Below are positions 1 through 64,000 of a stretch of DNA of 64,000 bases, in pieces. The first letter of the stretch is position 1. Every line of letters starts with the position of its first letter. The position numbers were made by a program, and so were the translations under genes. The notes below the pieces were generated by a model. That model did no database searches. It saw nothing but the letters and a program-made list of their open reading frames with translations, and was not told where the DNA came from. The DNA is from Vreelandella titanicae BH1. Lineage in GTDB: Bacteria > Pseudomonadota > Gammaproteobacteria > Pseudomonadales > Halomonadaceae. Location of the stretch: NCBI RefSeq assembly GCF_000336575.1, contig NZ_AOPO01000003.1:186001-250000 (forward strand), in the 5' to 3' direction.

Positions 1-301
1 GACCATGACCATTTCCAGGGGCCCAAACGAATAGCCAGAGTTGGAAGCTTAGCATTGCTGCTGAAAAAAGCCTCGTCACTATAAATATTATGCTCTTAGT
101 AAGCCTATGATATATATTAACAACTTGACTCCAGTATCCTCTTGTTATGATAAATAATGTCAAGCAAGGGAATGTTAAAAGCATACGCCACCCAAAAATT
201 TCTTCCCCATCAAGATTGGTAAGAAGGGAAGTATAGGCAAACATAGCTGCAAATAAGAAAGATGCTATCACATTCAATGTGACCCCAATCGTAGTGTTCA
301 T
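1..301 (-). CDS. RarD-like EamA/DMT permease, 5' part only
   Basis: Reading leftward from an ATG at 299-301, an open frame of 100 codons runs off the left edge. The translation is hydrophobic, with at least two membrane segments. Its end, around LFVWAPGNGHG, resembles the conserved RarD motif (usually WxxYIWAVNxGH) that follows the second or third helix. RarD proteins are about 300-residue inner-membrane drug/metabolite transporters of uncertain substrate. An AGG about 8 bases before the ATG may be the ribosome-binding site. The asparagine usually found in the WAVN motif is replaced here (WAPG), so the copy may be divergent or decaying. The call rests on this motif and topology only. Confidence 0.6.
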   Translation of the reverse strand, partial: MNTTIGVTLNVIASFLFAAMFAYTSLLTNLDGEEIFGWRMLLTFPCLTLFIITRGYWSQVVNIYHRLTKSIIFIVTRLFSAAMLSFQLWLFVWAPGNGHG

Positions 302-623
302 TTTTAACCTGCGTTTATTTTAAATAAATTAGCTTGCTTGGGTTTATTTTCCTATGATTCACTATCAAAAATGATTTTTTATTAATCCCTTTTACGCAAA
401 AAATTTTCGTTTTAGGTGCTTAATGCGACCTTTTCATGGATTAGCCACGTTGGCTCAATGAGATCTTCCACATTATGCTGTCGCTACGAATCAAATTTGA
501 GGCGCTGCTAGGGTAGCCAGAGTCAAAGACCTTGCCCCATCTACGTTTTCCGAAGAGAGTCTTATAAGCCTTAACGCGACTGGAAAACATGGAAGGCCAA
601 TCAAGACGCTCGTCATCAGGTTT
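302..623. other. Intergenic stretch with no convincing gene
   Basis: The left 120 bases are AT-rich and would hold the promoter of the leftward RarD-like gene. From about 470 to 600 the minus strand has an open frame without a start codon that ends at a stop near 470 and reads like protein (it includes KTLFGKRRWGKVFDSGY). I could not assign it; it may be the tail of a deleted gene. No terminator hairpin is obvious. Confidence 0.4.
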
Positions 624-1462
624 CTAACCATTACCCGCCACTATCAACACCGCCGCAAGAAGCGATAGCGCTATCCCCACAGCAGATGCGCCGCTCACCC
701 TTTCCCTGCGCACCAGCGAGCCAAACACGACGGGAATCAGTGGGTACATCGACACAATCACGATGCTGATAATGGCAAGCTGGCTTTCCCGTGACATCGC
801 ATACAGCGTTAGCCCCTGTGCACTGATACCGCCCGCTACGGTTGCCAGCAGTGGAAAACGCTTTCGTGCTGGGTGTGCGTGTTGATAAAAGGGCAAACAG
901 CATACGGTGCCGCTGAGCATGCAGAGTGCGATGCCATAAAAAGCGCTTGGCTCGGGCACTTGGCCAAGAAAGTGGAGCTGCAAGGCAAACCCTAAGCCTG
1001 CACCTAAACCCAATAGCAGGCCCGTTCTAGTAGTGCCACTCATCTGCGCTTTGTTCGGTTTACCCCGCCCGCTGTTAACCAGATGGCGGGCAGGGCGATC
1101 ATCGCGCCAAGCAATATCCGCGCATTGGGTCGCTCTCCAAGGAAAGCCAGTGAGAGCCCGAGGGCGATGGTCACCATCGCGACAGCGCTAACAGGCACTA
1201 CGATAGCGAAGGGCGCCCGGGATAATCCCTGGTAAAGCAGCCATGCCCCAAAGGCGGAGCCGATGCCCGCCAGCGCGCTCCATATCCACACAGTTGGCTC
1301 CCAGGTGGAAAAGAGCAATGCTCCGGCAAAACCGACAAGCGCGCCGCCCAGGTGGGTATAAAACGCAATGTTGAGCGGCGGGTAGAAACGGGCGAGCAAA
1401 CCATTGATAAAGTGCGTACTGCCGAGCAGCACCATTGCGCTTAGTGCAAGGGCGATAGACAT
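624..1462 (-). pseudogene. EamA/DMT permease split by a one-base deletion (copy A)
   Basis: Two adjoining open frames, 1040-1462 and 624-1043, encode the first and second halves of a 10-helix EamA transporter. Together they match the intact 279-residue paralogue at 18197-19036 end to end. The span is 839 bases against 840 in the paralogue, so a single base has been lost in the linker between the two EamA repeats. The first half ends at a TGA that overlaps an ATG opening the second half (ATGA, 1040-1043), so coupled translation of two half-transporters is possible. The gene is divergent from the LysR gene at 1562, as in the paralogous locus. Inner-membrane exporter by family; substrate unknown. 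An AGGAG precedes the first ATG. Pseudogene is the simplest reading, coupled halves the alternative. Confidence 0.75.
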
Positions 1463-1561
1463 GCGGGCTCCTGGTCACGATGATAAGGGAAGGGCCAGCA
1501 TAGAAGTCGCTAACATGCGACTAGAAACTCGATTAGGTCATGGTCGCCATGAGGAGTTGTG

Positions 1562-2464
1562 ATGATCAGAGGGGCGAATATCTCCATTGCCCAACTTCGC
1601 GCGCTGATTGCCGTGGCGGAAGCGCAGTCTTATACCCGTGCTGCGGAGCGCCTTGGCGTTAGCCAGTCGGGGGTGAGTCATTCCATGCAGGCACTGGAGA
1701 AGCTGGCGTGTGGCCCGCTGATCATAAAAAGCCCAGAAGGGCTAGTACCCACCGTGCTAGGGGAGTTAGTGCTTACTAGCGCCAGGAAGGTAATAGGTGA
1801 ACTTCAGGTATTAAGCCAGCAAGTGGGGCAGTTTCATAACGAGGTGGATGAAGCGCTAAAAATAGGCGTTATTCCTAGCGCGTTATCTGGCTGGTTGGCG
1901 CCCCAGCTTGCGAGCTTTACGAGCCGCTACCCAGAAGCCATTAGCCTTGTACTGGAAGGTATGGAAGAAGAGATAAAGGAGTGGGTGGAAAGCGGTGTTA
2001 TCAACATGGGTGTCACAACAGATGTCACGCAGCTTAATCTCACCTACTGGCGTGAGCACTTCGATTGGCAGCTATTAAAGAAGGATGAGATTGTGGCCGT
2101 GCTGCCCGAAAATCACCAGCTCAGCAAACAAGAAAGTGTGACTGTGGCGGAACTAGCGGAACACCCCCTTATAATGTCATCAGGCGGCTGTGAAGCGCTT
2201 ATCCAGCAGATATTTGCCCACTCGTTGGAGGAAGTCGATACCTTCCAGGTGGATTTCTGGGTACGCGACACCCGTACGCTATTGCAGATGGTCGCTGGTG
2301 ATGTCGGTGTTAGCTTGGTTCCTACCTTGGCGTTAAGCAATAAGCCAACGGCTAACGTAGTGACGCGGCCGCTATCACCAAGGCGCGATCGGAACCTGAT
2401 TGCCTTTTGGCCTAAACGACAGCCGCTTAATCCCGTGGGTAAGCAGTTCTTGAGGGAGTGTTGA
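1562..2464 (+). CDS. LysR-family transcriptional regulator (copy A)
   Basis: This 300-residue protein has an N-terminal winged helix-turn-helix at about residues 5-64 (ARAAxRLGVSQSGVSHSMQALE type) and a C-terminal LysR substrate-binding domain. It is divergent from the split EamA gene across about 100 bases, so it probably controls that transporter and itself. The ATG at 1562 is preferred over GTG 1559 because GAGGAG at 1551-1556 is then better spaced, and because the paralogue at 19136 aligns from the same point. The two proteins are near-identical over long stretches, for example the block VDTFQVDFWVRDTRTLLQM. The effector is unknown. Confidence 0.9.
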   Translation: MIRGANISIAQLRALIAVAEAQSYTRAAERLGVSQSGVSHSMQALEKLACGPLIIKSPEGLVPTVLGELVLTSARKVIGELQVLSQQVGQFHNEVDEALKIGVIPSALSGWLAPQLASFTSRYPEAISLVLEGMEEEIKEWVESGVINMGVTTDVTQLNLTYWREHFDWQLLKKDEIVAVLPENHQLSKQESVTVAELAEHPLIMSSGGCEALIQQIFAHSLEEVDTFQVDFWVRDTRTLLQMVAGDVGVSLVPTLALSNKPTANVVTRPLSPRRDRNLIAFWPKRQPLNPVGKQFLREC

Positions 2465-2467
2465 TGA

Positions 2468-2767
2468 TCAATCAGGCAAAAAATAAGAGACGATATCCAT
2501 CTCTTTATGAGGAATGCCAATAATCTCAATGCACCCTTGGCCAATCAGGTAAAAGATAACGTGCTGGCCCTGGGGGTAGCTGTAATAACCCTCGCTGATA
2601 TCCGAGCGATGTTTTCCTAACAGGGGATTTTCTGCGAGCCAGTGAAACCGTTTTTCAAAATCCTTTAGATAGGTATTCCGTTGGTTCTTGCCCCACTGCC
2701 ACTCCGTATAGCGACCGATATCTTTTAAATCGTCTCTCGCTCTCGGTGTGATACGGAACCTGGGCAT
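2468..2767 (-). CDS. parE: ParE/RelE-superfamily toxin
   Basis: A 99-residue basic protein starting MPRFRITPRARDDL, with the compact ParE/RelE fold signature: an N-terminal helix with paired Arg/Asp, then the middle block NPLLGKHRSDI and a C-terminal strand rich in hydrophobics. ParE toxins poison DNA gyrase; RelE relatives cut mRNA. The sequence favours ParE. It follows the parD antitoxin with a one-base overlap of stop and start (TAATG at 2765-2769), the usual coupled arrangement. It converges on the LysR gene with only three bases between the stops. A relic of a second copy, reduced to about ten codons, lies at 17556-17593. Confidence 0.88.
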   Translation of the reverse strand: MPRFRITPRARDDLKDIGRYTEWQWGKNQRNTYLKDFEKRFHWLAENPLLGKHRSDISEGYYSYPQGQHVIFYLIGQGCIEIIGIPHKEMDIVSYFLPD

Positions 2768-3015
2768 TACGTTTCGTTATCCAAGTCGTTGATTAATGCA
2801 TCCATCGAGAAATTGTCCACGAATTCACCGGCGCTAGCCTGCTTGGCACCTTGGGCTAGATGCGTACGTAGCGCTTCAAGCTTGCTTTTGTGCTCCTCCA
2901 TGGCGCGTAGCGCATCACGTACAACCTCACTTGCGGAGCCGTAGCGGCCACTGGCGACTTCGTTTCTGATGAAGACTTCCCAGTGCTCCCCAAGGCTAAG
3001 ACTGGTCGTTGCCAT
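2767..3015 (-). CDS. parD: ParD-type ribbon-helix-helix antitoxin
   Basis: An 82-residue protein with an N-terminal CopG/Arc-type ribbon-helix-helix region (TTSLSLGEHWEVFIRNEV, residues 3-20, then GRYGSASEVVRDALR) and a charged C-terminal tail (DNFSMDALINDLD) that would wrap the toxin. The start is the ATG at 3013-3015, with AGGA about eight bases upstream; upstream in-frame extension crosses the operator and is unlikely. It is co-transcribed with parE. ParD dimers neutralise ParE and repress the operon; the inverted repeat at 3025-3057 is the natural binding site. Two parD relics lie nearby, at 3113-3240 and 17593-17748. Confidence 0.88.
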   Translation of the reverse strand: MATTSLSLGEHWEVFIRNEVASGRYGSASEVVRDALRAMEEHKSKLEALRTHLAQGAKQASAGEFVDNFSMDALINDLDNET

Positions 3016-3024
3016 GATGTGCTT

Positions 3025-3057
3025 CCTATATTCAAAAGTAACAAATATGAATATAGG
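3025..3057 (-). promoter_or_regulatory. parDE operator candidate
   Basis: A perfect 10-base inverted repeat, CCTATATTCA and TGAATATAGG, separated by 13 bases, lies just upstream of parD. Position and symmetry suit autorepression by the ParD ribbon-helix-helix protein. The homologous stretch before the parD relic near 17,760 has lost most of the symmetry. Confidence 0.6.
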
Positions 3058-3112
3058 TATGGCTGGCAAGAAAGACAAGAGGGCAGTCCAAGTAATAATC
3101 CTTTCTGTGTAG

Positions 3113-3240
3113 TCATAATTCTCTATCTAAGTCATTGATTAAGGTATCCATCGAGAAATCGTCTACGAAATCCTCGGTTCACATTTGTTCAGCCCCTTGA
3201 GCGAGGTGTTTAAGCAGTTTCTCAAATCCATTTGCAGGTA
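3113..3240 (-). pseudogene. parD relic (C-terminal part, with in-frame stop)
   Basis: On the minus strand this stretch reads LLKHLAQGAEQM, a stop codon, then TEDFVDDFSMDTLINDLD and a final stop. It matches the last 40 or so residues of the intact ParD at 2767-3015. The ribbon-helix-helix half and any start are gone, and the internal TGA makes it non-coding. It sits between the parDE operon and the DUF808 gene and marks an earlier toxin-antitoxin copy. Confidence 0.7.
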
Positions 3241-3295
3241 ACTCAGCAGCTATGTGCTTTACTATCTGCAACTGTTATTCACGGAGGAAACATCC

Positions 3296-4246
3296 ATGGC
3301 CATAGGCGGCTTGATAGGATTACTGGATGACATTGCCGCATTGGCGAAGTTGACCGCAGCATCATTGGACGATGTGAGTGCCGCCGCTGGGCGTGCGACG
3401 GCGAAGGCGGCCGGGGTGGTGGTGGATGATACGGCGGTGACGCCGCAATATTTACAGGGAGTGGCAGCGGAGCGTGAACTGTCGCTTGTGAAGCAGATCG
3501 CGCTAGGGTCGATCCGCAACAAGCTGATTTTTATCCTGCCGGTGGCGCTGCTGCTGAATCACTTTTTACCCGCGCTATTGCCGATCATCCTGATGGTGGG
3601 TGGCACCTATCTGGCCTTTGAGGGCGCTGAGAAGGTGTGGCACAAGTTTTCCGGTAAGCATGACGACGACAAACCAGCGGTAGAAAAGGGGCCGGAAGCC
3701 GAGAAAAAGATCGTGAGTGGTGCCATTCGAACCGACCTGATTCTGTCTGCTGAAATCATGGTGATTGCGCTGGCCACGGTCTCCCATCAAGGATTCTGGT
3801 CACAGCTGGCGAGCCTGGTGGTGGTCGCGTTTGTCATCACTATTCTGGTGTATGGCGTGGTGGCACTGTTGGTCAAAATGGATGATATCGGCCTGAAGCT
3901 CGCCCAGCGGGATAGTTCGAGCATGCAGACACTGGGCCGTGGTCTGGTGACGGCCATGCCCAAGGTGCTAGCGACCATTTCGGTCGTGGGAACCGTCGCC
4001 ATGCTCTGGGTGGGTGGGCATATCCTGATGGTCAATCTGGGTGCCGATGGCACGGATTGGTTCAACGCGCCCTATGAGTGGGTACACCATATTGAGCAAG
4101 GCATTAGCGAGGCAACCGGTGCCTTGGGCGGTTTGCTGGGCTGGAGCTTCAATACGCTGTGCTCTGCGGTAATTGGCTTTTTGGTGGGCTCGGTTGTGGT
4201 GGGTGTGATGCACCTACTTCCCGGTAAGAAGGCGCATGCCGAGTAG
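3296..4246 (+). CDS. DUF808 family inner-membrane protein (YedI-like), copy A
   Basis: A 316-residue membrane protein of the DUF808 family (E. coli YedI is a member); function unknown. The N-terminus MAIGGLIGLLDDIAALAKL and the following VSAAAGRATAKAAGVVVDDTAV are characteristic of the family. Several hydrophobic helices follow, including a pair at about residues 75-105 and others between 160 and 310. The start at 3296 is set by GGAGG at 3283-3287, eight bases upstream. It is monocistronic and ends in a clear terminator. A near-identical paralogue is at 24056-25006, including the upstream 40 bases, so the duplication is recent and took the ribosome-binding site with it. Confidence 0.92.
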   Translation: MAIGGLIGLLDDIAALAKLTAASLDDVSAAAGRATAKAAGVVVDDTAVTPQYLQGVAAERELSLVKQIALGSIRNKLIFILPVALLLNHFLPALLPIILMVGGTYLAFEGAEKVWHKFSGKHDDDKPAVEKGPEAEKKIVSGAIRTDLILSAEIMVIALATVSHQGFWSQLASLVVVAFVITILVYGVVALLVKMDDIGLKLAQRDSSSMQTLGRGLVTAMPKVLATISVVGTVAMLWVGGHILMVNLGADGTDWFNAPYEWVHHIEQGISEATGALGGLLGWSFNTLCSAVIGFLVGSVVVGVMHLLPGKKAHAE

Positions 4247-4277
4247 GTGCGCGCCGCGAAGTAAGTATCAGGCATCT

Positions 4278-4306
4278 AAATGCCCGCCATCAAGGCGGGC
4301 ATTTTT
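4278..4306 (+). terminator. Rho-independent terminator of the DUF808 gene
   Basis: The hairpin AAATGCCCGCC-ATCAA-GGCGGGCATTT is followed by T residues, 31 bases after the stop. It could also serve the convergent MFS gene, since the A/T flanks are symmetrical. The paralogous DUF808 gene at 24056 lacks it because a recombination junction follows its stop. Confidence 0.85.
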
Positions 4307-4336
4307 GTGAGATAGGGGAGGGTATTTCCCGTGACC

Positions 4337-5509
4337 TTACTTTGCGAGCGCCGCTGAATACTGCTGACCGGCGCTCGCCCAGGCAATAACGGCCAAGCCT
4401 AAAGCGATCAACGAAAGGATGGCACCCGCCCAGTTTGGAGAGGCCAAACCGAACCCGGCGGCAATCGTCGCGCCACCCACCCATGCCCCGATGGCATTAC
4501 CCAGGTTGAACATACCGATGTTCACCGACGCTGCCATGGTGGGCGCTCCTGCTTGGCTGGCACGATCCATCACCAGTTTCTGGATCGGGGAGACGGTGGC
4601 GAAGCCAAAGGCGGCCATGAGGAAGACAGAGGCCGAGGCCACAACGCTGTTCCCAACGCCCAGCCAGAAGACGAAAAGTACCGCCGCCTGCGCGGCAAGG
4701 GTCACAAACAGCGTTCCGAAAAGTGAGCGGTCAGCAAAGCGACCACCTACCCAGTTACCAACCGCCAGACCCAACCCGAACAGAACCATCAGTTTTGCCA
4801 CACCGGTATCGGAAAACCCTGCCTCTTCTACCATCATCGGGGCGATATAGGTGATGGAAGTAAAGAAAGCGGCAGGGCCGAAGACAGTGATGCCCATGGC
4901 GAGCAGAACCTGTGGGTCTACGAAGGCACGTAGTTCACTCTTCAAGGCGATGGCCTTGCCCGCTTTGATCTGGGGCACTAGCAGCGCGATGCTGATGACG
5001 GTGATAAGACCGATCCCGGCGATCAACCAGAACACTAGCCGCCAGCTGTAGACTTGCGCGAGCCAGGTGCCAGCAGGGACACCGAACAGGTTTGCCATCG
5101 TCAGCCCGGAGAACATGAAGGCTATGGCACTTGCTTGACGGTCTTTCGCTACCAGAGAGGCGGCGATGATGGAGCCAATACCGAAGAAAGTACCGTGGTT
5201 GAACGCCGTTAAAATACGGCCCGCCAGGGCGATAGGGAGCGTCGGTGCCACTGCCGTGATCACGTTGCCTAGCGTGAAGATGAGGGCGAGGCAGATTAGC
5301 ATCGTTTTACGTGGCACCTTGGCGCCTAGAATCGTCAGGATGGGCGCGCCCACGAACACGCCTAACGCGTAGGTGGTGGCCATTAAACCTGACGTGGGTA
5401 TATCGACGCCGAAATCCCTGGCGATTTGGGGAAGGATGCCAGCGACAACGAATTCAGTCAGTCCGATACCGAATGCGCCAATCGCCAACGCGAAAAGTGC
5501 TAATGGCAT
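4337..5509 (-). CDS. MFS transporter, DHA1 family (YdhP/AraJ-like)
   Basis: A 390-residue, 12-helix major facilitator protein. The N-terminal block FGIGLTEFVVAGILPQIARDFG and the loop 2-3 region (GAPILTILGAKVPRK) are typical of the DHA1 drug-efflux/AraJ-YdhP group. Length is normal and no helix appears to be missing. It is divergently transcribed from an Lrp/AsnC regulator, with 88 bases between the starts and an inverted repeat in that gap, so the regulator likely controls it. Inner-membrane proton-driven export is inferred from the family; the substrate cannot be read from sequence. Confidence 0.9.
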   Translation of the reverse strand: MPLALFALAIGAFGIGLTEFVVAGILPQIARDFGVDIPTSGLMATTYALGVFVGAPILTILGAKVPRKTMLICLALIFTLGNVITAVAPTLPIALAGRILTAFNHGTFFGIGSIIAASLVAKDRQASAIAFMFSGLTMANLFGVPAGTWLAQVYSWRLVFWLIAGIGLITVISIALLVPQIKAGKAIALKSELRAFVDPQVLLAMGITVFGPAAFFTSITYIAPMMVEEAGFSDTGVAKLMVLFGLGLAVGNWVGGRFADRSLFGTLFVTLAAQAAVLFVFWLGVGNSVVASASVFLMAAFGFATVSPIQKLVMDRASQAGAPTMAASVNIGMFNLGNAIGAWVGGATIAAGFGLASPNWAGAILSLIALGLAVIAWASAGQQYSAALAK

Positions 5510-5529
5510 AATAGTGTCTCCGTATATGA

Positions 5530-5576
5530 TATTTTCAATCGAATGTAGTTCGGTTATATTTATTTTATTGAAAATA
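5530..5576. promoter_or_regulatory. Operator candidate between the MFS and Lrp-type genes
   Basis: TATTTTCAAT (5530-5539) and its exact complement ATTGAAAATA (5567-5576) flank the AT-rich centre of the 88-base divergent promoter region. Lrp/AsnC proteins often bind such AT-rich partial palindromes, so this is a likely site for the regulator encoded at 5598. Confidence 0.55.
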
Positions 5577-5597
5577 ATATTCGGAGGTAAAACGATA

Positions 5598-6098
5598 ATG
5601 GTGCCGTCAGATAAAGAAACAGATGCTATTCGGCAGATAAAGCATCATCCGGCTGAACTTGATTCAATTGACCGAAAAATATTAGGCGCTCTCGCCGAAG
5701 ATGCGTCGCGTAGCTACGCTGAACTCAGCAAAATCGTGCATCTATCCGCCCCCGCTGTTCATGACCGCGTAAAAAGGCTAAAGCGCGATGGGGTCATCAA
5801 GGGCACCGTCGCCATACTTGACGGCTGCAAGCTTGGCAGAACGCTGCTGACCTTCCTGCTGATTGATACCAGTAGCTACAGCGCCACGCGCAAACTACTG
5901 GCCTTTGCCGATAGAGCCGAAGTAGAAGAGCTGCACACCGTGGCAGGCGATGGCTGTGTGCTCATTAAAGTACGTGCGGCGAATACTGAATCTCTCGAAG
6001 ACTTCCTGATGGAGATTCAGAGCCTTGAAGGCGTCAGGTCTGTCCGCAGCTACATTGCGCTTTCAACCTTCCTGGAAAGAGGCCCATCGCCAGATTAA
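5598..6098 (+). CDS. Lrp/AsnC-family transcriptional regulator
   Basis: A 166-residue protein with an N-terminal AsnC-type helix-turn-helix (about residues 22-72: LDSIDRKILGALAEDASRSY, then LSAPAVHDRVKRLKRDGVI) and a C-terminal RAM/ligand-binding domain (VEELHTVAGDGCVLIKVR). The long upstream open frame is ignored; ATG 5598 has GGAGG at 5583-5587. The divergent MFS exporter is the obvious target, so it may sense an amino acid or similar small molecule that the pump exports. Its helix-turn-helix contains PAVHDRVKRL, a standard recognition helix for the family. Confidence 0.9.
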   Translation: MVPSDKETDAIRQIKHHPAELDSIDRKILGALAEDASRSYAELSKIVHLSAPAVHDRVKRLKRDGVIKGTVAILDGCKLGRTLLTFLLIDTSSYSATRKLLAFADRAEVEELHTVAGDGCVLIKVRAANTESLEDFLMEIQSLEGVRSVRSYIALSTFLERGPSPD

Positions 6099-6173
6099 GC
6101 AATTCTGGAAACAGCATCATGGAAGTTTTCGCAGAGTAAGGAGAAGAGCTCGTCCTTTCTTTACTTTGTACTG

Positions 6174-7082
6174 CTATTGGTCGGGTTTTGCCTGAAAGCC
6201 TCGCTTCATGTTGGCAACAATCCGTGCAGCATCTTTCGCCGGGGGCTGGCCGAAAGCGCGAGCGTATTCCCTTCCAAACTGCGTGGAGCTTTCGTATCCC
6301 ACTGCGTGAGCTGCCTCCGTGACACTGTAACCGGTGGAAATCAGTAGTGTCCGCGCTTTAAGTAGCCGAACCTGCTTCTGATACTGCAAGGGGCTGAGCG
6401 CCGTCACGGCTTTGAAATGGCGGTGGAACGCAGAGATGCTCATGGCTGCTTCCTTGGCCAGTGCCTCCATCCGTAAGGGTCGTGCATAGTCGTTACGAAG
6501 TCGCTGAATGACCTGGTGCACCCGTGCCAGGGCGGTGTCTGGTGTGGCGATGTCGCGCAGCATCCAGCCCATTGGCCCCTGAAGCACGCGGTAAAGAATC
6601 TCGCGCTCGTAGGCGGGTGCAAGCGCCGCAATGTCGGCTGGCTGCTCCATCAGGCGCAACATGCGCACCCAGGCATCGAGCAGTTCCGGCGTCACTGCTG
6701 CTACGGAAAACCCCGTTGCATGCCCGGCGCTGCTGCCAGCATTAGGCAGTTCCGAGAGCAGGCCAGCCAATAGGGTGGCGTCCAGCGTCAGGCTTACCGC
6801 AAGGTAGGGTTCTCCCGAGTTGCTACTACGTACAACCCCCGCTGCAGGCAGATCAACTGACATCACAAAATAGGTCGCGGGGTCGTAGTGCAGGGTGCGC
6901 CCGCCCACGGTCATGGATTTGCTGCCCTGCAGGATCAGGTTGACCATGGGGTCGTACACGGCGGCAAGCTCGTGTTCTGGAATTGCGCCTTGCACCATCG
7001 CCACCCGGGGAATACCGGTTTCGGTACGTCGGTTATGCGCATGGGCAGCCAGGCGGCGTAGTTCGTTGAGTTGTTCTTCCAT
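6174..7082 (-). CDS. AraC-family regulator with AraC_N cupin-like domain
   Basis: A 302-residue protein with the N-terminal AraC-type arm/cupin domain seen in many single-target regulators (VNLILQGSKSMTVGGRTLHY, then YFVMSVDLPAAG at about residues 45-80) and two C-terminal helix-turn-helix motifs (MEALAKEAAMSISAFHRHFK and the block VTEAAHAVGYESSTQFGREY at about 225-285). It is divergent from the short-chain dehydrogenase remnant at 7216, followed by a VOC protein and a reductase. AraC proteins of this type commonly control such adjacent oxidoreductases. No strong ribosome-binding site is seen before the chosen ATG. Confidence 0.88.
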   Translation of the reverse strand: MEEQLNELRRLAAHAHNRRTETGIPRVAMVQGAIPEHELAAVYDPMVNLILQGSKSMTVGGRTLHYDPATYFVMSVDLPAAGVVRSSNSGEPYLAVSLTLDATLLAGLLSELPNAGSSAGHATGFSVAAVTPELLDAWVRMLRLMEQPADIAALAPAYEREILYRVLQGPMGWMLRDIATPDTALARVHQVIQRLRNDYARPLRMEALAKEAAMSISAFHRHFKAVTALSPLQYQKQVRLLKARTLLISTGYSVTEAAHAVGYESSTQFGREYARAFGQPPAKDAARIVANMKRGFQAKPDQ

Positions 7083-7215
7083 GACGCTATTGAATGCCAG
7101 AGCGGGAGCAGAGGCAAGCGAAAAGCAGGAATAGGCAGGTTTGCGGTAGGAACAGGCGGGGCGTTAGGTGAGCAGGTGCCTATGATGGGGAGACTAAATC
7201 TCATTGGAGCGTCAC

Positions 7216-7317
7216 ATGAATACTATCGTCATTACCGGAGGTAGCCGGGGTATCGGCGCAAGCACGGCACTGCGCTTGCCGGTGGCTACGCCATCTAAAG
7301 GAGTGTCTCATGCTTGA
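7216..7317 (+). pseudogene. Short-chain dehydrogenase remnant (33 codons)
   Basis: The frame starts MNTIVITGGSRGIGAS, the nucleotide-binding TGxxxGIG motif of short-chain dehydrogenases. After about 20 residues it leaves the family and stops at a TGA overlapping the start of the next gene. A typical SDR is about 250 residues. The run CTGCGCTTGCCGGTGGCTACGCC looks like an ALRLAxxGYA coding stretch that lost bases. The rest of the gene is deleted, bringing its promoter and start directly upstream of the VOC gene. It may now act as a short coupled leader. Confidence 0.75.
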
Positions 7318-7705
7318 TCATGTTTTCCTCACCGTGGGTGATACCGAGCGTTCCATTGCTTTTTACGAGCGAGTGCTACCCCTTTTGGGAATTACCAATC
7401 GCCACGATTGTGACGGCCATGATGGCCCGCCTGGCCACCCTGATCTGAAGGGGTTCGGTGCCAAGGGGCGTGTTTTTTTCTGGCTAAGGCAGGGAGAGGC
7501 GGTGCCCGGTGCGGTGCATGTGGGCTTCGTGGCAGCGTCCGAAGAGGAGGTCAATGCCGCCTATGCCGAAGCTATGACGGCGGGCGCCACCGAGATCCAT
7601 CCACCTGGGCCTCAGCTCCACTATGACCCCCGCTATTATGCCGCGCAGGTGAGGGATCTTGACGGCTATAGCCTAGAATTTGTCTACAAAAGCTGGCAGC
7701 ACTGA
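7310..7705 (+). CDS. VOC-family (glyoxalase/bleomycin-resistance fold) protein
   Basis: A 131-residue single-module vicinal oxygen chelate protein: MLDHVFLTVGDTERSIAFYE at the start, a central VHVGFVAASEEEV strand, and YYAAQVRDLDGYSLEFVYK at the end, with His4, a central His and the terminal Glu as plausible metal ligands. AAAGGAG lies 7 bases upstream. It begins inside the end of the SDR remnant and is followed two bases later by the reductase gene, so the two are probably co-transcribed under the divergent AraC regulator. The substrate is not predictable; lactoylglutathione-lyase-like and ring-cleaving relatives share this fold. Confidence 0.88.
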   Translation: MLDHVFLTVGDTERSIAFYERVLPLLGITNRHDCDGHDGPPGHPDLKGFGAKGRVFFWLRQGEAVPGAVHVGFVAASEEEVNAAYAEAMTAGATEIHPPGPQLHYDPRYYAAQVRDLDGYSLEFVYKSWQH

Positions 7706-7707
7706 CC

Positions 7708-8706
7708 ATGAAAACATTGATGATCTATGGCGCCGCCGGTTACACCGGTGGCATGGCGGCGGAGCACGCTGCATCCGCAGGTATTCACCTGGTTGTCGCA
7801 GGGCGTGCGAAGGATCGTGAGTCGCTGGACATATTGGCAGGGCGTTTAGGCGCTGATATTCGGCTCTTTTCGCTCGATGACCCAGAGGCAATCGCAAGGG
7901 GGCTTGAAGGCATCTCTGTTCTGCTCAACGCCGCCGGGCCTTTTATGAACACGGCCAAGCCGCTGATGTCGGCTGCCATTCGTGCTGGCGTGCACTACCT
8001 CGATTTCTCGGCGGAACTTGATACCTACAGTCAAGCGTTGGCGCTCGATGGGCAGGCGCGTGCTGCGGGTGTCATGCTGCTGCCGGGAAGCGGTGGTAGC
8101 GTCGCGATGCTGGGAAGCTTGGCGGGGCATGCCGTGGCGCGGGTCCCCCATCCCCGCACGATCAGTATCGCCTTGCAGGTGGCGGGGGGAATGTCGAGAG
8201 GGTCGGTGACCAGCGCGAGTCAGAGCATCACGGCGCAGACGCTTCATCTGGTCGGCGGCGAACTCGTTGCACGCAGCCCAGAGGAGGTGCGCGATTTCGA
8301 TTTTGGCGAGGGCCCGCTATCGTCATTCCCTGTCACGCTGCCCGACCTCGTGACACTCCACCAGGCGACAGGCGTGCGTGATATCGAAACCTTCGTACAT
8401 GTGGCGGCGGGTGCGTTCCCCGATGGAGACGCCAACGAACTCCCAGCGGGCCCCAGTTCCGATGAGCGGGCGGCGAACCGCTACCATGCGGTTGTCGAAG
8501 TGACCGATATGGACGGTTCGGTGGCGCGCTCGGTGCTGGATACGGTGAACGGTTACACCTTCACGGCCATGGCGGCGGCAGAGGCAGCCCGGCGAGTACT
8601 TGCCGGTGAGGTGAGGCCCGGCTTCCAAACCCCTGCGGGCCTGTTCGGCCACGGCTTTGCCGAGTGCATCGCCGATACGCGAATCACTGATATTCCCATC
8701 AGTTGA
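7708..8706 (+). CDS. Saccharopine dehydrogenase-like NAD(P)-binding reductase
   Basis: A 332-residue protein with an N-terminal Rossmann motif, YGAAGYTGGMAAEHA (residues 7-21), and VLLNAAGPFMN further on. Both are typical of the saccharopine dehydrogenase/trans-acting enoyl reductase-like family found in bacterial accessory clusters. It starts two bases after the VOC gene and so forms an operon with it. Its 3' end overlaps by eight bases the convergent VOC gene on the other strand. Oxidoreductase activity is inferred from the fold; the true substrate is unknown. Confidence 0.82.
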   Translation: MKTLMIYGAAGYTGGMAAEHAASAGIHLVVAGRAKDRESLDILAGRLGADIRLFSLDDPEAIARGLEGISVLLNAAGPFMNTAKPLMSAAIRAGVHYLDFSAELDTYSQALALDGQARAAGVMLLPGSGGSVAMLGSLAGHAVARVPHPRTISIALQVAGGMSRGSVTSASQSITAQTLHLVGGELVARSPEEVRDFDFGEGPLSSFPVTLPDLVTLHQATGVRDIETFVHVAAGAFPDGDANELPAGPSSDERAANRYHAVVEVTDMDGSVARSVLDTVNGYTFTAMAAAEAARRVLAGEVRPGFQTPAGLFGHGFAECIADTRITDIPIS

Positions 8707-9094
8707 CCTGCTGACAGACCACTTCCACGTTGACGCCATCGGGATCCAGGACATAGGCGGCGTAGTAGTTGTCGTGATAGTGGGTGCGAATGCCCGGTGC
8801 GCCGTTATCCTGCCCACCCGCTGCTAGCGCGGCGCGATAAAACTCATCGACAATGGATCGTTTTGCTGCGGCGAAGGCGATATGAACGCCTTCGCCCGGC
8901 TGCTCGTTGTCGTGTATCCATAGCCGTGGGTAGCCCTCCATCCCAAAGCCATGCCGTGTGCCGCCGCTGCGCGTGCGGTCTGGCCCTACGGTGATAATTC
9001 GGCTGAAGCCCAGCGGGGCTAGCGCCTGTTCGTAGAAGCATCGCGATATTTCCGCATCGCGTACGGCGAACTCGACATGGTCAAGAATACTCAT
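8699..9094 (-). CDS. VOC-family protein, second copy type
   Basis: A 131-residue vicinal oxygen chelate protein (MSILDHVEFAVRDAEISRCF at the start, VHIAFAAAKRSIVDEF in the middle, YYAAYVLDPDGVNVEVVC at the end). It has the same length and layout as the protein at 7310 but is a distant relative, not a recent duplicate. Its ATG overlaps the stop of the TetR gene upstream (ATGA), so TetR and VOC form one operon on the minus strand. His6 and Glu near the C-terminus are candidate metal ligands. Confidence 0.88.
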   Translation of the reverse strand: MSILDHVEFAVRDAEISRCFYEQALAPLGFSRIITVGPDRTRSGGTRHGFGMEGYPRLWIHDNEQPGEGVHIAFAAAKRSIVDEFYRAALAAGGQDNGAPGIRTHYHDNYYAAYVLDPDGVNVEVVCQQVN

Positions 9095-9726
9095 GCGCCT
9101 TTGCTCTCATCGGGTGTATGAAGAAAGGTTGCGAAGGCCTGGCCAGCCAGTTCGGCCACGGCAAGCAGGCGAGCCCTTGAGCGGCCAGCGCGCGCGCCTG
9201 CTGAAAGACCTTGCAGTGTCGTCACGACGTAATCGGCAAGTTTTCGTGCCTGGTGCGGCTGACTTCTCTTGATGTAGCCCTCGATAAAGTCTGCCGCTGC
9301 GTCGCCATAGGCGTTGGCCAGTTGCCGGGCTTGAGGATCATCGGCGCGCATGCCTTCAGCCACCATGCAACCACGCTTGGCTTTTGACTTGGTGTAGAGC
9401 CGCACGGCTTGTCGCAGTAAATCATCGATTGCTTCTGACAAGGGCCGGTCGGGAGTCAGGATCTTGTCTGCCGGCAGGTTGGCTTCTGCCACGTAGATCG
9501 CCAGGCAGCGTTCGTACAGGCCCGCCTTGTTGCCATAGGCGGCGTAGAGGCTAGGCGGATTGATGCCCAGTGCACGGGTGAGCTCGGCAACCCCTGCCGC
9601 GTCGTAGCCGCGTTCGTGAAATAGATCCTTGGCAACGACAACGCCCGCCTCTCTGTCGAAGGGACGCCGAGGTGAGCGTTCTGCCACACGTTCGCCAGCG
9701 TCTGGTTTGGATGGTTTGCTTTTCAT
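9091..9726 (-). CDS. TetR/AcrR-family transcriptional regulator
   Basis: A TetR-type repressor of 211 residues from the ATG at 9724-9726. The DNA-binding region is near the N-terminus (FHERGYDAAGVAELTRALGI, then PPSLYAAYGNKAGLYERCL) and the C-terminal ligand-binding domain carries the TetR_C_6-like pattern with a Cys (KRGCMVAEGM). Thirteen more codons up to an ATG at 9765 are open, but that ATG lies inside the operator, so the shorter start is preferred although neither has a strong ribosome-binding site. It is divergent from an SDR gene and co-transcribed with a VOC gene. Confidence 0.87.
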   Translation of the reverse strand: MKSKPSKPDAGERVAERSPRRPFDREAGVVVAKDLFHERGYDAAGVAELTRALGINPPSLYAAYGNKAGLYERCLAIYVAEANLPADKILTPDRPLSEAIDDLLRQAVRLYTKSKAKRGCMVAEGMRADDPQARQLANAYGDAAADFIEGYIKRSQPHQARKLADYVVTTLQGLSAGARAGRSRARLLAVAELAGQAFATFLHTPDESKGA

Positions 9727-9755
9727 GTTGACGATACCGATTGACTCTTTTTTTG

Positions 9756-9790
9756 TAGTGATCACTATAGCATTGCTTTAGTGATCACTA
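9756..9790. promoter_or_regulatory. Double TetR operator between the TetR and SDR genes
   Basis: The perfect 12-base palindrome TAGTGATCACTA occurs at 9756-9767 and again at 9779-9790. The two copies are mirror images in their flanks (TTTTG before the first, CAAAA after the second). Centre-to-centre distance is 23 bases, about two helical turns, as expected for two repressor dimers on one face. It covers both divergent promoters. Confidence 0.85.
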
Positions 9791-9809
9791 CAAAATGAAA
9801 GGTGGTGCT

Positions 9810-10556
9810 GTGAAACAGAACATGAACCGTAACGTTGCTGTCGTGACCGGCGGTAGCAGTGGTATCGGGTTTGCCATCGCCAAGCGCTTGATCGATGACG
9901 GAGCCGATGTCGTGATAACGGGGAGGCGGCAAGCGGTATTGGATGAGGCTGTGCACAGGCTGGGCAGCAGCGCTATAGGGATAGTGGCCGATGTCGCCAG
10001 TGCTGCGAGCTTGGCGTCTTTCTATGAGTCCGTGAAAAACCGCTTCGGGCGTATCGATATCCTGGTGGCCAATGCCGGCGGCGGCAGCCACGCACCGCTT
10101 GGGCAGATCACCGAGGAGCAGATCGACCAGCAGCTCTCGACCAACGTTAAAGGCGTGGTGCTGACCGTTCAGGGGGCGCTGGGCTTGATGGGCTCTGGTG
10201 CTAGCATCGTGATCGTTGGTTCCTCGTCCTCAATAGACCCAGGGCCGACCATGAGCATCTATGGTGGCACCAAGGCGGCCGTGCGCAACATGGTTCGCAG
10301 TTGGGTGGCGGAACTGAAGGAAACGGGTATTCGCATCAATATCCTGAGCCCTGGGCCCACCAACACGGCTTCATTGCGCGAGGCATTCGGCGAGCACGCC
10401 GAGGAAGGCATGGCGTTCCTGACAGCCAAAAGTCCGCTAGGGCGCATCGGTGAACCGGAGGAGATTGCCTCCGTTGCTGCCTTCCTGGCCAGCGATGCCG
10501 CCAGCTATGTTAACGGGGTGGAATTGTTTGCTGATGGTGGTGCTTCGCAGACATAG
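9810..10556 (+). CDS. SDR-family oxidoreductase
   Basis: A classical short-chain dehydrogenase of about 248 residues: VVTGGSSGIGFAIA nucleotide-binding motif, ILVANAGGG, a catalytic Ser in IVGSSSSIDP, and the active-site YGGTK (YxxxK). GTG 9810 is chosen because AAAGG at 9798-9802 lies seven bases upstream; ATG 9795 is in frame but touches the operator, and ATG 9822 lacks a ribosome-binding site. It is the sole gene under the double TetR operator on this side, so it is probably induced when the repressor binds its ligand. NAD(P)-dependent; substrate unknown. Confidence 0.9.
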   Translation: MKQNMNRNVAVVTGGSSGIGFAIAKRLIDDGADVVITGRRQAVLDEAVHRLGSSAIGIVADVASAASLASFYESVKNRFGRIDILVANAGGGSHAPLGQITEEQIDQQLSTNVKGVVLTVQGALGLMGSGASIVIVGSSSSIDPGPTMSIYGGTKAAVRNMVRSWVAELKETGIRINILSPGPTNTASLREAFGEHAEEGMAFLTAKSPLGRIGEPEEIASVAAFLASDAASYVNGVELFADGGASQT

Positions 10557-10620
10557 TGAGGAACCGGCACCGTTGGATAGAGCTATACAGTTCCTTGCTA
10601 TTCTTATCTGCCATTGGCTG

Positions 10621-10745
10621 ACCTATGAGCCGAATATAAACCATAATCGGCTCAAGATATGATCTGAATAACTGAGGTGGTAAAGGAATTTGGTGATGCT
10701 GGTTAAGCAACTACCGAAGGCTTTTCGGTAGTTCATCAAGAAATA
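10621..10745 (+). repeat. Operator-like interspersed repeat, copy 1, with hairpin
   Basis: ATGAGCCGAAT, then ATCGGCTCA in inverted orientation, then ATGATCTGAAT form the core shared with copies near 17,888, 27,207, 36,270 and 42,206. Downstream is a hairpin, AACTACCGAA-GGCT-TTCGGTAGTT (about 10711-10735), that resembles the one after copy 5 and could terminate transcription from either side. It lies between the SDR and EamA genes, which converge here. Confidence 0.65.
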
Positions 10746-10749
10746 GGCG

Positions 10750-11670
10750 TCAGCCCCGCCGTTGCCGTAACACCATCACCCCCGCCATTAAGATCATGCC
10801 CATACCCAGCCAAGTCATGGTATCGGGCACTTCGCTGAATAGCAGGTAGCCCCAAAGGCTGGCAAAGATAAGGTAGGCGTAATCAAAGGTGCCGATCAAC
10901 GCCGAAGGGGCTATTTGATAGGCCCTTGCCACCCCGGTATTCACAATGATCAACAGTAGCGCGTAGGCGCCCACGATCAATAACGCTTTGGCGTCTAGCG
11001 GTTGCCAGCCGGCGAACAGGAATGGCGCGTGTTCAGCGAGCGATGCTGTGCTGTTGATTGCCACCAGCAAGCTGAAGAGACTGCCTGCTGCCAGGAAGGC
11101 TAGATTTAATCCCAGGGTGAGAAGTAGGGGGTGTTCTCTTTGGCAGTGGTGGCGAGTGACCAGCATGGCTAGCGCATAAAAGAGGGCGGCAAGCACGGGT
11201 AGCAGTGTGGCAGGTGTGAAGGTTTCGCCACCAGGGCGCAACACCACCACCACGCCCAGGAAACCGCAGAGGATGCCCAGCCAGGCCTGGCGTGAAAGAT
11301 GCTCTCCCGCCCCAAAAGCAGCCAGCACGGCAATAAACAGCGGCGTGGTGTAAATGGCGACCGCTGCCACCGAAAGCGGAATCAGCGGCAGTGCTGAGTA
11401 GTAGGCTATCCACATCAGCAACAGAAGCAGGCTTCTTATCGCCACCCAGCGGTGTGATTTTACCTTGGGCCGGGGGCCTGAATGGCCAATGATCAATCCA
11501 AAGAGTATCGGAAGCGATAGTGTTGAGGCGATGACATAGAGTTGCCATAGCGACATACTGGCACTTAGATACTTAACTAGGGCGTCGGTCAACGCCAGCA
11601 GAAACACAGCCCCCACGATAAGGCTTATGCCCTGTAGGATATTATCTTGTGGTTCAGCGGTGGCCTTCAT
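10750..11670 (-). CDS. EamA/DMT-family transporter
   Basis: A 306-residue, ten-helix drug/metabolite transporter with two EamA repeats (about residues 15-145 and 165-300). The C-terminus, MTWLGMGMILMAGVMVLRQRR, is the usual end of the family. It is divergent from a GcvA-like LysR regulator with 93 bases between starts, a typical exporter/regulator pair. A short remnant of a related EamA C-terminus lies at 55951-56025. Inner-membrane export of an amino acid or metabolite is the family role; the substrate is not known. Confidence 0.9.
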   Translation of the reverse strand: MKATAEPQDNILQGISLIVGAVFLLALTDALVKYLSASMSLWQLYVIASTLSLPILFGLIIGHSGPRPKVKSHRWVAIRSLLLLLMWIAYYSALPLIPLSVAAVAIYTTPLFIAVLAAFGAGEHLSRQAWLGILCGFLGVVVVLRPGGETFTPATLLPVLAALFYALAMLVTRHHCQREHPLLLTLGLNLAFLAAGSLFSLLVAINSTASLAEHAPFLFAGWQPLDAKALLIVGAYALLLIIVNTGVARAYQIAPSALIGTFDYAYLIFASLWGYLLFSEVPDTMTWLGMGMILMAGVMVLRQRRG

Positions 11671-11763
11671 TGCAGCATTCCAGATATGAATTCCGCTCTA
11701 GAATGCCGCTGCCTCTAGCAGTGCTTCAAACGACTTCTGCGTCACAATGCATGAGCTCAGATT

Positions 11764-12699
11764 ATGGATAACTTCATCAAGTCTCTTCCACCACTGGCGA
11801 CGCTGCGACCCTTTGAGGCTGCCGCCAGGCTTGAAAGCTTTTCGCGCGCGGCCGATGAGCTCCACCTGACCCAGGCGGCTATCAGCCGACAGATTCGTGC
11901 GCTGGAGGAAGACCTTGGCGTGATGCTTTTCGAGCGCCGTAATCGCAGTGTGTTTCTTACCCGCGAAGGGCGCGAGTTTGGTCGTACGGTCTCACAGGCG
12001 TTGGAAAGTATTGCTACGGGGGCCCAGGCGCTGCGCGGCGACCCGGATGATAAGCGCGTCGTGTTGTTCTGCCAGTTATGCGAAGCGTTCTATTGGCTGA
12101 TGCCACAGTTGGCTGACTTTAATCGTCGCTATCCTGAAATTGAGATACAGCTGGCGACCTCGACAAGGCCGATTACCGAATTTAGTGGCAACTTCGACAT
12201 CGCGCTGCAAACCAACGGTAGGCCTAGTGGGAGCCATCGATTGGTGTTTACCGCCGAGGACGAGATATTTCCTGTCTGCAGCCCAGCTTATTTGAAAGGG
12301 ACCACTACGCCGTTGAGCATCAACGCTTTGCTGAACCAGCGGCTACTGCACCACCACGCTGACCCGGCGGATTGGCTGGAGTGGGATGACTGGTTTCGTG
12401 CCATGGGGCACTTTGAACTCTCATCAGCGGAGAGTGCTGTTTTCGATAGTTATCCACTGCTACTGCAAGCGGCTATCGCGGGGCACGGTATCGCCTTGGG
12501 TTGGCGGCGCACAACGCAACGCTTAATTGAAAATGGCGAACTGATCCGCCCGGTGGCAGAGAGCTTGCCCCAGCACGATGCCATCGCCTTATACACACGC
12601 CAGGGCGCACCTCAACGCGTAGGCAGCGAAGCGTTATTGGGTTGGCTGCGTGAGGTGTTGGGTGATGAGGTTTGTACGAACTCACAAAGCGCGTATTGA
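11764..12699 (+). CDS. LysR-family regulator (GcvA-like) with an altered C-terminus
   Basis: A 311-residue regulator with an N-terminal winged helix-turn-helix (LPPLATLRPFEAAARLESFS, then LHLTQAAISRQIRALEEDLG) and a substrate-binding domain of the GcvA/AmpR group. It is divergent from the EamA exporter. The last codons, after WLREVLGDE, run into TATTGAAGGTAAGCGCTGA, which is the 3' end of the Rpn tail seen at 15084, 21075 and 22385. The original C-terminus was therefore replaced by recombination, probably with little effect on the fold. The same LysR tail occurs as fragments at 13586 and 25855. Confidence 0.88.
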   Translation: MDNFIKSLPPLATLRPFEAAARLESFSRAADELHLTQAAISRQIRALEEDLGVMLFERRNRSVFLTREGREFGRTVSQALESIATGAQALRGDPDDKRVVLFCQLCEAFYWLMPQLADFNRRYPEIEIQLATSTRPITEFSGNFDIALQTNGRPSGSHRLVFTAEDEIFPVCSPAYLKGTTTPLSINALLNQRLLHHHADPADWLEWDDWFRAMGHFELSSAESAVFDSYPLLLQAAIAGHGIALGWRRTTQRLIENGELIRPVAESLPQHDAIALYTRQGAPQRVGSEALLGWLREVLGDEVCTNSQSAY

Positions 12700-12752
12700 A
12701 GGTAAGCGCTGATCGATTACCTTCTGACCTAAGCGGCCGCCCTTGAGCATGC

Positions 12753-13133
12753 TCAACCTTCCCGATCCCGGTCATATCGCTCCACGGCAGGGAAGGGTGG
12801 CAACCAATGTTCACGTCGAATGTTCCAAAGCTCATACGTCGCTTTCAGCTGATTGGGTGAATCAAGGGTGCCAAGGTGTATTTCGATTTCTTCCTCGCTT
12901 ACCGAAAAAACCGACGAACTGCATGCTGAACAGAAGTAGCGCCCCTGATAACGGTGCGGTTCGCCTTCGATAATGACAGCTTGCTTGGGATAATCAGCAG
13001 CGGCATAGAAAAGCGCTGCGTGAGGAGGGGCATGGGGTTTGGGCGCAATCACTTTACTGCTTAAAAGATCGTGAACAGGTTCTAAAGGGTCATTCAGAGA
13101 CGCCCTCGCAGTTGTCGTGATACAGCGGGGCAT
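12753..13133 (-). pseudogene. GFA-family protein truncated at its 5' end and fused to foreign sequence
   Basis: From about 13016 down to 12753 the minus strand encodes the C-terminal two thirds of a GFA (glutathione-dependent formaldehyde-activating enzyme-like) protein, close to the intact copies at 15139 and 22440. The first 40 residues, which hold the GCLCGK and CHCMDC zinc ligands, are replaced by unrelated residues, and FCSACGSS has become FCSACSSS. The 126-codon frame is open but should not bind zinc normally. The same junction sequence recurs at about 25262-25358, so the breakpoint predates a duplication. Confidence 0.75.
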
Positions 13134-13398
13134 CGGTGCCCAACACTAGGCGCTTGGTGGCGTGATTGTAGTAGAAGCGACCGGACTCGGCGCGTGAAAG
13201 CTCATAGTTGCCGCACACCCCATAGCCCTTGTTGACTTGCGTCAAGTGGGAGATCTCGGCCGGTGCCTGGCTGTCGAGGCGTTCAGATATAGTCGCGGCG
13301 ATGTGGGCATCACGCTGGGCCTCAGAATAGGCCTGGCTACCGAATACCAGGCCAGCAACGACGAAAATGGCGACGACGGGAATCCATAGATTATGCAT
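13090..13398 (-). CDS. Conserved hypothetical protein with N-terminal membrane anchor (copy A)
   Basis: A 102-residue protein starting MHNLWIPVVAIFVVAGLVFG, a single hydrophobic helix or uncleaved signal, followed by a polar domain with two cysteines (GYGVCGNYELS and YHDNCEG) that could form a disulphide in the periplasm. I do not recognise the family. A copy at 25359-25667 differs at only a few residues, and the upstream 260 bases are shared too. That conservation after duplication suggests a real gene. No clear ribosome-binding site is visible. Confidence 0.65.
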   Translation of the reverse strand: MHNLWIPVVAIFVVAGLVFGSQAYSEAQRDAHIAATISERLDSQAPAEISHLTQVNKGYGVCGNYELSRAESGRFYYNHATKRLVLGTDAPLYHDNCEGVSE

Positions 13399-13585
13399 AG
13401 AGTGTCCAGTTAGAGGATATAAAGGTGCATGAATTCGGTAGAAAGATTATTTAGCTGGATAATAACTTTCTGCCCATCCAATTTCATTGGTTGGCGAGTA
13501 GTTGGTTTACACAAGGATCCGCGCCAACCTTACGGCACTAAACTGCTTTATGTAGTGGTTCACTGATTTCGGACACCCATCGCCC

Positions 13586-13760
13586 CAGCACGATGCTATT
13601 GTCCTATACACACGTCAAGGCGCACCTCAGCGCCCAGGCAGCGAGGTATTATTGGGTTGGCTGCGTGAGGTATTGAGTGATGAGCAGATTGCTGAAGCGA
13701 TAGGCTTGGCGCTTGGCGCTAGGTGCAGTGGCTGAGCTGCGTGTTGAAGGTAAGCGCTGA
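13586..13760 (+). pseudogene. Chimera of LysR tail and Rpn tail (copy A)
   Basis: 13586-13678 matches the end of the LysR gene at 12570-12660 (HDAIVLYTRQGAPQRPGSEV and LLGWLREVL). It continues in frame into SDEQIAEAIGLAL, the Rpn C-terminal helix, then shifts frame and stops. The exchange point is the similar run GTGxTGrGTGATGAG present in both parents. A sister copy at 25855-26022 has a stop codon at the join. Neither has a start codon. Confidence 0.75.
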
Positions 13761-13805
13761 TCTGGCTTTTATTACGTATCTGGTTTCGTGCATAGCGCAT
13801 CGAAA

Positions 13806-13840
13806 GAAAGGGCAGTCCAATTGGCTGCCCTTTCTGTATT
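13806..13840 (+). terminator. Terminator-like hairpin downstream of the Rpn-tail fragment
   Basis: GAAAGGGCAG and CTGCCCTTTC form a 10-base stem with T-rich sequence after it. The same hairpin follows the full-length rpn gene at 21134 and the second chimera at 26064, so it is the native rpn terminator carried along with the fragments. Confidence 0.75.
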
Positions 13841-14004
13841 TGGTTGCTGAGGATGGCAGACATTCCCCATGCCATGAAAGACCCCAGCGTCAGGTTAAGT
13901 GTTGCACCTACTGATATTCTTTCTTAAATTTTTATTAGGGAGTTAAAAGAGACACTTGGGTCTATCTATTTAGATGAACGTCGGCAAGCATATGAATTGC
14001 TGCT

Positions 14005-14032
14005 TCAATGGTTGTCAATTGACAACCATTGA
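14005..14032 (+). promoter_or_regulatory. Perfect 28-base palindrome upstream of the HicA-like gene (copy A)
   Basis: TCAATGGTTGTCAA and its exact complement TTGACAACCATTGA abut with no spacer. It ends 27 bases before the ATG of the HicA-like gene and contains TTGACA, a good -35 box. A perfect palindrome at this place is expected for an autorepressing helix-turn-helix antitoxin, here probably the protein at 14333. Block B has the same element extended to 32 bases. Confidence 0.75.
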
Positions 14033-14059
14033 GGGGGGCTTCATACTCAGAGGCAAATA

Positions 14060-14329
14060 ATGACTCGTCCATCACATCCGAAAAAAGAGATCGAAACTGC
14101 CCTCAAACATGCGGAAGCGGAGGGCTGGCGAGTTGAAGTCGGCGGTAGTCACGCCTGGGGCAAGATTTACTGTCCCTATAATGATGATGAATGCCGCTGC
14201 GGTGAGTTTTGTATCGCGAGCGTGTGGAGTACACCGAAAAATCCCGGCAGCCACGCCCGGGCAATTCGGAGAGTGGTGGACAAGTGCTCGACCCACAAGC
14301 GTCGAGACGAAGCGGAGCCGGAGGATTGA
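14060..14329 (+). CDS. HicA-like small protein, possible toxin (copy A)
   Basis: An 89-residue protein. Its first half (KKEIETALKHAEAEGWRVE then GGSHAWGKIYCP) resembles HicA mRNA interferases: a helix ending in GW, then the GGSH motif with the catalytic His. The second half (NPGSHARAIRRVVDKC) resembles the closing helix of HicA. It adds four cysteines (YCPYNDDECRCGEFC) that could bind metal, not typical of HicA. AGAGG lies seven bases before the ATG. It is four bases from the helix-turn-helix gene downstream and has a palindromic operator upstream. The copy at 21385 encodes an identical protein. HicA-like is a structural inference, not a firm family assignment. Confidence 0.7.
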   Translation: MTRPSHPKKEIETALKHAEAEGWRVEVGGSHAWGKIYCPYNDDECRCGEFCIASVWSTPKNPGSHARAIRRVVDKCSTHKRRDEAEPED

Positions 14330-14332
14330 AGA

Positions 14333-14857
14333 ATGGAATATATTTTTACGCTGAAATACCAACTGGCTGATAGTGACTCCGACCTAGATGCGCTAGTGGA
14401 GCGTTTGGGCGCTGCCGGTTGCGATGATGCTCTGGTGGGCGTGGGGCAGCCGGGCCGCTTGGCGCTGGAATTCTCTCGTGAAGCGGGCAGCGCCGCGGAA
14501 GCGGTTCACAGTGCCCTGGTTGACGTAAAAAAAGCGATCCCTTCCGCGCGGCTGATTGAGGCTTCGCCGGATCTTGTTGGCCTGACGGATGTAGCAGACG
14601 TTGTGGGCGTTTCGCGACAGGCAATGCGAAAGCTGATGCTCACCCACCGAGCGACGTTTCCTGTACCGGTTCACGAAGGCAGTGCCTCAATCTGGCACCT
14701 GGCGGAGGTGCTTGACTGGTTGATGACCCGAGGGGGTTACCAAATTGATGTTGGCGTGCTGGATATTGCGAAAGTAGCATTAGAAGTGAATATAGCCAAA
14801 GAGGCGATCCGCCATCCGGTTAGTAGCCGCGAGGAAATGGAGTTGCTGACCGCGTAG
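14333..14857 (+). CDS. Helix-turn-helix protein, probable cognate antitoxin/repressor (copy A)
   Basis: A 174-residue protein with an N-terminal alpha-beta domain (residues 1-85, alternating strands and helices) followed by a helix-turn-helix, LTDVADVVGVSRQAMRKLM (about 84-102), and an IWHLAEVLDWL motif like that of AlpA/MerR-type DNA-binding proteins. It starts four bases after the HicA-like gene, so the two are coupled. HicB antitoxins also join a partial RNase-H-like domain to a DNA-binding domain, but this N-terminus is not clearly HicB. It probably binds the 28-base palindrome. The paralogue at 21658 differs at only a few residues (for example Glu-Arg to Gly-His near residue 23). Confidence 0.7.
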   Translation: MEYIFTLKYQLADSDSDLDALVERLGAAGCDDALVGVGQPGRLALEFSREAGSAAEAVHSALVDVKKAIPSARLIEASPDLVGLTDVADVVGVSRQAMRKLMLTHRATFPVPVHEGSASIWHLAEVLDWLMTRGGYQIDVGVLDIAKVALEVNIAKEAIRHPVSSREEMELLTA

Positions 14858-14891
14858 CCAACAGTTCAATAGTTTGTTGGAGAATAAAGAC

Positions 14892-15098
14892 ATGTTGGCA
14901 GAAAATTTGGAAAACTGGGCTCAGCAAGAGCGCCAGGAAGGCGAAAAGCTGGGCATTGAGAAAGGTGAGAAGCTGGGTGTTGAGAAAACAGCTCGTAATC
15001 TGCTTAAGCTGGGAGTGCTGAGTGTTGAGCAGATTGCTGAAGCGACAGGCTTGGTGCTAAAGGATGTGGTTAAGCTGCGCACTGAAGGTAAGCGCTGA
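14892..15098 (+). CDS. Free-standing Rpn C-terminal domain, RpnS-like (copy A)
   Basis: A 68-residue protein from MLAENLENWAQQER, nearly identical to the last 72 residues of the full-length Rpn at 20127-21089 and lacking the whole nuclease domain. The start is retained: GGAG at 14879-14882 lies nine bases before the ATG. Homology to rpn begins about 20 bases before that site. Two GEKLG(I/V)EK octapeptides are present. It lies 34 bases after the helix-turn-helix gene and is probably in the same operon. In E. coli the separately translated Rpn tail (RpnS) inhibits the nuclease; here it would be an orphan inhibitor in trans. A decayed remnant is the alternative, but frame and start are intact. 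Confidence 0.7.
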   Translation: MLAENLENWAQQERQEGEKLGIEKGEKLGVEKTARNLLKLGVLSVEQIAEATGLVLKDVVKLRTEGKR

Positions 15099-15110
15099 TC
15101 GATTGCCTTC
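15084..15110. repeat. Hairpin at the Rpn-tail/GFA junction
   Basis: GAAGGTAA at the end of the RpnS-like gene pairs with TTGCCTTC after an 11-base loop that holds the stop codon. The same structure with a perfect stem (GAAGGTAA/TTACCTTC) is at 12698-12724 after the LysR gene and at 22385-22411. In all three places it joins a plus-strand gene to a convergent GFA gene, so it may be a terminator and a recombination point. Confidence 0.6.
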
Positions 15111-15138
15111 TGACCTAAGCGGCAGCCCTTGAACCTGC

Positions 15139-15513
15139 TCAAACTTCCCTATCCCGTTCGTATCGCTCCACGTTTGGAAATGGCGGTAGCCAATGTTCTC
15201 GGCGAATGTTCCAAAGCTCATATGTCGGTTTCAGCTGATTGGGTGAATCAAGGGTGCCAAGGTGTATTTCGATTTCTTCCTCGCTTACCGAAAAAACCGA
15301 CGAACCGCATGCTGAACAGAAGTAGCGCCCCTGATAACTGTGCGGTTCGCCTTCGATAATGACAGCTTGCTTTGGGTAATCGGCAGCCGCATAGAAAAGC
15401 GCCCCATGATGCTTGCGACAATCCATACAGTGGCAAATACCTACCCGGAGCGGCTCGCCATTGGCCACGATTCGGATCTTACCGCAGAGACAGCCACCCG
15501 TTAGTTGAACCAT
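15139..15513 (-). CDS. GFA-family (CENP-V fold) zinc protein, intact copy A
   Basis: A 124-residue protein of the GFA family (S-(hydroxymethyl)glutathione-activating-like). Zinc ligands are visible as GCLCGK (residues 7-12), CHCMDC (about 28-33) and FCSACGSS (about 66-73). GGAG lies about eight bases before the ATG. Family members bind two zinc ions; most have no proven substrate, and the name should not be read as proof of formaldehyde metabolism. It converges on the RpnS-like gene. The paralogue at 22440-22814 is almost identical, and a truncated third copy lies at 12753. No regulator is adjacent. Confidence 0.88.
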   Translation of the reverse strand: MVQLTGGCLCGKIRIVANGEPLRVGICHCMDCRKHHGALFYAAADYPKQAVIIEGEPHSYQGRYFCSACGSSVFSVSEEEIEIHLGTLDSPNQLKPTYELWNIRREHWLPPFPNVERYERDREV

Positions 15514-15820
15514 TGTTAATCTCCAGAAGATTTATACATTCAAAGTAGGTGGCACTTTCGATTTTGTCTTGCCGCCGTCTCGTTGGTATTTGATGCCAGC
15601 AAACCGAGATAAATCGAGCTGTTGCAGGAGGCGGATTCGCCTAAGAGCCCGGAATTAGTTTGTATCTCGGTTATACAAGCAGGCGCGGATATTAAGCGGG
15701 TAAATCGCCCTCCCTTGGTTCTTTAAAAGATAGATAATTGGTGAACTAAAGGTACACAAAATTTGATAATATTAAAGAGTCTCATGGCAGATTATTTAGT
15801 TAAGTGCTAATTTGTGAACC
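15514..15820. promoter_or_regulatory. Promoter region of the abiE operon and GFA gene
   Basis: This stretch holds no gene. It is repeated with few changes at 22815-23090. Just before abiEi lies GTGAACTAAAGGTACAC (about 15741-15757), an imperfect palindrome kept in block B, and AT-rich sequence suitable for a -10 box. AbiEi antitoxins autorepress by binding inverted repeats, so this is the candidate site. The stretch 15640-15700 has no recognised element. Confidence 0.45.
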
Positions 15821-16642
15821 ATGAGTACACTTAATGAAGAAAAGCTAAAGAAGGTGCTTGAAGCCATACCTTCAGGATTCATGGTTGACACCGCATGGCT
15901 TGAACGCCACGGTGTCAGCCGTTTCCTTGCTCGCAAATACGTTGATAACGGCTGGCTGGAGCGTGTTAACCGCGGCGTCTTCCGCCGCCCCGCGCCGAAC
16001 GCAATAAAGTCGGCCACCATCGATTGGAAAACCTGCCTGCTTTCCATGCAGCATATTATGCGCTATGACATCCATATCGGCGGTACCACGGCGCTTGCCC
16101 AACAGGGCTACGATCACTATCTGCGTCTGGGCAGCAATGCGCCTGTCTGGGTATATGGCGAGGCCACGCCCAATTGGCTCAGCAAGCTGCCACTCAACGC
16201 ACCACTTCAAACCCGTAGCACCTCGCTGTTCGCCGACTCATCGCTTGGGTTGGCCAAGGACAACATCAATGCCGAAGGCACGCTGCCATGGGACTGGATG
16301 CTTAAAATGTCGGCACCCGAAAGGGCAATTATGGAAGCTATGAACGAGCTGCCCGACCTTGAGAGTTTTCACAACCTCGATATGCTATTTGAGAGCCTGA
16401 CAACGCTGAGACCTAAACTACTGTCAGCGCTGCTGCATAGTTGTAAGAAGATCAAGGTAAAGCGTCTGTTCTTTGTTTTTGCAGATCGCCACGATCACCC
16501 CTGGCGCAAGCGCCTCGACCCAGCAGAGTTCAATCTTGGAAGTGGCGACCGCGCGCTGGTAAAAGGGGGCAAGATACATCCGCGCTATCGGATTATGGTG
16601 CCTGAAGCGTTTGTAACGGCGGAGGCCAACGATGGCACGTGA
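15821..16642 (+). CDS. abiEi: AbiEi-type antitoxin/repressor of a type IV toxin-antitoxin pair
   Basis: A 273-residue protein with an N-terminal winged helix region (LKKVLEAIPSGFMVDTAWL, then HGVSRFLARKYVDNGWLERV, residues 8-55), the DNA-binding part of AbiEi, followed by the larger C-terminal antitoxin domain (GGTTALAQQGYDHYL at about 88-102, APERAIMEAM at about 167). AbiEi binds its own promoter and protects against AbiEii without lasting contact with the toxin. It overlaps abiEii by 11 bases. AbiE systems cause abortive infection of phages and stabilise plasmids. A 5'-deleted, frame-broken copy lies at 23101. Confidence 0.88.
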   Translation: MSTLNEEKLKKVLEAIPSGFMVDTAWLERHGVSRFLARKYVDNGWLERVNRGVFRRPAPNAIKSATIDWKTCLLSMQHIMRYDIHIGGTTALAQQGYDHYLRLGSNAPVWVYGEATPNWLSKLPLNAPLQTRSTSLFADSSLGLAKDNINAEGTLPWDWMLKMSAPERAIMEAMNELPDLESFHNLDMLFESLTTLRPKLLSALLHSCKKIKVKRLFFVFADRHDHPWRKRLDPAEFNLGSGDRALVKGGKIHPRYRIMVPEAFVTAEANDGT

Positions 16643-17549
16643 AACCTATGAAGCACAGGTCGCACTTCTTGTGCGTATTCTCCCGCATGTCGCCAAGGAA
16701 GATGTATTCGCGCTCAAGGGCGGCACGGCGATAAACCTGTTCTATCGTGATCTTCCGCGTTTGTCGGTCGATATCGACCTGACCTACCTGCCGGTGAAAG
16801 ATCGAATCGATAGCCTTTCCGAGATCAACAACGCGATGGATCGCATTGCGGGGGCCATTGAAGGCGGTATCGTTGATGCCAAAACACAACGTATAAAGGG
16901 CGGCGGTGGTGGTGCCACTCGTCTTCTTGCTCGCATGGGCGGTGTAGAGATCAAGATCGAAACCTCTCCAGTCACACGCGGTGTCGTTCATGAGCCTGAA
17001 ACGCTTTCCGTCTCCGAAGCTGTTGAAGATGAGTTCGGCTACGCAGAGATGCAGATTGTCTCCTTCGAAGATCTGTTCGGCGGTAAGTTGAACGCAGCCG
17101 TCGACCGTCAGCATCCGCGCGACCTTTACGATGTGAAGCTGCTTTACGAGAACGAGGGCCTAACGGATGATCTATTTCGCACCTTTTTGATCTACATTGC
17201 GAGTTCGTCGCGCCCCGCGCATGAGCTGCTGAATCCGAATCTCATCAATCTTGATCAGCCTTATACTCAAGAATTTGAGGGAATGACCAGAGCTTCTGTC
17301 AGTCTCCAAGAGCTCTTGGACACCCGTAAACGATTGATTACAGATATTCATTCCCGCTTCGATGAGAACACCAAGCGATTCCTAATAAGCCTGCATGACG
17401 GTACGCCCGATTTTGATGCTATTGATCGCCCTCGGGCGGTGGATCTGCCAGCCGTACGCTGGAAGCTTATCAATCTGGGAAAACTGAAAAACGAAAATGC
17501 CGCCAAGCATGCTGAGCAACGGAGAAAGCTGGAAGTGTTGCTAGGGTAG
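16632..17549 (+). CDS. abiEii: AbiEii/AbiGii nucleotidyltransferase toxin
   Basis: A 305-residue DNA polymerase beta-like nucleotidyltransferase. The signature runs LKGGTAINLFYRDLPRLSVD then IDL: the GG at residues 30-31 and the two catalytic aspartates at 47 and 49. Further family blocks are VSFEDLFGGKLNAAVDRQHP and RDLYDVKLL. AbiEii-type toxins transfer nucleotides to RNA targets (in some relatives tRNA acceptor stems) and cause growth arrest. GGAGG inside the end of abiEi supplies the ribosome-binding site, giving coupled translation. Full length and all motifs are present, so this copy should be active. Confidence 0.9.
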   Translation: MARETYEAQVALLVRILPHVAKEDVFALKGGTAINLFYRDLPRLSVDIDLTYLPVKDRIDSLSEINNAMDRIAGAIEGGIVDAKTQRIKGGGGGATRLLARMGGVEIKIETSPVTRGVVHEPETLSVSEAVEDEFGYAEMQIVSFEDLFGGKLNAAVDRQHPRDLYDVKLLYENEGLTDDLFRTFLIYIASSSRPAHELLNPNLINLDQPYTQEFEGMTRASVSLQELLDTRKRLITDIHSRFDENTKRFLISLHDGTPDFDAIDRPRAVDLPAVRWKLINLGKLKNENAAKHAEQRRKLEVLLG

Positions 17550-17555
17550 GTAGAT

Positions 17556-17748
17556 CGGAGCGGCGCCCTCGGTGTGATATGGAATGTGGACATCACGCTT
17601 CACTATCTAAGTCGCTGATTAATGCATCCATCGAGAAATCGTCCACGAATTCACCAGCTCTAGCTTGTCTGGTACCTTGAGCTAGATGTGTACGTAGCGC
17701 CTCAAGTTTGCTTTTGCGTTTTTCCAAGCTAAGACTTGTTGACGTCAT
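17556..17748 (-). pseudogene. parDE relic: ParD without its DNA-binding half, ParE start only
   Basis: 17593-17748 is an open frame of 51 codons (MTSTSLSLEKRKSK ... SDLDSEA). It aligns with the intact ParD at 2767-3015 except that about 33 residues forming most of the ribbon-helix-helix are missing. The toxin-binding tail is kept. The next gene is cut after about ten codons (MSTFHITPRA) where the end of abiEii begins. An intact frame without the DNA-binding part is unusual and could still neutralise the ParE at 2468, but decay is simpler. Confidence 0.7.
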
Positions 17749-17809
17749 AGAATGCTTCCCGTGTTCAAAAGTAATAAATATGGATATGGCTGACAAGAAA
17801 GGCAAGAGG

Positions 17810-17960
17810 CCTAACTGGTGCGGTCTACTGAGCATTTCTACTGTTTAACCCACTCTTCTTTACCAACAAGTCCGCTGATGAGCCCACGAGCCGAATAGAA
17901 GTCATAATCGGCTCATAATATGAGCTGAATGGAGGCAATCGGCTCGTGTATGGCTAAACA
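17810..17960 (+). repeat. Operator-like interspersed repeat, copy 2
   Basis: The fullest copy holds four half-sites: GAGCCGAAT, ATCGGCTCAT, ATGAGCTGAAT and ATCGGCTCGT at about 17888-17948. The 75 bases before it also match those before copy 3 at 27127. It ends at GTGTATGGC, where an ATG opens a 42-codon frame. Confidence 0.7.
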
Positions 17961-18078
17961 GGGCGCACGAAGAAGAGATCAAACGGAGCTGCTTGAAGCT
18001 CTATATATACAAGTTTCTGATGCCTTCCCTGAATGCTTACTGTCCAGACGATTTGCCAGTGGCACAGATCTTGGCTAG
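17950..18078 (+). pseudogene. Short frame after repeat copy 2, likely a gene remnant
   Basis: A 42-residue frame (MAKQGARRRDQTELLEALYI then QVSDAFPECLLSRRF) begins directly at the end of the repeat and stops at TAG 18076. The N-terminus reads like real protein, but there is no recognised domain and no ribosome-binding site. It is probably the start of the gene once driven by the repeat. From 18079 to 18196 nothing else is seen. Confidence 0.4.
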
Positions 18079-18196
18079 GCAATGTGTATTGTTGGGCAGG
18101 TCAATATCGAACTGTTGATATGTCCAAACCGAATATTCGGTTTGCGTCGCCACTACAAATCCACAAACTGACACACCCGAAACGGCTGAGTGCTAT

Positions 18197-19036
18197 CTAA
18201 CCATTCCCCGCCACAATCAACATCGTCGCCACAATAGACAACGCTATCCCCACCATGCTGGTGCCGCTAACCGCCTCCTTGCGAACCAGTGAGCCGAATA
18301 CGACGGGTATCAGCGGGTACATCGACACAATCACAATGCTGATAATGGTGAGCTGTCCTTGCCGTGATAGCGCATAGAGCGTAAGCCCTAGAGCGCTGAT
18401 ACCGCCCGCCATCGTTGAGAAAAGTGGAAGGCGTATTTGAGCTGGCTTCGTGCGTTGGTAAAACGGCAGTAGACACACGGCACCGTTTAGCATGCATAGG
18501 GCGATGCCATACAGCGCCGCATGGTCGGGCACCTGCCCAAGAAAGTGCAGCTGCAGAGAAAACCCCAACCCTGCACCTAACCCAAAGAGCAGGCCTGTTC
18601 TGATTATGCTGCTCACCTGCCCTTTGTTTATCCTACCTCCGCCCGTCGTTAGCCAGATAGCGGGCAAGGCGATCATCACACCTAGCCATACCCAAGCGTT
18701 GGGCCGCTCGCCAAGAAATACCAAAGAGAGCCCAAGGGCGATGGTTACCATCGAGACAGCGCTAACAGGCACTACGATAGCAAAGGGAGCCTGCGATAAG
18801 CCTTTATAAAGCAGCAATGCGCCCAGGGCTGAGCCAAGGCCAGCAAGCGTACCCCATTTCCAGGTATCTGGCTCCCATGTGGAAAAGAGCAGCGCGACTG
18901 CAAGACTGACAAGCGCCCCGCCCAGATGGGTGTAAAAACCAATATTAAGCGGCGGGTAAAAACGGGCGAGCAAGCCATTGATAAAGTGTGTACTGCCGAG
19001 CAACAACATGGCGCTTAGTGCCAGAACGATGGACAT
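18197..19036 (-). CDS. EamA/DMT-family transporter (copy B, intact)
   Basis: A 279-residue, ten-helix EamA exporter (LLGSTHFINGLLARFYPPLN near the start, FVxGNG end). It is the unbroken paralogue of the split gene at 624-1462, about four in five residues identical. The linker between the two halves (GGGRINKGQVSSIIRTG) shows where the other copy lost one base. It is divergent from the LysR paralogue at 19136, so the two-gene module was duplicated as a unit. Substrate unknown; inner membrane. Confidence 0.9.
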   Translation of the reverse strand: MSIVLALSAMLLLGSTHFINGLLARFYPPLNIGFYTHLGGALVSLAVALLFSTWEPDTWKWGTLAGLGSALGALLLYKGLSQAPFAIVVPVSAVSMVTIALGLSLVFLGERPNAWVWLGVMIALPAIWLTTGGGRINKGQVSSIIRTGLLFGLGAGLGFSLQLHFLGQVPDHAALYGIALCMLNGAVCLLPFYQRTKPAQIRLPLFSTMAGGISALGLTLYALSRQGQLTIISIVIVSMYPLIPVVFGSLVRKEAVSGTSMVGIALSIVATMLIVAGNG

Positions 19037-19135
19037 GGGATTTCCAGGTCAGGATGATAAATGAAAGGCCAGCATAGAAGGCGCTAGTGCTTGGCTGGAA
19101 ACTCGGTTCGCTCATGGCCGTTATGAGGAGGGATG

Positions 19136-20044
19136 ATGATAAGAGGCGCCGACATCTCTATTGCCCAACTACGTGTGCTGCTTGCGGTAGTGGAAGAGCA
19201 ATCCTATACCCGGGCGGCGGCGCGACTGGGCGTTAGCCAATCTGGCGTAAGTCACTCAATGCAGGCATTGGAAAAGCTGGTAGGTGGCCCACTTATCACA
19301 AAAGCGGCGGAAAGATGGGAGCCGACTGCCTTAGGCGAGTTAGTGCTTACTAGTGCCAGAAAGGTTGTAGGAGAGTTTCAGGTATTGAGCCAGCAAGTGG
19401 CCCAATTTCATAATGAAGTAGATGAAACGCTGAAAATAGGTGTAATTCCCAGTGCATTAACAGGATGGTTATCCCCACACCTTTCTAGCTTAACGAGCCG
19501 CTACCCTGATGCCATTAGCCTTGTGCTGGAAGGCATGGAGGAAGAGATAAAGGAGTGGGTGGAAAGCGGCGTGGTTGATATGGGCATAACCACCGATGTG
19601 ACGCAGCTTAATCTCACCTACTGGTGTGAGCACTTCGATTGGCAGCTACTAAAGAAGGATGAGGTCGTTGCCGTTTTACCCGAGAACCATTCACTCCGCA
19701 AACAAGCTAGCGTTACGGTAGCGGAGCTTGCCGATCATCCGTTGATTATGTCGTCAGGGGGTTGTGAGGCGCTTATTCAGCAGATATTTGCTCACTCATT
19801 GGAGGAAGTCGATACTTTTCAGGTGGATTTTTGGGTACGTGATACGCGCACGCTGTTGCAGATGGTTGCTGGCGATGTCGGTGTTAGCCTAGTGCCCACA
19901 CTGGCGTTAAACAATAAGCCAGCAGCTAATGTGGTAACGCTGCCGTTATCTCCCCAACGTGACCGGAACCTGATTGCCTTTTGGGCTAAATGGCAGCCGC
20001 TGAATCAGGTCGGCCAACAACTACTGAAAGAGTGCAAAGCGTAA
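19136..20044 (+). CDS. LysR-family transcriptional regulator (copy B)
   Basis: A 302-residue LysR protein, paralogue of 1562-2464. Same helix-turn-helix (AARLGVSQSGVSHSMQALEK) and effector domain; differences cluster in the linker (ITKAAERWEPTALGE). GAGGAGG upstream favours ATG 19136 over 19133. It probably controls the divergent EamA gene. A fragment of a third member of this subfamily, its C-terminal tail only, lies at 26224-26310. Differences from copy A suggest an older duplication than that of the toxin-antitoxin blocks. Confidence 0.9.
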   Translation: MIRGADISIAQLRVLLAVVEEQSYTRAAARLGVSQSGVSHSMQALEKLVGGPLITKAAERWEPTALGELVLTSARKVVGEFQVLSQQVAQFHNEVDETLKIGVIPSALTGWLSPHLSSLTSRYPDAISLVLEGMEEEIKEWVESGVVDMGITTDVTQLNLTYWCEHFDWQLLKKDEVVAVLPENHSLRKQASVTVAELADHPLIMSSGGCEALIQQIFAHSLEEVDTFQVDFWVRDTRTLLQMVAGDVGVSLVPTLALNNKPAANVVTLPLSPQRDRNLIAFWAKWQPLNQVGQQLLKECKA

Positions 20045-20126
20045 CGGGCTTTCCATCGCATGGTGTGAATGTATTACGGATGGATGAGCATGGTAATCTG
20101 TCTCGTAACGATTGGCAGAGGTCTCC

Positions 20127-21089
20127 ATGGTTAATAACCACCACGATACCGGCTACAAAGAGTTGTTTAGTTATCCTGAATTTGTTCAGCAACTCATCGA
20201 AGGCTTTGCTCCCGCCGAGATTGCCCGGTTAATGGATTTTTCTACCCTGAAGAGCCAGAGCGGCAACTACATTACGCCACTGTTCGAAGAAAAAATTGAG
20301 GACGTGGTGTGGTCAGTCAACGTTAACTGGCAAGGGATGACCCAAGAGGTGTACCTGTACATCTTGTTGGAGTTTCAGTCCTCGGTGGATCGCACCATGC
20401 CGGTTCGGCTGATGCACTACGCCGCTTGCTTCTACAGTGAATTGCTCAAGCAGAAGGTCATCACACCCGGCCAGGGCTTACCGCCGGTGTTTCCGGTAGT
20501 GCTTTATAACGGCTCAGAGCGCTGGACGGCATCGTTAGATCTCTATGACATGATCATGCCGGAACCGCCGGGTCTCCTACAGGTCTACCAGCCACGCATG
20601 CGTTATTATTTAGTCGATGAAGGGCGCTATACTGATGAGCAGCTAGGCTTGGTGCAGTCGCCGTTAAGCGGGGTGTTCAGTATCGAGAAGGCTTCCACAA
20701 ATCGCCAGGGGCTTCAGCAAGCTGTGGATCGGATTGTGGCGATTATTCAGGCCGATTCTCACAAAGAGCGTATCGACAAGATTATTACCCGCTGGCTTAA
20801 GCGCCACTTGCAGCGGCTCGGGGCTGAGGTCGACCTCAATCAGCTCAACAGTTTGGTGGAGGATAAAGACATGTTGGCAGAAAATTTGGAAAACTGGGCT
20901 CAGCAAGAACGCCAAGTAGGCATTCAGGAAGGCGAAAAGCTGGGCATCGAGAAAGGTGAAAAGCTAGGCATCGAGAAAACTGCCCGTAATCTGCTCAAGC
21001 TGGGGGTGCTGAGTGATGAGCAGATTGCAGGAGCGACAGGCTTGGCGTTAGAGGATGTGGCTAAGCTGCGCACTGAAGGCCAGCGCTGA
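20127..21089 (+). CDS. rpn: Rpn-family recombination-promoting nuclease (full length)
   Basis: A 320-residue PD-(D/E)XK-type protein of the Rpn/transposase_31 family. The N-terminal nuclease region has the phrase DTGYKELFSYPEFVQQLIEG, the acidic position before VVWSVN, and the LLEFQSS (ExQ) catalytic motif at about residues 80-86. The C-terminal tail carries repeated GEKLGIEK octapeptides and a final helix (LSDEQIAGATGLALEDVAKL). ATG 20127 with AGAGG just upstream is chosen over TTG 20112. Rpn proteins cut DNA and in E. coli act as toxic antiphage proteins held by their own tail. It is followed by the hairpin at 21134. It is the only intact member here and the likely donor of all the tails. 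Confidence 0.9.
   Translation: MVNNHHDTGYKELFSYPEFVQQLIEGFAPAEIARLMDFSTLKSQSGNYITPLFEEKIEDVVWSVNVNWQGMTQEVYLYILLEFQSSVDRTMPVRLMHYAACFYSELLKQKVITPGQGLPPVFPVVLYNGSERWTASLDLYDMIMPEPPGLLQVYQPRMRYYLVDEGRYTDEQLGLVQSPLSGVFSIEKASTNRQGLQQAVDRIVAIIQADSHKERIDKIITRWLKRHLQRLGAEVDLNQLNSLVEDKDMLAENLENWAQQERQVGIQEGEKLGIEKGEKLGIEKTARNLLKLGVLSDEQIAGATGLALEDVAKLRTEGQR
20871..21089 (+). CDS. Internal start for a short Rpn tail product (RpnS candidate)
   Basis: Inside rpn, GGAGG at 20858-20862 stands eight bases before an in-frame ATG at 20871. Translation there gives 72 residues: MLAENLENWAQQERQVG, octapeptide repeats, and the closing helix. This matches the genes-within-genes arrangement described for E. coli Rpn proteins, where the tail is made separately and blocks the nuclease. 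Both detached tails (14892, 22217) start at the homologous ATG with the same upstream signal, which supports selection on this start. Confidence 0.7.
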   Translation: MLAENLENWAQQERQVGIQEGEKLGIEKGEKLGIEKTARNLLKLGVLSDEQIAGATGLALEDVAKLRTEGQR

Positions 21090-21133
21090 TCCTTGCTTTC
21101 ATTTACGTATTCCCGCTTCACACATAAAACGAG

Positions 21134-21165
21134 AGGGCAGTCCAATTGGCTGCCCTTTCTGTATT
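21134..21165 (+). terminator. Terminator of rpn
   Basis: AGGGCAG and CTGCCCT form a stem around TCCAATTGG, followed by TTTCTGTATTT, 45 bases after the rpn stop. The hairpin also appears after the Rpn-tail fragments at 13806 and 26064. Confidence 0.75.
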
Positions 21166-21327
21166 TGGTTGCTGAGGATGGCAGACATTCCCCATGCCAT
21201 GAAAGCCCCCAGCGTCAGGTTAAGTGTTGCACATACTGATATTCTTTTTTAAATTTTTATTAGGGAGTTAAAAGAGACACTTGGGTCTATCTATTTAGAT
21301 GAACGTCGGCAAGCATATGAATTGCTG

Positions 21328-21359
21328 CTTCAATGGTTGTCAATTGACAACCATTGAAG
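21328..21359 (+). promoter_or_regulatory. Perfect 32-base palindrome upstream of the HicA-like gene (copy B)
   Basis: CTTCAATGGTTGTCAA abuts its exact complement. It is the copy-A palindrome lengthened by two matched bases at each end through one base difference (G to A at the position matching 14033). It ends 25 bases before the ATG at 21385. Likely operator of the downstream helix-turn-helix protein. Confidence 0.75.
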
Positions 21360-21384
21360 GGGGCTTCATACTCAGAGGCAAATA

Positions 21385-21654
21385 ATGACTCGTCCATCAC
21401 ATCCGAAAAAAGAGATCGAAACTGCCCTCAAACATGCGGAAGCGGAGGGCTGGCGAGTTGAAGTCGGCGGTAGTCACGCCTGGGGCAAGATTTACTGTCC
21501 CTATAATGATGATGAATGCCGCTGCGGTGAGTTTTGTATCGCGAGCGTGTGGAGTACACCGAAAAATCCCGGCAGCCACGCCCGGGCAATTCGGAGAGTG
21601 GTGGACAAGTGCTCGACCCACAAGCGTCGAGACGAAGCGGAGCCGGAGGATTGA
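21385..21654 (+). CDS. HicA-like small protein, possible toxin (copy B)
   Basis: This 89-residue protein is identical to that at 14060-14329, with the GW and GGSH motifs of HicA-type interferases and an added four-cysteine stretch. The copy has the same AGAGG signal, four-base gap to the helix-turn-helix gene and palindrome upstream. Two identical toxin-like genes 7.3 kb apart mean that either antitoxin could serve both. The duplication is recent since even silent positions agree. Confidence 0.7.
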   Translation: MTRPSHPKKEIETALKHAEAEGWRVEVGGSHAWGKIYCPYNDDECRCGEFCIASVWSTPKNPGSHARAIRRVVDKCSTHKRRDEAEPED

Positions 21655-21657
21655 AGA

Positions 21658-22182
21658 ATGGAATATGTTTTTACGCTGAAATACCAACTGGCTGATAGTG
21701 ATTCCGACCTAGATGCGCTGGTGGGGCATTTGGGCACTGCCGGTTGCGATGATGCTCTGGTGGGCGTGGGGCAGCCGGGCCGCTTGGCGCTGGAATTCTC
21801 TCGTGAAGCGGGCAGCGCCGCGGAAGCGGTTCGCACTGCCCTGGTTGACGTAAAAAAAGCGATCCCTTCCGCGCGGCTGATCGAGGCTTCGCCGGATCTT
21901 GTTGGCCTGACGGATGTAGCAGACGTTGTGGGCGTATCCCGACAGGCAATGCGAAAGTTGATGCTCACCCACCGAGCGACGTTTCCTATGCCGGTTCACG
22001 AAGGCAGTGCCTCAATCTGGCACCTGGTGGAGGTGCTTGACTGGTTGATGACCCGAGGGGGTTACCAAATTGATGTTGGCGTGCTGGATATTGCGAAAGT
22101 AGCATTAGAAGTGAATATAGCCAAAGAGGCGATCCGCCATCCGGTTCGTAGCCGCGAGGAAATGGAGTTGCTGACCGCGTAG
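21658..22182 (+). CDS. Helix-turn-helix protein, probable cognate antitoxin/repressor (copy B)
   Basis: A 174-residue paralogue of 14333-14857 with the same alpha-beta N-terminal domain and helix-turn-helix (VADVVGVSRQAMRKLM). Differences from copy A are few and mostly conservative (for example EYVF for EYIF, VGHLGTAG for VERLGAAG, HLVEVLDW for HLAEVLDW). It begins four bases after the HicA-like gene and is followed 34 bases later by the RpnS-like tail. The DNA-binding helix is unchanged between copies, in keeping with their shared palindrome. Confidence 0.7.
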   Translation: MEYVFTLKYQLADSDSDLDALVGHLGTAGCDDALVGVGQPGRLALEFSREAGSAAEAVRTALVDVKKAIPSARLIEASPDLVGLTDVADVVGVSRQAMRKLMLTHRATFPMPVHEGSASIWHLVEVLDWLMTRGGYQIDVGVLDIAKVALEVNIAKEAIRHPVRSREEMELLTA

Positions 22183-22216
22183 CCAACAGCTCAACAGTTT
22201 GTTGGAGGATAAAGAC

Positions 22217-22399
22217 ATGTTGGCAGAAAATTTGGAAAACTGGGCTCAGCAAGAACGCCAGGAAGGCGAAAAGCTGGGCATTGAGAAAACGGCCCGTAAT
22301 CTGCTCAAGCTGGGAGTGCTGAGTGACGAGCAGATTGCTGAAGCGACAGGCTTGGTGCTAGAGGATGTGGTTAAGCTGCGCACTGAAGGTAAGCGCTGA
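22217..22399 (+). CDS. Free-standing Rpn C-terminal domain, RpnS-like (copy B)
   Basis: A 60-residue protein beginning MLAENLENWAQQERQEGEKL, the Rpn tail without nuclease. GGAGG at 22204-22208 is eight bases before the ATG, exactly as in full-length rpn. It has one GEKLGIEK unit, against two in copy A and two plus an extra QVGIQE in full-length rpn, so the repeat number varies. The final helix keeps LSDEQIAEATGLVLEDVVKL. It is the third gene after the palindrome and probably co-transcribed. The family role suggested is inhibitor of the Rpn nuclease. Confidence 0.7.
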   Translation: MLAENLENWAQQERQEGEKLGIEKTARNLLKLGVLSDEQIAEATGLVLEDVVKLRTEGKR

Positions 22400-22439
22400 T
22401 CGATTACCTTCTGACCTAAGCGGCAGCCCTTGAACCCGC

Positions 22440-22814
22440 TCAATCTTCCCGATCTCGTTCGTATCGCTCCACGTTTTGAAATGGCGGTAGCCAATGTTCG
22501 CGGCGAATGCCCCAAAGCTCATACGTCGGTTTAAGTTGATTGGGTGAATCAAGGGTACCAAGGTGTATTTCGATTTCTTCCTCGCTTACCGAAAAAACCG
22601 ACGAACCGCATGCGGAACAGAAGTAGCGCCCCTGATAACTGTGCGGTTCGCCTTCGATAATGACAGCTTGCTTGGGATAATCAGCAGCCGCATAGAAAAG
22701 CGCCCCATGATGCTTGCGACAATCCATACAGTGGCAAATACCTACCCGAAGCGGCTCGCCATTGGCCAAGATTCGGATCTTACCGCAGAGACAGCCACCT
22801 GTTAGTTGTTCCAT
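22440..22814 (-). CDS. GFA-family zinc protein, intact copy B
   Basis: A 124-residue paralogue of 15139-15513, with GCLCGK, CHCMDC and FCSACGSS zinc-ligand clusters complete. GGAG before the ATG at 22812-22814 sets the start; a TTG two codons upstream is less likely. It converges on the RpnS-like gene across a hairpin (22385-22411). Only a few residues differ from copy A (for example ILANGE for IVANGE). Function as for the family: zinc-binding, substrate unproven. Confidence 0.88.
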   Translation of the reverse strand: MEQLTGGCLCGKIRILANGEPLRVGICHCMDCRKHHGALFYAAADYPKQAVIIEGEPHSYQGRYFCSACGSSVFSVSEEEIEIHLGTLDSPNQLKPTYELWGIRREHWLPPFQNVERYERDRED

Positions 22815-23100
22815 TGCCAATCTCCAGAAGATTCATACATTCAAAGTAGGTGGCACTTTTTGTTTTGTCTTGCTGCCGTCTCGTTGGTATTTGATGCCCG
22901 CAAACCGATAAAAGCTAGCTGTTGCAGGAGGCGGATTTGCCTTAGAGCCCGGAATTAGTTTGTATCTCGGTTACAAGCAGGCGCGGATATTAAGCTGGTA
23001 AATCGCCTCCCCGTGGGTCTTTAAAAGATAGGTGCTTTGTGAACTAAAAGTACACAAAATTTGACGATATTAAAGAGCCTTATGGAAGATTCTTTAGTTA
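22815..23100. promoter_or_regulatory. Second copy of the abiE promoter stretch
   Basis: This matches 15514-15800 with scattered changes, including the palindrome-like GTGAACTAAAAGTACAC just before the gene. At about 23098 the match jumps about 470 bases ahead into the abiEi coding sequence, so the promoter now precedes a gutted gene. Nothing else is seen. Confidence 0.5.
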
Positions 23101-23459
23101 ATCAACGCCGAAGACACGCTGCCATGGGACTGGACGCTCAAGAGGTCGGCACTCGAAAGGGCAATTATGGAAGCTATGGACGAGCTGCCCGACCATGAGA
23201 GTTTTCACAATCTCGATATGCTATTTGAGAGCCTGACAACGCTGCGCCCTAAACTACTGGCAGCTCTGCTGCAGAGTTGTAAGTAGATCAAGGTAAAGCG
23301 GCTATTCTTTGTCTTTGTCGATCGCCTCGATCCCCCCTGGCGCAAGCGCTTCGACCCAGCAGAGTTCAATCTCGGCAGCGGCGACCGTGCACTGGTAAAG
23401 GGGGCAAGATACGTCCGCGCTATCGGATTATGGCGCCTGAAGCGTTTGTAAGGACGGAG
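23101..23459 (+). pseudogene. abiEi remnant (5' half deleted)
   Basis: The sequence matches abiEi from about 16268 to its end, so the DNA-binding N-terminal half is missing. A TAG replaces a lysine codon at about 23284 and a lost base near 23400 shifts the frame. No product is expected. Comparison with 15821-16642 gives the deletion of about 470 bases in the 5' half. Confidence 0.85.
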
Positions 23460-23466
23460 ACCAACG

Positions 23467-23960
23467 ATGGCACGTGAAACCTATGAAGCACAGGTCGCAC
23501 TTCTTGTGCGTATTCTCCCGCATGTCGCTAAGGAAGATGTATTCGCGCTGAAGGGCGGCACGGCGATAAACCTGTTCTATCGTGATCTCCCGCGTTTGTC
23601 AGTCGATATCGACCTGACCTACCTGCCGGTGAAAGATCGAAACGATAGCCTTTCCGAGATCAACAACGCGATGGCCACCAAAAATTTGAGGGAATGACCA
23701 GAGCTTCTGTCAGTCTCCAAGAGCTCTTCGACACCCGTAAACGATTGATTGCAGATATTCATTCCCGCTTCGATGAGAACACCAAGCAATTCCTAATGAG
23801 CCTGCATGACGGTATGCCCGATTTTGATGCTATTGATCGCCCTCGGGCGGCGGATCTGCCTGCCGTACGCTGGAAGCTTATCAATCTGGAAAAACTGAAA
23901 AACGAAAACGCGGCCAAACATGCTGAACAACGTCATGAGCTGAAAGTACTGCTGGGGTAA
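23467..23960 (+). pseudogene. abiEii remnant with internal deletion
   Basis: The first 70 codons match abiEii, including the GG and the two catalytic aspartates, but at about 23673 some 430 bases are missing compared with 16632-17549 and the frame changes. The last 88 codons continue in another frame (23694-23960). The toxin is therefore inactive here. The intact operon lies 6.8 kb upstream. Confidence 0.88.
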
Positions 23961-24055
23961 GGTGCGCAAGTCGGAATCTTGAAGCAAAAGAGGCGATCCG
24001 CCCAAGCCGCTTTGTGCTCTACTATCTGCACCTGTTATTCACGGAGGAAGCACCC

Positions 24056-25006
24056 ATGGCCATAGGCGGCTTGATAGGATTATTGGATGACATTGCCGCA
24101 TTGGCGAAGCTGTCCGCAGCATCATTGGATGATGTGAGTGCCGCCGCAGGGCGTGCGACGGCGAAGGCGGCCGGGGTGGTGGTGGATGATACGGCGGTGA
24201 CGCCGCAATATTTGCAGGGGGTAACAGCGGAGCGGGAACTGGCGATTGTGAAGAAGATCGCGCTGGGGTCGATTCGCAACAAGCTGATTTTTATCCTGCC
24301 GGTGGCGCTGCTGCTGAATCACTTTTTGCCCGCGCTATTGCCGATCATCCTGATGGTGGGCGGCACCTACTTGGCCTTTGAGGGCGCTGAGAAGGTCTGG
24401 CACAAGCTCTCTGGTCAGCATGACGACGATAAGCCAGCGGTAGAGAAGGGACCGGAGGCCGAGAAACAGATCGTGGGTGGCGCTATTCGTACCGACCTGA
24501 TTCTGTCCGCCGAAATCATGGTGATCGCGCTTTCAACAGTGTCCCATCAAGGGTTCTGGTCGCAGATGGTTAGCCTGGTGGTGGTCGCGTTTGTCATCAC
24601 ACTTCTGGTGTATGGAGTAGTGGCGCTGTTGGTCAGGATGGATGATATCGGCCTGAGGCTCGCCCAGCGGGATAGTTCGGGCGTGCAGACACTGGGCCGT
24701 GGCCTGGTGACAGCCATGCCTAAGGTGCTAGCGACCATCTCGGTCGTGGGTACTGTCGCCATGCTCTGGGTGGGTGGGCATATACTGATGGCCAATCTAG
24801 GTGCCGATGGTACGGGTTGGTTCAACGCTCCCTATGAGTGGGTACACCATATTGAGCTTGGCATTAGCGAGGCAACCGGTGCCCTGGGCGGCACGCTGGG
24901 CTGGAGCTTCAATACACTGTGCTCTGCGGTGATTGGCTTTTTGGTGGGCTCGGTAGTGGTGGGCGTGGTGCACCTACTTCCTGTTAAGAAGGCGCATGTC
25001 GAGTAA
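24056..25006 (+). CDS. DUF808 family inner-membrane protein (YedI-like), copy B
   Basis: A 316-residue paralogue of 3296-4246 with the same MAIGGLIGLLDDIAALAKL start, membrane helices and C-terminus; more than nine in ten residues agree. The same GGAGG signal precedes it. Instead of the terminator seen after copy A, a fragment of rpn follows four bases after the stop. Just upstream (about 23980-24005) GAAGCAAAAGAGGCGATCCGCC resembles the end of the helix-turn-helix gene, another patch of the mosaic. Function unknown. Confidence 0.9.
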   Translation: MAIGGLIGLLDDIAALAKLSAASLDDVSAAAGRATAKAAGVVVDDTAVTPQYLQGVTAERELAIVKKIALGSIRNKLIFILPVALLLNHFLPALLPIILMVGGTYLAFEGAEKVWHKLSGQHDDDKPAVEKGPEAEKQIVGGAIRTDLILSAEIMVIALSTVSHQGFWSQMVSLVVVAFVITLLVYGVVALLVRMDDIGLRLAQRDSSGVQTLGRGLVTAMPKVLATISVVGTVAMLWVGGHILMANLGADGTGWFNAPYEWVHHIELGISEATGALGGTLGWSFNTLCSAVIGFLVGSVVVGVVHLLPVKKAHVE

Positions 25007-25009
25007 GGT

Positions 25010-25065
25010 TTACGCCGGGTGTTTCCGGTGGAGCTTTCTAACGGCTCAGAGCGCTGCTATGGCCG
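25010..25065 (+). pseudogene. Rpn internal fragment
   Basis: About 50 bases (reading VFPVELSNGSER) match the VFPVVLYNGSERW stretch of the full-length rpn gene at about 20485-20525. It directly follows the DUF808 stop. It is another scar of recombination involving rpn and is non-functional. Confidence 0.65.
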
Positions 25066-25358
25066 GATCATTGAACTCTGTTGGCTGTCCCTCTCGTCAG
25101 GCCTGAGCACCGCACAGGAGCAAGAGGTTGGGGCAACTTCGATAGCTCACCCACTGTCATTGGTCGCGCAAATGATCGTCAACCTTATCAGGACGGGCGA
25201 CGAAGAGGCTGATCTTGTCCCGAGAGAATATGGTGGAAGTTTCGAGGGGTAAAAGGGCCACTAAAGCAGCGGCATAGAAAAGCGCTGCGTGAGGAGGGGC
25301 ATGGGGTTTGTGCGCAATCACTTTACTGCTGAAAAGATCGTGAACAGGTTCTAAGGGG
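25066..25358. other. Mosaic stretch without a functional gene
   Basis: 25262-25358 repeats the junction at 12990-13090 (a 20-base GFA remnant followed by the same unknown sequence). 25066-25260 is unique in this window; the minus strand reads FSRDKISLFVARPDKVDDHL before a stop and resembles no family I can name. Confidence 0.5.
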
Positions 25359-25667
25359 TCAGTCAGAGACGCCCTCGCAGTTGTCGTGATACAGCGGAGC
25401 ATCGGTACCCAACACTAGGCGCTTGGTGGCGTGATTGTAGTAGAAACGACCGGACTCGGCGCTTGAAAGCTCATAGTCGCCGCACACCCCATAGCCCTTA
25501 TTGACTTGCGTCAAGTGGGAAATTTCGGCCGGTGCCTGGCTGTCGAGGCGTTCAGATATAGTCGCGGCGATGTGGGCATCACGCTGGGCCTCAGAATAGG
25601 CCTGGTTACCGAATACCAGGCCAGCAACGACGAAAATGGCGACGACGGGAATCCATAGGTTATGCAT
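25359..25667 (-). CDS. Conserved hypothetical protein with N-terminal membrane anchor (copy B)
   Basis: A 102-residue near-duplicate of 13090-13398 (Ser to Asn in VFGNQAYS, Asn to Asp in VCGDYELS). One hydrophobic N-terminal helix, then a polar domain with two cysteines. The frame and all key residues are kept in both copies. Probably exported or membrane-anchored in the periplasm. Function unknown. Confidence 0.65.
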   Translation of the reverse strand: MHNLWIPVVAIFVVAGLVFGNQAYSEAQRDAHIAATISERLDSQAPAEISHLTQVNKGYGVCGDYELSSAESGRFYYNHATKRLVLGTDAPLYHDNCEGVSD

Positions 25668-25854
25668 AGAGTGTCCAGTGAGAGGATATAAAAGTGCATG
25701 AATTCGGTAGAAAAATTATTTAGCTGGATAATAACTTTTTGCCCATCCGATTTCATTGGTTAGCGAGTAGTTGGTTTACACAAGGATCCGCGCCAACCTT
25801 ACGACACTAAACTGCTTTATGAAGTGGTTCACTGATTCCGGACACCCATCGCCT

Positions 25855-26022
25855 CAGCACGATGCTATTGTCCTATACACACGTCAAGGCGCACCTCAGC
25901 GCCCAGGCAGCGAGGCATTATTGGGTTGGCTGCGTGAGGTGTAGAGTGATGAGCAGATTGCTGAAGCGATAGGCTTGGCGCTAGATGAAGTGGCAAAGCT
26001 GCGCACTGAAGGTCAGCGCTGA
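25855..26022 (+). pseudogene. Chimera of LysR tail and Rpn tail (copy B)
   Basis: The sister of 13586-13760. The LysR part ends GWLREV followed by TAG, then the Rpn tail (DEQIAEAIGLALDEVAKLRT) runs to a TGA at 26020. The Rpn part is longer and better kept here than in copy A. No start codon. Confidence 0.75.
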
Positions 26023-26063
26023 TCCGTGCTTTCATTTACGTATTCCCGCTTCACACATAAAAC

Positions 26064-26098
26064 GAAAGGGCAGTCCAAGTGACTGCCCTTTCTGTATT
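26064..26098 (+). terminator. rpn-type terminator hairpin
   Basis: GAAAGGGCAGTC and GACTGCCCTTTC form a perfect 12-base stem with a CAAGT loop, followed by TGTATTT. It is the third copy of the hairpin that follows rpn. Confidence 0.8.
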
Positions 26099-26223
26099 TG
26101 GCTGCTGAGGATGGCAGACATTCCCCATGCCATGAAATAACCTGATGCAATGGTTCATAGTCAGTAATGAATAGCCGTTTTGGCGGATCAGTAGTACCCG
26201 CTCAGCAAAGAAGCCGGTGTGAC

Positions 26224-26310
26224 CATAATCTGATTGTCTTTTGGCCACAAAAGCAGCCTCTTGACCAAATATGTCAGCAATTGGTGCGGGAGTGTTCTCC
26301 ACGGGATTAG
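26224..26310 (+). pseudogene. LysR C-terminal remnant (third EamA-linked LysR)
   Basis: The plus strand reads HNLIVFWPQKQPLDQ and QLVREC, matching RNLIAFWPKRQPLN and FLREC at the end of the regulator at 1562-2464. Only about 25 codons remain. It shows that a third EamA-LysR module once stood here. Confidence 0.75.
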
Positions 26311-26395
26311 TTATGCAGGCATCGCTTTGCGGTTGCAAAATATCCTTAAAGTACACGTTACTTCTGAAAAGCAGAGTTGCAAGTGCTTGCCTTTT

Positions 26396-26420
26396 GCATC
26401 CAGTATACTATACTGAATGC
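26396..26420 (+). promoter_or_regulatory. fitAB-like operator overlapping the -10 region
   Basis: CAGTATA-C-TATACTG (26401-26415) is a perfect odd-centred palindrome, extended by GCAT and ATGC to 25 bases with one mismatch. It contains TATACT, a good -10 box, with TTGCCT upstream. Position 46 bases before the antitoxin gene suits autorepression by the FitA-like protein. Confidence 0.7.
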
Positions 26421-26466
26421 AGTTGGAGCGCAGCTGCGCTTACCACATGCAATAGGAGTTTGGGCT

Positions 26467-26721
26467 ATGGGCATGATGACTATTAGAAGCATTCCTGACG
26501 AAGTACACAATGCACTAAAAGCGCGAGCCAAGCAGAATCACCGCAGCGCCGAGGCTGAGGTGCGGGCCATCCTGGAAGAGATCACACGGCCAGAAAGTCG
26601 CCTCAAAATGGGTGATGCCCTGGCTGATTTGGGTCGCAAGATCGGGTTGACCAATGAAGACGTAGCGGTCTTTGAAAAGGTGCGTGACAAGACGCCTGCT
26701 GAACCGATGAGGTTTGAATGA
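26467..26721 (+). CDS. FitA-like ribbon-helix-helix antitoxin
   Basis: An 84-residue protein: MTIRSIPDEVHNALKARAKQ is the FitA/VapB-type ribbon-helix-helix (residues 4-40, continuing NHRSAEAEVRAILEE), followed by a tail that would bind the PIN toxin. AGGAG at 26454-26458 is eight bases before the ATG. Its stop overlaps the toxin start (ATGA). FitAB complexes repress their own promoter through inverted repeats; the palindrome upstream fits. Unlike the other modules here it is present once. Confidence 0.9.
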   Translation: MGMMTIRSIPDEVHNALKARAKQNHRSAEAEVRAILEEITRPESRLKMGDALADLGRKIGLTNEDVAVFEKVRDKTPAEPMRFE

Positions 26722-27134
26722 TCGTTCTGGATACCAATGTCGTTTCCGAGGCGATGAAACCCGAGCCTGATCCAGCCGTCAGAGCTTGGCTTAATGAGCA
26801 GTCGGCTGAAACGTTATACCTGTCTAGTGTCACACTTGCAGAGTTGTTATTTGGTATTGCGGCGCTGCCCAACGGGAAGCGCAAGGACATGTTGAGCGAG
26901 ACCTTGGGCGGCCTTGTGGAGTTGTTCAGAGGGCGGATTTTGTCCTTTGACGTTGACGCCGCTCGCAAGTATGCAGAGCTAGCCGTGACAGCCAGAACCG
27001 CCGGGCGTGGTTTTCCTGTGCCGGATGGCTACATTGCTGCTATTGCCGTATCACAAGGCTATCAAGTCGCCTCCAGAGATATGGCTCCTTTTGAGGCAGC
27101 CAATGTGGACGTCATTAACCCTTTTGAAGCCTAA
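26718..27134 (+). CDS. FitB/VapC-type PIN-domain toxin
   Basis: A 138-residue PIN ribonuclease. The acidic active-site residues are in place: Asp5 (VLDTNVVSE), Glu42 (LAELLFG), Asp103 (VPDGYIAAIA) and Asp121 (ASRDMAPF). The C-terminus VINPFEA is typical for FitB. VapC/FitB toxins cut tRNA or rRNA. Translation is coupled to the antitoxin by a four-base overlap. All catalytic residues are present, so it should be active when released. Confidence 0.92.
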   Translation: MIVLDTNVVSEAMKPEPDPAVRAWLNEQSAETLYLSSVTLAELLFGIAALPNGKRKDMLSETLGGLVELFRGRILSFDVDAARKYAELAVTARTAGRGFPVPDGYIAAIAVSQGYQVASRDMAPFEAANVDVINPFEA

Positions 27135-27285
27135 CTGGTGCGGTCTGCTGGGCACTTTAATTGCTTAACCCATTCTTCTTACCCCAACATACCCTCCGAC
27201 TAGCCCATGAGCCGAATATAAACCTTATTCGGCTCATAAGATGATCTGAATAGATGATGCAATCGGCTCATGTATATTTGGGAAT
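27127..27285 (+). repeat. Operator-like interspersed repeat, copy 3
   Basis: ATGAGCCGAAT, ATTCGGCTCAT, ATGATCTGAAT and ATCGGCTCAT lie at about 27207-27270, preceded by 75 bases shared with copy 2. It ends at ATGTATATTTGGGAATAG, a five-codon frame (MYIWE) and stop; MYIWE recalls the start of Fic proteins with a DUF4172 domain, so a fic-type gene may have been lost here. Confidence 0.65.
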
Positions 27286-27597
27286 AGCACCACTGGCCGT
27301 CTTTTTAACGGAGTAACTGCGCGCTGCCTCAAAGCCTTCAAGTAGCGCGCTCTGTTCGACCCCCAAGCCCTCGATGCAAAAGCTGTTCAAAAACTGCCGG
27401 GCGGCAAAGAGCTCCCGGCCCGATCCTGCCAAGAATTGACTAAGAGGACGATGGCTTGATGGGTGGCATCAGGCCCCGAATAAATTCGCACCATATTGAG
27501 CCCTTTAGCACAAAGTTGGTGCGAATTTATGCATAGATACGTTCAACAACCCGCAGAATCTCTCATGTTTCAAGGTGGCATGATAATTGCTTTTTCT
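27286..27597. other. Intergenic stretch with an unassigned open frame
   Basis: On the minus strand from about 27515 to 27270 a frame without a start reads RELFAARQFLNSFC and ALLEGFEAARSYSVKK before a stop. It looks protein-like but I cannot name it. The rest should contain the promoter of the TRAP operon. Confidence 0.4.
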
Positions 27598-27621
27598 TTA
27601 AGTAAGTAAATAGTTACTTAA
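27598..27621 (+). promoter_or_regulatory. Operator candidate for the TRAP operon
   Basis: TTAAGTAA and its exact complement TTACTTAA are separated by eight bases, 52 bases before dctP and just after a TTGCTT -35-like box. The TetR-family gene at the end of the operon is a likely ligand-responsive binder. Confidence 0.55.
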
Positions 27622-27673
27622 CTCGCTCCATGAAGAGTGTTTTCTGAATGGGCGCAATGGCAAGGATCACACC

Positions 27674-28684
27674 ATGAAAAAGCAATTTAAGAACATGAAG
27701 CTGAAGGCCCTCGCTTGTAGTTTCGCGTTGGGCACCTTGGTACACACCGGCATGGCGAGTGCCGATATCCATATCAAGTTCCATCATGATTTGCCTGAAG
27801 ATAGCGCACAGCACCTAGCAGCTGAGCGCTTCAGGGACATGGTGGCTGAGCGTAGTGGCGGTGAGATTTCAGTAGAAATTTTCCCCAACAACACACTCGG
27901 TGATGATGTCGAAGTCACCCAACAGTTGCAGATGGGAGCTGTGGAAGCAGCGATTATTCCGACCGCCAAGTTATCGGGCTTCGTTCCCGCCATGCAGATC
28001 GTCGATCTGCCTTTCTTGTTCCCTTCTCCCGATATCGCCCACACCGTTCTTGATGGGCAGGCCGGTGATGATCTATTGGCGACTGTGGAACAGGTGGGTC
28101 TGAAGGGGGTTACTTTTTGGGAAAGTGGTTTCAAGCAATTTACCTGCGACCAACCCGTTAATGGCCCGGAAGACTTCGCAGGCCAAAAGGTACGCGTGAT
28201 GCAAAGCCCTATCATCATGGAACAGTTTAAAGCGATGGGCGCTAACCCGGTACCGATTGCCTTCGGCGAAACCTACAACGCGCTGCAACAACGCATTGTC
28301 GACTGCCAGGAAAATCCGCTGGTATCGATTACACAAATGAAATTTTATGAAGTGCAGTCGGATGTGGTTATCAGCAATCACGCTTATCTAGCCTATGCAT
28401 TTCTGTTTAGCCAGAGTTGGTTCGATAGCTTAAGCCCTGAGAATCAGGCGCTATTGACGGACGCTGCACGTGAAACCACCGTATTCCAGCGTGAAGAAAC
28501 CGCCCGCCGTGAAACGGGCTACATTGCCACTATCGAAGCCAGTGGCACTAACGTGAGCACACTGGATGATGCCCAACTGACGGCTTTCAGAGAGTCGACA
28601 GCGTCGGTGCACGATGAGTTTGCCAATGAAATTGGCGCAGATCTAATGGCGGAATTCCAGCAAGCCATTGCTGATGCCGAATAG
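27674..28684 (+). CDS. dctP: TRAP transporter substrate-binding protein (DctP family)
   Basis: A 336-residue periplasmic binding protein. A signal peptide spans about residues 1-31 (LKALACSFALGTLVHTGMASA). Family signatures follow: FHHDLPEDSAQHLAAERF, then GQKVRVMQSPIIMEQFKAMG with the ligand-binding arginine, and QENPLVSI. AAGGA lies seven bases before the ATG. It is the first gene of dctP-dctQ-dctM, with a gamma-glutamyltransferase and a TetR after them. TRAP systems import organic acids and related solutes with Na+. A gamma-glutamyl compound or glutamate analogue is plausible from the neighbour, but unproven. Confidence 0.93.
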   Translation: MKKQFKNMKLKALACSFALGTLVHTGMASADIHIKFHHDLPEDSAQHLAAERFRDMVAERSGGEISVEIFPNNTLGDDVEVTQQLQMGAVEAAIIPTAKLSGFVPAMQIVDLPFLFPSPDIAHTVLDGQAGDDLLATVEQVGLKGVTFWESGFKQFTCDQPVNGPEDFAGQKVRVMQSPIIMEQFKAMGANPVPIAFGETYNALQQRIVDCQENPLVSITQMKFYEVQSDVVISNHAYLAYAFLFSQSWFDSLSPENQALLTDAARETTVFQREETARRETGYIATIEASGTNVSTLDDAQLTAFRESTASVHDEFANEIGADLMAEFQQAIADAE

Positions 28685-28768
28685 TAGCGCTTCACCCATT
28701 AAAGGGCTGATCGGTGATCCCGATAGCCCTTTCCTTCCCCATTGTTTTCATCGCTGGTGGAGTCCGCT

Positions 28769-29272
28769 ATGCGCAAACTTGATCGCCTAATATCGCGTGC
28801 CGAGGAGGTTTTGATTGGCCTGCTGATTTTGTCCGCCTCGTTCATTCTTTTCGCCAACGTCATTGCACGCTACGTGTTTAACGATGGTTTTGCATGGGCT
28901 GAGGAGCTGGTGCGTTACCAAATTGTATGGATGGTGCTGCTTGGCGCGAGCGTTGCTGCACGGCAAGGGATTCATATTGGGATCGATATTCTACGCAGGT
29001 TTAGTCCTCCCCTCATGGCGAAATGGATAGAGTTGCTAGTTCATGCGGTTTCTATCGCTTTTTGCCTTTTCCTGGTGGTTTACGGTTTCCAGTTAACCGA
29101 GCAAACCCATCGGTTTGGTCAGGTGAGTTCTGCTCTACAAGCGCCCATGTGGATCGTTCAGTTGGCCATTCCGGTGGGCGCTCTTTTAATGGGTATTCGC
29201 TTTACCCAGCATTTCTTCCGGACGTTGCTTGGTCGAGAGCAAGCCTCTGCCCACCTTGATCAAATTGGATAA
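28769..29272 (+). CDS. dctQ: TRAP transporter small permease (DctQ)
   Basis: A 167-residue, four-helix membrane protein with the DctQ signature (NVIARYVFNDGFAWAEELVR then YQIVWMVLLGASVAARQGIH). ATG 28769 is used because GGTGGAG is six bases upstream; a start 27 bases earlier lacks a signal. It is followed four bases later by dctM. It forms the membrane complex with DctM that receives solute from DctP. Confidence 0.93.
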   Translation: MRKLDRLISRAEEVLIGLLILSASFILFANVIARYVFNDGFAWAEELVRYQIVWMVLLGASVAARQGIHIGIDILRRFSPPLMAKWIELLVHAVSIAFCLFLVVYGFQLTEQTHRFGQVSSALQAPMWIVQLAIPVGALLMGIRFTQHFFRTLLGREQASAHLDQIG

Positions 29273-29276
29273 GAAT

Positions 29277-30557
29277 ATGGTCATCACATTCCTGGTGCTA
29301 TTAGCTGTTTTGATGTTAGTGGGAACGCCCATCTTTATTGCATTGGCGGGTTCCGTCACGGTGGCGATGGGGAGCTTTAGCCATATTCCATTGGCGATCG
29401 TGGCTGAGCGATTGTTTGCCGGGTTGGATAAGTTCCCATTGATGGCGATACCCTTTTTTATTCTCACCGGTAGCTTGATGAGCGCGGGTGGGTTATCGCA
29501 GCGTATCATCCGCTTGGCCAACTTGTTGGTAGGACGCTTTACCGGTGGTATGGGGATGACGGCGGTATCAGCGAGTATGTTTTTTGGCGCTATTTCCGGA
29601 TCTAGCCCGGCCACGGTGGTTTCGGTGGGCTCATTGCTCTATCCGGCCATGCGCAAGGAAGGATATTCCGGTCAATTTTCGATTGGCGTGCTGGTGTCTG
29701 CCGGTTCATTGGGCATCATCATTCCCCCTTCGGTTGTAATGATCGTCTATGCGGCTGTCACTGGGGTGTCCGTGGGTGCGCTGTTCATGGCGGGGGTGGG
29801 AGCCGGTTTATTATATGCAGCATGCTTATTGCCTTACTGTTGGTACCGCGCCAAAAAGGACGGTGTCACCCCCATGAAACCGCCCAGTTGGGGCGAGGTG
29901 TTAGCAGGATTCAAAGATGCTTCGTGGGGGTTGGGTGTGCCTCTCGTCGTCTTGGGTGGGATTTATCTGGGTATCTTTACGCCCACTGAAGCCGCCGCTG
30001 TATCAGTGGTATATGCCCTGTTGGTCTCAGCCCTGATTTATCGTGAGAAGAGCTTTGCAGAGCTATTCCAAAGCATGATTGAAGCGGCGACCACAACGGC
30101 TCAGGTAATGATTATTCTCGCTGCTGCCTCGGTTCTGGCGTGGTTTCTTTCCAGTAATGGGCTAGCGGCCATGTTGGCCAACGCTATCCTGTCGTTATCC
30201 GAGAATCCGTACCATATCTTCCTGCTGATCAATGTGACGGTACTGATTGCCGGCATGTTCCTCGATGCTTCCTCCATCATAGTGATTCTCGCCCCCCTGT
30301 TTTACACCGTGGGTATGCGCGTTGGTATTGACCCTGTCCACCTAGGGGCAGTACTGACCGTGAATGGGGCGATTGGTATGTTTACGCCGCCATTTGGCCT
30401 CAACCTGTTTGTGGCGGGCACTATCAACGGCGTCGATTACGTCCAGGCGGTACGTGGTGCCTTGCCCTTTATTGGCATTGCTCTGTTTGCCTTGATTTTG
30501 CTGACCTATATTCCTGCGATCAGTATGTGGCTACCCAGTGTGGTGTATGGCGGCTAA
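29277..30557 (+). CDS. dctM: TRAP transporter large permease (DctM)
   Basis: A 426-residue, 12-helix permease. Family blocks are FFILTGSLMSAGGLSQRIIR, AISGSSPATVVSVGSLLYP and GTPIFIALAGS. ATG 29277 follows the dctQ stop by four bases; an earlier in-frame start overlapping dctQ is less likely. It provides the transport channel of the TRAP complex and uses a sodium gradient, common in halophiles. Downstream, 24 bases later, is the gamma-glutamyltransferase gene. Confidence 0.93.
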   Translation: MVITFLVLLAVLMLVGTPIFIALAGSVTVAMGSFSHIPLAIVAERLFAGLDKFPLMAIPFFILTGSLMSAGGLSQRIIRLANLLVGRFTGGMGMTAVSASMFFGAISGSSPATVVSVGSLLYPAMRKEGYSGQFSIGVLVSAGSLGIIIPPSVVMIVYAAVTGVSVGALFMAGVGAGLLYAACLLPYCWYRAKKDGVTPMKPPSWGEVLAGFKDASWGLGVPLVVLGGIYLGIFTPTEAAAVSVVYALLVSALIYREKSFAELFQSMIEAATTTAQVMIILAAASVLAWFLSSNGLAAMLANAILSLSENPYHIFLLINVTVLIAGMFLDASSIIVILAPLFYTVGMRVGIDPVHLGAVLTVNGAIGMFTPPFGLNLFVAGTINGVDYVQAVRGALPFIGIALFALILLTYIPAISMWLPSVVYGG

Positions 30558-30581
30558 ACAGCCAGAATAAGGATGGTAGCA

Positions 30582-32180
30582 ATGTCTATTAGTTTAACTT
30601 CATCAGCGCTGGCGCATTCCCATGAGGGGGTGGTGACCAGTCCACATACGTTGGCAACAGAGGCGGGTCGTGAGGTACTTCGTCAAGGAGGCAATGCGGT
30701 TGAGGCTGCCATCACCATGGGGGCTTGTCTGTCAGTGACGTATCCGCATTTTACCGGGCTTGGCGGCGATGCCTTCATGATCATTGCGGATGCAAACGGT
30801 GGCGTGCAAACCCTGTCAGGCATTGGTCAGGCGCCAAAAGCCAACCTGAAATTATCTGGCAAGCTCCCTGCGAGAGGGCCAGGTTCCATGTTAACGACGG
30901 CTGCCACGGTCGATACCTGGGGGCAGGCGCATGAGATTTCCCGTCAGAGCTGTGGCGGAAAAATGGGCTGGGCAGCGCTGTTAGAACCAGCGATACAGCT
31001 AGCGAAAGAAGGCTTTCCCGTGACGCCATCGCAGCGCTTTTGGCTTGATTTTCGCAGCGATGACCTGTCGATGATGCCCAGCGTACGAGAGCTCTTTATG
31101 TCAGGCGGGAAGATTCCCCGTGACGGTGAACAGCTGTGCCAGCCACAGCTGGCCGCCTCGCTGCAGTCCATTGCAACCCACGGCTACCGGGACTTCTATG
31201 AAGGGCAGTTGGGGGCGAAAATTGCCGCGGGACTGGCAGCGGCAGGGTCTCCGCTCACCGGCGCTGATCTGGCAGCTACCCGAGCACGAATCGAAAAGCC
31301 GTTGTCTGTTCCTTACCGTGGTGGCGAGCTGCTGGCCCATCGCCCCCCAACCCAGGGTATGACGACACTAGAGATAATGGGTATCTTGGAGCGTTTTGAC
31401 CTCTCCAGGATCGAAGAGGGCAGCGCCGATTATTACCACCTGCTGGTGGAGGCGGTAAAGCGTGCTTTCCTGGATCGTAATAGCTACTTGGCTGATCCCG
31501 ACTTCGCGTCGGTGCCTTGTGAAAAGTTGCTATCGCCTGCCCATCTTGATGCTGAAGCGGCAAAAGTGGAGGCGGGGAAAGCATTGGATTGGCCCTTCGC
31601 TTATCAGCATGGCGATACGGTTTATCTAGCGGCAGCTGATCGTTTCGGTAATGCCGTCTCCATGCTGCAGACGATTTATTACGACTGGGGCAGTGGTGTC
31701 AGTGTCGGTGATACGGGGTTTTTGTGGCATAACCGTGGTGCCGCGTTCAGTCTTGATCCTGCTCATCCGAATGTGATTGCCCCGGGAAAGCGTCCTTTTC
31801 ATACCCTTAACCCGGGTATGTATCGTGTCGATGGAAAGCCTCGTTTACTTTACGGTACTCAAGGAGCAGATGGACAGCCGCAAACCCTCGCTGCCGTGCT
31901 GACGCGCTTGATAGACTATGGCATGGATCCGCTCAGTGCGCTTAAAGCGCCGCGCTTCCTACTGGGGCGAACCTTTTCCGATGGACGTGACACGCTAAAA
32001 CTTGAGCAGGATGCGGGAGCTGCTATTTTCGCTGAATTGACCCGGCGTGGTCATCAAATGAGCCCGCTACCCGCACAAAGTGCCCTGGCTGGCCACCCCG
32101 GCGCGGTCGTTATCGACCCTGCGAAAGGCTTTTACGCCGCTCATGACCCTCGCAGCGATGGCATCGCGTTAGGGCTATAG
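30582..32180 (+). CDS. Gamma-glutamyltransferase-family protein (YwrD-like, cytosolic)
   Basis: A 532-residue N-terminal-nucleophile hydrolase of the gamma-glutamyltransferase family. Typical blocks are SPHTLATEAGREVLRQGGNA, GLGGDAFMII, and the cleavage site HGDTVYL with Thr346 as the expected nucleophile of the small subunit. There is no signal peptide, so it resembles cytosolic YwrD-like members and not periplasmic Ggt. AAGGA eight bases before ATG 30582 favours that start over 30573. Together with the TRAP genes it suggests uptake of a gamma-glutamyl compound and its hydrolysis inside the cell. The exact substrate cannot be told. Confidence 0.9.
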   Translation: MSISLTSSALAHSHEGVVTSPHTLATEAGREVLRQGGNAVEAAITMGACLSVTYPHFTGLGGDAFMIIADANGGVQTLSGIGQAPKANLKLSGKLPARGPGSMLTTAATVDTWGQAHEISRQSCGGKMGWAALLEPAIQLAKEGFPVTPSQRFWLDFRSDDLSMMPSVRELFMSGGKIPRDGEQLCQPQLAASLQSIATHGYRDFYEGQLGAKIAAGLAAAGSPLTGADLAATRARIEKPLSVPYRGGELLAHRPPTQGMTTLEIMGILERFDLSRIEEGSADYYHLLVEAVKRAFLDRNSYLADPDFASVPCEKLLSPAHLDAEAAKVEAGKALDWPFAYQHGDTVYLAAADRFGNAVSMLQTIYYDWGSGVSVGDTGFLWHNRGAAFSLDPAHPNVIAPGKRPFHTLNPGMYRVDGKPRLLYGTQGADGQPQTLAAVLTRLIDYGMDPLSALKAPRFLLGRTFSDGRDTLKLEQDAGAAIFAELTRRGHQMSPLPAQSALAGHPGAVVIDPAKGFYAAHDPRSDGIALGL

Positions 32181-32205
32181 CACCAATAGAAACAAGGATG
32201 TGTAC

Positions 32206-32892
32206 ATGACAAAAAGCGATACGCTCGATGTGAAACAGAGTGCCCGTACCCGGGGAAAAAACCGCCGTAATGCTCATGAAACACGCGAGCGCCTGCTTCA
32301 AGCGGCGACTCAAGAGTTTTCCGAGCGCGGCTACGATGGTGCTCGCATGGAACGTATCGTGCGTGCAGCCGATTGTAATGTGCGCATGGTGTATCACTAC
32401 TTCGATGACAAGGAAGGTCTTTACCTGACTGTTCTCGAACGAGTCTATGAGGAGTTGCGCGCCAAGGAGCAGGCACTCAATTTAAGCTATCTCGAGCCCG
32501 TTGCAGGTATGCGCGCGCTGGTCGAATTCACCTTCGATCATATGGCCGAGCATCCCGAGTTCACCAGCCTGGTGCGCAATGAGAACTTGCTGGGTGGGCG
32601 CATGCTGCGCAAATCGAGCAAAGTCGTCCAGCAAACGACGCCGCTCGTAGGCATGATCCGGGATACCCTAAAGCGAGGGGAAGCAGCAGGGTTATTTCGC
32701 TCGGCTGTAGACCCTACCCAGCTCTACATTTCTATTCTTTCGCTATCAATCATTCACATCAATCAACGCGACACGCTATCCATCATCTTCGAGCAGGATC
32801 TGGCTGACCCGGATTGGTTGATTGAGCGGCGTGCCCATGCGGTCGAGGTAATACTTTCCTATCTATGTGTTGAGTCCCGGGTGATTAAATAA
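32206..32892 (+). CDS. TetR-family regulator of the TRAP/GGT locus
   Basis: A 228-residue TetR protein: helix-turn-helix FSERGYDGARMERIVRAADC with VRMVYHYFDDKEGLYL, then a TetR_C domain. ATG 32206 with AAGGA seven bases upstream is preferred to GTG 32200. It is the last gene of the TRAP operon, 25 bases after the transferase, so it likely controls the operon, perhaps via the inverted repeat at 27598. The basic N-terminal arm (KQSARTRGKNRRNAHETR) is longer than usual. Confidence 0.88.
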   Translation: MTKSDTLDVKQSARTRGKNRRNAHETRERLLQAATQEFSERGYDGARMERIVRAADCNVRMVYHYFDDKEGLYLTVLERVYEELRAKEQALNLSYLEPVAGMRALVEFTFDHMAEHPEFTSLVRNENLLGGRMLRKSSKVVQQTTPLVGMIRDTLKRGEAAGLFRSAVDPTQLYISILSLSIIHINQRDTLSIIFEQDLADPDWLIERRAHAVEVILSYLCVESRVIK

Positions 32893-32929
32893 GCGACAAG
32901 GACTATCTGCAGGGCTCCGAATACCTCAT

Positions 32930-33769
32930 CTACTTGCCCATCTGCTGCATAAATTTACGACAGCAAACCAAGCCAGAACCGCCGCCTTCCTCCGGCGGGC
33001 GACTAGCCGCCCGAACAAAAGCGCTGGGAGATTGACCGAGCACCTTGCGAAACATACTGGAGAAAGCGGCTGGGCTGTCGTAGCCGAGTTCCAGTGCGGT
33101 TCGGGTAACGGAACTGCCAGACAGCAGCCTGGGAATTGCTGCCATCAGGCAGGCCTGTTGGCGCCATCGGCCAAAAGAGAGTCCAGTCTGCTGACGGAAC
33201 AGGCGATTGAAGGTGCGCTGACTGCAATGTAACTGCCGCGCCCACTCCTCAGGAAGAGTGTGAATGCTCGGCTGGCCGAGGAACTCTCTGCACAGGCGGG
33301 CGAGCGGAAGGTCATGGGGCAGGGGGGCAAACAGTGGCAGGGCCTGAGCCTGTTCCAGCTCGTATAGGAGTAGTTGCGCCAGGGCACCGTCGCGGCCGTT
33401 TTCGTCATAGAGCGCGGGGATGTGGGCGGAAGCCAGCAACAGGTGATGCAGGAGAGGCGTCACGACTAGCACCTCGCAGTTGCGCGATGTGCGTGGCGCA
33501 ACGTGGGGCTCGATATACAGGCTTCGGGTGCTCACCCCGTTCATGCGCACTTGGTGGCGCTTGCCCGCAGGTAGCCAGACGCCGCTGAATGGCGGCACCA
33601 TCCAGGTGCCATCATCCGTATTAACTTCCATCACGCCGGTCATGCCATAGAGAAACTGGGCACGGCGATGGGTATGGAAGTCCAGAAGGGTGCCGGGGCG
33701 GTAATCAGTGCCGATGGCCACCATGGGCCGTGCTACATGATCCACATCTGAAAGAGGTGTATTGAGCAT
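32930..33769 (-). CDS. AraC-family regulator with cupin sensor (NimR-like)
   Basis: A 279-residue protein with an N-terminal cupin (LLDFHTHRRAQFLYGMTGVM then PFSGVWLPAGKRHQV) and a C-terminal double helix-turn-helix (SQRTFNRLFRQQTGLSFGRW, then LELGYDSPAAFSSMFRKVLG). This is the layout of NimR/YeaM. ATG 33769 is taken as start; an upstream TTG at 33826 is possible. It is divergent from the TauE-like permease across about 107 bases and probably regulates it. Confidence 0.87.
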   Translation of the reverse strand: MLNTPLSDVDHVARPMVAIGTDYRPGTLLDFHTHRRAQFLYGMTGVMEVNTDDGTWMVPPFSGVWLPAGKRHQVRMNGVSTRSLYIEPHVAPRTSRNCEVLVVTPLLHHLLLASAHIPALYDENGRDGALAQLLLYELEQAQALPLFAPLPHDLPLARLCREFLGQPSIHTLPEEWARQLHCSQRTFNRLFRQQTGLSFGRWRQQACLMAAIPRLLSGSSVTRTALELGYDSPAAFSSMFRKVLGQSPSAFVRAASRPPEEGGGSGLVCCRKFMQQMGK

Positions 33770-33876
33770 TAGCGTTAACCTGGCTGAAACGCGTTGATGG
33801 TTGTCCGGATGACGAATGTCAGCCAATCCTCGCCAGCATATAGTGCCTGCTGTTTCGTTTCATCAGGAGAGTGCCG

Positions 33877-34686
33877 GTGTATAGCGTATTGCTTCTTTGT
33901 GGCGGGTTGGCGGGAGTGACCACCGTATTGTTCGGTTTCGGTGGTGGCTTTGTGGTGGTTCCCTTGCTGTATACCCTGCTGATTTCTGTCCATGGGCCGG
34001 ATAGTGGTATCGGTCAGGCGGCCATGCATATCGCGGTGGCCACCTCGACGGCGTTGATGGTCTTTGCTGCTTCCCTGTCCACATGGCGCCACCACCAACG
34101 GCAGACCGTGCAGTGGCACTTGGTGCGTCCGCTGGTCGGCTATATCGCCGTGGGCGCCGTGCTGGGCGCGACGGCTGCCGTGTCGTTAAGTGGCGAGTGG
34201 GTGCGCTGGGCGTTCATCGGCTATCTGGGCATCACGATTGCGGATGCCGTTCTGCGGCCCGGTTTTCTGCATCAAGCGGAGAGTGATGTGCGTCCTATAG
34301 GGCGTGGGGTAACGGCGATGACGGGGACATTGATTGGTGCGGTGGCCGCCTTGCTGGGCGTTGGCGGCAGTGTGATGACCGTACCGCTCATGCGCCGTAG
34401 AGGCGCAAGTATGACGGCAGCTACTGCCATGGCCAATCCGTTGTCGTTGCCCATGGCGGTGAGTGGCACCGCGACGTATGTGTTGCTGTCGGCAAATCAC
34501 CCAGCGTTGGGGGACTGGTATGCCGGTTATGTGGATCTGCGCGCCTTGCTGGTACTCGCAGTGGGCTCATGGCTCGGAATCCGCCTGGCATCGACCTGGA
34601 TCGGGCGCATCCCTGATCGTCTTCATGCCAGGGTGTACCTGCTATTGCTGACCATGGTGCTGGTGGTGATGGTTTTTGTTCATTGA
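33877..34686 (+). CDS. TauE/SafE-family permease
   Basis: A 269-residue, eight-helix membrane protein with the family repeats GLAGVTTVLFGFGGGFVVVP and GAVAALLGVGGSVMTVPLM, each an inverted half of the TauE/SafE fold. GTG 33877, seven bases from AGGAG, is preferred to GTG 33871. TauE/SafE proteins export sulphite, sulphoacetate or other organic anions, and some are importers. With the adjoining AraC regulator it forms a standard two-gene divergent module. Confidence 0.88.
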   Translation: MYSVLLLCGGLAGVTTVLFGFGGGFVVVPLLYTLLISVHGPDSGIGQAAMHIAVATSTALMVFAASLSTWRHHQRQTVQWHLVRPLVGYIAVGAVLGATAAVSLSGEWVRWAFIGYLGITIADAVLRPGFLHQAESDVRPIGRGVTAMTGTLIGAVAALLGVGGSVMTVPLMRRRGASMTAATAMANPLSLPMAVSGTATYVLLSANHPALGDWYAGYVDLRALLVLAVGSWLGIRLASTWIGRIPDRLHARVYLLLLTMVLVVMVFVH

Positions 34687-34800
34687 GTGTTGCTTGCTTG
34701 GGAGATGCCTGTTTGGGAGATGTGTGGCGCTTGATATTCAGGGCGTCGCGCAGTCGAGAGAGCTTGATTTATTTTGTCAGTAGTTTCTTATGAGATCTTG

Positions 34801-34848
34801 TTGACATGGTTGCCAAAAGCAATTAATTATGTGCTTAAGGCAACTAAT
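34801..34848 (+). promoter_or_regulatory. Promoter/operator of the MarR-GNAT gene
   Basis: TTGACA at 34801 is followed by AT-rich TTAATTAT near the -10 position, flanked by GTTGCC and GGCAAC (about 34809-34844) in inverted orientation. A MarR dimer bound here would block its own promoter. Confidence 0.5.
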
Positions 34849-34861
34849 TGGAGGCCTCTTC

Positions 34862-35785
34862 ATGGCCGTAGAACAACGCTTGCATGAGCGAGCTGGAACG
34901 GTGCGAAGCTTCAACCGTTTCTACACGCGTCAGATCGGTGTGCTGCACGAGCATCTGCTGGAAAGCCCATTCTCGTTAACGGAGGTTCGCATTCTGTATG
35001 AGCTGGCGCATCGGCCGATGCTTACCAGCTCGGATATTTGCCGGGAGCTGGGGCTCAATGCCGGTTACGTGAGCCGGGTGCTGAAAGGCTTCGAGAAGAA
35101 GGGGCTTATCACCAGGATCCCCTTGCCCTCCGATCGCCGGGCGGCGCAACTGCAATTGACTGATCATGGGCGGGAAACTTACCTGCCGTTGAGTGATGCA
35201 TCGCAGCGCGAAGTTGTTGCCATGCTCAAGCGGCTTTCGGAGCCTGAGCAACACCAGTTGATCGAGGCTATGCATCAAATCGAGAGCCTGCTTGGCGATA
35301 CTGATTCGAACTACCTGCTGCGCGACCCGCAGCCAGGCGATATGGGATGGATCGTCCATCGGCAGGCGGTTCTTTATGCCCAGGAGTACGGCTGGAACAG
35401 TGAATATGAAGCACTGACAGCAGACATCGTCGCCAAGTATCTGCGTGATTATGACCCGCAATGGGAACGGTGCTGGGTCGTCGAGAAGCAGGGAGGCGTC
35501 GTTGGCTCTGTGTTCGTCGTTAGGGAGGACGAAGCGACCGCAAAGCTGCGGTTACTCTATGTCGATCCCTGCGCCCGAGGTCTTGGAATAGGTGGCCGTC
35601 TTGTCGATGAATGCCTAAGATTCGCCCGCCAATCTGGCTATAAAAAAATCATCTTGTGGACCAACAGCGTTCTTATTGGTGCGCGAAAAATCTATGAAAG
35701 GGCGGGTTTCGAACTGGTTGAGGAAACGCCCCATCACAGCTTCGGCAAGGATCTTGTCGGTCAGGTGTGGAGCCGTGAGCTGTAG
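34862..35785 (+). CDS. MarR-type regulator fused to a GNAT acetyltransferase
   Basis: A 307-residue two-domain protein. Residues 1-150 are a MarR winged helix (LTSSDICRELGLNAGYVSRV, then LITRIPLPSDRRAAQL). Residues 155-307 are a GNAT domain with the acetyl-CoA loop LYVDPCARGLGIGGRLVDEC (R/QxxGxG/A). GGAGG at 34850-34854 sets ATG 34862. This fusion is a known architecture in many bacteria, though the substrate is usually unknown. The protein may regulate itself and acetylate a small molecule or protein. It has no operon partner. Confidence 0.9.
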   Translation: MAVEQRLHERAGTVRSFNRFYTRQIGVLHEHLLESPFSLTEVRILYELAHRPMLTSSDICRELGLNAGYVSRVLKGFEKKGLITRIPLPSDRRAAQLQLTDHGRETYLPLSDASQREVVAMLKRLSEPEQHQLIEAMHQIESLLGDTDSNYLLRDPQPGDMGWIVHRQAVLYAQEYGWNSEYEALTADIVAKYLRDYDPQWERCWVVEKQGGVVGSVFVVREDEATAKLRLLYVDPCARGLGIGGRLVDECLRFARQSGYKKIILWTNSVLIGARKIYERAGFELVEETPHHSFGKDLVGQVWSREL

Positions 35786-36262
35786 TACCCACGTTGCGAA
35801 GCATCGCTTTGCCTAGGTAAAGGCCGTATGCCGGACAACAGGGGGCGAGCGCAAACCTTTAAATGATATTGCTAATTTGCCACCGTGGCTCGGCAAGTTG
35901 TATGCGTTCAATGACCCAATCCACGAATGCCCGCACGTCAGTATATGTAAAATCTGCACGTAAAGAACGTAAATCATCTTATGCGATACGCCGATTTCCT
36001 GGGCTGGCCTGGAAGGCCCCTGAATAACCAGGATTACCTCCAGAATGGATAGCACCAGTGGGAGCCAGTCGAGAAGATAAATCGTGTAGTAACGGCCTTC
36101 AGTACCATCAAAATCATAGGCAATAACAAACGGGGTGAGTCTTTTGGCTATCTAATTGCCTCTTTAATGTTGGTTTTAGCGCTACGCATGACCGTCAGCC
36201 ATAGCTGCATCAAGCTTTTTCTGCTACTGATTCTATTCTACCAAATTCCAGTTAGTATCTGG
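35786..36262. other. Degenerate intergenic stretch
   Basis: Apart from the LysR tail at 35859 no coding sequence is convincing. The sequence is AT-richer than its neighbours and frames are short. It lies between the MarR-GNAT gene and a repeat (copy 4) and appears to be a deletion scar. Confidence 0.45.
35859..35940 (-). pseudogene. LysR C-terminal remnant
   Basis: The minus strand reads DVRAFVDWVIERIQLAE up to a stop at 35859-35861. KVRxFVDWLxERF is a common last helix of LysR regulators. Only about 27 codons survive. It does not match the LysR genes in this window, so it came from a different one. Confidence 0.6.
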
Positions 36263-36340
36263 CTATATTATGAGCCGAATATAAACCATAATCGGCTCAT
36301 CCTGTGAGCTGAATGGGCGAGGTGGTAGGTCTATGTATTT
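36250..36340 (+). repeat. Operator-like interspersed repeat, copy 4
   Basis: ATGAGCCGAAT, ATCGGCTCAT and GTGAGCTGAAT are at about 36270-36315, and GAGGTGGTAGGTCTATGTAT follows. The core is identical to copy 1 (GAATATAAACCATAATCGGCTCA). It lies at the 3' end of a possible minus-strand frame. Confidence 0.65.
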
Positions 36341-36505
36341 CTGCTCATCTTTCCTCAAAACTAGTGCCGCTTGCTCTGCACTAGCTCGTAATCTGCTAGG
36401 CTTAGTTCCATCTAATACTAAAAAACCATAGGCTTGCACAAAAGCTAGCCAGTCTTTGCACGCCGATTTTTCATGTAAAGCGTGATGCAGTGCCATGGTC
36501 GACAT
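36263..36505 (-). CDS. Possible small hypothetical protein
   Basis: An 80-codon frame opens at ATG 36503-36505 (MSTMALHHALHEKSACKDWL then AFVQAYGFLVLDGTKPSRLR). The middle looks protein-like, but the 3' end runs into the repeat, so the natural end is probably lost. No ribosome-binding site is clear. It is divergent from and slightly upstream of the large regulator at 36536. I treat it as a likely remnant. Confidence 0.3.
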   Translation of the reverse strand: MSTMALHHALHEKSACKDWLAFVQAYGFLVLDGTKPSRLRASAEQAALVLRKDEQKYIDLPPRPFSSQDEPIMVYIRLII

Positions 36506-36535
36506 TTCCCGCGTGTTCGAGAAAGGAAGGCAATC

Positions 36536-39500
36536 ATGATCGCTCCCCAAGATGGGCGTTTGCGGCTGGATCGCCAGCGCTTGAAGCAGCACCGCAAACG
36601 GCTGGGCTTTAGTCAGGAGGCGCTGGCCGAGTACTGCTTCGACCAGCGCCTATGCGTTTCTATTGCTTCGATTAAACGGGCCGAGAGTGGGCGGGCGGTG
36701 CTTTATCGCACCGCTCGCCACTTGGCTGAGATCTACGGCGTCGAGGTTGAGGCGTTGTCAGTGGATGCGGAAGAGGCCGCCGCTGTGCCTGCCGCTGATA
36801 GCGAGGAGATGGAAAGCGCGCGTGTCTTGATTCAATTGCATGCCGTGGTGGCTGACCAGCCAACCCTGGCGACCTGGGTTCAGCATTTCGGCGGCAGCCT
36901 GGCGGAAGAAGGGACGGCCCTGTTTGGACTGCCCCGGGCTTACCGTAGCGATGCCCAGCGGGGCCTGTTGTGCGCCGCGACCCTGGTGGAACAGGGAGTG
37001 GCGAAGGTCGTATATCTCCAGGCTGGCCAATGGCCGTCCGCTACGCCCCCTTCGATAGCGGAGGAGCGGAGCGGTGTCTGGGTTGAGCGCGGGGTGGCGG
37101 TGCAGTTGGCGGAACGCTTTATCTTCGATGATGAAGGCGGGGATTGGCTGCGCTACCGCCATCCCCGAGACGAATCTCAGGAGGCCCGCTTCGAACTGGT
37201 GGGGCGCCGGGTGCAGTTGGGGCAGCTGCAGGCCATTTTAGAGAGTACCTGTGACTATCAGGCTGGCCATCTGATCTATATTCGCGGCGTGGCGGGCATC
37301 GGCAAGACGCGTCTCAGCGCCGAGTTTGCCGAGATGGCGGCGGCGCATGCCGATCATCATCAGGCCGAGGTTTTGGACTTCGGCACGCGTGCCGATGAAG
37401 GCCCGTTGATGCAGCTGACTCGTTCGCTGCTTCAAACGTCCGATGAGACGAAAGGTGAAACGATAGACGAAGCGAGCCTGCTCGCTCGCCTTTCGGCGCT
37501 GCGTTTGCCCGTGGATCATGCCATGCTGCTGCGCCCCTTGCTGGGGCTGGCTCAGCCAGAGGATGCGCAGCGTCTCTATGCGGCCATGACCCCGGAGACC
37601 CGCAGCCAGCGTTTGGTTCTGGCACTGCGCGACACTCTCCTGGCGCGGTCTATTCATCGCCCCCAATTGCTGGTGGTGGAAGACCTTCACTGGGCCGATG
37701 AGGCGCTGCTGGGAACCCTGACTGGGCTACTCCAGGAGACCCTGGAAGCGCCGGTGATCTGGCTGTTTACCTCACGCTTAGAGCAGGACCCACTAGAGAC
37801 CCGTCTAAGGCCACAGTTGCCTGAGTCGCCGCTAACCCTGATCGAACTTCCTCCATTGCGCCCCCAAGAGGCCGAGGCCCTGGTAGCCAGCTTCGGAGCG
37901 GTTCCCACCGAGCATGCCTCCCGCCTTGTCACTCAGGCCCAGGGCAATCCGCTGTTTCTGACTCAACTGTTGCTGTTTCATCCCCACTGCAGCTTGCCAG
38001 CCAGCCTAGCTAATCTGGTACAGACCAAGCTGGATCAGCTCACCGACCTGGATCGTCGGGCCATGTGCGTCGCCGCCGTTATGGGGCAGCGCTTCTCGCT
38101 AGCGTTGCTGCAGGAAGTGGTGGGGCAGGCCGATTATCGACCTGAACTCCCCCAGCGCTACAGTTTGGTACGCCCGCTGGAAGAGGGGAGCTATCGCTTT
38201 GTGCATGACCTGATTCTACAGGGCATCTACGAAGGGATTCCAAAAATACAACGCGACCGCCTGCATCTCCGGCTGGCCGAGCTCTATGGTGAAACGGAAC
38301 TGGGGCTACGTGCGCGCCATCTTCACCGTGCACGTTCCCTGGAAGCACCGAATGCGTTCCTGGAGGCGGTGGCAGCGGAAATGCTGCGTTATCGGCATGA
38401 GGAAGCCATGGCGCTGCTGAGACAATGCCGAGCCATCGATTATGCGCCGAAGGATGAGTACCGGTTAGTGCTGCTGCAAGGCCAGGTGGCGATGGCGACC
38501 GGGCGCATCCAGGCGGCTCGCGAGCACTTCGAGACGGCGCGCACGTTCGCCCGAGAGGAGTGTCAGCGCATTACCGCGGATCTTTGGCTAGCCCGGGTGC
38601 TGAACATGCTCGATGCCCTAGAGGCAGAAGAAGCGATACTCGATGGGCTGTTGCCCCTGGCCGAGATGCTGAAAGACCCTTTGCCCCTAGCTGAAGTGTT
38701 TTATCTAAAAGGTAATCTCTATTTCCCCCGGGGCGATTTTGCCACCAGCCGGGCCTACCACACTCGGGCACTGGAGCAGGCCCGATTGGGTGGCGATGTG
38801 CATACCGAAATCCAGGCCCTGAGTGGGCTGGGCGATGCGCATTATGCCGAGGGGCAGATGCGCAGCACCTACGAGCTTTTCGACCACTGTGTGGCACTCT
38901 GCCGAACCCACGGCCACGCTGACCTAGAAGCCTCTAATTTGTTCATGCTGGGTACGGCTCGTCTTTATGCTAACGAGACCGAGGCGGCGTTGGCCGACTG
39001 TTTCGATGCTGCTGAGCTGGGCAAGCGTGTTGGCAATCGGCGTGCTGAAGTGGTGGCTCGGCTAACGGCGTCCTGGGTTCTGATTTCCCAGGGCAATCCC
39101 GATGCGGCCGACGAGCAGGTTACACAGGCGCTGGCAGTGGCTCGCGGCCTGGGTTCAGGGCGCTTCGAGGCCTTTCTGTTGGAGAGCCGTGCCCGTATCG
39201 AGCTGATCACCGGACGACAGGCTGAGGCGCGAGCCAGTATCGAGCGTGCCTGGCAGTTGGTGGAACAGCACCGTCTGACGGCCTTTATTGGCCCTTGGGT
39301 GCTCGGCACTCGGGCGCTGTTGGAAGAGGATCCCGAGGCTCGCTTGGAGACGCTGCAACAGGGTGAAGCGTTGCTGGATGCTGGCTGCGTGGGGCACAAC
39401 GGCTACCGTTTTTTGGTCACGGCGGCGGAGGTTAGCTTGCTTGACCATCGCCCTTCCGCAGCTCGCCACTATGCCCAGCGCTTGACCCAGCTGATGGCGG

Positions 39501-39682
39501 CGGAGCCCTGTGCCTGGGGCGAGCATCACCGAGCGCTGATTGAGGCTCACGCTGTTTGGTTGGAGAGCTGCGAAGAGAACGGCGAGTCTAGCGCTCTGGA
39601 AGCTTTACGGGATTGCTGGCGCCAGAGCGAAGCGGCTGGTTTGCTGATGACGATGCCTTGTCTGGCTGCCAGCTGTTACTAG
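36536..39682 (+). CDS. Large multidomain regulator: XRE helix-turn-helix, cyclase-like, AAA ATPase, TPR
   Basis: A 1,048-residue protein. Residues 13-75 form an XRE-type helix-turn-helix (LKQHRKRLGFSQEALAEYCF). About 95-215 resembles a class III nucleotide-cyclase fold with the catalytic residues not evident (WVQHFGGSLAEEGTALFGLP, then a small LLCAATLVEQG helix). An AAA-type ATPase follows, with P-loop GVAGIGKTR at 251-259 and Walker B LLVVEDLHWADE near 378-389. The last 450 residues are TPR-like repeats. AAGGAAGG precedes ATG 36536. This resembles a family of one-component signal-transduction ATPases of the STAND type. It is upstream of the FAD oxidoreductase and VapA-like genes and may regulate them. 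No LuxR tail is seen. Confidence 0.82.
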   Translation: MIAPQDGRLRLDRQRLKQHRKRLGFSQEALAEYCFDQRLCVSIASIKRAESGRAVLYRTARHLAEIYGVEVEALSVDAEEAAAVPAADSEEMESARVLIQLHAVVADQPTLATWVQHFGGSLAEEGTALFGLPRAYRSDAQRGLLCAATLVEQGVAKVVYLQAGQWPSATPPSIAEERSGVWVERGVAVQLAERFIFDDEGGDWLRYRHPRDESQEARFELVGRRVQLGQLQAILESTCDYQAGHLIYIRGVAGIGKTRLSAEFAEMAAAHADHHQAEVLDFGTRADEGPLMQLTRSLLQTSDETKGETIDEASLLARLSALRLPVDHAMLLRPLLGLAQPEDAQRLYAAMTPETRSQRLVLALRDTLLARSIHRPQLLVVEDLHWADEALLGTLTGLLQETLEAPVIWLFTSRLEQDPLETRLRPQLPESPLTLIELPPLRPQEAEALVASFGAVPTEHASRLVTQAQGNPLFLTQLLLFHPHCSLPASLANLVQTKLDQLTDLDRRAMCVAAVMGQRFSLALLQEVVGQADYRPELPQRYSLVRPLEEGSYRFVHDLILQGIYEGIPKIQRDRLHLRLAELYGETELGLRARHLHRARSLEAPNAFLEAVAAEMLRYRHEEAMALLRQCRAIDYAPKDEYRLVLLQGQVAMATGRIQAAREHFETARTFAREECQRITADLWLARVLNMLDALEAEEAILDGLLPLAEMLKDPLPLAEVFYLKGNLYFPRGDFATSRAYHTRALEQARLGGDVHTEIQALSGLGDAHYAEGQMRSTYELFDHCVALCRTHGHADLEASNLFMLGTARLYANETEAALADCFDAAELGKRVGNRRAEVVARLTASWVLISQGNPDAADEQVTQALAVARGLGSGRFEAFLLESRARIELITGRQAEARASIERAWQLVEQHRLTAFIGPWVLGTRALLEEDPEARLETLQQGEALLDAGCVGHNGYRFLVTAAEVSLLDHRPSAARHYAQRLTQLMAAEPCAWGEHHRALIEAHAVWLESCEENGESSALEALRDCWRQSEAAGLLMTMPCLAASCY

Positions 39683-39698
39683 TCGTCGCGCGTTATCT

Positions 39699-41330
39699 TT
39701 ACGTTGATCCGGTATCCCCCAGCAGCAGGGCGATGAGATGCTCTGACTGTTCCAGGCACTGCTCCTGAAGGCCCGCGCCGCGCGCCCAACCGCCAGCGAA
39801 CAGCAGCGGGCATACGTTCTGGTTTCCCTCGAAGCGTCCTTGGGCGGTGGTTCGGTTATAGCGCTCGATTTCCGCTTGAGCTTCCAGGCAGTTGGCATCC
39901 AGTACATTGTGCTTGAACAGGGTCCAGGCTTTGGCTTCCAGAGCGCTGCCGAGTGGCGGCAAGCGGTCTCGGTAGCCAGCTTCGTTTGGATCGGTGGCTA
40001 TGGAGTCGTTCAGGGGCGAAGGGCGCCGCTCGAGCATCTCGCGGTGGGGAATCTTGTTGAGATCATCCACCAGAGAGACGAAGTACTGCGGCAGGCCTGC
40101 CTGATTGTAATCACTGTTCTCTGCATCGTTCTGGTGGCGGTTGGCTACATAGTCGATACGGTAGGGGAAGAAGGTGTCTTCAGGGTTCCGTACTTCGATA
40201 TTGTAGGTACGCCATAGGTTGCGATTGGGTGGCAGGCGGGCTGCAGCGGTGTGACAGACGCTGAAGCTGCGGGTGTAGCGCACCTTGCCAAGAATATGCT
40301 GAAGGCCTTGCTGGATCTCAGTCAGGCCGTCGCCAAAGGTCAGTATCGGCAGGGCATCTTCAGCATGGGTGGCCATGATTAGAATATCTGCCTGCCAGCG
40401 GCGTTCACCTGAAGCGGTACGCTCGGCTAGCGTTGCGCCCTGGGGCGAGAGCCTTGCCTCTACGTCGATGCCGCGCAAGATTTTGACTCTTGGGCCCTGA
40501 GTCTCGGGGTTGGCGATATAAGCGGCCAAGGCCTCAAGCCAGTGCTGGGAGCCATGCTCGAAGTAGCGGCGGTCCGGGGGCGAGCCACCTTCCTGAATGC
40601 GGTAATACTCGAAGGGAGCTTGGAGTGGCATACCGCCCGGGCCGCGATCGTCGGCGAAGTACATGGCCGATATGCGTGGATAGTAGATGATGTGGCGGAT
40701 GCGTTCCAGCCGAGCTGGTAGCGCCGGGTCCTGCCAGTCGATGGTGATTTTCAAATGATCCGCTGCGGCTGCCAGCATCTCGACGGGCGTGGCGACACAG
40801 CTGTCGAAGAAGTCATCTACCGTATAGTGGGGCGTAATGCGTCCACTCTCCACTAGGTCGATGGCGCTTTGATGCACCACGGTGATCAACGGCGCTAGCT
40901 TGCCCCCTTCGGCCTGATTTAGCTCGTGGGCGGGGTCGCTGACACCGCGGGCCAGGTCGCTATCATCGGTCAGGGCTATCGCTCCGTCACGGCTGAAGTA
41001 GCTCTCGGTATTCTCTAGCGGCTTCATGCGCTCTAGCTCGCCGATCTCGCTAAGCACCGTGCGCAGGCGATGATAGGTGGCCAAGTTGACATCATTGACC
41101 CCCAGGTCGGCCCAGCGCCGATAGGGCGACTCGGGCTTGCCCGGTTGCCGCCGATTGCCGAGGTCGACCCACACCGTTTCGGCGTTGCCGCCAAGCGTGG
41201 CTTTGCGCTCGAATAGGGTGATTTCTATCTGCTGGGCTGCTTTGCCACCGAGCTTCTGAAGGTAGTAGGCCAGTGACAGGCCAGAGACGCCGCCGCCGAT
41301 AATGGCAACCCGAAGCGTTGAAGTGTCCAT
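39699..41330 (-). CDS. FAD-dependent oxidoreductase (amine-oxidase-like)
   Basis: A 543-residue protein with an N-terminal dinucleotide-binding motif (VAIIGGGVSGLSLAYYLQKL, residues 8-27) and the FERKATLGGNAETV block, and a C-terminal CPLLFAGGWARGAGLQEQCL segment contacting FAD. It belongs to the flavin amine oxidase/protoporphyrinogen-oxidase-like group. ATG 41330 is chosen since AAGGAG is eight bases upstream. It lies between, and is oriented against, the large regulator (16-base gap between stops) and the VapA-like gene (divergent, 242-base gap). Substrate unknown; shared control with the VapA-like gene is an inference. Confidence 0.82.
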   Translation of the reverse strand: MDTSTLRVAIIGGGVSGLSLAYYLQKLGGKAAQQIEITLFERKATLGGNAETVWVDLGNRRQPGKPESPYRRWADLGVNDVNLATYHRLRTVLSEIGELERMKPLENTESYFSRDGAIALTDDSDLARGVSDPAHELNQAEGGKLAPLITVVHQSAIDLVESGRITPHYTVDDFFDSCVATPVEMLAAAADHLKITIDWQDPALPARLERIRHIIYYPRISAMYFADDRGPGGMPLQAPFEYYRIQEGGSPPDRRYFEHGSQHWLEALAAYIANPETQGPRVKILRGIDVEARLSPQGATLAERTASGERRWQADILIMATHAEDALPILTFGDGLTEIQQGLQHILGKVRYTRSFSVCHTAAARLPPNRNLWRTYNIEVRNPEDTFFPYRIDYVANRHQNDAENSDYNQAGLPQYFVSLVDDLNKIPHREMLERRPSPLNDSIATDPNEAGYRDRLPPLGSALEAKAWTLFKHNVLDANCLEAQAEIERYNRTTAQGRFEGNQNVCPLLFAGGWARGAGLQEQCLEQSEHLIALLLGDTGST

Positions 41331-41571
41331 CGTTATTCTCCTTATGCAGTCGTTTGCTCCAGGATCTTCCAAGAGTTCGTTGCTGCCAAGGGCGCAAGAG
41401 AAGCTGATACCGAAGTGATCCGTTGTACTTCGTGTGGCTATTGTTAGCAATATTGGTGATGCCGAGCTGATGCTGTGACTGCGCAGTATCTAAGCTGAAA
41501 TGCTTAGGGCAGGTAAGCCGCGGTCGATGACCGGCCGCCGATTTCACAACATCCGCATGAGGTATCTAACC

Positions 41572-42039
41572 ATGAATGCTCCTCAAAGCAATGTTCCTCA
41601 AAACAATGCTCCTCAAACCATTGATAAAAAACTGATCGCCCACGACTTTCGTGTTGCCATGCATGAAAAACTCGAGCCTGAGCAGATCGATGACGTTGCC
41701 GACGCTTTGATGGCTTCCGAGAAGGCCTATCCTGCTACCGGCAGCGTAGCCAGCCTGATCTTCTATCTTAGGTTTCAGGTTAACATCACCGATGGAAAGT
41801 CCTTCGATGGCAATGCTGGCGGCATCTCCTCAGCGGGCGGCGGCGCTCTCTTTGGGGATGTCTATACCAAAGATCTCGAACGGCTCTATCGTGATACGGT
41901 AAGTTTCGAATTTCAGGGTACGCCAGTCTATCTGAGCATTCTGTTCTTCGACGGCGACAGTAATCTATTGGGCCACTTCCAGTCGGGTGCCGTCTCCACC
42001 GTTACCGGCGCTGGCGGTGGCACAGGCAGCTGGAGTTGA
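41572..42039 (+). CDS. Protein of the Rhodococcus equi VapA virulence-associated family
   Basis: A 155-residue protein. Residues 60-155 carry the beta-barrel core of the R. equi Vap family: FDGNAGGISSAGGGALFGDV, DLERLYRDTVSFEF, YLSILFFDGD and LGHFQSGAVSTVTGAGGGTG with a final SW. The spacing matches VapA. In R. equi these are secreted, host-cell-active lipoprotein-like proteins needed for survival in macrophages. There is no signal peptide here; the N-terminus MNAPQSNVPQNNAPQTID is Asn/Pro-rich. GAGG nine bases upstream sets ATG 41572. The role here is unknown. The family call is from memory but the motif run is distinctive. Confidence 0.85.
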   Translation: MNAPQSNVPQNNAPQTIDKKLIAHDFRVAMHEKLEPEQIDDVADALMASEKAYPATGSVASLIFYLRFQVNITDGKSFDGNAGGISSAGGGALFGDVYTKDLERLYRDTVSFEFQGTPVYLSILFFDGDSNLLGHFQSGAVSTVTGAGGGTGSWS

Positions 42040-42189
42040 GTCTTAGCCGTATGCTGATTCTAAACCTGGGGGCGCCCTCGGCGTTCCCGGGTAACCGCGA
42101 GCAAGAACGTCAGCATGCTCTCAATCCATTCTTCACAATCCACTCTTCTCCCCTGATTTCCCTCCACCTATACTTCTCCATCCCAGTTA

Positions 42190-42320
42190 GCTTTCTGACT
42201 AACCTATGAGCTGAATATGAACTCTATTCGGCTCGTGTATCTCTGGGAGCAGCGCCAATTGCGCGAGCAGGCAACCACTAAGGATTTTTTCTTAGTAGTT
42301 CGCCAAGAGGGTAAACGCGC
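42190..42320 (+). repeat. Operator-like interspersed repeat, copy 5, with hairpin
   Basis: ATGAGCTGAAT and ATTCGGCTCGT at about 42206-42237 form one inverted pair; the second pair seen in other copies is missing. GTGTATCTCTGGGAG then encodes VYLWE, like MYIWE after copy 3. A hairpin with arms AACCACTAAG and CTTAGTAGTT follows, similar to that of copy 1. It abuts the end of the sensor kinase gene, and could end its transcript. Confidence 0.6.
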
Positions 42321-42324
42321 TATG

Positions 42325-43392
42325 TCATTGAGAAGGCCAGCGCAACTCGAAACAAGAGCCACCCTCATCAGAGGGGTAGCATTTAGCCTCGCCACCATGG
42401 GCTCGTGCAATCGCCGCGACTACCGCCAATCCTAGCCCGCTTCCTCGCTTGTCTCCTGGCATACCACTGTCAGCGTCCCGCGCATGCCGGAATGCCGTGA
42501 AAATCTGAGAAGCATATTCCTGAGGAATACCTGGGCCGGTATCTATAACACGCAAAACACACCGGCCGTCGTCCTGGCGCGTTTGGATGATGAGTGTCCC
42601 TGGGGATGCATGCTGGCGAGCGTTTTCCAGCAACGCAAGCAATGCCTGACGAATACGGACTGGATCGCAATACGCGGCGCCAGATTGCAGATCAAGGGTT
42701 GGATAATGATTTGATGCATCTAGGGCATGTCTACAAAATTCAACGACTGATTCAATTTCAGCAGAAAGATCACATTTCTTGATCTCAAGGTTCAGATGGC
42801 CGCTTTCGGCCAAGCTCACGGCGCGAAGGTCTTCAATCAGTTGTGCCATGCCGTCGATTTGGGTAAGGAGGCTTTGAAACTGGGGTTTTTCGGGGGGGAA
42901 TACGCCTTCTGCCAAGCCTTGCAGGCGTCCGCGTAAAATAGTAACGGGCGTACGCAGCTCATGGGCAATCGCCGCATTCCAGAACGTCATTTCCTTGGAC
43001 ATACGCTGTAATTGGTCTGCCAAGGCATTGAAGTCGTTTGCCAAAACGGCGGCCTCGCCTAACGAGCGATCACCCGTCGTGGCGCGTGCGTCCAGGTCGC
43101 CTTGCGCGACGCGACGCATGCTTTCTGTGACGGAGTTTAGCGGTACCAGAATGCGACGTGCCAAGTGAATACCCACTATCACGGCGAACGCCAGCCCAAC
43201 CAACGTAGTGCCAACGAGCCAAGCCCACTCTAGCCCCGACGGGAACATGTTGGGTTCGTTAATCGACCCCTGCCAAAAATGGAAGGTAATGAAATAGAAC
43301 ACATAAGAGGTCACCACGACTAACAGTGTGATCCCAAAAGCCATTGCTGCCATTGTCAACGCGATTGTCCGGCTCAATCCAATGAGTTTCAT
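42325..43392 (-). CDS. adeS: AdeS-like sensor histidine kinase
   Basis: A 355-residue membrane kinase: two membrane helices (about 8-38 and 57-78), a HAMP domain (80-132), the phosphoacceptor His144 in IAHELRTPVT, and HATPase motifs (LLENARQH, DTGPGI, GSGLGLAVV). ATG 43392 overlaps the regulator stop (ATGA), with GGGGA upstream, in preference to ATG 43404. It is the second gene of a two-gene operon divergent from an adeAB-like pump. In Acinetobacter AdeS activates AdeR to express adeABC. The signal is unknown. Confidence 0.88.
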   Translation of the reverse strand: MKLIGLSRTIALTMAAMAFGITLLVVVTSYVFYFITFHFWQGSINEPNMFPSGLEWAWLVGTTLVGLAFAVIVGIHLARRILVPLNSVTESMRRVAQGDLDARATTGDRSLGEAAVLANDFNALADQLQRMSKEMTFWNAAIAHELRTPVTILRGRLQGLAEGVFPPEKPQFQSLLTQIDGMAQLIEDLRAVSLAESGHLNLEIKKCDLSAEIESVVEFCRHALDASNHYPTLDLQSGAAYCDPVRIRQALLALLENARQHASPGTLIIQTRQDDGRCVLRVIDTGPGIPQEYASQIFTAFRHARDADSGMPGDKRGSGLGLAVVAAIARAHGGEAKCYPSDEGGSCFELRWPSQ

Positions 43393-44123
43393 TCTGTTCC
43401 CCATAGCCGGTACCCAACGCCGCGTATGCCAACGGGTATGCCTCTCACATCGACGTCTTCCAGTTTTTTACGCAGCTTGCTGATATGGCTGTCGACAGTG
43501 CGCTCAAGCGCCTCACCCTCGGGGAGGCAGGCGGCCAATAACTCTGCGCGGGTGCAAACTTTTTTGGGCGCGCGTGCAAGGTGCGTCAACAACCTGAATT
43601 CGGTGAGCGTCAACGCAAGGCTATGCGAGTCTCCTCCCACCTGAACAAAGGCTTCGTGTTGTTCCAGGTCGATCTCAAAGGGCGGCACCCGGAGGACACG
43701 GGGTTGATGGCTAGCATCAGCCATGGTGCGCCTTAACACTGCCTGAGTGCGTGCGACGACCTCAGCAGGGTTAAACGGCTTGACGACGTAGTCGTCGGCA
43801 CCAAAACGCAAGCCCATGAGTTTATCGATGTCCTGATCCATCGCGGTCAACATGATGACGGGCGTCTCACCACGATGGCGAACCTCCGACAGCACCTGCC
43901 AACCATCCATTTTAGGCATCTTTACATCAAGTAAGAGGAGATCGGGTTTCATCGACAAATGCATTTCCAATGCCTTGCGTCCATCTTCTGCGTGGATGGT
44001 TCGAAGGCCCTCACGTCTCAGATAAGCCTGAAGAATATCAGCGATCTCAGGCTCGTCTTCGGCGATGAGAACCAGTGCTTGCAGGCCAGAAGAAGAATTT
44101 GGCGACTGTTGAGTCGTGGACAT
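43389..44123 (-). CDS. adeR: AdeR-like response regulator
   Basis: A 244-residue OmpR/PhoB-type regulator with receiver phosphoacceptor Asp66 (LLLLDVKMPKMDGWQ), the AdeR-like stretch PVIMLTAMDQDIDKLMGLRF and a C-terminal winged helix (ALERTVDSHISKLRKKLED). The resemblance to Acinetobacter AdeR is strong across both domains. ATG 44123 is preferred, though 44159 is possible. It is divergent from adeA; the 169-base gap should hold the AdeR site. It would activate the pump genes. Confidence 0.87.
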   Translation of the reverse strand: MSTTQQSPNSSSGLQALVLIAEDEPEIADILQAYLRREGLRTIHAEDGRKALEMHLSMKPDLLLLDVKMPKMDGWQVLSEVRHRGETPVIMLTAMDQDIDKLMGLRFGADDYVVKPFNPAEVVARTQAVLRRTMADASHQPRVLRVPPFEIDLEQHEAFVQVGGDSHSLALTLTEFRLLTHLARAPKKVCTRAELLAACLPEGEALERTVDSHISKLRKKLEDVDVRGIPVGIRGVGYRLWGTE

Positions 44124-44292
44124 AAAAGTGCCTAATGAAACATTAATTGTGTTCTCCATCATATCTACACATACCGTCGACGTTAATACCACGCTATAGC
44201 GATATAGTCCCCTTCAATTTTATTGCTAGGCAAATGTTTACCTATTTCTCAATGAGCTAGGTCTGAAAGAACGATGCCTGAAGGGAAGATGC

Positions 44293-45450
44293 ATGACGAT
44301 CCGACATATTTACCGCAATGGTGGCCTCTGTGCCTTGCTGCTAACCGTGCTAACCGCCTGCGGGCCAGTTGAGCAAGAAGTAACGCCGCCTCCTGCCCGA
44401 GTGTCTGTCGTTACCTTGGAACCCGTTAGATTGGAGCTGACCGAAGACTTACCGGCCCGGGTCGCTCCTTTTCAAGTGGCGGAAATTCGTCCGCAGGTCA
44501 GCGGAATTGTCCAACGTCGACTTTTCGAACAGGGAACCGACGTGAGTGCGGGGCAGCCATTATTCGAAATCAACCCAGCGCCGTTTCGAGCGGAAGTGGA
44601 AACGGCAGAAGCCGCTTTGCAGAAAGCCGAAGCCGAGCTTGCGAATGCCCGTGCGCAGTCCGCTCGGTTGGAGTCGCTGGTCAGGGGGCAGTCGGTGAGC
44701 CGCCAGGCCTATGACGACGCCGTATCCAAAAGTCAGCAGGCCGCTGCTGAGGTGGCTCAAGCGCGTGCCACGCTGTCACGTCGCCGCCTTGACTTAGAGT
44801 TTTCCACGGTGGCGTCTCCCATTGCTGGCCGAATTGATCAAGAGTTGGTAACGGTGGGAGCGCTTGTCGGCAGCAGCGATAGCACGCCCATGGCCCGTGT
44901 TCAGCAGATCGATAAAGTTTATGTCGATGTTCAGCGTTCGGCTTCCTCACTTGAATCGCTTCAAGATGCGATGGCGGCGCAACCTTCGCTAGATAATGGT
45001 TTACCGGTCACCATCCTCGGCAGCAACGGTACACCCTACGATGTCACCGGACGCATTCTTTTTTCGGGCATCAATGTGGATGCCAGCACGGGTGACCTTT
45101 TACTGCGTGTACTCGTGGACAATCCCAATCGACGCCTGCTGCCCGGTATGTTTGTGCGCGCCCGCGTGCCCTACGCACGCTATGACAACGCGTTGACGGT
45201 GCCGCAACAGTCCGTGGTGCGCATCGGCGGTAAGCCCTACGTGTGGTTGATTGGTGAAAGCGACAAGGCGGTGATGGTCTCAGTGGAGCTTGGTGAATTG
45301 GCGAACGGTAATTATCGGATTAAGACGGGGGTGACAGAGGGGCAGAAGGTTGTCGTCGAGGGGATAGAGCGACTTTCTGATGGTGTCGAAGTCAGCGCGA
45401 CTGATTGGCATAGGTCATCGCCTCTTGAGGCTTCAGTGGCATCTTCTTAA
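44293..45450 (+). CDS. adeA: AdeA-like RND membrane-fusion lipoprotein
   Basis: A 385-residue periplasmic adaptor. An N-terminal signal with lipobox LTAC (Cys23) marks it as a lipoprotein. Family blocks: RVAPFQVAEIRPQVSGIVQR, a coiled-coil hairpin (about 95-165), VASPIAGRIDQELVTVGALV, and a C-terminal barrel. AAGGGAAG lies four bases upstream of the ATG. It is the first gene of an adeAB-like operon, followed by adeB 22 bases downstream. It links the inner-membrane pump to an outer-membrane channel that is not encoded intact nearby. Confidence 0.92.
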   Translation: MTIRHIYRNGGLCALLLTVLTACGPVEQEVTPPPARVSVVTLEPVRLELTEDLPARVAPFQVAEIRPQVSGIVQRRLFEQGTDVSAGQPLFEINPAPFRAEVETAEAALQKAEAELANARAQSARLESLVRGQSVSRQAYDDAVSKSQQAAAEVAQARATLSRRRLDLEFSTVASPIAGRIDQELVTVGALVGSSDSTPMARVQQIDKVYVDVQRSASSLESLQDAMAAQPSLDNGLPVTILGSNGTPYDVTGRILFSGINVDASTGDLLLRVLVDNPNRRLLPGMFVRARVPYARYDNALTVPQQSVVRIGGKPYVWLIGESDKAVMVSVELGELANGNYRIKTGVTEGQKVVVEGIERLSDGVEVSATDWHRSSPLEASVASS

Positions 45451-45472
45451 TTAAGCTTCAGGAGTCTCCGCA

Positions 45473-48400
45473 ATGCCTCAGTTCTTCATCCAGCGCCCAG
45501 TCTTTGCGTGGGTGGTCGCGCTGTTTATCATCCTGCTGGGCGTGATCGCCATTCCTAAGCTGCCGGTCGCTCACTACCCCTCGGTAGCGCCCCCTTCGGT
45601 GACCATCACTGCGACTTACCCCGGCGCCACACCGCAGACCATGAACGATGCCGTGCTCAGTCTCATCGAACGAGAACTGTCCAGCGTCAAGAATCTGCTG
45701 TACTTCGAATCGTCGGCGGACTCTTCAGGGTCGGCATCTGTCACCGCCACCTTCAAGCCAGGGACAAATCCGGAACTGGCTCAAGTGGATGTGCAGAATA
45801 GACTCAAGGCAGTCGAGCCTCGGTTACCCCAGGCGGTTCGTCAGGATGGGCTGAGCGTCGAGTCAGCGTCATCCAGTTTTCTGATGATCGTAGGTCTGAA
45901 TTCCGATGATGGGCGCTTTGATGAGATCGCCCTGAACGATTATATGGCGCGCAATATCGTCGAGGAGCTGCGCCGCATTGACGGTGTTGGTCGTGTGCAG
46001 CTGTTCGGTGCTGAGCAAGCAATGCGAATCTGGATAGAGCCGGAGAAGCTGATTGCTTTCGGCTTGTCGGTGAATGATCTCTCGACCGCGATCACGGAGC
46101 AGAACGCACCGATTGTGCCGGGCAGCATCGGCGCGTCTCCGGCCTTACCCGGCCAAAAGGTGTCCTCACTGTTGACCGCACAGGGGCAATTGAGCACGCC
46201 GGAAGAGTTCGCCGCTATCGTACTTCGCGCGAATGTCGACGGCTCCAAAGTGGTGTTGGGCGATGTGGCGCGAGTCGAGTTGGGCGCCCAATCCTACGGC
46301 TTCTCCAATCGTGAGAATGGCCAGCCAGCGACGGCGGCAGCCATACAGCTGGCACCCGGCGCCAATGCTGTCCGCACGTCGGAAAGTGTGCAGGCGCGTT
46401 TGGCTGAGTTAAACCAGGCGCTACCCGCGGGCATGAGCTCATCGGTTCCCTTTAATACGGCCCCGTTCGTTAAGGTTTCTATCGAGAAGGTCATCCATAC
46501 CCTTATCGAGGCGATGGTATTGGTGTTCCTGGTGATGCTGCTGTTTCTACAGAACATCCGTTACACGCTGATTCCCGCACTGGTCGCGCCGATTGCGTTG
46601 TTGGGGACCTTCACGGTGATGCTGCTGGCAGGTTTCTCAATCAACGTGCTGACGATGTTTGGCATGGTGTTGGCGATTGGCATCATCGTCGATGACGCTA
46701 TCGTGGTGGTCGAGAACGTTGAGCGCATCATGGCCAAAGAGGGATTGTCGCCAAAGGACGCCACCATCAAGGCGATGAAGGAAATTACTGGTGCGGTGGT
46801 GGGCATCACCCTGGTATTGACGGTGGTGTTTATCCCGATGGCCTTCTCGAGTGGCTCGGTCGGTGTGATCTACCAGCAATTCGCGCTGGCGATGGTGGTC
46901 TCGATTCTGTTCTCAGCGTTTCTGGCGTTGACGCTAACACCGGCGCTATGCGCCACCCTTCTCAAACCCATTAAACCGGGGCACCACGACAAAGGCGGTT
47001 TCTTCGGCGTGTTCAACCGGTCGCTTAAACGTATGACCGCCCGTTACGAATCGCGTGTGGGGAAACTGGTCGCCCGCAGCGGTCGGGTCATGCTGGTGTT
47101 TGTGGTCATCGCAGGTGTGCTGGTGTTCGCCTTCCGCCAGTTGCCTTCGGCTTTTCTGCCGGAAGAGGATCAAGGCTATTTCATGACCAGTATCCAGTTG
47201 CCCGCTAATGCGACAACCGAGCGTACCTTGGATGTGGTCAAGGCGTATGAGGAGTACGTCATGGCGCGCCCTGCTGTGGACGGCAATATGTCTATTTTGG
47301 GCTTCGGGTTCTCTGGGTCTGGCGCGAATACAGCGCTGACGTTCACCACGCTAAAGGATTGGGGGAAGCGCGACGGTGCCACGGCGGCGAGTGAAGCGGA
47401 AGGAGCTCAGGCAGCCATGAGTCAATTGAACGAAGGGACGGTGATGAGTATGTTGCCGCCGGCCATTGATGAATTGGGTACCAAGTCCGGCTTTACGATG
47501 TTCTTGCAGGATCGCCGCAACCAGGGGCCGGCCGCCCTTAAGGCTGCCGAGACGACGCTGCTGGAACTGGCGGCGCAGAGCAAGGTAGTTAGTGACGTCT
47601 ATTCCGACGGCCTTCCGGAAGGGGCGAGCATTCGTCTTGACATCGATCGCCAGAAAGCCGAAGCGCTCGGCGTGTCGTTCGCCAACATTAGCGAAATCCT
47701 GTCTACCGCGATGGGGTCGTCCTACATCAACGATTTCCCGAATGAGGGCCGGATGCAGCAGGTGATTATGCAAGCGGATGCGTCGGCACGCATGCAGGTC
47801 GACGACGTGCTCAAGCTGCATGTGCGAAATAGCAGGGGGGGCATGGTTTCCCTGTCAGAGGTGGTGACTCCGGTGTGGGACGAAACACCGCTACAAATGG
47901 TGCGCTACCTGGGCTATCCCGCCACCAGCATTTCCGGCAGTGCGGCGAAGGGGGCTTCCACTGGTGATGCCATGGCTGAAATGGAGCGTCTGGCGCAGCA
48001 ACTTCCGCCCGGTTTCGCAGTGGCCTGGACGGGGCAGTCCCTTCAGGAGCGCCAGTCCGCTGCTCAGGCACCCATGCTGGTTGCGCTATCCATCCTGGCG
48101 GTGTTTCTGGTGTTAGCCGCTCTCTACGAGAGCTGGTCCATTCCGCTGTCGGTCATCCTGGTTGTGCCGCTGGGGTTGCTGGGTGCGGTGGCTGCTATGT
48201 TGCTGCGTGACCTGCCTAACGATGTGTTCTTCAAAGTCGGTATGGTCACCGTGATCGGGTTGTCTGCGAAAAACGCGATCTTGATCGTTGAGTTCGCAAA
48301 ACAGTTGCGTGAGCAAGGTAAGGGGCTGATGGAGGCCGCGGTGGAAGCCGCCAGCCTGCGCCTGCGTCCGATCCTTATGACCTCACTCGCTTTCGGCTTG

Positions 48401-48619
48401 GGAGTGGTGCCGTTGATGGTTGCGTTTGGCGCCAGTGCCAAAACCCAGCATGCGATAGGCACGGGCGTTTTCGGCGGCATGGTTAGCGGAACGCTTCTGG
48501 TGATTCTCTTCGTCCCGGTATTCTTCGTTTTCGTGATAGGTCTTCAGGAGCGCGTTAGTGGCTGGCGTACGGCTCGTCGCCCTTCATCATTACAACCCGA
48601 TAACGATATAGAGCATTAA
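45473..48619 (+). CDS. adeB: AdeB-like RND multidrug efflux pump
   Basis: A 1,048-residue HAE-1 family pump. It starts MPQFFIQRPVFAWVVALFII and has the 12-helix, two-large-loop layout, the acidic pair in helix 4 (GIIVDDAIVVVENVE) and the RND signature regions including VIGLSAKNAILIVEFAKQ near the end. Its length is typical. It forms the inner-membrane trimer of a tripartite drug pump driven by proton flux. Regulation by the adjoining adeRS-like genes is inferred. It lacks a following intact outer-membrane gene; a short frame follows. Confidence 0.95.
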   Translation: MPQFFIQRPVFAWVVALFIILLGVIAIPKLPVAHYPSVAPPSVTITATYPGATPQTMNDAVLSLIERELSSVKNLLYFESSADSSGSASVTATFKPGTNPELAQVDVQNRLKAVEPRLPQAVRQDGLSVESASSSFLMIVGLNSDDGRFDEIALNDYMARNIVEELRRIDGVGRVQLFGAEQAMRIWIEPEKLIAFGLSVNDLSTAITEQNAPIVPGSIGASPALPGQKVSSLLTAQGQLSTPEEFAAIVLRANVDGSKVVLGDVARVELGAQSYGFSNRENGQPATAAAIQLAPGANAVRTSESVQARLAELNQALPAGMSSSVPFNTAPFVKVSIEKVIHTLIEAMVLVFLVMLLFLQNIRYTLIPALVAPIALLGTFTVMLLAGFSINVLTMFGMVLAIGIIVDDAIVVVENVERIMAKEGLSPKDATIKAMKEITGAVVGITLVLTVVFIPMAFSSGSVGVIYQQFALAMVVSILFSAFLALTLTPALCATLLKPIKPGHHDKGGFFGVFNRSLKRMTARYESRVGKLVARSGRVMLVFVVIAGVLVFAFRQLPSAFLPEEDQGYFMTSIQLPANATTERTLDVVKAYEEYVMARPAVDGNMSILGFGFSGSGANTALTFTTLKDWGKRDGATAASEAEGAQAAMSQLNEGTVMSMLPPAIDELGTKSGFTMFLQDRRNQGPAALKAAETTLLELAAQSKVVSDVYSDGLPEGASIRLDIDRQKAEALGVSFANISEILSTAMGSSYINDFPNEGRMQQVIMQADASARMQVDDVLKLHVRNSRGGMVSLSEVVTPVWDETPLQMVRYLGYPATSISGSAAKGASTGDAMAEMERLAQQLPPGFAVAWTGQSLQERQSAAQAPMLVALSILAVFLVLAALYESWSIPLSVILVVPLGLLGAVAAMLLRDLPNDVFFKVGMVTVIGLSAKNAILIVEFAKQLREQGKGLMEAAVEAASLRLRPILMTSLAFGLGVVPLMVAFGASAKTQHAIGTGVFGGMVSGTLLVILFVPVFFVFVIGLQERVSGWRTARRPSSLQPDNDIEH

Positions 48620-48623
48620 TGCC

Positions 48624-48728
48624 ATGCGCCGACTGATTCCGCCTATCGTGCTAACGCTGTCGGCGTCCCCTGTGTCAGACACCTTTTCAGTGGCAGCGTT
48701 GGAAGTGACATCATTATCTAGGAGTTAA
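48624..48728 (+). pseudogene. Short signal-like frame after adeB, possible outer-membrane factor remnant
   Basis: A 34-codon frame, MRRLIPPIVLTLSASPVSDT to a TAA at 48726, starts four bases after the adeB stop. The beginning resembles a signal peptide of the kind that opens NodT/OprM outer-membrane factors, which usually complete such operons. If so, the rest of the gene was deleted and the cell must recruit a channel from elsewhere. Evidence is position and hydrophobicity only. Confidence 0.4.
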
Positions 48729-48735
48729 GTGGCTA

Positions 48736-50250
48736 ATGCTTTCTGCTATCCCACAACGTTGGCTAGTTCTGTTTGCCGTAATGCTGGCGTTCCTGCCCGT
48801 TGTCATCGACATGACAATCCTGCACGTCGCTATACCTGTACTGACGCCTGCGCTAGGTGCCACTGGCACCGAAGTGCTGTGGATCATCGATATTTATCCG
48901 CTGCTGATGGCGGGCCTACTGGTGCCGATGGGCACCCTGGCTGACCGAGTCGGTACGCGCCGTGTGCTGCTGACCGGACTCTTGGTGTTCGGGGTGGCGT
49001 CACTACTGGCGGCATTCTCGACGACACCCGTCATGTTGATCGGTGCTCGAGTGCTGCTCGCCATTGGCGGGTCGATGATTATGCCTTGTGTGCTAGGTGT
49101 TATCCGCAAAACCTTCGAAGATGAGCGCGAGCGTGCGATGGCGCTTGGCCTATGGGGAACGGTTGGGGCCGCAGGCGCGGCAGTTGGCCCATTGATTGGT
49201 GGTGTCTTGTTGGAGCATTACTGGTGGGGCTCGGTATTTCTCATCAATGTGCCCATCATGCTAGTGGTGGCGCCGGTCGCCTATGCGCTGCTGCCCCGCC
49301 GCGAGGCGACGACGCCAGGTAAATGGGCTTTCGGTCAGGCCTTGATTTTGCTTGTTGGTATCATCTCGGTGGTTTACGGCGTCAAGTCTGGGGTGGGAGC
49401 GGGGCAGCCGCTGTGGCGTGCAGGGTTGGTGCTCTTCCTGGGGCTAGCGATGCTGACCTGGTTTGCACGTATCCAGTTGCGTTCGGTGGAGCCGATGCTG
49501 GACTTATCGCTATTTCGCCATCCGGCCATTGTCGCTGGCATGGTGATGGCGCTAGTGGCTTCCGGTGCACTGGCAGGTGTCGAGCTGACGCTGGCGCAAG
49601 AGCTGCAATATGTGCTGGACAAGACGCCGCTGCAGGCCGGCCTTGTTATGGTGCCGATCATGGCGGCCGCTGCAGTTGGTGGCCCCGTTGCAGGCTACCT
49701 GTCCAACCGGTTTGGCTTACGGCTGGTTGCCAGCATGTCGATGGCGATCGCGGCAGCCGCTTTGGCCTATCTGGCGCATGCTGACTTCCACGCGCCTGAC
49801 TGGACAGTGCCAACAGCTTTGGCCGTGCTGGGGCTCACCCTGAGCATCGGCCTGACCGCTTCCTCAATTGCCATTATGGGGGCAGTGGATGCCAGTAAAG
49901 GAGGGGCTGCCGGCTCTTTGGAAGCCACCGGCTATGAATTGGGCAGCGGGCTCGGCATTACCCTGTTCGGGGTTTTCATGGCCAGCGTGTACACCAACAC
50001 CATCGTGCTGCCGTCACACTTGGATCCAGCCCTCGGTGCACAAGCTGTGCGCTCGATCAGCGACAGCATCGTTGTGGCACAAGGACTGGCTGCAGATCAG
50101 GCGGATGCACTCATCATGGCCGCGAAGGCGGCATTCTCCACCACGCACTCGATCTTGCTAACAACTGCTGCGATTCTCATCGCTTTACTGTCGGTTGTGG
50201 TGTTTCTGATGCTGGGTAGCCACCCAGAAAAGGTGGGGGCGCACGAGTGA
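48736..50250 (+). CDS. smvA: SmvA-like MFS efflux pump (DHA2, 14 helices)
   Basis: A 504-residue MFS protein of the DHA2 family. The start (VVIDMTILHVAIPVLTPALG, then LLWIIDIYPLLMAGLLVPMG-type block) and LLEHYWWGSVFLINVPI match SmvA, which exports methyl viologen, acriflavine and quaternary ammonium compounds in enterobacteria. AGGAG is about 11 bases upstream. It follows the pump operon in the same direction and may share its transcription. Substrates are inferred from similarity. Confidence 0.82.
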   Translation: MLSAIPQRWLVLFAVMLAFLPVVIDMTILHVAIPVLTPALGATGTEVLWIIDIYPLLMAGLLVPMGTLADRVGTRRVLLTGLLVFGVASLLAAFSTTPVMLIGARVLLAIGGSMIMPCVLGVIRKTFEDERERAMALGLWGTVGAAGAAVGPLIGGVLLEHYWWGSVFLINVPIMLVVAPVAYALLPRREATTPGKWAFGQALILLVGIISVVYGVKSGVGAGQPLWRAGLVLFLGLAMLTWFARIQLRSVEPMLDLSLFRHPAIVAGMVMALVASGALAGVELTLAQELQYVLDKTPLQAGLVMVPIMAAAAVGGPVAGYLSNRFGLRLVASMSMAIAAAALAYLAHADFHAPDWTVPTALAVLGLTLSIGLTASSIAIMGAVDASKGGAAGSLEATGYELGSGLGITLFGVFMASVYTNTIVLPSHLDPALGAQAVRSISDSIVVAQGLAADQADALIMAAKAAFSTTHSILLTTAAILIALLSVVVFLMLGSHPEKVGAHE

Positions 50251-50379
50251 TGCTGGTCGGGCACTGGCACATCCATGCGGTTTTAGCCCCGGTGTTAGCT
50301 GTTAAGGTCAGCGTGGCGGGTTGCCTTGGCAGTCTCATCTATCTGCCCCGTCCATCGGAGCAGTTGATCAACCGTCGCC

Positions 50380-50889
50380 TTACCCCCACTGCCCTGTTAG
50401 TGAACCTCCTACCGGGGAGTCCTCGGGTAAGGCAACGGCAGCGACTCGGGCTTTTGCTGCCGCAAGTTTTGCGGGATCACCGCGCTCTATTTCCGGCTTT
50501 TGGCCTGGTGGGTAGGCGCCTACCATGCAGAAATCATCGTCCGCCTCTAGGCTGGCATGTCCAACCCCGGCGGGCAGAACCAGCACATCGCCTGGGTAAA
50601 GCATCAACTCCTGACCGTTAGGGCCACCCAGCCGCGCCCGGGCCTGCCCGCGGAAGATGCTCAGTGCTTCATGGGCGGTGGAGTGAAAGTGGTCAAAGTC
50701 ATATAGGTGGTAGCGCCACGCAGGCGGCCAACCGTGGCGTTTGAACATACTTTCAAAGGCATCGGCCCGTTCCTCTGCATTGCTGATATCGAGAACCTGG
50801 CGATAAACCAGCACTGGTAGAGGGGAGTTGGGGTAGCCGGTCGCTGCATCGCTGTCGAGATGGAGTCGTTCTGGCTGAGGGGTAGACAT
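50380..50889 (-). CDS. Cupin-domain protein
   Basis: A 169-residue protein with a single cupin barrel (HFHSTAHEALSIFRGQARAR, then YPGDVLVLPAGVGHASLEAD), the HxH(x)E and G..H metal-binding pattern, and an N-terminal YRQVLDISNAEER region. GAGGAG upstream of ATG 50889 sets the start. Similar proteins are annotated as cupin or YjlB-like with unknown substrate. It converges with the smvA-like gene and is divergent from the Bcr-like gene. Confidence 0.83.
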   Translation of the reverse strand: MSTPQPERLHLDSDAATGYPNSPLPVLVYRQVLDISNAEERADAFESMFKRHGWPPAWRYHLYDFDHFHSTAHEALSIFRGQARARLGGPNGQELMLYPGDVLVLPAGVGHASLEADDDFCMVGAYPPGQKPEIERGDPAKLAAAKARVAAVALPEDSPVGGSLTGQWG

Positions 50890-51099
50890 CCTGGTCTCCT
50901 CTTTGGGGGTGTGTTTATAAAATAGCTTTGAGCACACTCTTTTGCATAGCCGCGCTAACCGATAACAAACTGGCTGTGTGTTTTGTCAATTACCGCCCGG
51001 CAGCGTATCCCTCATCTTCTGTTCGATTGCCTTGATAGCATCAGTCGGTATCATATCGTTGATGTTGTCCATCATTACGCCCTTTTACCGCGAGCTTCT

Positions 51100-52299
51100 A
51101 TGACCCAATCTAAAACGCCCTTCATTGTGGTGCTGAGCCTGGCAATGACCATGATGCTGGGCCCGTTTTCCATGGATACGTACCTGCCGGCCTTTCCGGT
51201 CATTGGTGAATCGCTGGGAATTTCTCAGCAGGCGGTATCGTTAAGTGTTTCGGTGTATGTATTTGCGTTGGCGTTGGGTCAGTTAATCGGCGGCGCGCTT
51301 TCAGACCGCTTCGGGCGCCAGCGGGTATTGATGAGTGGGCTGGCGATTTTTGCGCTCTCAAGCATTGTCATTGGTATGGCGGATTCCTTGAACACCCTGC
51401 TCGGCGGGCGGGCAATTCAGGCCATTGGCGCCGGCTTGACTCTGGTTTCGGTACCGGCGTTAGTGCGTGACCGGGTGGCGGGGCGCGACGCCGCGAAACT
51501 GTTCTCGATGATGGGTTTTATCATGGTGCTGGCGCCTGGGATCGCTCCGAGCGTAGGCAGCGCGATTCTGGCGCTGGGTTCCTGGCACTATATCTTTTTC
51601 GCCTTGGCGGTATACGCGTTACTGCTGGTGCCGTTGCTGGTGCGGGTGATTTTTACCGGTACGGGCAAGGTATCCCGCGCGAAGAGCCCTAAGATGAGCC
51701 TGCTGGCGCGTTATAAACTGGTGCTGTCGACAAAGCCGGCCCTGCCGTTCATCGTTTGGCAGGCTGCCTCTTTTTCTACCTTGATGATGTTCATCACCTA
51801 TGCGTCATTTATCTATCAGGGGCATTTCGGCCAGTCGCCTTCAAGCTTTTCAATGCTATTTGCGGCGAATATCGTCGCGATGCTTATCTTCAATATTCTC
51901 AATCGAGTGTTGCTTTCCAGGCTACCGTCACTGCGTATCCTGCAGTTGGCAACGGGCTGTCAGGCAGTGGGTATAGTATTGCTGGTGATGGCTGCCTTTA
52001 TGGATTGGTCGCTTTACGCCTTCCTCGCCGCCATGATGCTGACCATCGGCGCGGTGGGGGCGATCTCTCCGAATATTCAGGCCTGCTTTTTGGAGTTCTT
52101 TCCCACCAGTGGCGGGACGGCCGCAGCGCTTCTGGGTGCAGCACAGTTCGGTGTCGCCGGGCTGCTGAGCGCATTGTCCGCCATGTTGCCGCATACGCTT
52201 GAAGCGGTCATTCTGGCCATGGCCGCCTGTGGCTCGGTGGCGTATCTGATGCTTGCCCGCTCTATCATCAAAGGGCGTGCCGCTGTCGAGGCACACTGA
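51100..52299 (+). CDS. Bcr/CflA-family MFS drug transporter
   Basis: A 399-residue, 12-helix DHA1 pump of the Bcr/CflA group: FSMDTYLPAFPVIGESLGIS, LGQLIGGALSDRFGRQRVLM (motif A) and GAGLTLVSVPALVRDRV. The long upstream open frame was disregarded and ATG 51100 chosen by alignment to Bcr proteins, as its ribosome-binding site is weak. Bcr/CflA proteins export bicyclomycin, chloramphenicol or cysteine. It is monocistronic and ends in a strong terminator. Confidence 0.88.
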   Translation: MTQSKTPFIVVLSLAMTMMLGPFSMDTYLPAFPVIGESLGISQQAVSLSVSVYVFALALGQLIGGALSDRFGRQRVLMSGLAIFALSSIVIGMADSLNTLLGGRAIQAIGAGLTLVSVPALVRDRVAGRDAAKLFSMMGFIMVLAPGIAPSVGSAILALGSWHYIFFALAVYALLLVPLLVRVIFTGTGKVSRAKSPKMSLLARYKLVLSTKPALPFIVWQAASFSTLMMFITYASFIYQGHFGQSPSSFSMLFAANIVAMLIFNILNRVLLSRLPSLRILQLATGCQAVGIVLLVMAAFMDWSLYAFLAAMMLTIGAVGAISPNIQACFLEFFPTSGGTAAALLGAAQFGVAGLLSALSAMLPHTLEAVILAMAACGSVAYLMLARSIIKGRAAVEAH

Positions 52300-52323
52300 G
52301 CCAGGCCACACTCCTTTGTCAAA

Positions 52324-52358
52324 AGCCCCGTGTTTTGGATAACACGGGGCTTTTTTTA
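52324..52358 (+). terminator. Terminator of the Bcr-like gene
   Basis: AGCCCCGTGTT and AACACGGGGCT form an 11-base stem around TTGGAT, followed by a run of T. It lies 24 bases after the stop. Confidence 0.92.
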
Positions 52359-52462
52359 TTTGTTGATCAGATGCCGCTAGTACACGAGCGCTGCAGATAT
52401 AGGACGGGTAGTCGGTTGGTGCATGACCTCATACGTGTATTGCAATCATGAACTAAAGTTCA

Positions 52463-52522
52463 AAATAAATGATTATGATTTGTGTTATTACTATTGACTA
52501 GGTGCTGCCACCTTTGGATACT
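52463..52522 (+). promoter_or_regulatory. Fur-box-like site and promoter of the TonB receptor
   Basis: AAATAAATGATTATGATTTG (52463-52482) contains overlapping NAT triplets like a Fur box, matching the consensus only in part. It lies just upstream of TTGACT-17-GATACT (52494-52522), a good sigma-70 promoter. Iron repression is expected for the downstream siderophore receptor. Confidence 0.5.
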
Positions 52523-52591
52523 CTCACGGCCTTTTAAAAGAAAACCATAAGGCGAGCAGGGCCGGTTTAATCATTTCAAGGGATCTTCAAC

Positions 52592-54718
52592 ATGACTGAT
52601 AGCAGTAGCACAGTCCGGCGCAACGCAAGTTGGTTACGGTGGCAGCAGACCACTACCGCCATTCTGTGCGGCACCACGCTGGTGACTATTCCCATGATCG
52701 GGAACGCCCAGGAAACCGGCGAGAGCAGTGAAGGTAATGAGGGCTATCGCCTTGCTCCCATTATCGTCAATGCTCAGGCTTACGCTGATGATGATGCCAA
52801 CTCGATAGTGGCCCAAGAGCTATGGGTCGGCGGTAAGGTGGCTACCAGTATCCTTGATACCCCCGCTTCCGTGTCGGTCGTCACTGAGAAGGAAATTGAG
52901 CAGCGCAACGCCTCTACCACCGAGGAAGTGCTGCAATATACGCCAGGCGTCCTCACTGATTATTACGGCACCGATGACCGTAACGACTATTTTAAAATTC
53001 GCGGATTCGAGGCCACCACCTACCGTGACGGGCTTACGCTAGGCTCAATGCGCGGTGTACGCGAAGAGCCTTACGCCTACGAACGCGTTGAAGTGTTGCG
53101 TGGGGCCAACTCCACCCTGTTTGGCCCGGCGGATCCAGGTGGTTCGGTCAACTTCGTGAGCAAGCGGCCACGCTTTGAGCGTTTTGGAGAGGGGTATCTC
53201 TCCTACGGTTCATTTGACGCAAAAGAAGCCGGTGTTGATGTGGGTGACACGCTGAACGCTGACGAGACAGTGGCCTACCGCTTTACCGGCACCATCCGAG
53301 ACAGCGACCGCGAATACGATCACTCCAAAGACAACAATGGCTTCCTGATGGGTGGCCTGACCTGGGAGCCGACGGCGTACACCTCCGCAAGCGTTATCTT
53401 CGATTACCTGAAACGTGACGACACCCCCAATAGCGGTGGTTATCCGCTCGACCGGGAGTACGACCGCAGCGAGTTCTTTGGTGAGCCTGGTTTTAATTAT
53501 CACGATGTTGAGCGTACCAGCCTTACCGGACAGCTCACCCATGATTTCAACAACGGGCTGACGCTGCGGGGTAATCTGCGCTATAGCGACCTGACTGATG
53601 ACTTCGGCTACGTTTATATCACTGACTCCGCGGCGCGAGTTGGCAGCGTGGTGGATCGCGACTATTTTGGAACGGACAACGAAGCCCAGGAGTTGATCGG
53701 CAACGCTATCCTGCAATACGACGCCCGCTTTGATCAGGTCGACAGCAGCACGCTCGTGGGTGTCGAGTATCGCGATGCTTCCACCGAAGACCGTTCGTTT
53801 TACGGGGATGCGACCTCCATTGATATCGCAAACCCCGTCTTTAGCGGTGCCCCGAGTAGCCTGAACGTCTATAGCCGTAACAAGCAGGACTTTACCACCG
53901 AGTCGGTTTTCCTGACCCAGAATTTGTCCTTCTATGACCGATTCATCGTGACAGCGGGTGTGCGCAACGACTCGATGGATGTCTCAAGCACCAACATGGC
54001 GGGCGTTACCGATTCCGATGACTTCTCTGAGACTTCACTTCGCGGTGCGCTGACCTATCGGGTCACCGACGAAATTTCTACCTATGTCAGCATGGTGGAG
54101 TCGGTCGCACCACCCACGGTTGGCGTCGAGCCTGAACGGGGCGAACAGTACGAAATTGGTGCGAAATACGCCCCCTTTGGTACGAATGCGCTGTTTTCGG
54201 CGGCCATCTATGACCTAACCAGGGACGACGTCACCATCTCGGTTGTACAGGACAATGGCGTTATCGAGCGGGAAACCGTTGGTGAATCCCGCGTGCGGGG
54301 TCTTGATCTGGAGGCCAAGGCTGAGTTGACCGATAGCCTTAGCGTGGCCGGTGGTTACTCCTATATGGAGTCGGAGGTGGTGCGCGACAGCAACGCAGCC
54401 AGAGAGGGTAACGAGTTCACTGCAGCACCCAAACATACGGCGTCGCTGTGGGGCTACTATACCTTGCCAAGCCAGGATATGAGTGTTGGCCTCGGCGCCC
54501 GTTACATTGGCTCCTACTACTTTGATGTCGCCAATACGTCAAAGAGCAGTGCGGCAACACTCTTTGACGCAGCCTTCAGCTACCAGCTCACCAAAGACGC
54601 CGACCTAGCCGTCAACGTCAGCAACTTGCTCGACGAGCAGCACGTGGTCGGTTCAAGCACGGCCGATTACTATAATCCGGGTCGCGAAATCAGCGCGAAA
54701 GTGAGCTATCGCTGGTGA
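52592..54718 (+). CDS. TonB-dependent siderophore receptor
   Basis: A 708-residue outer-membrane receptor: a signal peptide to about residue 39 (IGNAQ), a plug domain (TPASVSVVTEKEIEQRNAST to VNFVSKRP, about 90-200) and a beta-barrel with a terminal aromatic residue (KVSYRW). The TonB box may be in YRLAPIIVNAQ. The group resembles FhuA-type ferric-hydroxamate receptors, but the siderophore is not determined. Length is usual. It is monocistronic with a Fur-like site upstream and a terminator downstream. No synthesis or ABC uptake genes lie adjacent. Confidence 0.93.
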   Translation: MTDSSSTVRRNASWLRWQQTTTAILCGTTLVTIPMIGNAQETGESSEGNEGYRLAPIIVNAQAYADDDANSIVAQELWVGGKVATSILDTPASVSVVTEKEIEQRNASTTEEVLQYTPGVLTDYYGTDDRNDYFKIRGFEATTYRDGLTLGSMRGVREEPYAYERVEVLRGANSTLFGPADPGGSVNFVSKRPRFERFGEGYLSYGSFDAKEAGVDVGDTLNADETVAYRFTGTIRDSDREYDHSKDNNGFLMGGLTWEPTAYTSASVIFDYLKRDDTPNSGGYPLDREYDRSEFFGEPGFNYHDVERTSLTGQLTHDFNNGLTLRGNLRYSDLTDDFGYVYITDSAARVGSVVDRDYFGTDNEAQELIGNAILQYDARFDQVDSSTLVGVEYRDASTEDRSFYGDATSIDIANPVFSGAPSSLNVYSRNKQDFTTESVFLTQNLSFYDRFIVTAGVRNDSMDVSSTNMAGVTDSDDFSETSLRGALTYRVTDEISTYVSMVESVAPPTVGVEPERGEQYEIGAKYAPFGTNALFSAAIYDLTRDDVTISVVQDNGVIERETVGESRVRGLDLEAKAELTDSLSVAGGYSYMESEVVRDSNAAREGNEFTAAPKHTASLWGYYTLPSQDMSVGLGARYIGSYYFDVANTSKSSAATLFDAAFSYQLTKDADLAVNVSNLLDEQHVVGSSTADYYNPGREISAKVSYRW

Positions 54719-54755
54719 TGTAATTCCGCCTATATCCCAGAGGTAAAGCAACGGC

Positions 54756-54793
54756 AAAACGCCCCGACTTGAACATTAAAGGCGGGGCGTTTT
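54756..54793 (+). terminator. Bidirectional terminator
   Basis: AAAACGCCCCG and CGGGGCGTTTT form an 11-base stem with a 16-base loop, between the convergent receptor and DUF1330 genes. A/T runs at both sides allow termination in both directions. Confidence 0.85.
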
Positions 54794-54798
54794 GGTAT

Positions 54799-55095
54799 TT
54801 AGGCTTCTGTTAGACCATCAACGATAAACACGCGGTAGTCGGCACCCTGGAAGCGGTGCTTGCGGGCTTCCTGGTAGGCGGGGCTTTGGTACCAGGCGCG
54901 GGCGGCAGCCATATCCGGGAAGCGCAGAATCACCGCACCTTCCATAGCGCTACCTTCGAGCACTTCAAAATCACCATAAAAAGCGAGCGGTTGCGGATCG
55001 TGGCCTGCGCGAGCGGCTTTTGCTTTCTCGCTGTAGCGCTCCATTTCCTGGGCGTCGTGGGTATGTTCGCGGGTCATTACGACGTAAGCGGGCAT
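54799..55095 (-). CDS. DUF1330 family protein
   Basis: A 98-residue protein of the DUF1330 dimeric ferredoxin-like fold: MPAYVVMTREHTHDAQEMER at the start, then VLEGSAMEGAVILRFPDMAA and AWYQSPAYQEARKHR, the family signature. No function is proven for the family. It ends close to the bidirectional terminator. It has no operon partner. AGGAGAA about seven bases upstream gives the start. Confidence 0.9.
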   Translation of the reverse strand: MPAYVVMTREHTHDAQEMERYSEKAKAARAGHDPQPLAFYGDFEVLEGSAMEGAVILRFPDMAAARAWYQSPAYQEARKHRFQGADYRVFIVDGLTEA

Positions 55096-55214
55096 TAAAT
55101 TCTCCTGATGTAATCGTTAAGAAATCAGCTAGAGCATATCACCGCCCACTAGCGGAGCCACATTAGAAAGACCGCTATTCAGCTTTACTGAGTATCTCGG
55201 CAGTGAGGGGCGGG

Positions 55215-55721
55215 TTATACGCCTGGCTCTGACTCAATCACGATTTCATGTTCCCGACGCTCTTTTTCCAGTGCTGCCAAGGCAATTTGATAACAATCTT
55301 CAACATGGCTGTTACCCATGTACTTCATGGCGGCGAAGCTAATGCTGCCTGCCACAGCGCTACCTACGAAGGGGACGAACTTAGCAACGCCTTTGGAAGC
55401 AACCTTGACACCCATTCTGCTGAGCAGCGTCATAATAAGTGCTTTTGTAATGTATTTGCCCGCCATCTTGCTGCCGGTATTTGAAATGACCGTCATCACA
55501 AAAAGCTTGGATTCTGTATCCAGGCTGTCGATCTGTTCAGGCGTTAACCCAAATTTTTCATTAATTTTGGGAATTAACCGCATCAATATGGCGACGTCTG
55601 AGCCAATATCTAAGCCTGGTATGGGTATAACCGCAGTGCCAGCTGACAGGCTTGAGCTCTTCGTTACCATCGAACGGCATGACTGTTTAATGGCTTCGAG
55701 CTCTTCTAGTGACTCGATCAT
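55215..55721 (-). CDS. Hypothetical small membrane-associated protein
   Basis: A 168-residue protein with a Ser/Ala-rich hydrophobic N-terminal helix (SLSAGTAVIPIPGLDIGSDV) and a second (KFVPFVGSAVAGSISFAAMK) near residue 130, reminiscent of DUF697 or EcsC-like membrane-binding proteins. ATG 55721 with AAGGA seven bases upstream is chosen over a longer frame. The last residues are acidic. I do not recognise a firm family. No conserved neighbour suggests a function. Confidence 0.65.
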   Translation of the reverse strand: MIESLEELEAIKQSCRSMVTKSSSLSAGTAVIPIPGLDIGSDVAILMRLIPKINEKFGLTPEQIDSLDTESKLFVMTVISNTGSKMAGKYITKALIMTLLSRMGVKVASKGVAKFVPFVGSAVAGSISFAAMKYMGNSHVEDCYQIALAALEKERREHEIVIESEPGV

Positions 55722-56197
55722 ATAAGATCCTTTATTCACGAACGGCAAGCTCCTTATGCGGCCCCAACTCATTGATTTATCTAGGCAGGCTGAACAAACC
55801 AGCCAAGGGAACGACATCATGTACGTTAGGGCGGAGTATAGTTGACCCTCCGTATCTTGCCCTAAGCGCCGCTACCGGACTAAGCGACGTTATCGGCAGG
55901 CGGTTATCCAACGCGAATAGGCAATGCGATGATAAATCGCTGTCGTTTCTTTAGGGACGGTTTTGACGCAATACCATCAAACCCGTCATTAATACCATAG
56001 CCATACCTGGCCAAGTTATAGCGCCTGCCAATCCTGTTGAGAAGGGGGGCTTTGTTGGGGTAGGGCATTCAGCGGCTCTTTCTCTTCTTCGTCCACACTC
56101 AATGCTCTCTTCCCAGGGGCTATGCGACGACCCTCCATTTATCTTGACCTCAAGTTAACCTGAGGTTTTAAAGTAAGCGCCGATTCTTATTTTAGCA
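55722..56197. other. Intergenic stretch with an EamA relic
   Basis: Apart from the EamA remnant at 55951-56025 no coding sequence is convincing. 56026-56197 may contain the promoter of the CynX-like gene. No repeat of the operator-like family is present. Confidence 0.45.
55951..56025 (-). pseudogene. EamA transporter C-terminal remnant
   Basis: The minus strand reads ITWPGMAMVLMTGLMVLRQN and RP then a stop. It matches MTWLGMGMILMAGVMVLRQRR at the end of the EamA gene at 10750. About 25 codons are left, with no start. Confidence 0.75.
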
Positions 56198-57421
56198 ATG
56201 GCCGATAAAGGGTGGGCAGTGGGTATGCGCAATAGCAATTCGAGATCAATACCGTTGGTAAGAACGATCCTTCTGATCATTCTGATTGGGCTCAACCTGA
56301 GGCCATCCATGGCGGCTATTGGCCCGCTGGTTGAGGCAATCCGGTATGATGTGAGTCTTTCATTTACACAGCTGTCGCTTTTAACCACGTTACCGGTACT
56401 AGCGATGGGGTTAGGGTGTTTTGTTAGCGCATTGCTTGCAAAGCGGATCGGCTTTAATAGCGTGATTACCCTGGCGCTTGCGTCGATTGCTTTATCGGAC
56501 GCGTTACACTGGTTTGGCTTCGGGTATACAGGCTTATGGGCAGCCGCGCTGGGCGCCGGTATTGGCATAGCCTTTATCCAGGCGGCACTTCCTGCGGTGA
56601 TAAAACAGGCGGCAGGCGAGAAAACCCCGATGGTGATGGGGTTCTACATTGCCTCCATCATGGGGGGCGCGGCTCTAGCCTCTGCCATTACGCCTGTGGT
56701 GAGTGATTATATTGGCTGGCAGAGCGCCTTGGCGTTATGGGGACTTTTAGCACTTGCAGGGCTCGTTTGCTGGGTGATGCGCAGGCGAGTACTGCCAGCC
56801 CCTAGTCAAAACAACAGTGTTAGCATCGCTTTTTCAGCGATGGCTCGGCAGCCTCGGTTTTGGTCGTTGGCGATTTTCTTTGGTTTAGGTACGGCGGGTT
56901 ATACCTGCCTTCTGGCTTGGATTCCGCCCACCTTTATCAATTTAGGCTGGTCTCAAACGCAAGCGGGGCTGGCGCTTAGTTGGCTAACTGCCATTGAGGT
57001 GATGGCTGGCCTAACGTTCCCCATACTGGCTCAACAGATGAAAGACCGTCGCCCGGTGTTATTGCTGGTGCTTCTGTTATCGGTGGCGGGCTTTTTGCTT
57101 CTTGGGCTAATGCCTAAAACAATGGCTTGGTTGGCAACCGCGCTGCTGGGGTTAGGAATTGGAGGCCTTTTTCCCTTAAGCTTGATCATCACTATGGATC
57201 ACTCAGACGATCCCGTGCTAGCGGGCCAGCTTGCTGCTTGGGTACAAGGAATCGGCTATCTCATTGCCTCTTTAGCACCTATCGCGGCGGGGTTGATAAA
57301 AGACTTACTGGGAGGGTTTGAGCAGGCATGGCTTATGCTTGGGGTGGTTTTTATAGGGCTGATAGTGATGAGCCTACGTTTTGATCAATCTAAAGCACCC
57401 CAACAGCTACACTTTAGTTAG
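56198..57421 (+). CDS. MFS transporter of the CynX/NimT family
   Basis: A 407-residue, 12-helix MFS protein. IGLNLRPSMAAIGPLVEAIR at the start is the hallmark of CynX/NimT (cyanate or 2-nitroimidazole exporters). WSLAIFFGLGTAGYTCLLAW and LGIGGLFPLSLI follow. An internal ATG at 56225 would remove nine charged residues and is an alternative start. The gene stands alone, with a convergent ATPase gene after it. The substrate cannot be inferred. Confidence 0.88.
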   Translation: MADKGWAVGMRNSNSRSIPLVRTILLIILIGLNLRPSMAAIGPLVEAIRYDVSLSFTQLSLLTTLPVLAMGLGCFVSALLAKRIGFNSVITLALASIALSDALHWFGFGYTGLWAAALGAGIGIAFIQAALPAVIKQAAGEKTPMVMGFYIASIMGGAALASAITPVVSDYIGWQSALALWGLLALAGLVCWVMRRRVLPAPSQNNSVSIAFSAMARQPRFWSLAIFFGLGTAGYTCLLAWIPPTFINLGWSQTQAGLALSWLTAIEVMAGLTFPILAQQMKDRRPVLLLVLLLSVAGFLLLGLMPKTMAWLATALLGLGIGGLFPLSLIITMDHSDDPVLAGQLAAWVQGIGYLIASLAPIAAGLIKDLLGGFEQAWLMLGVVFIGLIVMSLRFDQSKAPQQLHFS

Positions 57422-57492
57422 TGAAAAGGGCTTCTCGGCAATCTAAACGGAAAAGACGAAACGCTAGTGCCCTCGGTTCGTTAGCGTTCTGT

Positions 57493-58674
57493 TTAATCCG
57501 CCCACTGCCAGGGCGGCTCGTCCAGCCATCCCTGACCGAGGATAACGGTCTCGCCAAACTCTTTATCCAGCGCGATAGAGTTACAGGCCTGATCTTGCTC
57601 CAGTGTCGCCACTAGGCGCGGCGCGTGGGAGACCACCCACACCTGGGTTTCCCTTGATGCACGGATAATCAGGCGCCCCAGGGCGGGCAGCAAATCCGGG
57701 TGTAGGCTGGTTTCCGGCTCATTTAGCACTAGCAAGGAAGGCGGCCTGGGTGTGAGCAGTGCCGCCACCAGCAATAGGTAGCGAAGTGTGCCGTCTGATA
57801 GTTCCGACTGATTTAAGGGGCGCAATAGCCCTTTCTGTCGAAACTGCAGTACAAAGCGGTTACCCGCATCGGCCCCAAAATCAATCGTTGCGCCGGGGAA
57901 GGCGTCTTCAATTGCCTCATACAAGGCCTTTCGGTCGCCAATCTCGTGTATGGTGCGCAATGCGGCCACTAGGCTGTGGCCATCGTGATCCAGCACCGGG
58001 GTACGGGTACCGATTTGCGGTGTGCGGATGATGGAGTGCGGATCGGTTCGGAACTGATCGTAGAAGCGCCAATGACGAATAGTTTGCCGAACCGCATGGA
58101 CTTCAGGCACGGCGATCGGGTCACTGATTTCGTTCAGAATGCTTTCGTAACTGTTAAGGTGGGCGCCGTAAACCTGCCATTTGCGACCCGCTCGCACTTT
58201 GACCACAGACCCAACTCGGTCGATCAAACAGCTGCTGGGTCGGCAAACATTGCCTGCCCAAATGCATTCACGTTTTATTTCGGGGTCGAACTGGAACATG
58301 GACGGGTCTTGGTAGCCCGCAAAGCCCTGAGGTGCGGGCATCCCCAATGAAATGGCGTAGCCGAAATCTTCACCCACAAAACCCAGCCTAAGCCGAGAAC
58401 TGTTTCTCTTGGCAGTGCCCTCGATGGGATTGGAGCCGTCTCTCATGCCTCTGGTGAGTTTTTCTGGACCTGCCCAGAAGGTGTAATCAAGCCCACCTTC
58501 TTGAGCAATCGATGAGATAAGATTGCCTTTGGTGGTCTCCGCCAGTAACCGCAGTGACTTGTATAAGTTGGATTTGCCGCACCCGTTGGGCCCAGTCACT
58601 ACATTGAGACTCGACAGGGGAGAGACAACGTTTTTCAGGCTGCGGTAGTTGGATACGGCAAAGGTGTTGATCAT
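57493..58674 (-). CDS. Stand-alone SMC-like AAA ATPase
   Basis: A 393-residue ABC/SMC-type ATPase (AAA_21-like). Walker A GPNGCGKSN (residues 27-35), an ABC-like signature LSDGTLRYL and Walker B LLVLNEPETSLHPD, followed by the switch histidine (VVSHAPRL). There is no nuclease (TOPRIM) domain after it, so it is not an OLD nuclease itself. ATG 58674 is chosen by the family start (MINTFAVSNYRSL); an ATG at 58749 is open too. It has no visible partner. Similar ATPases occur alone and in some phage-defence loci; none is indicated here. Confidence 0.85.
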   Translation of the reverse strand: MINTFAVSNYRSLKNVVSPLSSLNVVTGPNGCGKSNLYKSLRLLAETTKGNLISSIAQEGGLDYTFWAGPEKLTRGMRDGSNPIEGTAKRNSSRLRLGFVGEDFGYAISLGMPAPQGFAGYQDPSMFQFDPEIKRECIWAGNVCRPSSCLIDRVGSVVKVRAGRKWQVYGAHLNSYESILNEISDPIAVPEVHAVRQTIRHWRFYDQFRTDPHSIIRTPQIGTRTPVLDHDGHSLVAALRTIHEIGDRKALYEAIEDAFPGATIDFGADAGNRFVLQFRQKGLLRPLNQSELSDGTLRYLLLVAALLTPRPPSLLVLNEPETSLHPDLLPALGRLIIRASRETQVWVVSHAPRLVATLEQDQACNSIALDKEFGETVILGQGWLDEPPWQWAD

Positions 58675-59131
58675 AGCGTTGGGGGCTGGCTGCTCTTGGC
58701 ATTGTGAAAATACCAGTTTAGCCCCAAGTGCACCCTCACTAGAAGACATCGATAGCTGGAGATTTTAAGTGTCGATTGAGGGGCAGGATGCTCATGTCCG
58801 CGATTTCGGCGAGGGTTTTGGTCGGCAGTTGCCTTTATTCTGTACGAGCTGTCTGACGAGAGTGTCAGGCGGGCATCACTTCTTCTCAATATTAAAAGAT
58901 TCTCGGGAATATACCAAAAGACTGGATCAGGCAAGAAAGGAAGAGTATTTGGCATTCTGATCCGTTCATTTTGAATCTATCATTCATGTGCTGATAAAGA
59001 GACTAGAAAACCAAGCCTCCTTCTCTAAAGAAGATGATTAAATCACAGGTGGGAAATTAGAGAGGAAGCGATCCATGAAGTTCTTTTTCGGCTCGGTAGG
59101 TTGAATAGATAGTTAACGTAAGGAGTAAATC
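58675..59131. other. Intergenic stretch without a gene
   Basis: No coding frame longer than about 60 codons has a start signal or family match. The stretch from 58970 on is AT-rich and probably carries the promoter of the small secreted peptide. Confidence 0.5.
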
Positions 59132-59302
59132 ATGAAACTTTTAAATGCGGCCTTAATCATTGCATTAATGCTTTCTTCAGGCGTGGCGCTTGCGGAAAGA
59201 GGCTCGGATGAAGATAACAGGATTGTTTATTCTGATTCGACGTCTACAGATAGCGGTACTCAGAATATTCCGGCCTCCCAGGTGCTTGCTGACAACCCTT
59301 GA
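59132..59302 (+). CDS. Small secreted peptide (56 residues)
   Basis: MKLLNAALIIALMLSSGVAL then AERGSDEDNR: a standard signal peptide with likely cleavage after ALA (residue 21), leaving a 35-residue acidic, Ser/Thr-rich mature peptide ending in VLADNP. AAGGAGTAAATC upstream of the ATG is a strong ribosome-binding site. No family is known to me. A decayed paralogue follows at 59451 with the same ribosome-binding site. Export to the periplasm is inferred. Confidence 0.7.
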   Translation: MKLLNAALIIALMLSSGVALAERGSDEDNRIVYSDSTSTDSGTQNIPASQVLADNP

Positions 59303-59450
59303 ACAGAGCTAAGTAGGTCAGTTGTAGGTAGTGTGTTTTGAAGTAACGTAAAGTCATTAAAACTGCTCGGTGGCATGTGGATTTTAAATTAATCACATGT
59401 CACAGGGTTGGTCGAGTGATGGCTAGTCATTTAAGGGTAAGGAGTAAATT

Positions 59451-59612
59451 ATGAAGATTTTACATGCAGCCTAAATGATTGTATTAGTACTTTTATCAGG
59501 TGAAACATCCGTTGAGAGAGGTTCCGATAAAGATAGAGAGATTGCTTATATCGAGTCAATGTCTTCGCAGCAAGCGAAAGAAGTTTGTTATTATCTGACA
59601 CGCTGGTTATAA
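59451..59612 (+). pseudogene. Broken paralogue of the small secreted peptide
   Basis: The start MKILHAA and AAGGAGTAAATT signal match the peptide gene at 59132, but the eighth codon is TAA. The frame then continues (MIVLVLLSGETSVERGSDKD) to a second stop at 59610. The nonsense mutation follows a signal-like start. Translation from ATG 59475 would lack most of the signal. Confidence 0.75.
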
Positions 59613-59653
59613 ACCTTAAAGCGAATTATTAATTTTGATGTAGGCAATAATGC

Positions 59654-59692
59654 CGGGCGGGCCTAGTCATTTTAGGCCCGCCCGTTTATTTT
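59654..59692 (+). terminator. Strong terminator hairpin
   Basis: CGGGCGGGCCTA and TAGGCCCGCCCG form a 12-base stem around GTCATTT, followed by TTTATTTT. It ends the peptide region before the convergent RND gene. Confidence 0.9.
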
Positions 59693-59815
59693 CAGGCTTC
59701 CATTTGATTCAGTAAGGTTGAGATTTTACGCTACCTCCTAGGGCTGCAGTCTCAATAGCCAAGCACAACATTTACCCCATTAGGTGAAGTGTTGCTTTGT
59801 CCAGCCCCGCGCCTT

Positions 59816-62800
59816 TCATGGTGTTGAGCGTTGAGCCCTACGCAATGATACCCACCCGGCAATACGCTGTTGCCCGCTCATGGCGGCTACCATCAAACTT
59901 GGCAGGAAAGTCAGCGTGATGAGCGTGGAGAACGCGATGCCAAACATCACGATGGCGCCCAGGCCACGGTAGAGTTCTGTGCCCGCCCCGGGGATCAGTA
60001 CCAGAGGGGCGATACCGAAGATGGTGGTCAGGCTGGACATCAGGATCGCGCGCAGACGGATATTGACCGCATCATCAACGGCCGCGACGATGGATTCCGC
60101 GCCTTCTTCCAGCCGCTTGTAGGCTTCCTGAACGATCAGGATCGGGTTGTTGACGACGGAGCCGAGCAATACCAGAAAGCCGAGTAGCGTGATCATATCG
60201 AAAGGCTGGTGGATGCCAAACGGAGCGCCGAGGCCGTTGAGTATCGCCAGGCCAAGAATCCCGCCCGCGAGCCCCAAGGGAATCGTGGCCATGACGAATA
60301 ACGGCCGCCCCCAGTGGCGGAAAATCGCCACCAACATCAAATAGCACAACAACACCGCGATCATGAAATTACCCGAGACCGCTTCGCGGGTAGCCTGCAA
60401 CTGGTCGCTGGCGCCGGTGATATCTATCGATACTCCGTGAGGGATCTCGCCAGCGACGCGCATGGCCTCAATCAACTCGTTTTGCACGCGTTCTACGCCC
60501 GTTTCCAGCGCCACCGAGCGTGGCGGCACGATATTCAGTGTCACCGTGCGGCGCCCGTCCAGCCGTCGAATGCTGTCCGTATCGACGGACTCGTTCAAAT
60601 CGGCCAATGCAGAAAGTGGCAGCACGTCGCCAGACGGTGTGGCAATGGGCAGCTCACCCAGGCGCTCTGCCCGCTGATCGCTACCCGCGCTGCTGAACAG
60701 GTAGATGTCGACCCGCCGGTCATCCAGGATCATCTGGTCGGCGAAAGCACCATCGCTTAGCGCCGCCACGGAATAGCCAAAGCGCTCAGCGTCGAGCCCG
60801 ACTTCCACCAGACGCTCCCACCGAGGCCGGATCTCCAGCAATAACTGATCCAGGCTGAGTGAGCTGGGTTCGGAACCAATCTGCGCGTCGTCGAACAGTG
60901 CTCCTGCGCGGGCATAGGCAAGGCTCGCAACCTGATAGATCTCGCCAAGATCAGAGCCGGAAATGTCCATGTTGATACTGCGCGTGCCGCCATCGTTGGT
61001 GGAGATGATGGAGCCCCGTGAGGCGAATGCGCGCATGCCCGGCCAGGCCGTAAAGCGTGCCTCGAGGGCGCCCATTAACGCTTCCAGATCGGTTGGATCT
61101 TTCGGGTCGGTAATGACACGAATGCCCTGGGCATCGACGAACATGGCGAAGAAGCGCAGTGCGGGCATATTCGTTTCGCCACGGTGGAAGCGTGCCGGTT
61201 CGTCATCAAGACGCTGCTGTAGCTCCGGGATTAGCTCCTGTGCGATGGATCCCATCTCCGTCAGATTGTAGCCCGGCGGTGCGATCATGTTAGAGAAGAT
61301 GCGCGCCTCTTCGCCTTCCGGCAAGTACTCCGCCGGTGGGGTTAGCCACACCACGACCCATGCCGACAAGCCAAGCGTGCCGAGTAGAATCATCGTTCGC
61401 CGTATCGGATGGCGATAGGCACGGGTGATCCTGCGGCCGAGGCGGTCAAAGGCGCCGTCCTCGGCGGTAACCCCTGGCTGGATTGTCGGTAGCAGTCGTG
61501 CCGCCATCGCCGGTAGCACGGTCACCGCAACGGCCATCGACGCAAGAATAGAAGAGGAAATCGCAATCGCGATATCTGAATAGAGCTGTCCGGCTTCCTC
61601 CTGAATGAATAGTGTGGGGGCAAATACCAGGACTGACGTAAGCGTGCTCGCCATGACCGCCGTCCAGACCCGGCGCACACCCGCCACTGCGGCATCGAAG
61701 GGTTTCAGGCCGCGTCGTCGTGCTTGATCGATGCTTTCGAGGACGACGATGGTGTTATCCAGTGTCATGCCGATGGCAAACGCTACGCCGGCCAATGAGA
61801 TAACGTTCAGCGTCCGGCCTGCGAGTAACAGGCCGATAAAGGCGGCGATCGTACAGACCGGTATGGCAATCACCCCGACAAAGGTGCTGCGCGCCGAACG
61901 CAGGAAGGCAAACATTATCAGTGTTGCCAGCAGTGTCCCGAGTAAAAGGTTATTCCAGACGTTGGCGACCGAGTCCTCAACGTAGCGCGCATCTTCGTTG
62001 ATCAGCGTCATTTCAAGACCCAGCGGCGCCAGAATCTCGTCGCTGATCGCCTCGACTTCCGGCAGTACGGCATACTTGGTCTGGACGACATTCGATCCCG
62101 TTTCTCGGCGCACCGCCAGGATCAGTGAAGGTAGGCCGTTATAGAATGCCTGGGTACGCATTTCATGATGACTGAGTCGGATATTGGCCAGTTCGGAGAG
62201 CCGCATCAAGGCGCCCTGGCGCTCGGCAATGATCAACTCGCCCATATCGGCGGGCTCGTGGAAGCGGCCGATCGTGCGTGCCATCACACTGCGCTTTCCA
62301 CTGTCCAGGTCGCCCGCTGAACTGTCGACGTTACGGGTCTGCAGTGCATTGCGCACATCGGTCATGTCGAGCCCGCGTTCGGCCAAACGGTACGGATCGA
62401 TTTCTACGCGCACCTGCCGTGCTTCCGCGCCCCATATTTCCACGAGCGAAACACCATTGACACGCTCCAGACGGGGGCGCACCTCATCCTCCAGAAAGTT
62501 ACGCATCATCGCCAGATCGAGGTTTTCCCCACTTTCCGCACGTGGCCCGATGCGGAAATACATGAAGGGTTCGTCCGAGGAAGAGACTGTCGTCAGGGCG
62601 GGGGCATCGACATTTTCAGGGTAGCTGGATACTTGGCTAAGCGCGTTGTTGGTGCGTATCAGCGCTTCATTAATGTCGACGCCGAAGGGAAACTCCAGCT
62701 CGATACTGGCTTGGCCGATGCTGGCGGTGGAAACCATTCGTTGGAGATTGGGCAAGGTGCGGAGGTATTGTTCCTGCTCGATAAGGATCTCTTGCTCCAC

Positions 62801-62971
62801 GTCACGGGGAGACGCCCCAGGCCAGCTTGTCTCCACGCTGATGGTGCGTACTTCCAGGTCGGGGATCATCTGAACCGGTACACGCAGTGCAGCAGTGATC
62901 CCCAGTAAGCAAAGGATCAGAACCGCGACGGCAATCAGGGTGCTGTGGTGAATAACGCGTCCGAAATCCAT
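59816..62971 (-). CDS. RND-family efflux pump (VexF/CzcA-MdtC-like), second system
   Basis: A 1,051-residue RND permease. Start MDFGRVIHHSTLIAVAVLIL, PVQMIPDLEVRTISVETSWP, the helix-4 acidic residue region (FAIGMTLDNTIVVLESIDQA, with one Asp where AdeB-type pumps have two), and VLLGSVVNNPILIVQEAYK near the end. The arrangement is the short-adaptor type with the adaptor gene directly upstream on the minus strand, three bases apart. Only one acidic residue in helix 4 suggests a different proton relay from the AdeB-like pump. It is distinct from the pump at 45473. Substrates unknown. Confidence 0.92.
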   Translation of the reverse strand: MDFGRVIHHSTLIAVAVLILCLLGITAALRVPVQMIPDLEVRTISVETSWPGASPRDVEQEILIEQEQYLRTLPNLQRMVSTASIGQASIELEFPFGVDINEALIRTNNALSQVSSYPENVDAPALTTVSSSDEPFMYFRIGPRAESGENLDLAMMRNFLEDEVRPRLERVNGVSLVEIWGAEARQVRVEIDPYRLAERGLDMTDVRNALQTRNVDSSAGDLDSGKRSVMARTIGRFHEPADMGELIIAERQGALMRLSELANIRLSHHEMRTQAFYNGLPSLILAVRRETGSNVVQTKYAVLPEVEAISDEILAPLGLEMTLINEDARYVEDSVANVWNNLLLGTLLATLIMFAFLRSARSTFVGVIAIPVCTIAAFIGLLLAGRTLNVISLAGVAFAIGMTLDNTIVVLESIDQARRRGLKPFDAAVAGVRRVWTAVMASTLTSVLVFAPTLFIQEEAGQLYSDIAIAISSSILASMAVAVTVLPAMAARLLPTIQPGVTAEDGAFDRLGRRITRAYRHPIRRTMILLGTLGLSAWVVVWLTPPAEYLPEGEEARIFSNMIAPPGYNLTEMGSIAQELIPELQQRLDDEPARFHRGETNMPALRFFAMFVDAQGIRVITDPKDPTDLEALMGALEARFTAWPGMRAFASRGSIISTNDGGTRSINMDISGSDLGEIYQVASLAYARAGALFDDAQIGSEPSSLSLDQLLLEIRPRWERLVEVGLDAERFGYSVAALSDGAFADQMILDDRRVDIYLFSSAGSDQRAERLGELPIATPSGDVLPLSALADLNESVDTDSIRRLDGRRTVTLNIVPPRSVALETGVERVQNELIEAMRVAGEIPHGVSIDITGASDQLQATREAVSGNFMIAVLLCYLMLVAIFRHWGRPLFVMATIPLGLAGGILGLAILNGLGAPFGIHQPFDMITLLGFLVLLGSVVNNPILIVQEAYKRLEEGAESIVAAVDDAVNIRLRAILMSSLTTIFGIAPLVLIPGAGTELYRGLGAIVMFGIAFSTLITLTFLPSLMVAAMSGQQRIAGWVSLRRAQRSTP

Positions 62972-62974
62972 GTG

Positions 62975-64000
62975 TTAACGCTCCACCACTTCCACGGGCT
63001 GACCGTCGGTCAGGGCCTCGTTGCCTCGGGTGACGACCTGATCGCCCTGGCGCAGGGTGTCACCCGCGACGGCGACCTGACCGCCCTGTTCATACAGAAT
63101 TTGCACCTGGCGCCGGCGGGCGATGCGTTCATTGTCTGTGTTATCGACGATGTAGACGCTGTGACTGCCATCCGGTTGGCGCAGCAACGCATCGCGACTG
63201 ATGGCCAACGTATCGGTTGCTTGCGAAGTTAAAGAAATTTCTGCCCGGGCAGAGGTGCCAGGAAGTAACCGGCTCTGCGGATCGTTTACCAGAAGGCGAA
63301 GTAGAAAGGTTCTTGCATCAGGATCGGTGACGGGAACCCGTGCAATGATCTGCGCTGGCAATGGGGTGTCATCCAGCGTATCGGCAAATACTTGCGCTTG
63401 TGCCTGCTCATCTAGCTGCCCAAATCGCTCTTGGGGCACTTGCACATCCAGACGTATACGATCAATCGTGACTAACGATAACACCGGCGTTCCCCGTTGC
63501 ACCCATTCGCCAACTTCGGTGAGTTTTTCGGCGACGACGCCTGGGAAGGGGGCTGGCAAACTGTGCCGTTCAACCAGTTCTTCCTGCTCTCGTGTGGCTG
63601 CTTGAGCGGAGGCTGCCGATGCCCGTGCTAGATTTAGCGCGGCAACACGCGATGCGACCTCTGTTGCGGGGATGGCCTGACGTTCAGCGAGCCGCTGTGC
63701 CTCATTTACCAAGCGTTCAGCCTCTCGCACCGAGGCGTTTGCCTCTTCCTCCTGAGCGCGAGCACGCGTGAGCGCCTGTTGTGCAAGGGCCGGGTCGAGT
63801 TCGAGGAGTAGCTGTCCGGTCTCAACATGATCACCCGCTTCAACATGCAGGCGTGCCACGAGTCCGTCCGCGCGAGGGGAGAGGCGTGTCTGGCGCTCAG
63901 CGGTTAGGGTACCCGTAAGTGACAACTGCTCGCCTAACGTCGCCAGTTCTGCTGGTGCCGCTGAGACAGGTACGGCAGCACGTTCATTGTCACTTATATT
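62975..64000 (-). CDS. RND efflux periplasmic adaptor, 3' part (runs off right edge)
   Basis: The frame is open on the minus strand from 62975 to the end of the window, so the start is beyond it. The visible 341 codons include the lipoyl/barrel start (TLTAERQTRLSPRADGLVAR), the coiled-coil hairpin (about 63600-63800) and the RND adaptor C-terminal barrel (VAGDTLRQGDQVVTRGNEAL). The stop precedes the pump gene by three bases. TTG 63923-63925 has been considered as a start but the frame continues upstream in protein-like sequence (PVSAAPAELATLGEQL). Periplasmic, probably membrane-anchored. Confidence 0.9.
   Translation of the reverse strand, partial: NISDNERAAVPVSAAPAELATLGEQLSLTGTLTAERQTRLSPRADGLVARLHVEAGDHVETGQLLLELDPALAQQALTRARAQEEEANASVREAERLVNEAQRLAERQAIPATEVASRVAALNLARASAASAQAATREQEELVERHSLPAPFPGVVAEKLTEVGEWVQRGTPVLSLVTIDRIRLDVQVPQERFGQLDEQAQAQVFADTLDDTPLPAQIIARVPVTDPDARTFLLRLLVNDPQSRLLPGTSARAEISLTSQATDTLAISRDALLRQPDGSHSVYIVDNTDNERIARRRQVQILYEQGGQVAVAGDTLRQGDQVVTRGNEALTDGQPVEVVER

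Follow-up and report, generated by a model that had tools for sequence, protein, structure and literature searches.

Gene content of the locus

The window, a stretch of 64,000 nucleotides from Vreelandella titanicae BH1 (contig NZ_AOPO01000003.1, positions 186,001 to 250,000), carries two copies of a small cassette in which a palindrome is followed by an 89-aa open reading frame, a 174-aa open reading frame and a free-standing piece of an rpn gene. This order, pointed out in a preliminary description of the sequence, is borne out at 14005-15098 and 21328-22399, and the palindromes before the first gene are indeed perfect, over 28 bp in copy 1 and over 32 bp in copy 2. The features discussed below are these:

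13674..13762, plus strand: rpn-tail remnant upstream of cassette 1, 78% identical to 15019-15100
14005..14032, no strand: perfect 28-bp palindrome of copy 1, predicted operator, with the core GGTTGTCAATTGACAACC at 14010-14027
14019..14047, plus strand: predicted promoter TTGACA-N17-CATACT, its -35 box inside the palindrome, kept across 82 loci
14060..14329, plus strand: M06A copy 1, 89 aa, predicted HicA-like toxin (PADLOC PDC-M06A, phrog_5923)
14333..14857, plus strand: M06B copy 1, 174 aa, predicted antitoxin and autorepressor with an AlpA-like helix-turn-helix (HTH) (PDC-M06B, phrog_2620)
14892..15098, plus strand: free-standing Rpn tail, RpnS-like, 68 aa, judged an insertion leftover; TTG start at 14874
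20112..21089, plus strand: complete Rpn gene immediately upstream of copy 2 (Transposase_31, E 4.3e-30)
21328..21359, no strand: perfect 32-bp palindrome of copy 2
21385..21654, plus strand: M06A copy 2, identical to copy 1 over all 270 nt
21658..22182, plus strand: M06B copy 2, differing from copy 1 at 16 of 525 nt
22217..22399, plus strand: free-standing Rpn tail of copy 2, 60 aa

The spacing was described as tight, at 4 and 34 bases; the 34 bases from the stop of gene 2 to the tail ATG stand, but genes 1 and 2 are 3 bases apart. The recurrence of the arrangement had also been taken as conservation in two places. Both cassettes belong to one repeat (13674-15803 versus 21010-23101, 93% identical across 2132 nt), so what is kept in two places is a duplication, with no independent conservation. 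Similarity continues beyond the 93% block in ungapped pieces at 88-96%, with deletions, on through the AbiEi/AbiEii genes. This type IV pair is whole beside copy 1 (15821-17549), and pieces of both genes lie beside copy 2 (23101-23960). M06A and its leader are nearly identical between the copies (14005-14329 versus 21330-21654; 0 differences in the 270 nt of the gene and 1 in 55 nt of leader), and such near-identity inside a block diverged by 7% would reflect gene conversion or unusually strong constraint. M06B has gathered 7 synonymous and 9 non-synonymous changes since the duplication (P 0.08), which indicates little constraint.

Identity and spread of the gene pair

Pfam and NCBIfam give nothing above cut-off for either M06 protein. 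PADLOC recognizes the first as PDC-M06A (E 1.4e-51) and the second as PDC-M06B (E 3.1e-80), and with both models matched by adjacent genes the pair is a member of PDC-M06. The cassette had been described as an unfamiliar module; the pair turns out to be a known PADLOC candidate, although no function is given for it there. Open-licence PMC papers yielded none on PDC-M06, and the 2021 PADLOC paper (PMC8565338) has no "PDC". The same literature gave nothing joining HicA, phage-plasmid and AlpA, or HicA-like, integrase, toxin-antitoxin and ICE, and where guaA, HicA and integrase occur together in it, guaA is merely a tree marker.

A search of genome contigs with M06B found 91 relatives, the best 80 of which form the locus set used here. 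The nearest of the best 80 of 91 lies in Vreelandella glaciei (98%), and the hosts of these loci include Halomonas-group bacteria, Pseudomonas, Burkholderiales, Buttiauxella and one cyanobacterium. The pair is also found in beta- and alphaproteobacteria, cyanobacteria and SSU5-type phage-plasmids, with A-B pairs in Gloeothece, Picosynechococcus (where A is unannotated) and an alphaproteobacterium. Plasmid records hold 275 matches, 14 of them covering at least 80% of the query, and E. coli genomes show no match at the DNA level. M06A and M06B match phrog_5923 and phrog_2620 (E 1.2e-16 and 4.2e-21), which adjoin in Escherichia phage Cyrano under the depositors' names "HicA toxin protein" and "putative antitoxin HicB". 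Carriers of this Cyrano-type pair are presumably SSU5-type phage-plasmids, judging from SSU5 records. In IMG/VR the M06A profile finds a partner in 21 of 22 loci; in the exception (L132) an in-frame stop cuts A and B is complete.

The two genes keep close company. Across 369 genomes of the class (E 0.001), A occurs in 18 and B in 21; they occur together and adjacent in 17, B is alone in 4, and the sole A-only genome (G379) holds a 21.8-bit fragment with a stop. Both genes are intact in 66 of the best 80 of 91 loci, A is broken and B intact in 9, and both are broken in 4, while the one remaining locus has an intact A and a B split by a run of N at an assembly gap. The asymmetry between broken A and intact B comes from a set that was seeded on B and that A-only loci could escape. 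Two small, adjacent, co-occurring genes, of which the antitoxin may outlast the toxin, are the mark of a type II toxin-antitoxin system in the wide sense, and the pair has this form. Within the halophile subset, dN/dS has a median of 0.084 among 11 A sequences and of 0.093 among 12 B sequences. In Kineobactrum sediminis (L032:3728-4525) M06A has no stop and runs in frame into M06B as a 265-aa fusion.

A HicA-like protein and its partner

The fold prediction proposed in the preliminary description gives M06A a HicA-like order of strands and helices. An AF2 model of M06A (pLDDT 78) places helices at residues 9-20 and 62-85 and strands at 24-27, 32-37 and 52-56, an alpha-beta-beta-beta-alpha order that agrees with the three-stranded sheet and two helices given for HicA in the relevant passages of PMC3969222. 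According to the same passages, Gly22 and His24 of HicA, in the beta1-beta2 turn, are needed for toxicity; M06A has this Gly and His in its turn, by an assignment that draws on an hhalign stretch and inspection by eye. Invariant residues in 48 chosen M06A sequences are M1, R3, H6, E12, W23, H31, G34, C38, P39, C45, R46, G48, F50, C51 and P59, and G22 and G29 are kept in at least 90% of them. Of 86 distinct sequences in a broader sample, 85 have the key His (Tyr in the exception, L159) and 77 the Gly two residues before it, and a Cys-rich loop between strands 2 and 3 retains C38 in 86, C45 in 74, C47 in 71 and C51 in 77.

What stands of the "HicA-like" label is the predicted order of strands and helices and the histidine; a match to the HicA profile does not. 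The window M06A hits 0 Pfam families up to E 1, and so not PF07927 (HicA), and Pfam HicA touches 1 of the 48 members, at E 0.12. Aligned with HicA by hhalign, M06A receives a probability of 8.5% with the first set, and wider sets give 8.5 and 18%. The alignment spans no more than the GW..GSH stretch, and the score of 17.75 compares with 17.3 for the best of 200 column shuffles. The search against HicA and HicB profiles that had been suggested returns no significant HMM match for either protein, and the link of M06A to HicA, as far as sequences and profiles suggest one, is weak. Among solved structures, sequence comparison finds no credible relative (best E 0.54 and 0.68).

Could the partner be a HicB? 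The M06B model (pLDDT 83) has strands at 2-10, 33-37, 42-50 and 73-78 and helices at 18-27 and 54-68, then further helices that include the HTH; the predicted order is beta-alpha-beta-beta-alpha-beta followed by an AlpA-like HTH. This is not the order of strands and helices for which HicB is known. No HicB family is among 25 of the 26 Pfam families found for 50 M06B members, and hhalign against 31 HicB sequences gives a probability of 0.3%; Pfam, hhalign and the model order together rule out that M06B is HicB. Phage_AlpA is weakly touched by 29 of the 50 members (best E 5.6e-4).

In HicAB systems the toxin gene comes first. The pair resembles HicAB (PF07927/PF15919) in this order, in a small alpha-beta-beta-beta-alpha protein with Gly and His in the beta1-beta2 turn, in a partner with a DNA-binding domain and in a patchy, mobile spread that takes in phages and plasmids, as passages of PMC2701414 describe. 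Unlike HicAB, neither M06A nor M06B has a significant HicA or HicB HMM match, M06A has the Cys-rich loop between strands 2 and 3, and M06B combines the beta-alpha-beta-beta-alpha-beta order with an AlpA-like HTH. The resemblance is one of outline, and the pair fails the tests of the HicA HMM and the HicB partner.

The leader palindrome

None of 200 mononucleotide shuffles of the 150-nt leader reaches the palindrome score. The core TTGTCNNNNGACAA (TTGTC-N4-GACAA) precedes M06A in 81 of 82 loci with an A start, a set in which several genomes appear twice, once per collection; the exception (L058) has the core with one mismatch. The centre of the palindrome lies 39-42 nt upstream of the M06A start in 68 of the 82. 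Nine further loci lack a recognized A start, and the motif lies at most 420 nt from B in 3 of them, with none there in 6; in L092 and L094, where A is lost, it stands 95 and 91 nt upstream of B. The right half of the palindrome contains TTGACA, and 17 bp on follows CATACT, kept at C 55%, A 90%, T 66%, A 79%, C 72% and T 84% across the 82 loci. A consensus promoter scan finds 1 promoter against 1.0 expected per shuffle, a chance level that alone is no evidence. The SSU5-type pair phrog_5923/phrog_2620 shares the gene order, homologous proteins and a palindrome holding a TTGACA box. It differs in having its own motif, GTTGACANNTGTCAAC, which takes the place of the core in 20 of 23 phage-plasmid loci and carries TTGACA in the left arm; in Cyrano this TTGACA lies, by eye, 17 bp before TAGAAT.

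With up to one mismatch allowed, the 18-base core has 2 sites in the 5.3-Mb genome, both at these cassettes, and a search for regulon sites in 80 loci (629 kb) adds 3 exact cores, each resembling the same leader displaced. Because the core is conserved and contains the -35 box, the palindrome is most likely the predicted operator of an autorepressor. RptR, in the portion of PMC12255303 that describes it, is a different repressor with a 6-bp site.

The outer arms vary, and they vary together. All four types of pair are seen at positions 10-14, and complementarity there reaches 55-64% where 26-36% is expected, a level matched by 0 of 2000 shuffles (73 distinct of 81 leaders, 1 of the 82 being too short). 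The signal persists when the set is thinned by M06B identity and whole arms are re-dealt: with 58, 32 and 21 loci left, 0 of 2000 shuffles reach it in each case. Could the arms be kept as an RNA stem? Over positions 10-16, mismatches of both kinds fall under expectation (GT 43 versus 68.5, AC 34 versus 43.3), and an RNA stem is not the best reading of the arm covariation alone. As GT is not favoured over AC, we take the signal to lie at the DNA level, in selection for a long palindrome or in copying of one arm onto the other. Quasi-palindrome correction, in which replication copies one arm onto the other, is a process of the latter kind.

As RNA the window leader folds at -27 kcal/mol (z -7.4), which leaves room for a hairpin role; no known structured RNA was found in it, one miRNA match lying far below the gathering score. 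Arms that vary between species at positions 10-16 from the centre and yet remain complementary, around a nearly invariant core, are what a hairpin reading draws on. Here the palindrome would act as a folded hairpin besides being an operator, a toxin with a dsRBD-like fold, whose gene starts about 27 nt further on, could bind it or cut it in read-through transcripts, and the module would sense not just the occupancy of its DNA but also the RNA made from it (or a cruciform extruded from the DNA). We regard this as quite improbable.

Islands, phage-plasmids and neighbours

The searched upstream flank contains guaA in 31 of the best 80 of 91 loci (tblastn); the gene in these island flanks is one that we take to be guaA from a reading of its protein. 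Tyrosine integrase matches occur in 20 of the best 80 of 91 (at least 66% identical to the queries in 18 loci, 26-33% in 2), an AlpA gene in 17, all with an integrase too, and guaA and integrase together in 14 of the same 80. Loci L021, L024, L042 and L053 have the order guaB-guaA-int-M06A-M06B-alpA; Pfam backs the integrase and AlpA in L021 and AlpA in L042 and L053. In a different setting, nine Buttiauxella loci have the pair after what we take to be bioBFCD, with a presumed uvrB-like gene further on in eight. M06A/M06B is an island module, often beside mobile-DNA genes. Islands at guaA that carry alpA and a P4-type integrase have been described (PMC7775301, PMC9376610); the passages concerned name no such pair, and the GIsul2 they describe has a different toxin-antitoxin elsewhere.

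Such neighbours raise the question of whether the pair controls the island itself, with M06B as an AlpA- or excisionase-like regulator of integration and excision, M06A as an accessory nucleic-acid-binding protein and no toxin involved. The phrog_2620 label, "excisionase and transcriptional regulator", would fit, as would the weak Phage_AlpA similarity of M06B and the 17 of the best 80 of 91 loci in which an integrase match lies 342-1985 nt upstream of M06B and an AlpA gene follows closely on the opposite strand. However, these islands already own a separate AlpA gene, and there is no second operator core near int or alpA, the three extra cores noted above looking like displaced leaders. Moreover, in 60 of the best 80 of 91 loci nothing in the available flank matches the two integrase queries (8 loci have less than 2.5 kb upstream), the nine Buttiauxella loci beside biotin genes being an example. 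An island control module is for these reasons an unlikely account of the pair.

The PADLOC entry implies another role, compatible with a toxin-antitoxin pair, in which phage infection releases M06A and the cell is arrested. Candidate status in PADLOC and the AbiE pair adjoining the cassette speak for it, as do a Wadjet JetA gene near the pair in L021 and an Mrr-type gene in L042. Against it, island sharing accounts for the association with defence genes, the pair is itself carried by phage-plasmids, and no assay of PDC-M06 was found in open-licence PMC literature. Anti-phage action is conceivable, and we hold it with some doubt. The JetA gene lies at L021:5893-7380, in a pair-carrying guaA island of Thalassolituus maritimus; other cargo near the pair includes, besides the Mrr-type nuclease of L042, TrbI in L037.

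The Rpn tail

The tail was correctly assigned in the preliminary description: it matches NCBIfam TIGR01784 (Rpn) at E 5.9e-7 and 29.6 bits, below the cut-off of 52.1. The claim that it forms a third member of the module fared otherwise. In a tblastn search at E 1e-2 of the available flanks, which very divergent tails could escape, Rpn-tail DNA lies near the pair only in L016-L020, 5 of the best 80 of 91 loci and all Halomonas-group; the other 75 of the 80 show no tail match. Eight copies of the cassette can be compared, namely the two in the window (W1 and W2), L004 and L016-L020 (L005, L006 and L007 repeat the contig positions of L016, L017 and L019). In 7 of the 8 the M06B stop leads into one rpn sequence, slightly varied between copies, shortly upstream of the RpnS start, and a single ancestral junction is therefore the simplest reading; in L020 the M06B-tail junction is deleted. 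The tail is intact in 4 of the 8 (W1, W2, L004, L019); in L018 it has a frameshift and in L017 an internal deletion, and L016 has lost nearly all of it. In Halomonas campaniensis (L020:4001-4747) M06B runs in frame into the Rpn tail as one 248-aa ORF.

Around cassette 2, direct repeats at 20841-21091 and 22187-22401 (81%) are the tail of the full rpn gene and the free tail. These flanking tails, and the remnant upstream of copy 1, are as homologous integration at rpn would give. There are 4 tail matches in the genome, among them a fragment of 27 residues, and of its 2 Rpn bodies one contains stops. The window tail resembles the RpnS of E. coli RpnA and RpnC, with 4-aa repeats after its start, as passages of PMC10327210 describe it; unlike RpnS it is not made from an internal start inside rpn, but is free-standing, downstream of M06B and beside an unrelated pair. 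The repeat numbers also differ: the free tails have 68 and 60 aa, the tail of the only intact Rpn found 72 aa. In the E. coli RpnC experiments of the same passages a matching repeat number was required and one extra repeat abolished inhibition by RpnS, which is the kind of mismatch seen here.

Is the tail nevertheless at work, tying the pair to the Rpn nuclease? An intact tail with its own start region in half of the copies and the L020 fusion could be read in this way. Between the W1 and W2 tails, 5 changes are synonymous and 2 are non-synonymous (P 0.0098), and because of this ratio the free tail may still be translated; median dN/dS of the free tails is 0.185 (10 pairs). However, the neighbouring GFA gene has a like ratio (14:6), and exchange with full-length rpn genes could be the source of the W1/W2 signal. 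With the junction shared, no tail match in most loci, three tails broken and the lengths mismatched, a working third member is very improbable, and the distribution and decay of the tail speak against a three-gene module. The tail appears to be a leftover of insertion into an rpn gene and no part of the module. What holds of the proposed cassette is a two-gene unit of a HicA-like and an HTH protein behind a conserved palindrome; the Rpn tail as a tied-in partner is not supported.

A toxin-antitoxin reading of the pair

We consider, with moderate confidence, that 14060-14857 and its duplicate are a HicA-like toxin-antitoxin module, autorepressed at the palindrome and dropped into an rpn gene. 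M06A would be a small HicA-like RNA-binding protein, a predicted RNase toxin using His31 of the beta1-beta2 turn, which M06B would bind and neutralize. The AlpA-like HTH of M06B would repress the shared promoter at the palindrome that overlaps the -35 box. The pair rides guaA-linked islands and phage-plasmids, probably stabilizing them, with phage defence possible too. In the Halomonas group the module would have been dropped at the start of the RpnS part of rpn, most simply by recombination between rpn tails, after which the adjoining tail pieces would have decayed.

Both proteins are strong members of PADLOC PDC-M06. New beyond that entry are the predicted operator with its covarying arms, the guaA-linked and phage-plasmid settings, the HicA-like order and the non-HicB partner. 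Should the pair prove to be a toxin-antitoxin system, it would bring in a HicA-like toxin whose partner is not HicB, carried by phage-plasmids and by guaA islands close to their integrase, and would give PDC-M06 a testable mechanism. The cassette also calls for caution, since an Rpn tail that stands free next to a defence gene can be the scar of an insertion.

Other repeats around the cassettes

The first 27 kb of the window are a repeat-rich region. Further duplicated blocks there are 623-2432 and 18196-20006 (79% identical), 3245-4245 and 24005-25005 (91%, containing a DUF808 gene) and 12996-13879 and 25265-26137 (93%). A dispersed short repeat with the inverted ends GAGCCGAATA...TCGGCTCA occurs at 10622-10682, 17883-17936, 27204-27257 and 36269-36327. 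Similar sequence, by eye, also flanks L006/L017, L016 and L019, and the repeat is perhaps a REP- or MITE-like element of the Halomonas group.
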